From a virus: DNA of 30,380 nucleotides. Of this stretch, positions 1 through 30,380 are shown piece after piece (position 1 is the stretch's first letter; every line of letters starts with the position of its first letter). The stretch is taken from the IMG/VR virus record IMGVR_UViG_3300005336_000043, positions 1-30,380 of that record; one strand, written 5' to 3'. A model generated the notes under the pieces. The model had not been told where the DNA came from, ran no database searches, and worked only from the letters and a program-made list of their open reading frames with translations. A program made the position numbers and the translations under genes.

Positions 1-282
1 AAGAAGACCGCAAGCCCCTACTCAGATGACGCGGTCAGATTCTGTGCGGTGGGCGCTATCGTCCGCGCCTATAAGACGGTGACCGGTAAGAGCGTCAACA
101 CAGAGCTTGGCGAGAATTGGTCCGTACCATCCGTCATCCGAGAAGAAGACCTAGACCTGCTTGAAATCATAAGTGAGGAGATAGGGCATCAAGCAGCCTT
201 ACGCGCATTCGATGTACTCATTGCTGCAAGAAGCCGCCGTACGCGAGAGGCGACCAAGAAGCTGATAGAGATGGCGGCGTGA
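1..282 (+). CDS. Partial DUF6197-like phage protein (5' end off the window)
   Basis: The reading frame is open from base 1, so the start lies outside the window. The first in-frame initiator is a GTG at 49, but the residues before it (KKTASPYSDDAVRFCA) already look coding. The stretch DAVRFCAVGAI is reminiscent of the R-W/F-C-x-x-GA-I core of DUF6197 phage proteins, whose function is unknown. The rest is a charged helical segment ending KKLIEMAA. A terminator-like hairpin follows 27 bases downstream, so this is probably the last gene of a unit. The family assignment is by eye and moderate; that it is a real gene is fairly secure. Confidence 0.55.
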   Translation, partial: KKTASPYSDDAVRFCAVGAIVRAYKTVTGKSVNTELGENWSVPSVIREEDLDLLEIISEEIGHQAALRAFDVLIAARSRRTREATKKLIEMAA

Positions 283-308
283 CATAATCGCAAGGCGCAC
301 GCCAGGAT

Positions 309-338
309 AAGCCGTTTCCAGCAATGGGCGGCTTTTCT
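309..338 (+). terminator. Rho-independent-type terminator after the first gene
   Basis: AAGCCG (309-314) pairs with CGGCTT (329-334). Extra pairing of TCCA with TGG inside the loop extends the stem, and a T-rich tail (ttttctt) follows. It separates the partial gene from the micro-ORF and RNA region downstream. Confidence 0.6.
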
Positions 339-340
339 TC

Positions 341-349
341 TGCGATAAT
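341..349 (+). promoter_or_regulatory. Extended -10 promoter (TGcGATAAT) for a leaderless start
   Basis: TG at 341-342 followed by GATAAT (344-349) matches an extended -10. Exactly 6 nt separate it from the ATG at 356, so transcription would begin at or next to the A of the start codon. The same spacing recurs at 1169/1181, 24860/24853 (-) and 30329/30322 (-). Confidence 0.5.
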
Positions 350-355
350 TAAAAA

Positions 356-427
356 ATGGACGAGCGGCCGGATCTCACGAAGCGGCTGCACCAGGTCATC
401 GACGGCGCCTGCGACGTGGTACACTGA
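356..427 (+). CDS. Micro-ORF, 23 residues, probably leaderless
   Basis: The ORF encodes MDERPDLTKRLHQVIDGACD and three more residues. It is supported mainly by its position 6 nt after an extended -10 box, which matches other genes in this window, and by absence of a Shine-Dalgarno site, as is usual here. I recognise no domain. It ends just where a candidate structured RNA begins, so it could be a leader peptide or simply the 5' part of that transcript. Coding status is uncertain. Confidence 0.35.
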   Translation: MDERPDLTKRLHQVIDGACDVVH

Positions 428-602
428 AGCACGGAAGAAAGAATGTTCTTCCTTGGTGGCCTAGGGCTCAAACGACCTAGCAAGGGCACGCAAGGGTGAC
501 CCCACTAAACTGAGGCTCGCGCCTCTCATCAAACCGCTGCTGCTTCGTAGCCGCTGCATCCCCACTTAAGGTCCGCGCAGAGATTGCGCGGACCTTTTCT
601 TT
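428..602 (+). ncRNA. Candidate structured non-coding RNA
   Basis: This gene-free segment holds several local stems: GGAAGAA (433-439) with TTCTTCC (446-452), CTAGG (461-465) with CCTAG (476-480), AGGC with GCCT near 513-525, and a final 10-bp perfect stem at 570-594 with a T-tract. That arrangement of consecutive hairpins ending in an intrinsic terminator is what a small stable RNA looks like. It does not match tRNA, tmRNA, SRP RNA or RNase P by eye. The promoter could be the extended -10 at 341 or the TACACT near 419-424. RNA status is inferred. Confidence 0.4.
570..602 (+). terminator. Strong intrinsic terminator
   Basis: GGTCCGCGCA (570-579) and TGCGCGGACC (585-594) form a perfect 10-bp GC-rich stem with a 5-nt loop (gagat), followed by TTTTCTTT. 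This is the best intrinsic terminator in the window and ends the transcription unit that begins near 341-425. Confidence 0.85.
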
Positions 603-604
603 GC

Positions 605-714
605 TACAATTCTTTGGGGGCGCGTGGCATTACGAGACGCGGCACGCATCGCTCCATGGAGCATGTCATTAATCGTGTTCGGCGCCTTTTCAGGGCCGAC
701 CCCCACAATCTTTT
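605..714 (+). promoter_or_regulatory. Promoter (-10 TACAAT) and structured leader of the RusA-like gene
   Basis: TACAAT at 605-610 is followed after 5 nt by GGGGG (616-620), which can pair with CCCCC (700-704) just before the ATG at 715. Between them are GCGTG (622-626) with CACGC (643-647) and a 12-nt palindrome GCTCCATGGAGC (651-662). The leader can therefore fold into a closed multi-helix structure ending 10 nt before the start codon. It has no Shine-Dalgarno site. A cis-regulatory or protein-binding leader is inferred; I do not recognise a known riboswitch. Confidence 0.45.
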
Positions 715-1047
715 ATGCAAATCGATCTACCGTTACCGGTGAAAATCTCCACCAATGTTGCGCTTCGGAAGCACTGGGCAAAGCGCAATGAGATAGTGCG
801 CGAGTTTCACAAGGCGATGCTGCAATACAAGGGCATCAAGGTATATACGCCTGCGCTCCTTTCTTTCACCTTCACATTCAAAGGCAAGGTTCTCGACTGG
901 ACCAATTGCAGTTTTATGGCGAAGTCGCTGGAGGATGGAATGGTAAACGCCCGTATGCTTCCTAACGACACCCCGGACTATGTATTTGCCGGAATAATTA
1001 AGGCGAAGAAGGGGGACAGGGATAGCGTGCGTATAGAGACGCTATGA
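715..1047 (+). CDS. RusA-like Holliday junction resolvase
   Basis: The 110-residue protein begins MQIDLPLPVKISTN and has the RusA-family layout: an N-terminal strand with an asparagine-containing turn, a basic helix (RKHWAKRNEIVREFHKAM), a beta-hairpin, then LDWTNCSFMAKSLEDGMV and MLPNDTPDYV. These last two correspond to the acidic catalytic D-x-x-N...K...D and D-D segments of RusA nucleases, which cut four-way DNA junctions during phage recombination or before packaging. The length fits the family (about 110-130 residues). It follows a structured leader and overlaps the next gene by ATGA. The assignment rests on motif spacing, and one acidic position is less clear than in classical RusA. Confidence 0.6.
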   Translation: MQIDLPLPVKISTNVALRKHWAKRNEIVREFHKAMLQYKGIKVYTPALLSFTFTFKGKVLDWTNCSFMAKSLEDGMVNARMLPNDTPDYVFAGIIKAKKGDRDSVRIETL

Positions 1048-1166
1048 CCGAGCGCGAATGGATTGGCTTTGACCCAGCATCGCTCTTACCGACGGGCTGG
1101 AAACACATCACGCCAGCCGACTATCCACACCCCGACGAGGAAGAGCCTGATAGGAGCAGGTGGTGA
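1044..1166 (+). CDS. Small hypothetical protein, 40 residues
   Basis: It starts at an ATG overlapping the stop of the RusA-like gene (ATGA), a translational-coupling arrangement. The product is MTEREWIGFDPASLLPTGWK followed by an acidic C-terminus ending PDRSRW. No domain is recognised. The WIGFDPAS and GWKHITP segments look like genuine protein rather than random translation, and the tight overlap supports it being expressed. Confidence 0.5.
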   Translation: MTEREWIGFDPASLLPTGWKHITPADYPHPDEEEPDRSRW

Positions 1167-1168
1167 GC

Positions 1169-1174
1169 TATACT
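1169..1174 (+). promoter_or_regulatory. -10 box TATACT, 6 nt before the start codon
   Basis: TATACT is followed by ttgtat and then the ATG at 1181, so the predicted transcription start coincides with the start codon. It lies just after the stop of the preceding gene. No convincing -35 was found. Confidence 0.5.
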
Positions 1175-1180
1175 TTGTAT

Positions 1181-1315
1181 ATGGACACATTTGAACGTAT
1201 GTGCCAACTGGCGAAGAACCTCGTGCGAGACAGTAAGCTCACCGAAGCGAAGATAACGGCGGCGCTCAATGAGGCTTTCAGCCTCGGCATGTATGAAATC
1301 CAAAAAGGCCGTTAA
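1181..1315 (+). CDS. Small helical hypothetical protein, 44 residues, probably leaderless
   Basis: The product begins MDTFERMCQLAKNLVRDSKL and continues as a predicted amphipathic helical protein ending MYEIQKGR. Its ATG sits 6 nt behind a TATACT box, with no Shine-Dalgarno. The next gene starts inside its 3' end in another frame. Function is unknown. A short DNA-binding or regulatory role would fit its size, but nothing in the sequence proves it. Confidence 0.5.
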   Translation: MDTFERMCQLAKNLVRDSKLTEAKITAALNEAFSLGMYEIQKGR

Positions 1316-1565
1316 GTTGTATGGTGTCGAGTATCATTCGACGAAGACAGACGGTCACGCCGATCTCTGGGATGCCGTGAATAAGTATTGGTACACCCTA
1401 CTGCCCCTTATATTCTGGTCGAAGCCTCCGCTGTGGTGGAGAAAAAAACATCCAGGTCAATTCTGGAACCCTTTCCGACGCACCAAACTATCTAATTTCT
1501 TCTCTTACTTTCAAATTCAATTCCGCGTTCGTTTAGCGGAGACAGTCTGGTGGGGGAATATCTGA
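1293..1565 (+). CDS. Hypothetical aromatic and basic protein, 90 residues
   Basis: I place the start at the ATG at 1293 (MKSKKAVKLYGVEYHS) rather than the upstream in-frame ATG at 1269, which would overlap the previous gene deeply. The protein is rich in Trp, Tyr, Phe, Lys and Arg; its middle (NKYWYTLLPLIFW) could be membrane-associated and is followed by a basic segment (PFRRTKLSNFF). No family is recognised. The start overlaps the previous gene by 23 nt. Confidence 0.5.
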   Translation: MKSKKAVKLYGVEYHSTKTDGHADLWDAVNKYWYTLLPLIFWSKPPLWWRKKHPGQFWNPFRRTKLSNFFSYFQIQFRVRLAETVWWGNI

Positions 1566-1567
1566 TT

Positions 1568-1756
1568 ATGAAGCCCAAGACACGAGCCCTCAAAACACTG
1601 AAACCAGAACCACAGCACACCATCACCGTGCAACCAGTACCTATCAATCTCACGCTGAATGTACTGCTACCATTGAGCGATTACGCGGATTTGCTGGTCA
1701 AGTCATTTCTCTGCACACTCATAGCGCTCGTGGCATTAGCGGCATGGCTTGGCTGA
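1568..1756 (+). CDS. Small single-pass membrane protein, 62 residues
   Basis: The start is taken as the ATG 2 nt after the previous stop (TGAttATG), a stop-start arrangement used throughout this window; a GTG at 1550 is an alternative. The N-terminal half is soluble and basic (MKPKTRALKTLKPEPQHT). The C-terminus is one hydrophobic helix (LVKSFLCTLIALVALAAWLG), so it is a probable tail-anchored membrane protein. The function is unknown. It is the last + strand gene before the convergent CAP-domain gene. Confidence 0.5.
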   Translation: MKPKTRALKTLKPEPQHTITVQPVPINLTLNVLLPLSDYADLLVKSFLCTLIALVALAAWLG

Positions 1757-1808
1757 TTTGAATGGCTTTGACCGCCGACGCACCTTTCCCAGGCGATAGC
1801 GTCAGCAG

Positions 1809-2168
1809 TCAGAACCCTCCAAACAACTGCACCTCACGATTACTGCCGTCAGGGCAGATGGTACGGCCGACCCCGATATACTCATAGTGATTGGCAAGCA
1901 TATTCTCGCGGTGCGTTGGCGACTTGTACCACGCCAAGACTACAGACTGTGGCGTAGCAAATACTGAAGCATCATCACCCATCGCCAGGTTCTCACCGTA
2001 GTAGTGATAACCAGGATTGAACTTCTCGAAGCCTGCATGGGAGAACGGCTCAGTGCAGAGAAGTTCGGCGCGCACTTGCGCATCTAAATCGAGGAGCGTG
2101 TCTTCTTGTAGAGGATGCGCCCGCAGCGCGTTAGTCATCATGACCACCCCTATGGCAAACCCCTCCAT
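1809..2168 (-). CDS. CAP/SCP-domain (PR-1-like) protein
   Basis: This 119-residue protein is almost entirely a CAP domain: TNALRAHPLQ at the start, a His in FSHAGF (H44), GENLAMG (58-64, with E59), and AWYKSPTHRENMLANHY (79-95, with H86) leading into IGVGRT. These match the family's conserved His/Glu pocket and the THRENML signature. CAP proteins are usually secreted; here there is only a short hydrophobic N-terminus (MEGFAIGVVMMT) and no clear signal peptide. An in-frame stop at 2181-2183 excludes a longer N-terminus; GTG at 2174 is an alternative start. It sits alone on the opposite strand between early-type genes and the terminase and has its own promoter, which suggests a moron-like cargo gene. 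Its role is unknown. Confidence 0.8.
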   Translation of the reverse strand: MEGFAIGVVMMTNALRAHPLQEDTLLDLDAQVRAELLCTEPFSHAGFEKFNPGYHYYGENLAMGDDASVFATPQSVVLAWYKSPTHRENMLANHYEYIGVGRTICPDGSNREVQLFGGF

Positions 2169-2177
2169 ATGCACAGC

Positions 2178-2205
2178 ATCCTATACCTAGAATTGTGCTT
2201 GTCAA
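2178..2205 (-). promoter_or_regulatory. Promoter of the CAP-domain gene
   Basis: On the - strand a perfect -35 TTGACA (2205-2200) is separated by 16 nt from TAGGAT (2183-2178). The ATG at 2168 follows 9 nt later, giving a 5' leader of only a few bases. This is the most consensus-like -35 with proper spacing in the window. Confidence 0.6.
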
Positions 2206-2214
2206 ATGTGCACG

Positions 2215-2223
2215 TGGTATGAT
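2215..2223 (+). promoter_or_regulatory. Extended -10 (TGgTATGAT) for the packaging operon
   Basis: TGG followed by TATGAT (2218-2223) lies 29 nt upstream of the terminase small subunit start, back-to-back with the CAP-gene promoter. It is a likely start of the late transcript. Confidence 0.5.
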
Positions 2224-2252
2224 TATTTTGATTAAGCGATTTTAAATCACCT

Positions 2253-2717
2253 ATGGCAGCAGGCGGGTACAGACCAGGAGCAGGCAGAAAGAAAGGGAAG
2301 AAGCTTCCGAAGACTATCGAGCGTGAAGCTGCACGCACACAATTGCAACAGATGGTCTTGCAACGCCTCAAGCCTATCTTCGAGCACCAATACAGCCTCG
2401 TGCAAGGCATCTCCTACCTCTACCGCATCGACGAAGGACCAAATGGTGGCAAAGAGCACGTCATCGTCGAAGACAAAGATGAGATAGGCGACATACTCGC
2501 GCAGATGCACGACAGCAACGGCGAGCTGGTCGATGGTGTCTACAACGATAAGTACTACTACATCACGGTGAAGCCGCCGGAGAATAAGGCGATTGATAGC
2601 CTGCTTGACCGCGTATTCGGTAAATCACCACAAGCGCTTACGGGAGAGAAGGGAGGGCCAATCGAGGTAACTATCACCAAATATGCAGCTAAGCCTGCCC
2701 CACCTCTACGAACCTAG
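2253..2717 (+). CDS. Terminase small subunit
   Basis: The 154-residue protein opens with GGYRPGAGRKKGKK, the glycine/arginine-rich N-terminus seen in many phage small terminases. It is followed by a basic helical region, an acidic middle (VIVEDKDEIGDILAQMHD) and a C-terminal part with NKAIDSLLDRVFGKSPQ, which resembles the conserved segment before the C-terminal tail of this family. Small terminases bind the packaging site and load the large subunit. Its position directly before, and overlapping by 35 nt, an unambiguous large terminase supports the call. The family is recognised by motif and context rather than by full-length similarity. Confidence 0.75.
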   Translation: MAAGGYRPGAGRKKGKKLPKTIEREAARTQLQQMVLQRLKPIFEHQYSLVQGISYLYRIDEGPNGGKEHVIVEDKDEIGDILAQMHDSNGELVDGVYNDKYYYITVKPPENKAIDSLLDRVFGKSPQALTGEKGGPIEVTITKYAAKPAPPLRT

Positions 2718-4011
2718 AGACTACCAGCGCCCGCTGTGGGAAGCATTTGATAGCGGGCACCGTCGCCTCATTCAAATCTGGCACCGCAGAAGCGGTAAGG
2801 ATAAGACCGACCTAAACCTCGTCGCGCGTGAGATGTGGGAGAACGTCGGCAACTACTACTACGCCTTCCCCACCTACTCACAGGGCAAAAAAGCCATATG
2901 GGAAGGTCGTGGCAAAGACGGTGTCGCGTACCTCGACCACTTCCCTAAAGAGCTACTGGATGGCAAGCCCAATGAGACTGCCATGCAGGTGCGCTATAAG
3001 AACGGCTCACTGTTCCAAATCGTCGGTGTTGAAGACCCTGACACGCTCGTAGGCACCAATCCCCGCGGCATAGTCTTCTCCGAATACAGCCTCCAGAACC
3101 CTAAAGCATGGGACTTGATGCGCCCCATCCTCGCCGAAAACGGCGGCTGGGCCATCTTCAACTACACGCCCCGTGGCAAAAACCACGGCTACAAGCTCTT
3201 TACGATGGCACAGGATAACCCGAAGTGGTGGGTATCGAAGCTCTCGGTAGACGATACGCACGTCCTTACGCCTGAAGACATCGAGGAAGAGCGGCGTGCA
3301 GGCATGACGGAAGATTTGATACAACAGGAGTTCTATTGCTCATTCATCTCGGCCACACAGGGGAGCTACTACTGGGAGCAAGTAGATAGGGCTGAGAATA
3401 ACGGGCACCTGAAAGATGTACCGTATGACCCGAAGCTCCTGGTGCATACGGTCTGGGATTTGGGCAAGAACGACTTCAACTGCATCGGCTTCTATCAGAC
3501 CGATGGCGTTAGCGTCAGGAAGATTGACTACCTTGCAGGCGGCAAAAAAGGGCTAGGAGACTGGATAAAATTGGTGCGCGAGAAGCCGTACAACTACGGC
3601 AAGCACTTTGCACCGCATGACATCGAAGTATCTGATTACACCCTACCAGGCGAGCAGACGCGCCGTGATTTTGCCCGCAGCCTCAATTTCGACTTTGAGG
3701 TAATTCCCAATATCCCCGTGCAAGACGGCATTGATGCAGGCAGGCGCTTCTTCAGTAAACTCTATATAGACAAGACCCACTGCGCCGACTTCTGGGATGC
3801 CATACCGCAATACACGAAGATATGGGATGACGAGACCAAGACCTTCCGCAATAAGCCGCTGCATGATTGGACCTCGAACTACGCCGATGAGCATCGCTAT
3901 GCCGCGCTCGTCCACCCGCAATTCACCAATGAATACGAAGCGAATAGCGCTGAGCGCATTCAAGAGAACCGCTATGAACGCACTACCATGCGTGCCGATA
4001 GCGGCCTTTGA
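2683..4011 (+). CDS. Terminase large subunit (packaging ATPase-nuclease)
   Basis: This 442-residue packaging motor has a deviant Walker A (WHRRSGKDKT, residues 33-42), a Walker B-like GIVFSEYS (129-136) in which E134 is the catalytic glutamate and serine replaces the usual aspartate, and a coupling motif with TPRGKNH (162-168). The RNase H-like nuclease domain follows, with acidic residues D259 (TVWDLGKND), D313 (APHDIEV) and D395 or D402 near the C-terminus (HDWTSNYADEH). The length is slightly short but complete. It hydrolyses ATP to push DNA into the prohead through the portal encoded next, and cuts the concatemer. The ATG overlaps the small-subunit gene. Confidence 0.93.
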   Translation: MQLSLPHLYEPRDYQRPLWEAFDSGHRRLIQIWHRRSGKDKTDLNLVAREMWENVGNYYYAFPTYSQGKKAIWEGRGKDGVAYLDHFPKELLDGKPNETAMQVRYKNGSLFQIVGVEDPDTLVGTNPRGIVFSEYSLQNPKAWDLMRPILAENGGWAIFNYTPRGKNHGYKLFTMAQDNPKWWVSKLSVDDTHVLTPEDIEEERRAGMTEDLIQQEFYCSFISATQGSYYWEQVDRAENNGHLKDVPYDPKLLVHTVWDLGKNDFNCIGFYQTDGVSVRKIDYLAGGKKGLGDWIKLVREKPYNYGKHFAPHDIEVSDYTLPGEQTRRDFARSLNFDFEVIPNIPVQDGIDAGRRFFSKLYIDKTHCADFWDAIPQYTKIWDDETKTFRNKPLHDWTSNYADEHRYAALVHPQFTNEYEANSAERIQENRYERTTMRADSGL

Positions 4012-4015
4012 CACA

Positions 4016-4024
4016 TGGTATACT
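4016..4024 (+). promoter_or_regulatory. Extended -10 (TGgTATACT) before the portal gene
   Basis: TGG-TATACT (TATACT at 4019-4024) spans the region just after the terminase stop and ends 13 nt before the chosen portal ATG at 4038. The same 13-nt gap occurs at 23005/23024. It would give a portal transcript with a 5' leader of about 7 nt. The TTGACA at 4008-4013 is too close to be its -35. Confidence 0.45.
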
Positions 4025-4037
4025 TCATGTAACTACC

Positions 4038-5894
4038 ATGATCGACAATCAAGGCACCGCTGGTCTAAAGAAAGTCCTCGAAGAAGAGATACAGCAGTAC
4101 CTCACTGAAGTCGTGCAGGTCGGCAATGTCTACGACTTCTCCCAGTATAAACTCGTGCGCCGCATCTCCCTCTTCGAGAGCCACACGTATCCAACAGGCA
4201 AATTCGACAGCCAGGGCAACTACAAATTCTGGTTCGACGGCGTCAGCTCACGCATCGCCAATGAAGTGAAGAACATCGACTTTGATACGAAGGATATCGT
4301 TATCTATTCCGATAGGCAGACTGCGCCGCAGAAAGACGATTTGCCCGTCCTCATATCCAATCTCAAACTTAAAGACTATCTGCGCAAGACCGGCCAAGCT
4401 GAGGAGATAAACTCTGCTATCGAGCAAGGAAGCGGTTGGGGCAACATCGTATGGAAGAAGGTCAAGAAGACCTACGAGCGCGTGGACCTACGCAATTTCT
4501 ACGTTATCTCTCAGACCGCTGAATGCCTCGATGACACACCCGTTATCGAGCGCCACCAGTTCTCAGCGCGAGACCTACGCGCCATGGAGGATGTATGGGA
4601 CAACGTGAAAATTGCCGCCAAGGACTGCAAGCGCGACAGCTACAAATCTGAAACACAGGTAACTGCCAAGAACACCACCACACCCTTCTACGAGATATTT
4701 GAGCGCCACGGCGATATAAGCGTAGCTGATTTAAAGAGCGCTCATGGCAAGACACCAGCCGACGGCGACGAGGATGAGTTCGTCTTTGCCCGCGTCATCG
4801 GCATCGCCAAAGACACCTCTTCGAGCGGCGCAACCATCGAATACATCCTCTTTGCCGAAGAGTTGAAAAACAAGAGCAATGAGGACATCTACAAGGAGTT
4901 TCACCGTGGCCCTTATGAGGGCACATGGTTCAGGAAAGGTCTCTACGAACTGCTCTTTGATAGTCAGGTACGCCTCAACCAAATAGGCAACCAGATTGCT
5001 CAAGGCCTGGAGTTCGCTTCCAAGCTCCTCCTTGGCTCCAAAGACAAGCTCATCATCCAGAACATCTACGGCGACCTCAAGAATGGCGACATCATAAAGA
5101 GTGAGGATTTGCACCAGATAGACATGGTCTTCCATGGCTTCTCGCAGCTCATTGAAGAATGGAATCGTGTGCAGCAGCACATGAACGACCTCGCTAATTC
5201 AAGCCCGATAGTGACAGGCGAGGGATTGCCACAGCGTATGCCGTTCCAGGAAGCAGCGCTTTTGAACCAGAACAGCAACAAGCTTTTCGATTTCATCCGC
5301 CAGAAAATAGCCATCCCGTTCACCGAGATATTCGAGGAATGGTGGGTGCCTGACATGATAAAGGACCTGAAGACCAAAGACATCCTGCGCTTGACCGGAG
5401 ACCCTGCTATTCTCGACCGCATCTACGCAATGATCGCCGACGACTGGTATCTGAAGAATCTCATCCAAATCGGCCCCCACTCGCAGGACATATGCGATAC
5501 CCTCAAGATGCAGGTAGTGCAGAACCTCCAAAAGCACCCGAACCTCTTAATGAAAGAAATACGCAAGGTCTTCGAGGACTTCGAGCCAAGCGTAAGTGTC
5601 GTGATAACAGGCGAGAACTCGACCTTGCCGCAGGACTTGCAGACGCTCTCCACCTTCATTCAGCTCGAAGAAGACCCCGTGCGCCGCTCCGCAATGATTG
5701 AGATGGCGATGGCGAAGAAGGGACTTGATGTTGCTTCACTTCCTAAGTCTCCGCCGCAGATGGCACCGCAAGGGCAACAAATGGCGAATGCACCACAGAA
5801 GTCGCCCATACAGCCTAACGCACAACCCACCGCCCAAAGGCCGCAACCACCTAAGCCAGCACCCCAGAAGAAGCAGTATGCGAATGTCCAGTAA
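4038..5894 (+). CDS. Portal protein
   Basis: About 618 residues, lying directly after the large terminase, as portals do. I choose ATG 4038 (MIDNQGTAGLKK); an in-frame TTG at 4008 would place the start inside the promoter. The protein is mixed alpha/beta with a long helical crown and stem region (YELLFDSQVRLNQIGNQIAQ and VQQHMNDLANSS), then a conserved-looking loop (TGEGLPQRMPFQEAALLNQN) that resembles the portal segment before the clip. The C-terminus is a low-complexity Pro/Gln tail (from about residue 570). It forms the dodecameric DNA gate of the head. Length and position fit P22-like or podoviral portals; no single motif is diagnostic. Confidence 0.8.
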   Translation: MIDNQGTAGLKKVLEEEIQQYLTEVVQVGNVYDFSQYKLVRRISLFESHTYPTGKFDSQGNYKFWFDGVSSRIANEVKNIDFDTKDIVIYSDRQTAPQKDDLPVLISNLKLKDYLRKTGQAEEINSAIEQGSGWGNIVWKKVKKTYERVDLRNFYVISQTAECLDDTPVIERHQFSARDLRAMEDVWDNVKIAAKDCKRDSYKSETQVTAKNTTTPFYEIFERHGDISVADLKSAHGKTPADGDEDEFVFARVIGIAKDTSSSGATIEYILFAEELKNKSNEDIYKEFHRGPYEGTWFRKGLYELLFDSQVRLNQIGNQIAQGLEFASKLLLGSKDKLIIQNIYGDLKNGDIIKSEDLHQIDMVFHGFSQLIEEWNRVQQHMNDLANSSPIVTGEGLPQRMPFQEAALLNQNSNKLFDFIRQKIAIPFTEIFEEWWVPDMIKDLKTKDILRLTGDPAILDRIYAMIADDWYLKNLIQIGPHSQDICDTLKMQVVQNLQKHPNLLMKEIRKVFEDFEPSVSVVITGENSTLPQDLQTLSTFIQLEEDPVRRSAMIEMAMAKKGLDVASLPKSPPQMAPQGQQMANAPQKSPIQPNAQPTAQRPQPPKPAPQKKQYANVQ

Positions 5895-5896
5895 CT

Positions 5897-6154
5897 ATGA
5901 CTAAGCGCTACACCTACGCTGATATGCCCGATAAGACGAAGAACGGCATTTATAGTGAAGTCAAACGAGGACTTGCCCTCATAGCTTTCCACGGCATCAC
6001 CACACTCGGTATCCCCAAAGAAATGATGCAAGATTATTTCTCTGATACTATCGACCCTCTCTCTAACGCAGAGAAGATGGCCATATACTTCCGCTATCGC
6101 AACGAATATCCAAGCTTTTTCGAGAAACACATGGTCGAATTATCCGCAAACTAA
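5897..6154 (+). CDS. Hypothetical protein, 85 residues, in the packaging/head operon
   Basis: It starts 2 nt after the portal stop (TAActATG), the commonest start context here, with no Shine-Dalgarno. The protein is MTKRYTYADMPDKTKNGIYS followed by a helical segment with YFRYRNEYPSFFEKH. No known domain is seen. Its position between portal and scaffold suggests a head-assembly accessory protein, but that is inference from location only. Confidence 0.6.
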   Translation: MTKRYTYADMPDKTKNGIYSEVKRGLALIAFHGITTLGIPKEMMQDYFSDTIDPLSNAEKMAIYFRYRNEYPSFFEKHMVELSAN

Positions 6155-6160
6155 TATACT
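6152..6160 (+). promoter_or_regulatory. -10-like TAATATACT before a short basic gene
   Basis: Overlapping TAATAT (6152-6157) and TATACT (6155-6160) lie 7 or 4 nt before the ATG at 6165 and immediately behind the previous stop region. The site resembles the leaderless promoters elsewhere in the window. Confidence 0.4.
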
Positions 6161-6164
6161 TTAT

Positions 6165-6356
6165 ATGGACTACAAGAAAGTCAAAGCGAGCATCAAGAAG
6201 ACGGGCACGTTTCACGGAAAAAGCAACGCGCTCGGTCACGGTGGACGCGCCGCACAGCTCAAAGCCAAGGGCGTTCCTGGCGGCGTCATAGGCATGCTTG
6301 CACGCAAAGCACAGGCTGCACCAGGCCAGAAGAATTACCACAGTAAGAAAAAATAA
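6165..6356 (+). CDS. Small basic glycine-rich protein, 63 residues
   Basis: The protein starts MDYKKVKASIKKTGTFHGKS and contains ALGHGGRAAQLKAKGVPGGV, ending in a lysine-rich tail (KNYHSKKK). It is strongly basic and resembles short virion-associated or DNA-associated phage proteins found among structural genes, although I cannot name a family. A -10-like sequence lies just ahead of the start. It overlaps the next start as TAATG. Confidence 0.55.
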   Translation: MDYKKVKASIKKTGTFHGKSNALGHGGRAAQLKAKGVPGGVIGMLARKAQAAPGQKNYHSKKK

Positions 6357-6541
6357 TGGCACTCTTCTTTATCAAGAAAGCCGTCGAAGCTGATAGTATC
6401 GCAGAAGCCATACAGCGCGAACGCAAAGCCCGCATTACCGATGTGTGGACAGATAAGATTGATGTGACCGCTATCGGCTTCCGGACAAGAACTGAATATG
6501 ACGACGAATTGGAACGTTCAGACGTGGCAAGACATGTATGA
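6356..6541 (+). CDS. Hypothetical protein, 61 residues
   Basis: The start codon overlaps the previous stop (TAATG), so translation is probably coupled. The product is MALFFIKKAVEADSIAEAIQ followed by a charged helical stretch and VTAIGFRTRTEYDDELE. No domain is recognised. It overlaps the following gene by 4 nt (ATGA). It belongs to a cluster of small genes between portal and scaffold. Confidence 0.55.
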   Translation: MALFFIKKAVEADSIAEAIQRERKARITDVWTDKIDVTAIGFRTRTEYDDELERSDVARHV

Positions 6542-6870
6542 CAGCCTCACCAACGACGAAAAGAAAGCCGAAGCGCGCCGCAAACGAGAACGAGAAGAGC
6601 GCCGAGCAGAACGTATCAGCGATACCGGCCTCTGAGAAAGGAACAGAGACGCTTGCGTATAAGCAATCCATCTTGAATGGCCTGCACAGTAAAGTCGATT
6701 TCCTCATGCGCGGTGGCCGCTACTTCTCCCCTAGGCAGCAAGAAGCCGTCGAAGCTCTGGAATATGGCTTAACTACTGAATTAAATGCACTCACTGAAGA
6801 ATTTAAGCACCGCGAACTCGACGTGAAGATTGCCAAATTCCGCGCTCTCGCCGAGCTTATCAAGCTATGA
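6538..6870 (+). CDS. Hypothetical helical protein, 110 residues
   Basis: It opens with a disordered basic and polar tail (TTKRKPKRAANENEKSAEQN), then a helical C-terminal domain from about residue 40 (YKQSILNGLHSKVDFLMRGG, then SPRQQEAVEALEYGLTTELN). It overlaps both neighbours by 4 nt as ATGA. Function is unknown. The long C-terminal helices would fit a small scaffold-associated or head-packaged protein, but that is only positional inference. Confidence 0.55.
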   Translation: MTASPTTKRKPKRAANENEKSAEQNVSAIPASEKGTETLAYKQSILNGLHSKVDFLMRGGRYFSPRQQEAVEALEYGLTTELNALTEEFKHRELDVKIAKFRALAELIKL

Positions 6871-7226
6871 GCCGCGATTTCACCAAAGAAGAGTGCATGG
6901 AGTTGGTCGAGATGACCAAGGCTGTGAACGCTAAACGATGGGAAGTGCAGATTACCAGTCAAAACACTGCCCAAATCCCCGGTAACGCACAGCGCTATGT
7001 AGCGCAACTAGAGGCAACCGCCCGGCTTCTAGAACAAGCACGTGATTATTTCGCCACTTCCAAGCTTCGTGAATGCGGCTTCCCTGACGGTAGAGGCCAG
7101 GTCGATTTAGCAACAGGTAAAATTACCCCATTGAACGATGGACCCCAAACTAATCCAAAGGCTCCTGGAAAACCCCGACGTGCGCGAGCTTCAGACCTAC
7201 ATACAAATGCACTGCCTCAAGCTTAA
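6867..7226 (+). CDS. Hypothetical protein, 119 residues, deeply overlapping the next gene
   Basis: The ATGA overlap with the preceding gene marks the start. Residues 1-75 look like a folded helical protein (NAQRYVAQLEATARLLEQAR). The last part, after about residue 90, is low-complexity (GPQTNPKAPGKPRRARASDL) and lies in the region shared with the next gene in a different frame. The C-terminal tail may be genuine, or it may be what is read when no frameshift occurs into the following frame. Function is unknown. Confidence 0.5.
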   Translation: MSRDFTKEECMELVEMTKAVNAKRWEVQITSQNTAQIPGNAQRYVAQLEATARLLEQARDYFATSKLRECGFPDGRGQVDLATGKITPLNDGPQTNPKAPGKPRRARASDLHTNALPQA

Positions 7227-7386
7227 AGACCTAACCACAGTCCGCCAGACTGCACCACAAGGAGATATAGCGCTCGAAGTAATTGCCCGTGAACGGGCTT
7301 ACGATACCCTTCTAAACATCTTGCAGCCCTTTATCGACCCACAATCCACACCTAGTCCTGTTGACCCCTCTGAATATGTGGTGTGA
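7138..7386 (+). CDS. Hypothetical helical protein, 82 residues
   Basis: The ATG at 7138 starts a well-formed helical sequence (MDPKLIQRLLENPDVRELQT, later LEVIARERAYDTLLNILQPF). It shares 89 nt with the end of the previous gene in the +1 frame, so it is either translated by internal initiation or expressed as a frameshift extension. It ends 14 nt before the next ATG, with a promoter-like element across its stop. Function is unknown. Confidence 0.55.
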   Translation: MDPKLIQRLLENPDVRELQTYIQMHCLKLKDLTTVRQTAPQGDIALEVIARERAYDTLLNILQPFIDPQSTPSPVDPSEYVV

Positions 7387-7392
7387 TAGAAT
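7384..7392 (+). promoter_or_regulatory. Extended -10 (TGaTAGAAT)
   Basis: TGA-TAGAAT (TAGAAT at 7387-7392) overlaps the stop of the preceding gene and lies 8 nt before the ATG at 7401, giving a leader of about two nucleotides. Confidence 0.45.
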
Positions 7393-7400
7393 AACGCTAT

Positions 7401-7607
7401 ATGTCAAAGAAAAAGGATAGTGAAGCACCAATAAAAGCAGCGCTTGCAACAGCGCCACAAGAGACATCGCCGCACACCATTGCTGACTGCCACACATCGG
7501 ACGGCCAGCTCAACCGCACCTTCACCAAGGAAATCCATGGCGAGAAGTTCGCTGAATTCGCAAAGGAATTCGCGGCTCCACGCGGCATGGAGGTACGGTA
7601 CCGATAG
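7401..7607 (+). CDS. Hypothetical protein, 68 residues
   Basis: It begins MSKKKDSEAPIKAALATAPQ, a polar probably disordered N-terminus, followed by HTSDGQLNRTFTKEIHGEKF and a short C-terminal part. It starts just behind an extended -10. It is followed by a 160-bp structured intergenic region before the scaffold gene. No family recognised. Confidence 0.5.
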   Translation: MSKKKDSEAPIKAALATAPQETSPHTIADCHTSDGQLNRTFTKEIHGEKFAEFAKEFAAPRGMEVRYR

Positions 7608-7632
7608 CACTTTCACAACTGAATAGCGAGTA

Positions 7633-7700
7633 CCACGACACACTTCGAGCCGCCAGTAGAGGCTCGTCCGAGAAGCGTCGTGGCTCTCTGGCGAGTTTCT
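7633..7700 (+). other. Structured intergenic RNA element upstream of the scaffold gene
   Basis: CCACGAC (7633-7639) pairs with GTCGTGG (7677-7683). Inside lies a second stem, GAGCC (7647-7651) with GGCTC (7661-7665). Directly downstream is an intrinsic terminator (7701-7730). This looks like a folded 3' UTR or an attenuator separating the small-gene unit from scaffold and capsid. No protein-coding signal is seen from 7608 to 7768. Confidence 0.45.
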
Positions 7701-7730
7701 ACCGGCTGCTTGAAGGCAGTCGGTTTTCTT
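7701..7730 (+). terminator. Intrinsic terminator before the scaffold gene
   Basis: ACCGGCTGC (7701-7709) pairs with GCAGTCGGT (7716-7724) over 9 bp with one G-U pair, followed by TTTTCTT. It could limit read-through into scaffold and capsid. The ATG of the scaffold follows 38 nt later, so a partial or regulated terminator is plausible. Confidence 0.65.
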
Positions 7731-7768
7731 ATTTAAGGCCAATGGCCTCATAAAACAAAACAAGTCCT

Positions 7769-8389
7769 ATGGACGAAAACAACAAAGTTTCCGCAGAAGA
7801 ATTAGCAGCCGAACAGGCTGACCTTCAGCAAAGCAAGGAGGAAGAGATACGCGCGAAAGTCATTGAGGAGTTCGGCTTCGACGAGACCAATGACGCAGAC
7901 CGCATCGAGAAGCTGGTCAAGAAAGAGGTAGAGCACAAAACAAAGCTCTCTTCCGCAATAGGCCAGAAAATCAAATGGCGCACCGAGGCTACCAAGCCGA
8001 AAGAGGCGTCTACGCCTCCCAAGCCTGCCGCTCAAGAGCAGGAAGACGTTTCAAAGGTTATCGCCAAGACGCTAGAGCAGCGCGACCTTGATGACATGGA
8101 ATATCCCGATGACATCAAGAAGGAGATACAGCGCATAGCACAGATAACTGGAAAGAGCGTCAAAGCCGCCGCAAAAGACCCGTATATCGTAAATACGTAT
8201 ATCGAGCCTTGGAAGGCAGAGCAAAAGAATGAAGCCGCATCTATCAGCAGAACTAACAGAGCAAGCGGCAAAAAATCGTTCGATATAGATAATCCGCCCG
8301 AACTCGATACTTCCTCACCCGAAGCTTATAAGAAGTCCAACGACGCTTATCAGGCTTGGCTCAAGGAAGCGCAGAAACAGGGCTACTAG
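7769..8389 (+). CDS. Capsid scaffolding protein
   Basis: A 206-residue, highly charged, helical protein immediately before the major capsid gene, which is the usual place and character of a phage scaffold. It has an acidic coiled-coil N-terminus (EELAAEQADLQQSKEEEIRA), a central basic and Pro-rich linker (TKPKEASTPPKPAAQEQED), and a C-terminal capsid-binding-like helix (YKKSNDAYQAWLKEAQKQGY). No catalytic protease motif is visible. The capsid reading frame overlaps its last 34 nt in the -1 frame, and that frame is open back to 8332, so a scaffold-capsid frameshift fusion is possible. Called from composition and position. Confidence 0.75.
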   Translation: MDENNKVSAEELAAEQADLQQSKEEEIRAKVIEEFGFDETNDADRIEKLVKKEVEHKTKLSSAIGQKIKWRTEATKPKEASTPPKPAAQEQEDVSKVIAKTLEQRDLDDMEYPDDIKKEIQRIAQITGKSVKAAAKDPYIVNTYIEPWKAEQKNEAASISRTNRASGKKSFDIDNPPELDTSSPEAYKKSNDAYQAWLKEAQKQGY

Positions 8390-9633
8390 CGGACGAACTG
8401 CCGTCAGCTCCCAAACGGCTTATAAACTTCAACTCAGTTTCTAGCCTTAATCCCGCTTTCTGGGCACGCGAGGCACAGCGCTCTCTCTTTGTAGAGAACT
8501 CAGCGCTTGCAATCGCCCGCACAGAACTCAGGAACCTTGTCGCCGGAGAAGGCGATACGGTAAACCGCACCATCGTTTCCTACCCAGCTCGCGCCACGTA
8601 TACGCCCGGCTCGGACATCACGGCAACGGTCGTCAACGGTTCTAAGGAATCTCTCTCGATTAGCACCTGGTCTGCCTCCATGGTGACTATCGATGACACG
8701 GAAAAAAGGCAGTCCATTATCGACCTCGGGACCAACATCTCGAATAAGATGATGAAGAACCATAACAACGCCATTGAGCAGGCGGTTATGGCGGAAGTTA
8801 CCAATGCACAGTGGACACTCGACGACGGCAACGTAGGAGGCACAACCGGCAACAACGCGACCGTGAACACCAACACCGTCCCGCTTTTCTTCACCGCCGC
8901 AGACACCAAGCTCGACGCAATCGATGCGCCGAAAGAGGGTCGCACGGCGCTCGTCGGTACGCACTTCCTCAATCAGCTCAAAATCCAGCAGGCAGGACGC
9001 CCAGGTTCTCCGGTCGCAGACCGCATGAACTTGCAGGGCTACTACACGACCCTCTTCGGATGGGACATCGTGTACACCAATAACCTGCCGTACACCGCGA
9101 CCTTCACCGTTGCCGGTACTCCTACCGATGGCGACAAAGTCGTAATCGCGGGCGTTACCTTCACCTTCAAGACAGTCCTCGGCACGACCCCAGGCAACAT
9201 CTTGATTAACGGTGGTAACGGTTCATGCACGAACCTCGTCAACGCGCTCAACGCGCTTGCCACAACGACCTCGAACTACATCGCCGTCTCGGACGAAAAC
9301 GTATTCTTGCTTCGTGATAAGCGTGCAATTGCCGCAGTTGACAACACCGGCAACCTCACCCTCACGGGCTACGGTGACATCGTCGTCAGCGCATCCATGA
9401 CCAATGCCTCTAGCGTATGGAGCGCCCAACGCCAGGATGCACTCTTCGGCGTCAAAGGCCGCTGCATCGACCTCATCGTGCAAATCCCACCGAAAGTCGA
9501 AGTACTTCGCAACCCCAAACAATTTGGCGACATCGTCAAATCGATGATGGGCTACGGCAAGAAGACCTTCGCCGACGGCGCACGAGAGATGGTACGCGTC
9601 AAGATAAACGCAGGCACATCGGATTGGTCTTAA
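8356..9633 (+). CDS. Major capsid protein, HK97-like, with an inserted domain
   Basis: The protein has HK97-type capsid features: an N-terminal segment with SSLNPAFWAREAQRSLFVEN, a beta-rich E-loop/P-domain region (TVNRTIVSYPARATYTPGSD), the long spine helix (NMSNKMMKNHNNAIEQAVM-like region near residues 128-150), and a C-terminal VEVLRNPKQFGDIVKSMMGYG with TFADGAREMVRV. Between about residues 245 and 350 lies an extra beta module (GDKVVIAGVTFTFKT, then NGSCTNLVNALNAL) resembling decoration modules of phage structural proteins. There is no ATG or GTG near the front; the first usable initiator is TTG 8356 inside the scaffold gene, so the true N-terminus may arise by UUG initiation or by -1 frameshifting. 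Confidence 0.85.
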   Translation: MAQGSAETGLLADELPSAPKRLINFNSVSSLNPAFWAREAQRSLFVENSALAIARTELRNLVAGEGDTVNRTIVSYPARATYTPGSDITATVVNGSKESLSISTWSASMVTIDDTEKRQSIIDLGTNISNKMMKNHNNAIEQAVMAEVTNAQWTLDDGNVGGTTGNNATVNTNTVPLFFTAADTKLDAIDAPKEGRTALVGTHFLNQLKIQQAGRPGSPVADRMNLQGYYTTLFGWDIVYTNNLPYTATFTVAGTPTDGDKVVIAGVTFTFKTVLGTTPGNILINGGNGSCTNLVNALNALATTTSNYIAVSDENVFLLRDKRAIAAVDNTGNLTLTGYGDIVVSASMTNASSVWSAQRQDALFGVKGRCIDLIVQIPPKVEVLRNPKQFGDIVKSMMGYGKKTFADGAREMVRVKINAGTSDWS

Positions 9634-9651
9634 TCGCTTAACTCACTAACT

Positions 9652-10125
9652 ATGACCAAAAACATAGTCATCGGAGTTCTAGCGGTTCTAGTCCTCTCTA
9701 TCGGCTTCCTGTACTTCTTCGGCTCACCGTCGCCGCTCTTTGGCACTTCGGCAACCGGCCCGGTCCACTACCAGGGCGAGACGTTCTCCGGCGGCCTCCA
9801 GGTCGGTGCGCGTGGCACATTCACACAGGCAGCCTATAGCGGCACTTGCAACCTCTCCGGACCGACGCTCTCCGCAACCTCGACCGCGCAGTACTACTGC
9901 CCGGTAACCGGCGTTGCAGCAGGCGACCTCGTCCTCGCTGACCTCCCGGTCGGCGCAGGTGCAAACAGCAGCGGCTCCGGCTCTCCCGCAGGCGGCTTCG
10001 TCATCGTCTCCGCCTACGCGACGACCTCGAACCAGATTGGCGTCACGCTCTTTAACCTGACCGGCGCAGCTACTTCGAGCTTCCCGCAGGCCACTACGAG
10101 CGTGGAATACCGCGTCCTTCACTAA
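9652..10125 (+). CDS. Signal-anchored beta-rich structural protein (possible capsid decoration)
   Basis: The first 25 residues (MTKNIVIGVLAVLVLSIGFL) form a clear membrane-spanning or uncleaved signal segment with a positive N-side. The remainder is Gly/Ser/Thr/Ala-rich beta sequence, including GVAAGDLVLADLP and GFVIVSAYATTSNQIGVTLF, the jelly-roll-like pattern common in head-decoration and head-fibre proteins. It lies directly after the capsid gene, 18 nt downstream, and starts with the ACTATG context. An exported N-terminus is unusual for a phage head protein. Its sister gene follows after a hairpin. Confidence 0.6.
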   Translation: MTKNIVIGVLAVLVLSIGFLYFFGSPSPLFGTSATGPVHYQGETFSGGLQVGARGTFTQAAYSGTCNLSGPTLSATSTAQYYCPVTGVAAGDLVLADLPVGAGANSSGSGSPAGGFVIVSAYATTSNQIGVTLFNLTGAATSSFPQATTSVEYRVLH

Positions 10126-10177
10126 TGGCTTCACTCAGCGCTTTTCTAGAGAGCGCTGGGATGAGGCCACTAGCCTC
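10126..10177 (+). other. Intergenic stem-loop with two mutually exclusive folds
   Basis: TGGCTTC (10126-10132) can pair with GAGGCCA (10163-10169) around an inner perfect stem CAGCGCT (10136-10142) with AGCGCTG (10152-10158). Alternatively GAGGC (10163-10167) pairs with GCCTC (10173-10177). No T-tract follows, so it is not a simple terminator. It separates two similar anchored proteins and may protect mRNA ends or tune expression. Confidence 0.5.
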
Positions 10178-10197
10178 TTAACAACCAAACACTTACT

Positions 10198-10593
10198 ATG
10201 ACAAACACACTTAAATACCAACTCGCAGCCTTCTCTATCGTCGCTCTTGCGGCAGTTTTCGTACTGTACTTCACCACACCAAAGCAGGCATCAGGCAACG
10301 TCTTAAGCTATGCCGTACCGCGTGTGGCCACTTCCTCTCCCTCTTCTGCCGGACCAGGCTCAGGCGTACAACAGCTCGTCGCCACAAGCTCCAATTGCGT
10401 AAACCGCGTCATATCGACCGGCGCACAAGGCGTCATGCTCTCCTTCAACGGACTTGTCCCCACCGGCTCTTATGGCCACTGGCAAGGAGCGAGTACGACC
10501 GTCTCGTACGAAAATGGCGACTTTGGCTGCGGCGCAATCAATGTTTACGCCGCCGCATCTACCAGTTTGAATGTAACCGTCCTCAATCAATAG
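10198..10593 (+). CDS. Second signal-anchored beta-rich structural protein
   Basis: Like the gene before it, this 131-residue protein starts with a membrane helix (LKYQLAAFSIVALAAVFVLY, residues 5-24) followed by a short Thr/Ser/Pro-rich linker and a beta-rich domain (VNRVISTGAQGVMLSFNGLV ... AINVYAAASTSLNVTVLNQ) with two or three cysteines. It starts with CTTACTATG and no Shine-Dalgarno. The pair looks like a divergent duplication with the same topology. Roles as capsid decoration or as host-surface proteins are both possible. Confidence 0.6.
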   Translation: MTNTLKYQLAAFSIVALAAVFVLYFTTPKQASGNVLSYAVPRVATSSPSSAGPGSGVQQLVATSSNCVNRVISTGAQGVMLSFNGLVPTGSYGHWQGASTTVSYENGDFGCGAINVYAAASTSLNVTVLNQ

Positions 10594-10596
10594 CGT

Positions 10597-11409
10597 ATGC
10601 AGTTCAACTCAGAAACGAATGGGTTGGACCTATACAGCGATGCCCGCTACCTATTAGGCATAGATGAAACCTCAGACACCACCAGCTACCCCATCAAAGC
10701 CTTCACACGAAACGCCAACTTCGCACTGGATAAGTACAACTCCCTCGCGCTGAAGGCTGATGGCACGTGGAAGTTCAATGATACAAACCAATCCAATGAA
10801 CTCATTGATGTAACCCAGAACCTTGTAAACGGCACACAGAAATACGCCATACAAGCCACATGGCTCAAGATTGGCCGCGTGCGCATCAAAGACAGCAGCC
10901 GCAACTTCGTGACGCTCCTGCGGATGGATAGAAGTAAGCAGAGCGATAACCAGCTCAACGCTTCTTCCGGCACGCCCGTAGGCTACTTCGTTCTCGGTAA
11001 CTACCTCTACCTAGACAAAGCGCCAAATTACAATTCAACAGGAGGCCTAGAGGTACAGTTCCAGCAGGGCGCTTCCTACTTCACCTACACTGATACAACG
11101 AAGACGCCCGGCTGGGCCCCGCAATTCCATAGGCTAATCTCTCTTGAAGCTGCTCTGAATTATGCTCTTATTAATGGCATACCGACTCGCGCTGCCGCTC
11201 TGCAAGCCATGATTGGCATACCTCCAGACCTAGAAAATAACCAACCGGGCAGCGGCATGGCAAAGGAGTTCGTGGACTTCTACTCGCAGCGTGACAACGA
11301 CGCGCAGCCCACCGTCTCTTTCCGCAAGAGCGACTACGGAGAACTCTCTCTTGGCCAAAACCCCGGATCGATAAATCCTAAGGGCTTCCCTGACTACTAT
11401 GGCTACTAA
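10597..11409 (+). CDS. Head-tail adaptor-like protein
   Basis: A 270-residue protein after the capsid cluster. It starts 3 nt after the previous stop (TAGcgtATG). It has the mixed helical and beta organisation typical of podoviral adaptors: an N-terminal helical part (NFALDKYNSLALKADGTWKF), a central beta region (LKIGRVRIKDSSRNFVTLLR) and a C-terminal helical part (HRLISLEAALNYALINGIP). In podoviruses the gene between capsid and nozzle encodes the ring that joins the portal to the tail. Its product would sit below the portal. No diagnostic motif identifies it, so this is a position- and length-based call. Confidence 0.5.
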   Translation: MQFNSETNGLDLYSDARYLLGIDETSDTTSYPIKAFTRNANFALDKYNSLALKADGTWKFNDTNQSNELIDVTQNLVNGTQKYAIQATWLKIGRVRIKDSSRNFVTLLRMDRSKQSDNQLNASSGTPVGYFVLGNYLYLDKAPNYNSTGGLEVQFQQGASYFTYTDTTKTPGWAPQFHRLISLEAALNYALINGIPTRAAALQAMIGIPPDLENNQPGSGMAKEFVDFYSQRDNDAQPTVSFRKSDYGELSLGQNPGSINPKGFPDYYGY

Positions 11410-12919
11410 AGCAGCGGATGATACGTTTGAAGTGGTGTTCAAAGACTTCCACGTCGGTCAGGCTCCGCTTGCGTATTTGGATAGCAAAACCGAGTACGGT
11501 CAAAGTGGCCACGCCGCCAGCGCATCATTCATTGACGTAATTTCAGAGCCCGGCAAGCTCAGACAAGGACCTGGGATAGGTTCGGACTTTACAAACTGGT
11601 CCACATTAAATCCTTTCATCGGCTTCATTTATGACGGGATAATAGGTAACGACGCTAGCTTCCGGAATTACACATTGGCCATCGCAGACGGGAAACTCTA
11701 TCAGATTGATGCCGGTAATACCGTCACGAATACCGGTATCTGGCCCCACTCATTTACTGCTGCTGGCAGCAATACAGGTCTCTCCGGGACACTTTTCAAT
11801 GGTTCATTTTACTACTTCCATAGCACTGACTGCGGAAAATATGACCTCGCAACTACCTTCGATGACACCTACTTCTCTGCCACCGTCACAGGCGCAACAG
11901 CCCTTCAATCCGCACCGCATCCTGTCGCTGTTCAGCAAGACCTTATGCTCTTTGGCAATGGACGCTATGTTGGTGTCTTTAATTCCACTACTACCACTCT
12001 GGTAGCAAACAAACTGGACTTTGGTTCTGATGCCCAGGTAGCTGATATTGTCTTCAACAACAATCAATGGGTAATTGCCGTAAACTACGGTTTAGTAAAT
12101 CTTCAGCACGCCGTCATATATTTCTACGATGCTTCTGCTACCACCTCTCAACTCGCCGACCAGATAGACCTTGGCAATACCCAGATTGGCTTTCTCCAAG
12201 TCGTCAATGGCATTGTGTATGTCACCTACAGAACTCTCACATACTCGTCCACAACGACCAGTAATCCTTCCACCTTGGGGTACATTAAGGGCCGCCAGAT
12301 AGAACCATTACAACACTTCAATTCTCAACTGCCGACTTTTACAATGAAGGCATTTTACCGAGAGATGATACTATTTGCCACTAACTTACAGGTGGGCGTC
12401 ACTAAGACCGCATTCATCTACTCTGCAGGCGCAGCAGCCCCATCTTTCCCTTTCCAATTTTCTCCCATCTCTGGCACAACGACCTCCAACCCTAGTATTC
12501 AAGCCATTGCCAATCCTTTTGGCGTCCCAATTGTCGCCTACATCTGTAGTACAGGCAGCACTAATCACCTTGCAGCATTTTCAGGCCTACACACTGATGC
12601 CGTATGGCGCAGCATCGTCGTCCCCGTCATCAAGACCCTCAAAAAGGGCTTCATAGATACAGTTACCGTGCTCACCGAAACCCTCTCTAGTGATGCAGGC
12701 TGTACCGTTGCCATCCTCGCAGACCAACTTACTAAGACGGGGACTACGTTATCTATCTCTGGATCAGCCTCCAAACGGTGCTTTATCTTTAAGCAAGTAG
12801 GCCTCACTGCCATTGAGGACTTCGCCGCCCTTGTCAGTTGGTCTACCGGGAGCTCATCAAATAATTGCACCATCCGCAAGATAATCGTGTCGGGCCACTT
12901 TGTTGAAACAACATCATAA
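11399..12919 (+). CDS. Beta-rich tail nozzle-like protein
   Basis: A 506-residue protein composed almost entirely of repeated short beta-strand units with aromatic and glycine turns (SFRNYTLAIADGKLYQIDAG, LMLFGNGRYVGVFN, ADIVFNNNQWVIAVNYGLVN), the look of a beta-propeller. P22 gp10 and related podoviral nozzle proteins have this build, and the gene lies right after the adaptor-like gene and before fibre and ejection genes. Only a few Lys/Asp-rich segments interrupt the pattern. The start overlaps the previous gene by 11 nt. The nozzle role is inferred from fold impression and order. Confidence 0.5.
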   Translation: MATKAADDTFEVVFKDFHVGQAPLAYLDSKTEYGQSGHAASASFIDVISEPGKLRQGPGIGSDFTNWSTLNPFIGFIYDGIIGNDASFRNYTLAIADGKLYQIDAGNTVTNTGIWPHSFTAAGSNTGLSGTLFNGSFYYFHSTDCGKYDLATTFDDTYFSATVTGATALQSAPHPVAVQQDLMLFGNGRYVGVFNSTTTTLVANKLDFGSDAQVADIVFNNNQWVIAVNYGLVNLQHAVIYFYDASATTSQLADQIDLGNTQIGFLQVVNGIVYVTYRTLTYSSTTTSNPSTLGYIKGRQIEPLQHFNSQLPTFTMKAFYREMILFATNLQVGVTKTAFIYSAGAAAPSFPFQFSPISGTTTSNPSIQAIANPFGVPIVAYICSTGSTNHLAAFSGLHTDAVWRSIVVPVIKTLKKGFIDTVTVLTETLSSDAGCTVAILADQLTKTGTTLSISGSASKRCFIFKQVGLTAIEDFAALVSWSTGSSSNNCTIRKIIVSGHFVETTS

Positions 12920-12921
12920 CT

Positions 12922-13428
12922 ATGGAAGACCTTACCCCAATATTTCCATTACAACCTTCCCGCATACAAGTCGCCGTACCAGTCCCATTCCAGGCACAGG
13001 CCCCCCAACAGCAGGTCGGTGGCTTCACCTCAACACCAGGCGGCCTCAACAACGGCTACGTCAGTTTCGACAGCCAGAACACGCAATTTCACATAACGGT
13101 AGGGGGCCTAAATCTGACGCTCTCTGGCGCTGATGTTATGACCTACGCCTCTACGATAGCACTCGACACCCAGAAAGCCGACCTCCACACCACGACCACC
13201 ACCAATGCAATCGGCAACGCTACCATAAACGCCTCTTCCGGTGGCACCGCAGGACAGAAGCTTTTCATAATCATCACCAACGACGCGACGGCAAATCGCA
13301 CCATCACTTTCGGCACGAACTTCAAGCCGAGCGGCACTTTGGTAGGCACGACCAGCAAGAGTGCGCTCGTGCAATTTATTAGTGACGGCACTTCGTTCTA
13401 TGAAGTGTCCCGCACAACCGGACTTTAA
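12922..13428 (+). CDS. Head or tail fibre protein with C-terminal beta domain
   Basis: The start is TAActATG, coupled to the previous stop. The N-terminal 60 residues are proline- and glutamine-rich (ending FQAQAPQQQVGGFTSTPGG), suiting attachment to the virion. The C-terminal 100 residues (from about residue 85) are a beta domain containing GGTAGQKLFIIITNDATANR and TITFGTNFKPSG, then SDGTSFYEVSRT; this pattern is common at the ends of phage fibre and head-fibre proteins. It probably trimerises. Which part of the particle carries it cannot be told from sequence. Confidence 0.6.
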   Translation: MEDLTPIFPLQPSRIQVAVPVPFQAQAPQQQVGGFTSTPGGLNNGYVSFDSQNTQFHITVGGLNLTLSGADVMTYASTIALDTQKADLHTTTTTNAIGNATINASSGGTAGQKLFIIITNDATANRTITFGTNFKPSGTLVGTTSKSALVQFISDGTSFYEVSRTTGL

Positions 13429-13431
13429 ATT

Positions 13432-15468
13432 ATGGACCCATCAATAGCAGCAGGAGGAAATCCGAACGCAACAGCCAACCCGACGCCCTTCACTGTCAAT
13501 CTCCCAGGCGCAGGCTCTCTTTTCATTGACGGCAGCGGCGGACCGCAGCCGCAGCTCTACTCGATAAACGGCAACAATCTTCAGTCCTTCAACATCAATC
13601 AATTCGCGCAGAACTATCTCTCACAAAACGGCATCGACTATAACGCGCTCAGCAGCGCTACTCCTGCCCAACTCGCCAGCAACAATGCCAATTACAATGC
13701 AAACCTTGCCGCGATGGCCGATAAAGCGCGAAGCCTCGGTGTTGACATAACCAGCCGCGCTAACAATTGGGATGAATCGGGCGCTGCCTACATCAACTTA
13801 TACGCGACCGGCCTCAACCTCCTCAAGAACCAGTACGGCGTGAATATCTCCTCACTTCCGCAATATAATATCGGTGACGTGCAATCCGCACTCACTCATA
13901 ACGGTGGCACAACCATAAGTACCATCGACCCCTCATTCTTTAGCACTCCGACAGGAGCCGCTTCATCGGTGACGCTCAATACTCAGCCTGCACTGCCTGC
14001 CTCACAGGCCACCATTGCGGCCGCTCAAGCCGCACAACAAACACAACTGGCAGGCGTGCAGGGAAAGAATGTAACGACGACAACTGACGCCAACGGCAAT
14101 ATCACCAGCTTCAGTGCAACCCCGCTTGGTTCCCAACCCCCGCCGAATACGTCGGTCTCTAATCCCATAAATCCGCCGACTTCAAACGGTTCCTACTCAC
14201 CCCCCTCAGGACAAGCCGCACAAACTATCTCCAATTATCTTACCGGCATCGGCGCAACACTTCAGAGCCAACAGGCACAGTATCAGCAGGCCAACCAGCA
14301 GCAAGCGCAGAACTACCAGAGCCAAATCGACGCGCTCAACCAACAGCAAAAGGAATTACAGCAGCTCTCCGATAATGGGATGCTCGGCGAAGATAACACG
14401 ATGCTCCAGGAGACTTCCCAGAAACAAGCAGCCCTTCAGCAAGAGCAGCAAGAATACCAGGACAACTACAACGCCAACCAGTCGCTCATAAACGAAATGG
14501 ATGGATTGCTCACGCAGGGCAATCAAATCATCGAGGACATGAAGAACACGACGGGCTTGGCTTCCATCATGAACCCGCGCATCTCGCAGACCATGACCGA
14601 CGTAAGCGCCCGTGCTGGCGTCATACAGGCGGTCTTGGCCGCGAGAAATAACCAGATAGGCAATGCCCAGAAGCAGCTTGCCAGTGCGACGGACGCAATC
14701 ACGAGCATCTACACCGACCAGATGAACTACTACAAATCGGTCGTCTCCTACTACGAGCAGCAGAAGCAAGATACCCAAGGCGAGATTGACAGCCTCAGCA
14801 AGGACCAGAAGACCTACATCGACAATCAAATCCAATCACTCAAAGATGCAGTCACGAACACACAAAACACCGCTAACATCATCCAGAAAGCGATGCTCGA
14901 CCCGAACACCGCACTCCTCTACGCCACAGCGGGCGTAACCCTCAATGATAGTCCTGCGCAGATACAGCAAAAGCTCGGCCTCGCCACTTACGCGCAGGAG
15001 CTTTCCACCCTCTCATCGAACATGGCTGCCAAAGGCTACTCTAGTAATCCCGTGCCAGGCGTCTCACCCGTCACGATGGTAGACAGCCAGGGCCAGCCAC
15101 ATCAGTTCTGGGCGGCAACGACGCCGGGAACGAAGACCGGGACGAGCCCGACATCGACGAACAGCCCATCAGTTCCTAGCGGCGGTACTATTACAAGCGG
15201 CAACCTTGTCGCGACACAAAATGATATTGACCAGGGCGCACAAGCACTCAAAGCCTCCGCATCACAAGGCGCAGAAGCCGACGGCAAGTACGCCGACCCG
15301 AACTTATATCTCCAGATGTACGAGCACTGGGTATCTCAAGGCGGCAAAGGCAGCGACTTCCTCAAGTACTATCCCTTCTCTACTTACATCAATCCTGCAA
15401 ATACGTGGCTCTCGCAGTCAATAAGCGACTTCAACAATCAAGGCTCAGGCGGCGCACAAACTCCGTAG
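13432..15468 (+). CDS. Large coiled-coil internal virion/ejection-type protein
   Basis: A 678-residue protein with an N-terminal region rich in Asn, Gly and Gln, then a long Gln-rich coiled coil between roughly residues 270 and 490 (QSQQAQYQQANQQQAQNYQS; KQAALQQEQQEYQDN; VSYYEQQKQDTQGEIDSLSK), and a Ser/Thr/Gly linker before a C-terminal helical domain with LYLQMYEHWVSQGGKGSDFL. Podoviruses encode such proteins between tail and fibre genes; they are packed in the head and ejected to form the conduit through the envelope. There is no enzymatic motif. The next gene starts 1 nt after its stop (TAGtATG). Confidence 0.55.
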   Translation: MDPSIAAGGNPNATANPTPFTVNLPGAGSLFIDGSGGPQPQLYSINGNNLQSFNINQFAQNYLSQNGIDYNALSSATPAQLASNNANYNANLAAMADKARSLGVDITSRANNWDESGAAYINLYATGLNLLKNQYGVNISSLPQYNIGDVQSALTHNGGTTISTIDPSFFSTPTGAASSVTLNTQPALPASQATIAAAQAAQQTQLAGVQGKNVTTTTDANGNITSFSATPLGSQPPPNTSVSNPINPPTSNGSYSPPSGQAAQTISNYLTGIGATLQSQQAQYQQANQQQAQNYQSQIDALNQQQKELQQLSDNGMLGEDNTMLQETSQKQAALQQEQQEYQDNYNANQSLINEMDGLLTQGNQIIEDMKNTTGLASIMNPRISQTMTDVSARAGVIQAVLAARNNQIGNAQKQLASATDAITSIYTDQMNYYKSVVSYYEQQKQDTQGEIDSLSKDQKTYIDNQIQSLKDAVTNTQNTANIIQKAMLDPNTALLYATAGVTLNDSPAQIQQKLGLATYAQELSTLSSNMAAKGYSSNPVPGVSPVTMVDSQGQPHQFWAATTPGTKTGTSPTSTNSPSVPSGGTITSGNLVATQNDIDQGAQALKASASQGAEADGKYADPNLYLQMYEHWVSQGGKGSDFLKYYPFSTYINPANTWLSQSISDFNNQGSGGAQTP

Positions 15469-15469
15469 T

Positions 15470-18400
15470 ATGGGACTTTGGGACAGCGTCATACCTACAG
15501 CTTCCTCACCAGAATTGCCTGGTCTTGGCGGCGGCGGCAACTTCGCCGCACCAAATCTTTCAACCCATACAACCGCACCGACTTCTAACTTGTGGGGCGA
15601 CCTTCTCGGCAATTCGACATCGATCCCTACCGCCAACCTATGGTCTACGATGGCTAACTCCACACCAGCCGTTGCTAATAACCCAACACCCCTCAGCCTT
15701 TACGACCAGGTCAAGACACCTTCTGTTGCTTCGCAAGCTGCCAGCTACGACCCCGTATCTTCCGCCGTCTCCACAGTCTCTAGTGCCTACAAGCAAAGTG
15801 CAGTTCCTGACATCCTCACCGGCCTCAGCACCGGCAACTGGCAACCATACCAGCAAAAGATTGCATCCAATGGTATAGACGCTACCAAACTAGCCAACCC
15901 CGATCCTGCTATCCATGGACCCGAAGTACAGAAACTCGCTAACCTCGTCCTCGGTGTCTCTGGTGGTGAAGCAACAACTGCTCTCAAGCTCGGCAATATG
16001 ACCGAGCCGGAAAGCAAACTCCTCATATCTTTCGCTGACCACATAAATGCCGGGCACAACGTCGGCGCTGAAGACTGGGAAACTATTAAACAGACCCTGA
16101 CCGACAATGGCTACACAGCGCCGAACACACAGAAGCAAGCAGCGCAGCTCATCACAGATGCGAAGAATAGTGCCGTAGCTGCGCAAGCCGCCAAAAACGA
16201 AGCAACCTTTAACGCTCAAACCGACAACTCACTCAGCAAATCAAAGCCAGTCAATGCGTCGCAAGTTTCTTTGCCGCCAAAACCCGTACAGCCCCGCCAA
16301 CCGAACGGCTGGTGGGACACCTTCAAGAAGGCATTCAGCGACCAACGTGGCTTCGTCAAGAACCCGCTCGCACAAGAAGAGCCAGTCCCAGCACCAGAAC
16401 CAAAAGCCCCATCACCAGAAGAACCCGCACCTGTATCATCTCCACAGGATACCACGAACAAAGTCGAATTGCCGATAACCGGCACCACACAAGCCGAGCG
16501 TGTCGACAGCACCATAGTCAACTCCGAGCGCATCAAGAACGAGATAAACATACGCGGCAAAGACGCTTTCAAGGCAGGCCAAAGCCTCTCTGCCAATGAC
16601 TTAAAGCTCGGCACCCAGGTCGAGCACGGCTCACCGCTCGATGAGATAACCGCACAAGCCGATAACCCGAAACAGCTTGCCACTTTCCTCACCAAACTCG
16701 CCGATTACTACGACTTTCGCTTGGCAGCAGACCGCGCTGCAGGCGGCAATACCCCGCGCGTGCCGAATTACATCCCGCATAACTGGGACTTGAGCGACCC
16801 AAAAGACTTGGCTCGCTTCAACGACCTCGCCAAGCAGAAAGGCTTGCAGGAGTACAAGGGCTACCGCGCACAACCGCGTGTCTTCAATTCTTACGCAGAA
16901 GGCGAAGCGCAAGGTTTCAAGCGCGCAAATCCTTCCATCCTCGAAGACTTACAGCATGACTACAACGCAGCCAGTACCGTCCTCAGCCGCCAGGCCTTGA
17001 AGCAAGGGCTCTACGAAGCCGCACCGGATAAGGTAAGCATGAGCGGCTACGGTCAGACTCCTGAAGGCAAACCCTTCGTCAACAGCAACATTCCCGGTTT
17101 AGAAGGCATCTCTTACGACAAATCCATCCACCAGCAGCTCAAAGGTTTCGAGCCACTTACGAACACCGACGTTCTCGACCAGGCCAAAGACAAAGGCTTC
17201 AATCCAACCGACCCTAAGAGCTACGGCATTCTCTGGCAGAGCATGAAGGATAACGGGATGCTCAACACTGTGAGCACGCTCTACGACCACGCCAACAGTA
17301 GCCTCAAGCACACCATCCTCAACTTCTCCGGCTTCCACTCTATAAACATCAGCGCCAACTACACCGGCGCTTCCATCTTTAACCCAATTAAAGGTATTCG
17401 TGGGCTTACCACCTCCCTTCCCTCTTTCTTCAGCGAGAAGGCGACGCAGGACATCATTGATGGTTTCAAGGCGAAGAAGATACCCGGCAAGAGCTACAGC
17501 GTCTTTGATGCAGGACTTCGCTCCGGTGTGAACATGGATAGGGGTCTGCCGCCGAGCACCATCCGCTCGAAAGTAAACCCTTTCAACGCGACCTCCCGCG
17601 CCATCTTCGACCGCGAACTCTACACTCTCAAGCTCAACCTCGTTGACCAGGCGTTCGGAAAAGGTGAGATAGACCCAGCCTCCGCAGCCGGACGAGCCAC
17701 GGCCAAAGAAATAAATCTCATCATGGGGGAGGTGAACACACGCACCATGAACATCAACCCCAATACTTCTAAATGGCTCTCCCGTGCTCTTCTTGCCCCA
17801 CAATTTACCGCATCAAAATACAAGTTGATAGGAGATGCGTTATCGAAGGGCGGCGATGCCGGTCATCTTGCACGCACAGCCGTCATCGGCAAATCACTTG
17901 CTATCGGCACACTCTCAACCCTCGGTACCCTCTTAGCCACGGGCAAATTCCCCAACCTCCACCAGATACTCCTTAATTACACCATCGCACCTTCTACACA
18001 GACCAATCTCACCAACCCGAAAGGCCAAAAACTCGACGTTACCTACCCACAGACATTCCTCACCGAACCAGCAAAGCCCCTTGGCGGTGCTCTCGATGCT
18101 ATCGGGATACAGAACCCCCTCGGCACAAAGAACGACCTCACGCACTACGGCGAAGCACGCCTTTCACCTGCACTCTCGACCGCAATCGCCGCCTATAACA
18201 ACCAGGACTTCTACGGCAACCCAATAGTCAATCCGAATGTCCCACAGTCCGCACTCTCACAGCGCATACAAAACTTAGGCAAAGGACAGCTTCCTATAGG
18301 CATCCAGTCCGCCGTTAACCAGGCGCAGGGAAAGCAGACAGGCGCGCAGACTGCTATCAACGTTGCAGGGCTCAACACAAAAACCTCATCCTCTGACCCG

Positions 18401-18847
18401 ACTGTACAGGCACGTAACACCGTCACAAGCGCCAAACAGGCCATAGCTGCCATCGCACCCGACGACCCGCAACGCCTCGAAAAGATGCAGGCGATATTCA
18501 ACAGTCTCCCCGCCGATTCCCGTAAATCTCTCGCCTATCAAGAACTCCTCGACGGCGTAAGCACCAAAGGCATCTATCAGTCAGACACCGAGCAAAAATA
18601 TTTCCAGGTGCAAGACCTGCTCTCCCAGGGAAAAACCGCCGAAGCTACTGCGATAACGGCCGCCATGACGCCGAAGGAGTACAGCACATACAAGGCCATA
18701 CGCACACGCCTCACTAATCAGACGCTTTTCCAGAAAGTCAAAGACCTCGTCTCGCAGGGAAACACCACAGCCGCTACGCAGCTCACCGCCTCAATGACCA
18801 AAGACCAGTACAAGTCCTATTTGACATGGAAGAAAAAGAATCCCTGA
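15470..18847 (+). CDS. Very large (1125-residue) polyvalent/ejection-type protein
   Basis: The largest gene in the window. The N-terminal third is low-complexity (Ser/Thr/Pro/Asn, acidic and proline-rich near residues 300-340). From about residue 420 there is a helical domain with RVPNYIPHNWDLSDPKD and a YRAQPRVFNSYAEGEAQGF segment, reminiscent of large polyvalent proteins of phages. A later conserved-looking block (STIRSKVNPFNATSRAIFDR, EINLIMGEVNTRTMNINPNT, LLAPQFTASKYKLIGDAL) is followed by a hydrophobic stretch (KSLAIGTLSTLGTLLATGK) that could insert in membrane. The C-terminus has two copies of a motif of the type FQ-V-DL-SQG-TAAT-T-SMT. It is probably ejected with the DNA. No enzyme is assigned. 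Confidence 0.55.
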   Translation: MGLWDSVIPTASSPELPGLGGGGNFAAPNLSTHTTAPTSNLWGDLLGNSTSIPTANLWSTMANSTPAVANNPTPLSLYDQVKTPSVASQAASYDPVSSAVSTVSSAYKQSAVPDILTGLSTGNWQPYQQKIASNGIDATKLANPDPAIHGPEVQKLANLVLGVSGGEATTALKLGNMTEPESKLLISFADHINAGHNVGAEDWETIKQTLTDNGYTAPNTQKQAAQLITDAKNSAVAAQAAKNEATFNAQTDNSLSKSKPVNASQVSLPPKPVQPRQPNGWWDTFKKAFSDQRGFVKNPLAQEEPVPAPEPKAPSPEEPAPVSSPQDTTNKVELPITGTTQAERVDSTIVNSERIKNEINIRGKDAFKAGQSLSANDLKLGTQVEHGSPLDEITAQADNPKQLATFLTKLADYYDFRLAADRAAGGNTPRVPNYIPHNWDLSDPKDLARFNDLAKQKGLQEYKGYRAQPRVFNSYAEGEAQGFKRANPSILEDLQHDYNAASTVLSRQALKQGLYEAAPDKVSMSGYGQTPEGKPFVNSNIPGLEGISYDKSIHQQLKGFEPLTNTDVLDQAKDKGFNPTDPKSYGILWQSMKDNGMLNTVSTLYDHANSSLKHTILNFSGFHSINISANYTGASIFNPIKGIRGLTTSLPSFFSEKATQDIIDGFKAKKIPGKSYSVFDAGLRSGVNMDRGLPPSTIRSKVNPFNATSRAIFDRELYTLKLNLVDQAFGKGEIDPASAAGRATAKEINLIMGEVNTRTMNINPNTSKWLSRALLAPQFTASKYKLIGDALSKGGDAGHLARTAVIGKSLAIGTLSTLGTLLATGKFPNLHQILLNYTIAPSTQTNLTNPKGQKLDVTYPQTFLTEPAKPLGGALDAIGIQNPLGTKNDLTHYGEARLSPALSTAIAAYNNQDFYGNPIVNPNVPQSALSQRIQNLGKGQLPIGIQSAVNQAQGKQTGAQTAINVAGLNTKTSSSDPTVQARNTVTSAKQAIAAIAPDDPQRLEKMQAIFNSLPADSRKSLAYQELLDGVSTKGIYQSDTEQKYFQVQDLLSQGKTAEATAITAAMTPKEYSTYKAIRTRLTNQTLFQKVKDLVSQGNTTAATQLTASMTKDQYKSYLTWKKKNP

Positions 18848-18853
18848 TATAAT
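18845..18853 (+). promoter_or_regulatory. Consensus extended -10 (TGaTATAAT)
   Basis: TGA-TATAAT is a perfect extended -10 overlapping the end of the large gene; TGA at 18845-18847 is also its stop codon. The predicted start lies about 10 nt before the ATG at 18871. A TTGACA occurs at 18821-18826, but its spacing of 21 nt is too long for a classical promoter. Confidence 0.6.
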
Positions 18854-18870
18854 TAATCTAATCTTCACCT

Positions 18871-19722
18871 ATGTACGTACCCGTCAATCCTTCCGAGAGC
18901 TATCCGATAAACCGCGTCCTCGAAGACACGACCGATAGCGGTACGAACTATGTGCAATGCAAGGTCTACAACGGAAAGACGCGCGCGCTGTTGCAGACCG
19001 TCAATCTAACTGACAACGGCAACCGTTGGTTCTCAGGCCTCATCACCATTCCCCAGGACAACGCCTTCTCTAATGGCACATGGCTCTTAGTTACCACTAC
19101 CGTCTACACCGACAGCGGCTATACCACTGTCAACACCAACTACGCACAGACCTCAGAACAATGGTTGGTGCAAACACGCTTCGACTATCGCTTCCTTCCA
19201 CAAGGCCTTGGCCCTGAATGGGGCGAAAAGCTCACCACTACCTTCAAGGAACAAGTCGCAGCACTGAAACCTAATGACCCGCCGCCCGCCGTTGACCACA
19301 CACCCGCACTCTTCGGCATCAACTCACGTCTCAACGCCATTGAAGGCGCAATACGCGCTATCGTCATTCCTGAGCCAGAGAAACCTGAGAAGGTAAATCT
19401 CCAGGGCTTACAGAGCGCCCTCGACAATCTCACTAAGCTTGTCGCCTCCTTGCCCAAATTCGAGAAGACCGACCAGAGCGCCATCCTCAATTCCCTCTCC
19501 AATCTCCATGGCGCTATACAAAATCACCACGCTATCAGCGCCGACGCTCATACCAAGACACAGAAGGCAATCAAAGAAAGCGTCGTCCCCATCATGGAGC
19601 AGACCGCGCATCAACAGGTTATTGACGGCATCAAGAACGGCTCAATAGATATTTCCCTCTCAGGCAAGAATGCCGAGAAGCAAAAGGGGCTTAAAGGATT
19701 AGCTAAAAAATACGGCCTATGA
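18871..19722 (+). CDS. Virion appendage protein with beta-sandwich head and coiled-coil tail
   Basis: The N-terminal 120 residues are beta-rich with alternating Thr/Tyr/Asn (TDSGTNYVQCKVYNGKTRAL, SNGTWLLVTTTVYTDSGYTT), followed by a helical and coiled-coil part (INSRLNAIEGAIRAIV; LQSALDNLTKLVASLPKF; SNLHGAIQNHHAISADAHTK) and a basic C-terminus. This architecture suits a tail spike or connector rather than an enzyme. It has its own strong -10 box and overlaps the next gene by 4 nt (ATGA). Homologues are not identifiable by eye. Confidence 0.5.
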   Translation: MYVPVNPSESYPINRVLEDTTDSGTNYVQCKVYNGKTRALLQTVNLTDNGNRWFSGLITIPQDNAFSNGTWLLVTTTVYTDSGYTTVNTNYAQTSEQWLVQTRFDYRFLPQGLGPEWGEKLTTTFKEQVAALKPNDPPPAVDHTPALFGINSRLNAIEGAIRAIVIPEPEKPEKVNLQGLQSALDNLTKLVASLPKFEKTDQSAILNSLSNLHGAIQNHHAISADAHTKTQKAIKESVVPIMEQTAHQQVIDGIKNGSIDISLSGKNAEKQKGLKGLAKKYGL

Positions 19723-21185
19723 AAAAATGGCTACTAGTCTCATTGCTATTATTCCCCTCGCTCGCATTAGCTCAAGGCGTCCCATCACAAGATCAATTCA
19801 CTTCTACTACTTCACCCTCTCTTTCCATAACCCAGAAAGTCTATGGCAAGACTATACGTCTCACCGGACTTGAAAATCTCGGCTGCATTGGTACCGATAG
19901 CAATGGCATCCTACAAGCAGGCACATGCTCTGGTGGTGGCGGAGGCGGCACAGGCGTCGCCACCACATCGATCCTATCGATATGGCCTATCATACGCACA
20001 CTATCGACTGCTGCACTCACCTTCAGCTTCGGCGGTATATCAACCTCGACCAATCCTACAATAGGCCAGATACCTTACTGGACTGGGGTTAATACCATTG
20101 GCAGCGTCGCAACTGGCACCGTATCCGCTGGCTCTAGCGCCATAACCGTAACTGCCGGTCGCTCAGTAATAGGCGGCGCGCTCTCCATCGACTGCACCGC
20201 TGCGAGCGGCTCTCAAAATGGCTGTCTATCATCAACTGACTGGACGACGTTCAACAACAAAATCTCTTTCGTATGGCCATTCACGCCGACCACCTACGGG
20301 ACCCTCCAAGTCTCCGCTACTTCAACCGCCTTTGAAGATTTCGCTGGCCTCATATCTGCCACCTCAACCATCGGCACACTTACAGCTTCATCGAGCATAA
20401 CCAACCAGGGCGTCAAGAGTGCTCTCGTGCTCAATAGTGCGGCAGGACTTGAAGGAGCATATGGCGGCGCTTCTGCCTGCTCGGCCAACAACTTCGTGAC
20501 GACGATAAGCGCAATAGGCGGCACAACCTGCGGCACAGCTACAATTTCCGGCGTTTCTCTCGGCGGCACACTCGCCGCTCTCAGCGCAACCGATGCGACA
20601 CTTACCTTCTCCGGCAGCTACACCGGAGCAGCAGCACGAACCGTAGGACTTAATCTTGCGAATGCCAACTCATGGTCCGCAAAGCAGACGTTCGTCAGTG
20701 CATCCTCAACAAATCTATCTGCCTCCGGTTCCTTCTTCGCTCCATCCGCAGCATCAACCACCCTCAACGCATCTGGCGCTATCGCAATCGACACAACAGT
20801 CGCGTCATCGGGCATTTCCTACTTCGACGGCACCGCTCAAAGACTTGCCCCGAATATCATGCCTGTCTCATTCATGTGGAATACGACTACTCCATCGACT
20901 TCCGCCACGGACACGGGAATGATTATCAATGGAGCACGCCCCATAAAGCTCGATAACGCAGCATGCAGTGTCGTCGGTGGCACGGCAACAATCGCCGTCG
21001 GCAACGGTGTATCGACCTCGACCTACATCCAAGCCAAAGCGCTCTCTACCGTACCCGTGCCAGTGACTCTTTCCTCGAATAACTCCTTTACGCAGTTCGC
21101 CCCTATCTTCATCGCTATCGGCACCTACTCTGCAAACACGGTGACCACCGTCTCTTGTGGATACGGCGAGGAATACACGGGCTGA
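19719..21185 (+). CDS. Fibre-like protein with a Sec signal peptide
   Basis: The N-terminus (MKKWLLVSLLLFPSLALAQG) is a textbook signal peptide with an ALA-QG cleavage site. The rest is a fibre-like Gly/Ser/Thr/Ala-rich sequence: a GGGGGGTGVATTSIL hinge, LSSTDWTTFNNK and WPFTPTTYGTLQVSATST, repeated ATST motifs, and ACSANNFVTTISAIGGTTCG, motifs I associate with fibre proteins of Parcubacteria and their viruses. A tail fibre with a cleavable signal would leave the cytoplasm, which is unexpected for a normal lytic phage. Alternatives are a host-surface adhesin made from the phage genome, or a fibre assembled outside the membrane. It is coupled to the previous gene by ATGA. Confidence 0.65.
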   Translation: MKKWLLVSLLLFPSLALAQGVPSQDQFTSTTSPSLSITQKVYGKTIRLTGLENLGCIGTDSNGILQAGTCSGGGGGGTGVATTSILSIWPIIRTLSTAALTFSFGGISTSTNPTIGQIPYWTGVNTIGSVATGTVSAGSSAITVTAGRSVIGGALSIDCTAASGSQNGCLSSTDWTTFNNKISFVWPFTPTTYGTLQVSATSTAFEDFAGLISATSTIGTLTASSSITNQGVKSALVLNSAAGLEGAYGGASACSANNFVTTISAIGGTTCGTATISGVSLGGTLAALSATDATLTFSGSYTGAAARTVGLNLANANSWSAKQTFVSASSTNLSASGSFFAPSAASTTLNASGAIAIDTTVASSGISYFDGTAQRLAPNIMPVSFMWNTTTPSTSATDTGMIINGARPIKLDNAACSVVGGTATIAVGNGVSTSTYIQAKALSTVPVPVTLSSNNSFTQFAPIFIAIGTYSANTVTTVSCGYGEEYTG

Positions 21186-21186
21186 T

Positions 21187-21912
21187 ATGCGCTGGCTTCT
21201 CCTCATCCTCTTCCTCATCCCTAGCCCGGCTCTAGCGGCGATAGCGTTTGATGCGGCAGAATACAGCGGAAGCTGTACGGGGACCACCTGCACGCTTCCC
21301 ACCAATCACACCGCGACGATAAACAACACCATCGTCTGCACGGGTTTCATCAATGGCCATTCGACTGACAACATCACCGGGGTTACCTACGGGGGGACCG
21401 CGATGGCCCGCTACAGCATCGGCACCTTCGTCTCCGGCGTGGGTATTCCGTACCTCTACTGCCTACTCAACCCGCCAAGCGGGTCGCAGAGCATCGTCAT
21501 CACGCAGACCGCAGGCATAGAAAGCTCATTCGCCTGCACCGCGAGCTATACCGGGGTCGCGCAATCCGGTCAGCCCGATGCCACCGCGACACCGAATACC
21601 TGTACGGCGTGTACCGCGCTCACAACGAGCCTAACCACGATCGCTGATAACTCTTGGGCTTTTGCTTTCGAGGGTAACTCTATCGGCGCACCGACCGCAG
21701 GAGCAGGGACTACCGCTCGTGCGACCAACGCCAACGGCTTCGGCTGCTTCGATGGCGGTGCCTTAGTTCATCCCGCAGGCAGCACCTCACTCATCACCAA
21801 TATAGGGAGTTCCGGCAATCAGTCAGTCGTCATGGCTTCCTTTGCGCCATTCTCAGCCGTAGTAGCAGCACAACCGACCATCTTCCGCCTCATCCTCTGG
21901 GGCAATTGGTAG
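21187..21912 (+). CDS. Exported beta-rich protein with a signal peptide
   Basis: I use ATG 21187 (1 nt after the previous stop, TGAtATG), not the upstream GTG at 21157. The signal peptide MRWLLLILFLIPSPALAA is followed by a Thr/Gly/Ala-rich beta protein with five or more cysteine-bearing turns (GSCTGTTCTLPTNHT, TCTACTALTTS) and segments such as VTYGGTAMARYSIGTFVSGV and YLYCLLNPPSGSQSIVIT. The pattern resembles extracellular bacterial and fibre-associated lectin-like domains. It ends with an aromatic and hydrophobic tail (TIFRLILWGNW). Together with the preceding gene it forms an exported pair in the fibre module. Confidence 0.6.
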   Translation: MRWLLLILFLIPSPALAAIAFDAAEYSGSCTGTTCTLPTNHTATINNTIVCTGFINGHSTDNITGVTYGGTAMARYSIGTFVSGVGIPYLYCLLNPPSGSQSIVITQTAGIESSFACTASYTGVAQSGQPDATATPNTCTACTALTTSLTTIADNSWAFAFEGNSIGAPTAGAGTTARATNANGFGCFDGGALVHPAGSTSLITNIGSSGNQSVVMASFAPFSAVVAAQPTIFRLILWGNW

Positions 21913-21914
21913 CT

Positions 21915-22034
21915 ATGCGCACCTCGAACACTTCTTTACGCGGAACACCGACGCATACGCAGTCGGCGAGCACCACACCCAATCGCTCCTATGTATTCCC
22001 CACGAACAGAGCCATTTCATACCCGCAATCATAG
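21915..22034 (+). CDS. Small hypothetical protein, 39 residues
   Basis: It bridges two genes with coupled stop-start junctions on both sides (TAGctATG before, TAGcatATG after), which supports translation. The product is polar, Ser/Thr/Asn/Arg-rich, beginning MRTSNTSLRGTPTHTQSAST and ending ISYPQS. No domain is visible. It is the first gene of what becomes the lysis cassette, but its function is unknown. Confidence 0.4.
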   Translation: MRTSNTSLRGTPTHTQSASTTPNRSYVFPTNRAISYPQS

Positions 22035-22037
22035 CAT

Positions 22038-22292
22038 ATGCCCACCGAAGAACAGACATACCGGGAAGGCCAACGAGAAAAATTCGACCGCTTTGAAAAG
22101 GACGTACGCGAGTCGCTCTCACGCATCGAGACGGCGCAGGACACGCTCGACAAAAATCAGAAGTTCACCAACGGCAAGGTGCGCAAGATAATCATCGCGC
22201 TTGTCCTCCTCGGCGGCATCGTCATCGGCATGAATTCTAATAATTGGCACGACATCATTGCCCTCTTCGCGGGCGGTGTTTCTATCAACTGA
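22038..22292 (+). CDS. Coiled-coil membrane protein, XhlA/holin-like
   Basis: 84 residues: a charged coiled-coil N-terminus (REGQREKFDRFEKDVRESLS, RIETAQDTLDKNQ) and a hydrophobic C-terminal segment (RKIIIALVLLGGIVIGM, then NNWHDIIALFAGGVSI). This is the architecture of XhlA-type phage lysis proteins and small holin partners. It lies directly upstream of a peptidase-like gene and a lysozyme-like gene, which supports a lysis role. Start and upstream stop are 3 nt apart. The exact role (holin, antiholin or virion membrane protein) cannot be told. Confidence 0.5.
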   Translation: MPTEEQTYREGQREKFDRFEKDVRESLSRIETAQDTLDKNQKFTNGKVRKIIIALVLLGGIVIGMNSNNWHDIIALFAGGVSIN

Positions 22293-22293
22293 T

Positions 22294-23016
22294 ATGAACC
22301 TCGACACCCTACAGCAATTTCCAAATCAGACTACCGATGGCAATCAGACTGAATGCGTCGCTTTAAGCGTCGCTGACATCGTAGGGAATATTACAGGCCA
22401 ACTCTACGACCCTGACTACGTATACGCCTGTGCGCTTAAAATCATGAACCTCCCGCCGAACACCAACGGCCTCGACCCCTATGCAGGAATGCTAGCAGCG
22501 ATCCTCTACGGCCTCCTCCCGATAAGCCTCGAAGACTTCTCCGCCAAGACCATAGGCGAACTCTATGTCGCCAACTGGCAGAACTATGCCGTAGATGACC
22601 GTACCACCGCCCAGGAGCACGTCATGAAAGGTGTGAAGTCCCTTCACTCATTCGATGACATCACCAAGTACATGACGACCTACAAAGCAGGTGTCTCGCT
22701 TGCGCTTCGCTGGTACGAGAGCTTCAATAGCCCCGATAGTAACGGCCTTCTGAAAGAGCCCGCAGGGAGTTTCACGTATCACAATGTCGCCATCTACGAG
22801 CTAACGCCCTTAGGGTTACGCGTGAAACCTTGGCTAGGCTCTGACTTCGGCGACCACGGCTACGTCTATATGACCCCTAACGTCTTCGAGCAGTGCTTTG
22901 AGGAGGCTTACGCGTACGATCCGGCAACATGGCGGTGGTTTTCACTCGCCACCATGGCCGTCACTAGGCCGTGGATAATTCCCGATTGCCTTCAGCAGAT
23001 GCGGTATACTAAATGA
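22294..23016 (+). CDS. Papain-like (C1-type) cysteine peptidase-like protein
   Basis: Start ATG 22294, 1 nt after the previous stop. The 240-residue sequence has the order of papain-fold peptidases: a nucleophile-like Cys (NQTECVALSVADI, C21) at the start of the first helix, a basic-residue position H163 in SFTYHNVAIYEL, and VKPWLGSDFGDHGYVYMT, which aligns with the C1 signature NSWGxxWGxxGY. The position of the classical Asn is Pro (P179), so the third triad residue differs or lies elsewhere. It sits between a holin-like gene and a lysozyme gene, so peptide cross-link cleavage during lysis is plausible. Fold assignment is moderate; activity is unproven. Confidence 0.5.
   Translation: MNLDTLQQFPNQTTDGNQTECVALSVADIVGNITGQLYDPDYVYACALKIMNLPPNTNGLDPYAGMLAAILYGLLPISLEDFSAKTIGELYVANWQNYAVDDRTTAQEHVMKGVKSLHSFDDITKYMTTYKAGVSLALRWYESFNSPDSNGLLKEPAGSFTYHNVAIYELTPLGLRVKPWLGSDFGDHGYVYMTPNVFEQCFEEAYAYDPATWRWFSLATMAVTRPWIIPDCLQQMRYTK
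23005..23010 (+). promoter_or_regulatory. -10 box TATACT before the lysozyme gene
   Basis: GGTATACT lies at the 3' end of the peptidase-like gene, 13 nt before the ATG at 23024, matching the spacing before the portal gene. It would give the lysozyme its own short-leader transcript. Confidence 0.35.
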
Positions 23017-23023
23017 AAGGCTC

Positions 23024-23476
23024 ATGAATTGGTTCACGGAGCTACTTGAGGAGATATTTAAGAAGCCTGTCTACGCCACCGACCCTATGCCAACTCCACA
23101 ACCAATAGACCCCGACGCACTGTTGTCATGGGATACGAAGGAAAATTGCCGCCACAACGTGCGAGCGCTCTGTGATTTGGAAGGCCTAACCGTAGACCAG
23201 AAGAATGACTTTTCACGCACCATACACTGCGAGAGCGACTACAACCCCGAGTGTGTACACCCCAACATAGTCAATGGCCACGTATCGAGCACCGACTACG
23301 GCATCGCGCAGATAAATGACTACTGGCATATCGGTCCCGGCAAAGACTTCGCGACGATAGCCGATGCCATGAACCCCGAGAATGCTATCCGATGGGCTTG
23401 CAGGCAGTGGAAAGCCGGTAACGGCAAATTATGGGTCTGCAAGCTCAAGAACCTCAACCTCAACTACTCTCCGTAA
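23024..23476 (+). CDS. Lysozyme/SLT-like endolysin
   Basis: 150 residues. After a hydrophobic-then-polar N-terminus (MNWFTELLEEIFKKPVYATD) the catalytic domain shows HCESDYNPECVHPNI with the presumed catalytic glutamate E70, then SSTDYGIAQINDYWHIGPGK and MNPENAIRWACRQWKAGNGK. The E-S-x-x-N-P, S-T-D-Y-G-x-x-Q-I-N and downstream NI-x-A-like steps match the lysozyme/soluble lytic transglycosylase fold, which cleaves the glycan strands of peptidoglycan. It also has paired cysteines (C69, C75). It lies between a peptidase-like gene and a holin, as in a lysis cassette. Confidence 0.8.
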   Translation: MNWFTELLEEIFKKPVYATDPMPTPQPIDPDALLSWDTKENCRHNVRALCDLEGLTVDQKNDFSRTIHCESDYNPECVHPNIVNGHVSSTDYGIAQINDYWHIGPGKDFATIADAMNPENAIRWACRQWKAGNGKLWVCKLKNLNLNYSP

Positions 23477-23506
23477 AGGTCGGCATTATTAATCAATGAA
23501 ATCATC

Positions 23507-23701
23507 ATGCCAATCTCAACAACTTACGCAGCCCAGATAGTCATTGCGCTTTCCCTCATCCTCCCGCGCTTTGGTGTATCTCTCGGCAATGACGAACTCA
23601 ACGCCATGGTCGAAGGCCTAGCCATCTTCGGCAGCATCATCTGGACCCTCTACCAGCGTTACAAGGCTGGCGGCATCACCATGGCAGGTGTCCGCTTGTA
23701 A
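23507..23701 (+). CDS. Holin, two transmembrane segments
   Basis: 64 residues with two hydrophobic helices, YAAQIVIALSLILPRFGV and MVEGLAIFGSIIWTLYQR, joined by a short SLGNDELN loop and ended by a basic tail with KAGGITMAG. This is a common small-holin topology and the sequence style is very like phage holins. It comes immediately after the endolysin. It would oligomerise in the cytoplasmic membrane to let the lysozyme reach the wall. It starts at ATG 23507 without a Shine-Dalgarno. Confidence 0.7.
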   Translation: MPISTTYAAQIVIALSLILPRFGVSLGNDELNAMVEGLAIFGSIIWTLYQRYKAGGITMAGVRL

Positions 23702-23710
23702 CCCTTCGAC

Positions 23711-23760
23711 CTCGGCTCTCGGCGAAGCGCTGGAGAGCCGTAGTCGGCGGGGACTGCCGA
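23711..23760 (+). other. Two adjacent hairpins ahead of a UUG-started gene
   Basis: CGGCTCTC (23713-23720) and GAGAGCCG (23733-23740) form a perfect 8-bp stem; TCGGC (23744-23748) pairs with GCCGA (23756-23760). CTCGGC at 23711-23716 could instead pair with GCCGAG at 23756-23761, so alternative folds exist. The second hairpin ends 7 nt before the TTG start at 23768. No T-tract follows, so termination is unlikely. Confidence 0.5.
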
Positions 23761-23767
23761 GACCCAC

Positions 23768-24550
23768 TTGGCCAAAGCCAAACATAACTCAATAGAGCGC
23801 TGGATAATCCTCAGCGACATGCAAGTCCCGTATGAAGACCCTATCACCATGTTGGCAGTCGAGAAGTATATGCGCGCCCACCAATGGGACGGCTATGTCA
23901 ACATCGGCGACTTCATGGATCTCGACAGTATCTCCCGCTTCAACGAAAACTCTCCCGGCGAGAAAGAGAATAAGCGTCTCGATCAAGACTACCTCGAAGG
24001 CAATACGATCCTCGACCGTCACCAGGCTATTATCCGCAAGCGCAATAGGAAAGCCCGTTTCGTCTATTTAGAGGGCAATCACGAATATCGCATTGAGGAC
24101 TATTTCAAGAAGCATCCTGAGCTGAAAGACGGCCACTACGCTGTGAAGAATGCCCTACGCCTCGAAGAACGAGGCTTTGAATGGATACGCTCATGGAGCA
24201 ACAACGAGCCCTTCTCTCTCGGCAAAGCCAACTTCGTACACGGTAAATATACCAACCAATACCACCCAGCGAAGATGGCAAACAAGTATGGAGACAACAT
24301 CTTCTACGGCCACACGCATGACATGATGTGTCACGCAGTCGCGCATGAGTTTCACCCTGACAAAGTTCACGTCGGCCAGTCCATTGGCTGCCTTTGCAAG
24401 CCTCAGAAGTACATGAAAGGCTCGCTGAATAACTGGCAGCAGGGTTTTATGGTGCTTTTTCTACTCCCTGACGGCAAATTCAATTACTACCTGCCGCGCA
24501 TCTTCAATCATCAATTCATCGGACCCGACGGCGTTTTGTATCGTCCATAA
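23768..24550 (+). CDS. Calcineurin-like metallophosphoesterase
   Basis: All five family motifs are present in order: D17-x-Q19 (SDMQVP, where the usual D-x-H has Gln), G47-D48 (NIGDFMD), G-N-H-E at 103-106 (LEGNHEYR), H158 (FVHGKY) and G-H-T-H at 181-184 (FYGHTHD). These residues hold two metals and hydrolyse phosphoesters. The substrate is unknown; phage members are thought to act on nucleic-acid ends or nucleotides. The start must be the TTG at 23768, since the next ATG (23819) would remove the first metal ligand. Two hairpins precede it. It lies after the holin, at the end of the late region. Confidence 0.85.
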   Translation: MAKAKHNSIERWIILSDMQVPYEDPITMLAVEKYMRAHQWDGYVNIGDFMDLDSISRFNENSPGEKENKRLDQDYLEGNTILDRHQAIIRKRNRKARFVYLEGNHEYRIEDYFKKHPELKDGHYAVKNALRLEERGFEWIRSWSNNEPFSLGKANFVHGKYTNQYHPAKMANKYGDNIFYGHTHDMMCHAVAHEFHPDKVHVGQSIGCLCKPQKYMKGSLNNWQQGFMVLFLLPDGKFNYYLPRIFNHQFIGPDGVLYRP

Positions 24551-24552
24551 CT

Positions 24553-24615
24553 ATGGGACTTCTCTCAAACCCACCAGATTGCGCTGACGACACTACTGCT
24601 GAAGAAGACGATTGA
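24553..24615 (+). CDS. Micro-protein, 20 residues
   Basis: MGLLSNPPDCADDTTAEEDD starts in the TAActATG context immediately after the metallophosphoesterase stop, exactly like neighbouring genes, and is acidic with one Cys. It overlaps the 3' end of the opposite-strand DUF6378-like gene by 23 nt. It may be a real micro-protein or a decaying end of the operon. Confidence 0.35.
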   Translation: MGLLSNPPDCADDTTAEEDD

Positions 24616-24853
24616 CGATAAGCTGCGCGTAGCCTGCAATATCAGAGAAGTTATCTGCGTAGTCTGGGTCGCCTGTAAGGACCCGACTCATCTTTGCAAA
24701 AATCATATCAAAACATTCTTTCTGGTCATCAGCCAGCTTATCCCACCCAGGATATAGCCGGACACAATTCTTCAAAGCTTGCGCAATCTCCGCATTATCC
24801 TTGAACTCTCCGTACCGATTTCCCCGCTCCTTCAGAATGTCCCCTAATTCCAT
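24593..24853 (-). CDS. DUF6378-like phage protein
   Basis: I start at the ATG at 24853, 6 nt after a TATGAT box; the longer reading frame to 25018 would run through a structured RNA element on the other strand. The 86-residue product has the DUF6378 pattern: ILKERGNRYGEFKDNAEIAQ near the N-terminus, a helix with DQKECFDMIFAKMSRVLTGDP, and DNFSDIAGYAQLIVN. The family is common in phages, usually near nucleotide-metabolism or replication genes; its function is unknown. It is the only - strand gene in this stretch and is convergent with the late operon. Confidence 0.75.
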   Translation of the reverse strand: MELGDILKERGNRYGEFKDNAEIAQALKNCVRLYPGWDKLADDQKECFDMIFAKMSRVLTGDPDYADNFSDIAGYAQLIVNRLLQQ

Positions 24854-24859
24854 GCCCAA

Positions 24860-24865
24860 ATCATA
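24860..24865 (-). promoter_or_regulatory. -10 box TATGAT, 6 nt before the DUF6378-like start
   Basis: On the - strand TATGAT is followed by TTGGGC and then ATG, so transcription should begin at the start codon. Upstream TTGTTG and TTGCAG sequences have sub-optimal spacing for a -35. Confidence 0.5.
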
Positions 24866-24906
24866 CACTGTCCACATCTGCAACAAGCAGTAATCCACAG
24901 AAGCGC

Positions 24907-25041
24907 TACAATTCCAGTAGCGGCCACTCCCCACATGCGGGCGACCGGATAGACCCCTCCGGCTTTTCGCGAACTTGTACAACGCGCTCTCTCGCCCGCA
25001 GTTGGGGAATGGTCCCAAAGTTCTCTGACAGGAGGCGGCAC
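24907..25041 (+). promoter_or_regulatory. Promoter and multi-helix RNA leader upstream of an SD-led gene
   Basis: A TACAAT -10 (24907-24912) is followed by a closed multi-branch fold. TCCCC (24928-24932) pairs with GGGGA (25004-25008); GCGGGCGA (24937-24944) pairs perfectly with TCGCCCGC (24992-24999). Inside are hairpins CCGGA/TCCGG (24945-24949 with 24958-24962) and CGCG/CGCG (24968-24971 with 24983-24986). After it comes an AGGAGG Shine-Dalgarno (25030-25035) and ATG at 25042. The layout resembles a riboswitch or protein-binding leader. I do not recognise a known class. Confidence 0.5.
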
Positions 25042-25260
25042 ATGACCTATCTCGAACACCGGGAGAAGTTCACCGTCAAGCTTTGTGAAGGATGCGTGTA
25101 TACCCCTGACGACATCGGGGAGCTATATGACCCGCTTTCCGAGTTCTGGTGCTGCGGCCAGTGCCCAGCTCAGAAGATGTACAAGCCCGAAGGCGTCCAA
25201 TATCCGCGAGAGCGCGATCCGGACAGGCTCAGATGGCTCAGTGCGCAATATCAGACTTAG
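25042..25260 (+). CDS. Small cysteine-rich, probable zinc-binding protein
   Basis: Start chosen at ATG 25042 because of a perfect AGGAGG Shine-Dalgarno 6 nt upstream. This is one of only three clear SD sites in the window. The 72-residue product begins MTYLEHREKF and has CEGC (C15, C18) and CCGQC (C37/C38, C41), a CxxC...CxxC zinc-ribbon-like pattern. The C-terminus is charged (YPRERDPDRLRWLSAQYQ). Function unknown. A terminator follows the gene, so it looks like a single-gene unit under the structured leader. Confidence 0.65.
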   Translation: MTYLEHREKFTVKLCEGCVYTPDDIGELYDPLSEFWCCGQCPAQKMYKPEGVQYPRERDPDRLRWLSAQYQT

Positions 25261-25289
25261 CGCGAGTCCTCCCGAGCGCTGAGAAACTA

Positions 25290-25318
25290 AGCCGCTTCTT
25301 TATGAGGCGGCTCTTTTC
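25290..25318 (+). terminator. Intrinsic terminator
   Basis: AGCCGC (25290-25295) pairs with GCGGCT (25307-25312), followed by cTTTTc. It closes the transcription unit of the cysteine-rich gene. Confidence 0.6.
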
Positions 25319-25329
25319 ATATAAAAAAA

Positions 25330-25345
25330 GCCCAGATGCGCTCTG
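25330..25345 (+). repeat. Direct repeat copy 1 flanking an SD-led gene
   Basis: GCCCAGATGCGCTCTG, preceded by an A-run, matches GCCCAGATACGCTCTG at 25870-25885 except at one position. The A-run lies before both copies. The pair brackets the gene at 25444-25788. A further inverted pair AGATGCG/CGCATCT (25334-25340, 25357-25363) surrounds copy 1. Confidence 0.6.
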
Positions 25346-25443
25346 CCGCGCAACGTCGCATCTTGCGATAACAATCACACCGACTCATTTCGGCCACTTT
25401 CGACTGATTCGATTCCTCCATAAATTGATATAGGAGGGAAGCG

Positions 25444-25788
25444 ATGGATAGACGAGAGTTCATGATACACGCATCTATGGCACCACTCGCACCGATGGTC
25501 GATACTAAAGCGTCGGAAGCATTTTGGATTAGACACGCAATTGAAGTGTTTCAGTCAACTGCGGCCATGTGTCAGACCGTCTTTTACAGTCCCGAGAGAA
25601 TGACACAGGAGCAGATTGTGAAAGCTGTCTACCTCTGCGAAGCAGCCGAAAGACTATCGAGATCGATGAACTATGCCATTTTTGCAAGTATTAGTGATAA
25701 AGACGCGCAAAATGCTATCAGAAAAGCATTGTCCCAATACGAAAGATCGCTTTATAGCGAATTACATGCCTTGAAAAACAAGTCGTGA
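25444..25788 (+). CDS. Hypothetical protein with a Tat-like N-terminus, SD-led
   Basis: The start is set by AGGAGG 6 nt upstream. The 114-residue protein begins MDRREFMIHASMAPLAPMVD, which looks like a short twin-arginine (Tat-type) signal (RR-E-F) but with a weak hydrophobic core. The remainder is helical with two or three cysteines (MCQTVFYSP, VYLCEAAERLSRSMNY). No family recognised. It lies between two near-identical direct repeats, which hints at a mobile or recently inserted cassette. Its codon and base usage look more A/T-rich than the late genes. Confidence 0.6.
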   Translation: MDRREFMIHASMAPLAPMVDTKASEAFWIRHAIEVFQSTAAMCQTVFYSPERMTQEQIVKAVYLCEAAERLSRSMNYAIFASISDKDAQNAIRKALSQYERSLYSELHALKNKS

Positions 25789-25869
25789 CACACTTCCTTT
25801 TGCGCTGCTTTACATCCTTGAATAAACAGCTCTCGTGGCGATACGTCTCAGTTTTAGTTTTTAAAAAGT

Positions 25870-25885
25870 GCCCAGATACGCTCTG
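25870..25885 (+). repeat. Direct repeat copy 2
   Basis: GCCCAGATACGCTCTG, with a preceding aaaaag, is the partner of copy 1 at 25330-25345. Here GCCC and a downstream GGGC can also form a small hairpin with CAGA/TCTG. Confidence 0.6.
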
Positions 25886-25897
25886 AGCGGGCGGCAA

Positions 25898-26104
25898 TCA
25901 CTTCCATAGCGGGATTGAGATAAATTCTCGACGCTCCTCACCACTTTCGTCCACAATCCACAATGCTAGCCAGCAGCGACCGCCGCAACTAGATACACAT
26001 TGATCTGGATGATTTTGGACGAACTCAAGGCTAATACGCCCAACTGTGAAGATATGGAGTGTTGCATGGTAATCGTCACACTCTACCCGTTCATACAGAG
26101 CCAC
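25898..26104 (-). CDS. Small hypothetical protein, 68 residues, GTG start with SD
   Basis: The GTG at 26104 has GGAGG 7 nt upstream, a real Shine-Dalgarno. The product is MALYERVECDDYHATLHIFT with two more Cys-containing segments (DQCVSSCGGRCWLALWIVDE) and a basic/acidic C-terminus. The Cys pattern might bind a metal. It lies at the 3' end of the reverse operon, next to direct repeat copy 2. Function unknown. Confidence 0.55.
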   Translation of the reverse strand: MALYERVECDDYHATLHIFTVGRISLEFVQNHPDQCVSSCGGRCWLALWIVDESGEERREFISIPLWK

Positions 26105-26124
26105 TATTTTTCCTCCATCTCTCT

Positions 26125-26153
26125 AGCGTCAGCCGATTTATTCAGCGGACGCT
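26125..26153 (-). terminator. Intergenic hairpin after the 26170-26382 gene
   Basis: AGCGTC (26125-26130) pairs with GACGCT (26148-26153), with CCG/CGG supporting pairs inside. On the - strand it lies 16 nt after the stop of the 26170 gene. There is no long U-tract, so it may be a weak terminator or an mRNA-stabilising stem. Confidence 0.35.
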
Positions 26154-26169
26154 TGGAGGGATGGAGCAA

Positions 26170-26382
26170 TTACTCCAGAAACTCTTCATCAATCTGTGCT
26201 GGTATCACGCACCATTCTATCCAAGCACCGTTCTTAATCCACTTGCGCTCTATTACCCAACCGCACTCTATATCAGGCGTAATGCGTAGCATAGCGAAGA
26301 TGGTAGGGCCGAACATCTTATCGATAACTACCCTTTGCGTCCCAATCTCGATTGTTCTTGTCTCACGTTCTTCGTTTTCCAT
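26170..26382 (-). CDS. Small hypothetical protein, 70 residues
   Basis: I use the ATG at 26382 (MENEERETRTIEIGTQRVVI), just after a junction element GTCGCA...TGCGACA. The protein looks beta-rich in the middle (VIDKMFGPTIFAMLRITP) and ends with WIKNGAWIEWCVIPAQID, typical of a small folded phage protein. No family named. It is the penultimate gene of the reverse operon. Confidence 0.55.
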   Translation of the reverse strand: MENEERETRTIEIGTQRVVIDKMFGPTIFAMLRITPDIECGWVIERKWIKNGAWIEWCVIPAQIDEEFLE

Positions 26383-26392
26383 AATGTTTGTA

Positions 26393-26418
26393 TGTCGCAG
26401 AGTACTTACTTTTGCGAC
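26393..26418 (-). repeat. Junction element copy (GTCGCA...TGCGACA)
   Basis: On the - strand, GTCGCA (26418-26413) and TGCGAC (26399-26394) form a perfect 6-bp inverted repeat with 13 nt between. It starts inside the last codons of the upstream gene and ends 11 nt before the next ATG. Related copies lie at 27311-27335, 27885-27910 and 28028-28054. Confidence 0.55.
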
Positions 26419-26744
26419 GTTTCGCCGTCTAACACCTGCTGCCAAAATTCTTCCGTATTGCCACCCAACAGAACAACCTCCAGAAAACTATGCGGTGTAA
26501 GTAACCAATGTCGTTCCCCAGACTTCTTGCCTCTGTCTCGGGCGTATTCATCCATTGCATCAAAGACATCTAACGGCCACCCCAGCGCTCTTCCAAGAGC
26601 CTGCCAGAAAACAGGGTCGAAACCGATGCGCTGCCATTGAACGTCTTCTTCATTGCCATTCTCTACTGCATACAAAGCAAACTCAGCTATCTCCGGCTCC
26701 CAACCATTTTTCAAGGCCAACACAACTGCTTTTTTCGGTATCAT
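26406..26744 (-). CDS. Conserved-looking phage protein, 112 residues
   Basis: The protein contains FDPVFWQALGRALGWPLDVF, followed by a helical C-terminal part with HSFLEVVLLGGNTEEFWQQV. I recognise this FWQALGKALGW-type pattern from phage hypothetical proteins, but cannot give a name or function. It starts in the TACGACGTATG context shared with the neighbouring 27106 gene. The stop region overlaps the junction element. Confidence 0.6.
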   Translation of the reverse strand: MIPKKAVVLALKNGWEPEIAEFALYAVENGNEEDVQWQRIGFDPVFWQALGRALGWPLDVFDAMDEYARDRGKKSGERHWLLTPHSFLEVVLLGGNTEEFWQQVLDGETSQK

Positions 26745-26761
26745 ACGTCGTAAATCGTCAG

Positions 26762-27106
26762 CTAGTAATTGCCCCGCCCTTTGTACAAGCGGATGACATC
26801 GTTCTTTGCCTCTATAATCTCACGTAGAAGCCGAATGTGCTCCTCACACTGCAGTTCTTCGATGCTCTTTTCCATTGGAAATTCTACAGAATCCCATCGA
26901 TCCAAGTTCTTTTTATTTGCTGCCTTACTTGCGTTTTTTGGTATCTCCCCGAGACTTACCCCGAGCTCATAACGCTCTTGCGCACGCTCCTCCAGCAGTC
27001 TTACGGCTGCGTAGAACTCCTGATCCGGAGGGCTCTTGCCGTCAACCATCACCTCCTCAAGGCCGTGGATGCATTCTTCAATAATGTCCTTGTATTCTTT
27101 GTTCAT
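26762..27106 (-). CDS. Hypothetical helical protein, 114 residues
   Basis: The start is ATG 27106 (MNKEYKDIIEECIHGLEEVM), preferred over a longer upstream frame because of the TACGACGTATG context it shares with the gene below. The sequence is helical and charged, with DQEFYAAVRLLEERAQERYE and a C-terminal coiled coil (EELQCEEHIRLLREIIEAKN). No domain known. It belongs to the reverse operon of small genes. Confidence 0.55.
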   Translation of the reverse strand: MNKEYKDIIEECIHGLEEVMVDGKSPPDQEFYAAVRLLEERAQERYELGVSLGEIPKNASKAANKKNLDRWDSVEFPMEKSIEELQCEEHIRLLREIIEAKNDVIRLYKGRGNY

Positions 27107-27138
27107 ACGTCGTACAACGGTCGCTTTCGCGGCATGAC

Positions 27139-27303
27139 TTATAAATTCTCGTCTTTCCAAGCTTCCCACCTGGACTGGTAATACCAGAGGATGGCGCGCC
27201 ACCCTCTGATGCGATGCCGCACGTATTCCACTAAACCCACTTCTTCTTCATAGGCATGCCAGTTACCTGGCCACCCTACTTGCTTGTAACCGCGTATCTT
27301 CAT
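27139..27303 (-). CDS. Small Trp/Arg-rich protein, 54 residues
   Basis: MKIRGYKQVGWPGNWHAYEE and a second half with RIRGWRAILWYYQSRWEAWK. It is unusually rich in tryptophan and arginine and may bind nucleic acid or membrane. It starts 7 nt after a junction element (27311-27335) with the AACTATG context, and ends 32 nt before the next start. Function unknown. Confidence 0.55.
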   Translation of the reverse strand: MKIRGYKQVGWPGNWHAYEEEVGLVEYVRHRIRGWRAILWYYQSRWEAWKDENL

Positions 27304-27310
27304 AGTTGTT

Positions 27311-27335
27311 TGTCAGAAAATGCTAGTTTTGCGAC
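27311..27335 (-). repeat. Junction element copy (GTCGCAAAA...TGACA)
   Basis: On the - strand GTCGCAAAA is followed after 10 nt by CTGACA, then AAACAACTATG. It begins 0 nt after the TAG stop of the upstream gene. It is one of four related intercistronic elements. Confidence 0.55.
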
Positions 27336-27512
27336 CTACGCGATGCCGTGAAATATCTCCATCGGAGTTTCAAGCATCTCATTTTCGACCACGATGCGGA
27401 GGACACCGCCTTCAACCTCGACGTCGGCTTTCACCTCCCTGCTGTGCGTAATGAAGTCGTCGAACGTCGGTTCAATAGCGTCGTCTATCATCCTTTCAAT
27501 AATGATTTTCAT
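27336..27512 (-). CDS. Small beta-rich hypothetical protein, 58 residues
   Basis: The ATG overlaps the stop of the FtsK-gamma gene (ATGA), so it is translated with it. The protein begins MKIIIERMIDDAIEPTFDDF and continues with alternating hydrophobic strands (VKADVEVEGGVLRIVVENEM). It is acidic. No family. Being coupled to the FtsK-gamma-like gene, it might act with it. Confidence 0.55.
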   Translation of the reverse strand: MKIIIERMIDDAIEPTFDDFITHSREVKADVEVEGGVLRIVVENEMLETPMEIFHGIA

Positions 27513-27883
27513 AACACCTTTCTTGCTTTGCCCTTCTCAGGGCCACTAATTACACCCGCTTCTTCCAGTTGGTCTAGGAGAGCGGAGGCGCGGGCGTAGG
27601 GCATATGCATGTTCGGTAACTCTATCAGCTTGCGCGGCGTGATGCTGTCGCCAATCTCGTATTCCTTCCGTATCGCGGCCACGGCTTTGTCGAAGAGTGG
27701 GTCGCGCTGTGGCCTGTCAACCGGCAATGCTTGGGCCTGAGTTTGAGGCACAGTAATCTCTACGTCTTCGCCCCAGATGAGCTTTGCATTGACTAGGTTC
27801 TCAGGCGAGTAATGCAATCCAAGCAGAATGACCTTTCCGGCTTCCGTATCTGCTACCTCGATTGAGTGAAATCTCATTTTCAT
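27509..27883 (-). CDS. Stand-alone FtsK gamma-like winged-helix protein
   Basis: ATG 27883 is chosen (a TTG at 27892 is in frame). The C-terminal 64 residues (61-124) fit the FtsK/SpoIIIE gamma domain: DPLFDKAVAAIRKEYEIG, then PYARASALLDQLEEAGVISG and GKARKVL. This winged helix reads KOPS-type sequences and activates XerD in cells. Here it is not attached to a translocase; the N-terminal 60 residues form a beta-rich unit (VILLGLHYSPENLVNAKLIW). It may be a phage transcription regulator, a DNA-end or replication factor, or help Xer-mediated resolution. It has a junction element upstream and is overlapped by the next gene (ATGA). Confidence 0.8.
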   Translation of the reverse strand: MKMRFHSIEVADTEAGKVILLGLHYSPENLVNAKLIWGEDVEITVPQTQAQALPVDRPQRDPLFDKAVAAIRKEYEIGDSITPRKLIELPNMHMPYARASALLDQLEEAGVISGPEKGKARKVL

Positions 27884-27884
27884 A

Positions 27885-27910
27885 TGTCTCAAAACACAGA
27901 TTGTGCGTCA
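27885..27910 (-). repeat. Junction element copy (TGACGCACAA...TGAGACA)
   Basis: On the - strand TGACGCACAA includes the TGA stop of the zinc-finger gene and is followed after 9 nt by TGAGACA, 1 nt before the ATG at 27883. The 10-mer TGACGCACAA is identical to that at 28054-28045. Confidence 0.55.
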
Positions 27911-28003
27911 CTTCGAATGAAGGCGTCTAATGTGGTTCTTCAAGTTCGCAATCTTCTTCCCGCAATGCGGGCATCCATTTCTTTGTTTTATCTTCTTTAC
28001 CAT
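27908..28003 (-). CDS. 31-residue C2H2 zinc-finger micro-protein
   Basis: MVKKIKQRNGCPHCGKKIAN continues with LKNHIRRLHSK. Cys11 and Cys14 (CPHC) with His24 and His29 (HIRRLH) give C-x2-C-x9-H-x4-H, a single C2H2 finger that fills the whole protein, flanked by lysines and arginines. This suits a small DNA-binding regulator. It is preceded by a junction element (28028-28054) and its TGA is part of the next one. It is too short for most gene callers, but the metal-ligand pattern makes it convincing. Confidence 0.75.
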   Translation of the reverse strand: MVKKIKQRNGCPHCGKKIANLKNHIRRLHSK

Positions 28004-28027
28004 AATGATTTTGTTAGTCTGTCAATC

Positions 28028-28054
28028 TGTCGCAAATAACAGTCTTGTGCGTCA
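28028..28054 (-). repeat. Junction element copy (TGACGCACAA...TGCGACA)
   Basis: On the - strand TGACGCACAA (28054-28045) starts with the TGA stop of the membrane-protein gene and is followed after 10 nt by TGCGACA (28034-28028). The zinc-finger ATG lies 24 nt further on. Confidence 0.55.
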
Positions 28055-28237
28055 GACCGCCATCACCCTACTAATCATCTCCCTGCTATAACGATACGTC
28101 AAACACCCTGTCTTCAAGGCCAGAAGCCAGAACACACACAATGCAATCAGCGCCGCACACACCTCCATCCCGACGCCGCAAAAGGCGAGGATGTCGTCAA
28201 CGTAGTCGGGAAGGTGGAAAAAGATTTCAGACCACAT
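28052..28237 (-). CDS. Small membrane protein, 61 residues
   Basis: The protein has a hydrophobic stretch (VCAALIALCVFWLLALKTGC, about residues 26-45) between an N-terminal acidic segment (SEIFFHLPDYVDD) and a basic tail (YRYSREMISR). It is one likely transmembrane helix, oriented N-out if the basic end stays in. The start (MWSEIFF) overlaps the SSB stop by 11 nt. Function unknown. Confidence 0.55.
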   Translation of the reverse strand: MWSEIFFHLPDYVDDILAFCGVGMEVCAALIALCVFWLLALKTGCLTYRYSREMISRVMAV

Positions 28238-28781
28238 AGACTAGTTGAACGGCCGTGTCCTCGCGCGTAATTTCGCTCTCAGCGCCTCCAAACGGGTCGC
28301 CCCCGTCGAATAGAGCATTCATGTCTATGCGGAGACTCCTAAGCGCATTTTTGGCCTCCTGAGGCACATCTTTGTGCGGGCTTGGCGTCACCGTATACTC
28401 AGTATCGAGCTTCTCACCCTTCTTCGTAATCGTTATGTCGTAGTCCTGCGGCGGACCCCAATCGTCATTTGTAACCAGCTCAGTCATCTGGTTCTGAATG
28501 CTTACCTGCGTAATCTCCAGGATTTGGATGCGATTGACTTTGTAATTCCAAACTGGGAACGCCCAAAAGTGCTTTACCTTGTCGCCATCGCGCAAATCTG
28601 TCGGCGTCTCCGTCGGCTGCTCTTTCAAACGCACAGGCTTTCCCTGCACATTCCAGTATTGGAAGCCGAGTATCGGCGCGCCCATCACTCTGAACTTGTT
28701 AGCACCTTTCTCGAATTTGAAGTAATTGCCCGCACTCTTCGGAACCTCATATCCATGCGGTAACCAATTTTCTTTTTGCAT
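28227..28781 (-). CDS. Phage single-stranded DNA-binding protein-like
   Basis: The 184-residue sequence matches a phage SSB-like pattern: YFKFEKGANKFRVMGAPILG near the N-terminus, HFWAFPVWNYKVNRIQILEI, then VTNDDWGPPQDYDITITKKG and a C-terminal Gly/Asp segment DGGDPFGGAE. The aromatic-rich beta core (FWAFPVWNY) would hold ssDNA. The C-terminus is mildly acidic but not the DDDIPF of cellular SSBs. It starts with TAAtgtATG, coupled to the previous gene. It is the strongest replication or recombination gene in the operon. The exact family name is uncertain. Confidence 0.7.
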   Translation of the reverse strand: MQKENWLPHGYEVPKSAGNYFKFEKGANKFRVMGAPILGFQYWNVQGKPVRLKEQPTETPTDLRDGDKVKHFWAFPVWNYKVNRIQILEITQVSIQNQMTELVTNDDWGPPQDYDITITKKGEKLDTEYTVTPSPHKDVPQEAKNALRSLRIDMNALFDGGDPFGGAESEITREDTAVQLVYVV

Positions 28782-28784
28782 ACA

Positions 28785-28991
28785 TTATAAATTTCTTTCC
28801 TCTATCGACTGACCGACATCAGCCGCTGTGTAATCTCCATCTCCACTAATTTGCTGTGCCTTCCTTGACCAATAATCCCCAAACTCTTTCATCTTCTCCA
28901 ACGCATCCTCCAATTCATACGCATCGAACTTCCCTTTTTCCTCTGCCGTCAATTCATACCACTGGTTCTTAGTCCCGTCTGACATATCCAT
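28785..28991 (-). CDS. Hypothetical acidic protein, 68 residues
   Basis: ATG candidates are 29012, 28991 and 28985; I use 28991 (MDMSDGTKNQWYELTAEEKG) to limit overlap with the upstream gene. The product is acidic and helical (DAYELEDALEKMKEFGDYWS). It is directly upstream of, and coupled to, the SSB-like gene (stop-3 nt-start). No domain known; a partner of the SSB is possible. Confidence 0.55.
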   Translation of the reverse strand: MDMSDGTKNQWYELTAEEKGKFDAYELEDALEKMKEFGDYWSRKAQQISGDGDYTAADVGQSIEERNL

Positions 28992-29151
28992 TCTTGGCAG
29001 AATACCCGCCATCTATCCCTGCTAATCGTCTCCTCTCCGCCTCGACCCTGGCTGCCATGTACGCTTTTACTGCACTCGCTACTCCCGCAAATGAGAGCGC
29101 CGGATTGTTCTCTCGGAAGCGGTGCCTCTCGCAATTGCATTGCATCGGCAT
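28969..29151 (-). CDS. Hypothetical small basic protein, 60 residues
   Basis: It starts 1 nt after the previous stop on the - strand (TAGtATG), a coupled junction. The sequence MPMQCNCERHRFRENNPALS and a helix (SAVKAYMAARVEAERRRLAG) look genuine; a CNC...H pair at the N-terminus may bind metal. It overlaps the next gene slightly. Function unknown. The alternative reading frame (28949-29140) is less protein-like. Confidence 0.5.
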   Translation of the reverse strand: MPMQCNCERHRFRENNPALSFAGVASAVKAYMAARVEAERRRLAGIDGGYSAKNGYVRRD

Positions 29152-29152
29152 A

Positions 29153-29773
29153 CTAGTTTTCTAAACTTCTAATAACCTCTACCCGTGTCGCCATCTCCTG
29201 CGTCGCAGCCGACCAATTCCACAGCGCGCCGGGCAATTTGAATATCGCATCTTTCGCCAGCGATTTGGCACGGCCACAATCAAGCGCGAGCAAAACCGCA
29301 TCGAGATTGCTCAACGATTTTCCATAGAGCGTCTGATACTGGCTTTGCACCGTCGAGATTTTGTACGACATGCAACCGTAGCTTACCTTGTCCTTGCGCG
29401 ATAGACTTCCTGCTTTGTTGTCATCGACATACGCGGGAAGCGCACTTCCGTCGCCGTTCTCTTTGGCTGCAAGCTCATCGACGAGCGCATCTTTGAGCGC
29501 ATCCACGCGATTGCCTACGATGACATCCGCAATGGCGCTACTGTCTACGCCATTACTCGCATACGCTTGCGGCAAGACACTATCTGCAATCGCATCGACG
29601 AGCTTGCCGCTCATATCTTCCGCATACGTCCCTATCGTAAAGTACGACCCTACAAACCCGAACACTACGAGGAGAGCTATTGCTAACTTCCTCGCCCCAG
29701 ACTTCTTAAAACGCTTCGTCTTCCTATCTCGCGGCTGAGGTTTCACATCCTCACCCATGTACGTAATCTTCAT
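29153..29773 (-). CDS. Membrane-anchored protein with a lysozyme-like C-terminal domain (tentative)
   Basis: 206 residues: a basic cytoplasmic N-terminus (QPRDRKTKRFKKSGARK), one membrane helix (LAIALLVVFGFVGSYFTIGT, about residues 30-50), a flexible Ala/Asp/Val-rich linker, and a C-terminal domain with KVSYGCMSYKISTVQSQYQT and DAVLLALDCGRAKSLAKDAI. The SYGxxxxK pattern plus downstream helices recalls lysozyme-fold proteins that remodel peptidoglycan, but I see no sure catalytic Glu. It may be a wall-remodelling or attachment factor. It is the second gene of the reverse operon, after the large structured intergenic region, with AACTATG. Confidence 0.45.
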   Translation of the reverse strand: MKITYMGEDVKPQPRDRKTKRFKKSGARKLAIALLVVFGFVGSYFTIGTYAEDMSGKLVDAIADSVLPQAYASNGVDSSAIADVIVGNRVDALKDALVDELAAKENGDGSALPAYVDDNKAGSLSRKDKVSYGCMSYKISTVQSQYQTLYGKSLSNLDAVLLALDCGRAKSLAKDAIFKLPGALWNWSAATQEMATRVEVIRSLEN

Positions 29774-30157
29774 AGTTGAATTTTTACGTGGTCTGACGTG
29801 CCACTAAACCGAAAGAGATATTAATAACGGCTTTTGCTTCAGCACCTCTGACCCCTAGTCGTACTAAGCCCTGCACTCATGACCCTGTGCAATCGCAACG
29901 ACTAGGAATTAGAGATGCTGATGTCAGATGTGGATGGGGAAAAACCTAGAAGCCGCGCGTCTAGTACGGCTGCCGCAATAATAGGGTTCACTTTCCCCCA
30001 TCCACATCTGACGAAGAACAATAGAGACGAGCTGTGCTTTTCAGCCTACGCACCACTCTCCTGTCCAGCTTTCGTGCTCATGGCCTAATGACCGGTGAGG
30101 TAGTCGCGCTCTGTCTCTGAGGCTTAATACTAAACGAACGTTCGTTTTCTTGCAACC
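29774..30157. other. 384-bp gene-free locus with four consecutive large hairpins (ncRNA, origin or control region)
   Basis: No credible gene lies here. Hairpin A (29839-29921): TCAGCA/TGCTGA, CTCT/AGAG, CCTAGTCGT/ACGACTAGG (9 bp) and TGCAC/GTGCA are nested. Hairpin B (29923-30012): a 17-bp perfect arm GTCAGATGTGGATGGGG with its exact complement, then AACCT/AGGGTT, and inner AGCCG/CGGCT. Hairpin C (30027-30075): ACG-AGCTG with CAGCT-tt-CGT. Hairpin D (30103-30167): GTCGCGCT/AGCGCGAC and TGAGG/CCTCA around the palindrome at 30132-30147. Such a dense series suggests a large structured RNA or a replication/partition locus. The strand is unresolved. Confidence 0.55.
30132..30147. promoter_or_regulatory. 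16-bp perfect palindrome, probable operator
   Basis: AAACGAAC followed by GTTCGTTT is a perfect inverted repeat without spacer. It resembles the half-site GAAC/GTTC used by LexA/SOS-type operators, but with no central spacer, so that match is weak. It is located in the loop of hairpin D, between the 30322 gene stop and the rest of the locus. Confidence 0.5.
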
Positions 30158-30322
30158 TCAGCGCGACTGGGTTTTCCCCACTTTCCTATTTTTCCTTGAT
30201 TTAGAGCCCTTTTTTGTCTTTCCCAATTTTAGATTACGAAAGTATTCCGACGGATTGTCAATCTTCCGCTTACGAACTTCCCACGACCGCTTTCCTAATT
30301 CAACCGCCGCTTGATTTGTCAT
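30158..30322 (-). CDS. Small basic DNA-binding-like protein, 54 residues
   Basis: MTNQAAVELGKRSWEVRKRK followed by a Lys/Arg/Gly/Ser-rich C-terminus ending KVGKTQSR. ATG 30322 lies 6 nt after a TGcTATGCT extended -10, so it is probably leaderless; a GTG at 30340 is in frame. The GKRSWEVRKRK-like start is common in small phage-encoded basic proteins. Its 3' end overlaps the right arm of hairpin D. It may regulate the operon or bind the adjoining locus. Confidence 0.55.
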   Translation of the reverse strand: MTNQAAVELGKRSWEVRKRKIDNPSEYFRNLKLGKTKKGSKSRKNRKVGKTQSR

Positions 30323-30328
30323 GTCCAC

Positions 30329-30337
30329 AGCATAGCA
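30329..30337 (-). promoter_or_regulatory. Extended -10 (TGcTATGCT) for the first gene of the reverse operon
   Basis: On the - strand TGC-TATGCT (TATGCT at 30334-30329) is followed by GTGGAC and ATG at 30322 (6-nt gap). A TGGAAA at 30356-30351 has a 16-nt spacing and four of six matches to a -35. Confidence 0.55.
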
Positions 30338-30380
30338 CACATACGCTCGTTTTCCATGGTAGCGTTGTGAATAGCAGAGG

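Follow-up and report, generated by a model that had tools for sequence, protein, structure and literature searches.

The locus studied here is a structured, non-coding segment at positions 29774-30157 of a 30,380-base IMG/VR fragment from a soil phage, which is the whole stretch of DNA analysed and is hereafter called the window. The segment was examined for folding, rank within the genome and codon signal, and it lies upstream of a leftward gene cluster encoding a 206-aa membrane-type protein, an SSB-like protein and an FtsK-gamma-like wHTH protein. Through a search for protein relatives of the 206-aa gene, another IMG/VR contig of this phage was found (44,370 bases), which is identical to the window over the window's full length except at one base, and whose ends overlap by 127 bases; this contig is therefore the complete circular phage genome, of 44,243 bp. 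Window positions 25318-30380 correspond to bases 1-5063 of the complete genome, and the hairpin segment to bases 4457-4840.

The 206-aa gene (29153-29773, minus strand), downstream of the hairpins, encodes a protein with a basic and hydrophobic N-terminal segment, for which a family match was sought and not found. To the same leftward cluster belong the SSB-like gene (28227-28781, minus strand), matching PHROG 1607/1192, single-strand DNA binding protein, with E-values of 9e-10 and 6e-6, and the gene for a 127-aa protein (27509-27892, minus strand) with a winged helix of the FtsK gamma type (PF09397, E 3e-9, above the gathering score). This winged helix, of the KOPS-binding type, is present without the FtsK motor; it prompted a search of the phage for dif sites and KOPS clusters, none of which were found. 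A Xer/dif site was also rejected for the locus, as the best matches to a 28-bp dif-like site stood at the level of shuffled sequence and none within the locus rose above background.

On the other side of the hairpins is the C-terminal part of an 83-aa ORF (54 aa from ATG; 30158-30380, minus strand), rich in Lys/Arg and running beyond the window end. The initial annotation had placed the locus between two reverse-strand genes, which is credible for the 206-aa gene; the right-hand ORF appears doubtful as a gene, given a codon score that is not coding-like and the absence of relatives. If it is not a gene, about 640 nt of non-coding DNA separate divergent genes here. Rightward genes begin right past this ORF, at window-equivalent position 30417, and the locus sits just left of the switch. 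The structural block, including terminase and major head protein, reads rightward, as does a second block with a 214-aa secreted-type protein, a tyrosine integrase, an AlpA-like regulator and a HerA-like ATPase.

The phage is temperate, as indicated by the integrase (complete genome 7036-8115), the AlpA-like regulator and a tRNA-Arg(CCT) attP. The likely attP is a 40-nt copy of the 5' half of tRNA-Arg(CCT) beside the integrase (complete genome 6869-6908), identical to the same tRNA in a Pseudomonadota genome. Distant relatives of the terminase are located in alpha- and gammaproteobacterial contigs, and together with the match of the putative attP this suggests a proteobacterial host.

Hairpins, palindrome and promoter-like pair

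Folded as RNA, the whole segment had z-scores of -6.1 (plus strand) and -7.8 (minus strand), and none of 100 shuffles was as stable; folded as DNA it reached z -5.3, and the RNA-parameter folding is thus somewhat stronger (-7.8 vs -5.3). A coding sequence was rejected, since codon use gave no coding signal in any of the six frames of 29774-30157. The initial annotation had described four large hairpins here, termed A to D. Three are significant and not four, because candidate hairpin C (about 30016-30066, minus strand) is indistinguishable from chance, with z -0.6 and 46 of 200 shuffles folding equally well.

Hairpin A (29839-29921, minus strand) has the 83 nt described, with 24-nt arms that are 83% complementary; on the minus strand it forms 11 + 12 bp interrupted by a single 1x1 mismatch, plus a 6-bp inner hairpin, with an MFE of -43.2 kcal/mol (4 flanking nt included) and z-scores of -6.8 (minus) and -7.7 (plus). 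Hairpin B (29923-30012, minus strand), also borne out at 90 nt, has 21-nt arms that are 95% complementary and include the 17-bp perfect run, with an MFE of -48.6 kcal/mol (2 flanking nt included) and z-scores of -6.9 (minus) and -7.8 (plus). For neither hairpin was any of 200 shuffles as good. Moreover, the inverted repeat of B scores 18, against a maximum of 16 in about 0.7 Mb of related phage and prophage DNA, and when 200-nt windows from both strands of the whole phage genome were ranked by folding, the two strands over A and B came first and second of 886. One nucleotide separates A from B, the pair spanning 174 nt, and on the minus strand both are long, nearly unbroken duplexes of about 21-26 bp. 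Parts of B are complementary to stretches near A and D, giving weaker alternative pairings.

Hairpin D (30102-30168, minus strand) is likewise significant (z -4.0), at 67 nt instead of the 65 nt first given, with a 9-bp outer and a 6-bp inner stem under a palindrome; its 5' arm overlaps the stop codon of the 83-aa ORF. Altogether, the structured core consists of simple hairpins over about 330-400 nt. Most hairpins of this phage genome have the better energy on the minus strand, and the plus strand of the complete genome is C-rich throughout, so that the minus-strand advantage is no independent evidence. The strand preference of G-U pairs as a sign of RNA was dropped, being confounded by the genome-wide skew.

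The 16-bp perfect palindrome already noted within hairpin D, AAACGAACGTTCGTTT, is confirmed at 30132-30147, and no other copy with up to 3 mismatches occurs in the genome. It occupies the spacer of a weak leftward promoter-like pair, TTGCAA (30155-30150) and TAGTAT (30132-30127), separated by 17 nt; the pair matches the promoter at 8 of 12 positions, and leftward promoter-like pairs of this kind occur at chance frequency.

Relatives of the locus and other hairpins

At the gathering threshold, Rfam gave 0 matches in the window and in complete-genome bases 1-20000, which contain the whole locus, in agreement with the earlier view that no known family is recognisable. A relaxed threshold returned sub-threshold models, mostly of plant or animal miRNA precursors (E 0.26 and 0.46), which are chance matches. 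The DNA of the locus had no match in phage and plasmid records, and a single low-complexity match in one bacterial genome fell inside the neighbouring 214-aa gene. Protein relatives of the 206-aa, SSB-like, integrase, HerA-like, 54-aa ORF and FtsK-gamma-like products were restricted to the same phage. Hairpin B is single copy, and the pattern of its 17-bp arm formed no other hairpin in IMG/VR, where one other contig held a single unpaired occurrence. A covariance model of B plus A found no match in the rest of the genome and distant relatives, nor in 289 genomes of the class of the attB-carrying bacterium; these negatives are weak, since the model was built on one sequence. In the collections searched by DNA, neighbouring protein, pattern and covariance model, a homologous locus was not found, and the hairpin locus is an orphan, a real structure with no family.

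Long-stem hairpins of 45-200 nt are also present in about ten other gaps of this genome. At one threshold, 14 inverted repeats were counted in the phage, against 1-4 in shuffled genomes of the same composition. In complete-genome coordinates, long-armed hairpins fill gaps at 5884-5976, 6161-6304, 8655-8847 (with 8682-8804 nested), 9780-9905, 15604-15648, 18584-18739 and 43850-43938, and structured stretches occur at 707-906 and 26507-26706. The A/B locus is therefore the strongest case of a genome-wide habit. Comparable hairpins also occupy gaps ahead of rightward genes, so the feature is not specific to the leftward operon, and comparison with shuffles revealed no convincing sequence kinship among the genome's own hairpins. 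It is conceivable, and in our judgement distinctly unlikely, that these roughly ten intergenic RNAs, sharing a fold principle and unrelated in sequence, constitute an undescribed RNA-based system of gene-expression control with this locus as its strongest member; such a system might act, for example, by anti-termination or RNase III-dependent timing.

Intrinsic terminators with U-tracts occur, for example, at complete-genome 5978-6003, 8524-8553 and 13342-13385. The first of them closes the stretch 5884-6003, where an extended -10-like motif, TGGTATCAT, is followed by two long stems (5895-5947 and 5913-5975) that overlap as a pseudoknot or are mutually exclusive; this stretch looks like a small RNA or attenuator. 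The motif GAAGGCGGGG of the perfect terminator hairpin 8524-8553 reappears as a 16-bp perfect outer stem (8655-8670 / 8832-8847) surrounding the branched hairpin 8682-8804. Within the head-gene block, window positions 7227-7768 (542 nt) are strongly structured (z about -5.5) and hold just one reverse ORF that looks non-coding (mean codon score -0.40), which makes it doubtful that our locus is the biggest gene-free stretch, as had been stated; a terminator-like hairpin lies there ahead of another 206-aa gene (7769-8389), which precedes the major head gene. Elsewhere, two adjacent DUF6197 paralogues span complete-genome 18146-19208, and the 152 nt at 17990-18141, with 75% identity to part of the first, are possibly a decayed third copy.

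Among the terminase (TerL) relatives, at about 30% identity, we observed long-stem, three-way-branched hairpins ending in a U-tract, some of them directly ahead of a replication-type gene; from contig to contig, their stems show compensatory changes. As terminators or attenuators they are built differently from A and B; heading gene blocks and bearing compensatory changes, they indicate that operons in this broad phage group can begin with folded RNA. One type is Y-shaped, with a long stem and an end of 7-8 U (L033:5344-5427, L034:9-93 and L049:5410-5492), shows at least 2 compensatory double changes in the main stem between L033 and L049, and stands directly before a replication-type gene (MKIKNWTKFQHF...) in L033 and L034 and before a different gene in L049. 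A second branched, long-stem type with a U-tract, of about 116-125 nt (L021:5122-5245, L028:5288-5411 and L026:3322-3448), occupies the gap that separates leftward from rightward genes, with one stem pair altered on both sides in L026. Neither type had an Rfam match.

A proposed leader RNA and its alternatives

We tentatively favour, with somewhat less than even confidence, the reading that the segment is transcribed into a strongly folded RNA, which is either the 5' leader of the leftward operon or an intercistronic stretch of it, and which functions in RNA processing or anti-termination. The hairpins themselves, where they lie and the direction of the genes are observed; the downstream genes read leftward, which makes the minus strand the natural transcript, and from this we infer leftward transcription, with the A and B duplexes acting on the transcript. 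Such a transcript would be the leader of the 206-aa, SSB-like and FtsK-gamma-like cluster, or an intercistronic RNA before it, and would bear B and then A back to back, followed after about 66 nt by the start codon of the 206-aa gene. Bacterial RNase III cuts double-stranded RNA of about two turns, and long duplexes like A and B have a size typical of its substrates; on the minus strand both reach about two turns, and their cleavage is putative. Given this duplex size and a layout resembling put elements, we propose processing and stability, or cis anti-termination. A and B would preferably be RNase III-type processing or stability elements, and as a second choice a put-like folded RNA would help the polymerase through downstream terminators. 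A repressor acting on the leader promoter may have the D palindrome as its operator.

A site working at the DNA level, either a replication origin or a site for protein binding or single-strand folding, is a possible but not probable explanation, and the same holds for its proposed working, in which an initiator would recognise cruciform or hairpin DNA, after which the SSB from the neighbouring gene would coat it. The inverted repeats are strong on either strand and as DNA, an SSB-like gene is found in the adjoining cluster, the locus is near the leftward/rightward gene switch and, because no polymerase or primase was recognised among the phage proteins scanned, host-dependent initiation at some site is required. 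However, the extremes of detrended GC skew, by which an origin had been proposed to be tested, are at 9.8 kb and 27.8 kb of the complete genome, away from the locus at 4.5-4.8 kb; furthermore, the locus has no exact DnaA box, near-boxes no denser than elsewhere, no multi-copy iterons and no AT-rich unwinding tract. With boxes, iterons, AT-rich element and skew switch all absent at the locus, an origin of the DnaA or iteron type is unsupported; a phage-specific origin of another type is possible. It is unlikely that the region is an operator or immunity region in which the D palindrome is a control site and the leader resembles the antisense elements of P4 CI and P1 C4, and equally so that the folded leader would then be an element of RNA-based immunity or attenuation. 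The temperate lifestyle, a palindrome filling the promoter-like spacer and the ability of parts of B to pair near A and D would fit such a region, although the genome lacks a second operator copy, Rfam (C4 included) gave no match, the alternative pairings fall well short of the A and B stems in strength, and neither A nor B is followed by a U-tract on either strand.

The size of B (90 bp with 21-bp terminal inverted repeats) and the long-armed elements of 45-200 bp in about ten other gaps recall MITE-like remains, that is, small non-autonomous mobile elements leaving terminal inverted repeats. This origin is nonetheless highly unlikely: every element is single copy with unrelated arms, the B arm is nowhere else a hairpin in IMG/VR, and inspection of the flanks disclosed no target-site duplications, so that a repeated mobile element is disfavoured. 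Least probable of the explanations weighed here is an oversized but ordinary transcription terminator, or several, between gene blocks. True U-tract intrinsic terminators do occur elsewhere in this genome, and branched long-stem terminators in its distant relatives; yet the sole terminator-like call at the locus overlaps the chance-level C, and the intrinsic terminator reading fails because A, B and D lack a following U-tract on both strands. The initial judgement that the structure exceeds what an ordinary terminator or promoter would need is upheld.

Comparison with known phage RNAs

Put-type anti-terminators suppress termination in cis via the zinc-binding domain of the RNA polymerase beta' subunit. 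In HK022, putL and putR each form two adjacent stem-loops near the start of an early operon, and a cis action on the emerging transcript has been proposed for them; these RNAs are about 70 nt long, their stems are bulged and indented, and the two operons have similar put sequences (PMC9378689). Hairpins A and B are similarly adjacent stem-loops, one nucleotide apart, and their early-leader position would be comparable. In contrast to put, the A+B pair covers 174 nt and its stems are almost perfect; the rightward leader of this phage yielded no comparable pair.

Processing hairpins of the T7 type, cut by RNase III in polycistronic phage RNAs, are long duplexes between or ahead of early cistrons. 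The present locus also has long duplex hairpins ahead of cistrons, but it shows no sign of cleavage or of the T7 site features and has two longer duplexes in tandem. The immunity RNAs of P4 CI and P1 C4 are structured leaders with internal complementarities in the early operon of a temperate element; the locus is likewise structured, internally complementary and ahead of an operon in a temperate phage, whereas it matches neither in sequence nor in Rfam, and neither short antisense seed pairs nor a terminator were identified in it. GOLLD and ROOL RNAs, which the initial annotation had raised as possible explanations, share with the locus the character of structured non-coding DNA in a phage genome. 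They are far longer than this segment, whose core of simple hairpins is unmatched by Rfam in the window and in complete-genome bases 1-20000, and both are therefore unsupported.

Provided that it is transcribed and functional, the segment would be an unclassified addition to the structured RNA leaders of temperate phages, of which few are known, and it comes from a lineage with close relatives known from metagenomes only. It would then also offer a compact system for testing how RNA controls early genes in phages. If it instead acts at the DNA level, the locus would mark a control or replication site of an uncultured phage.
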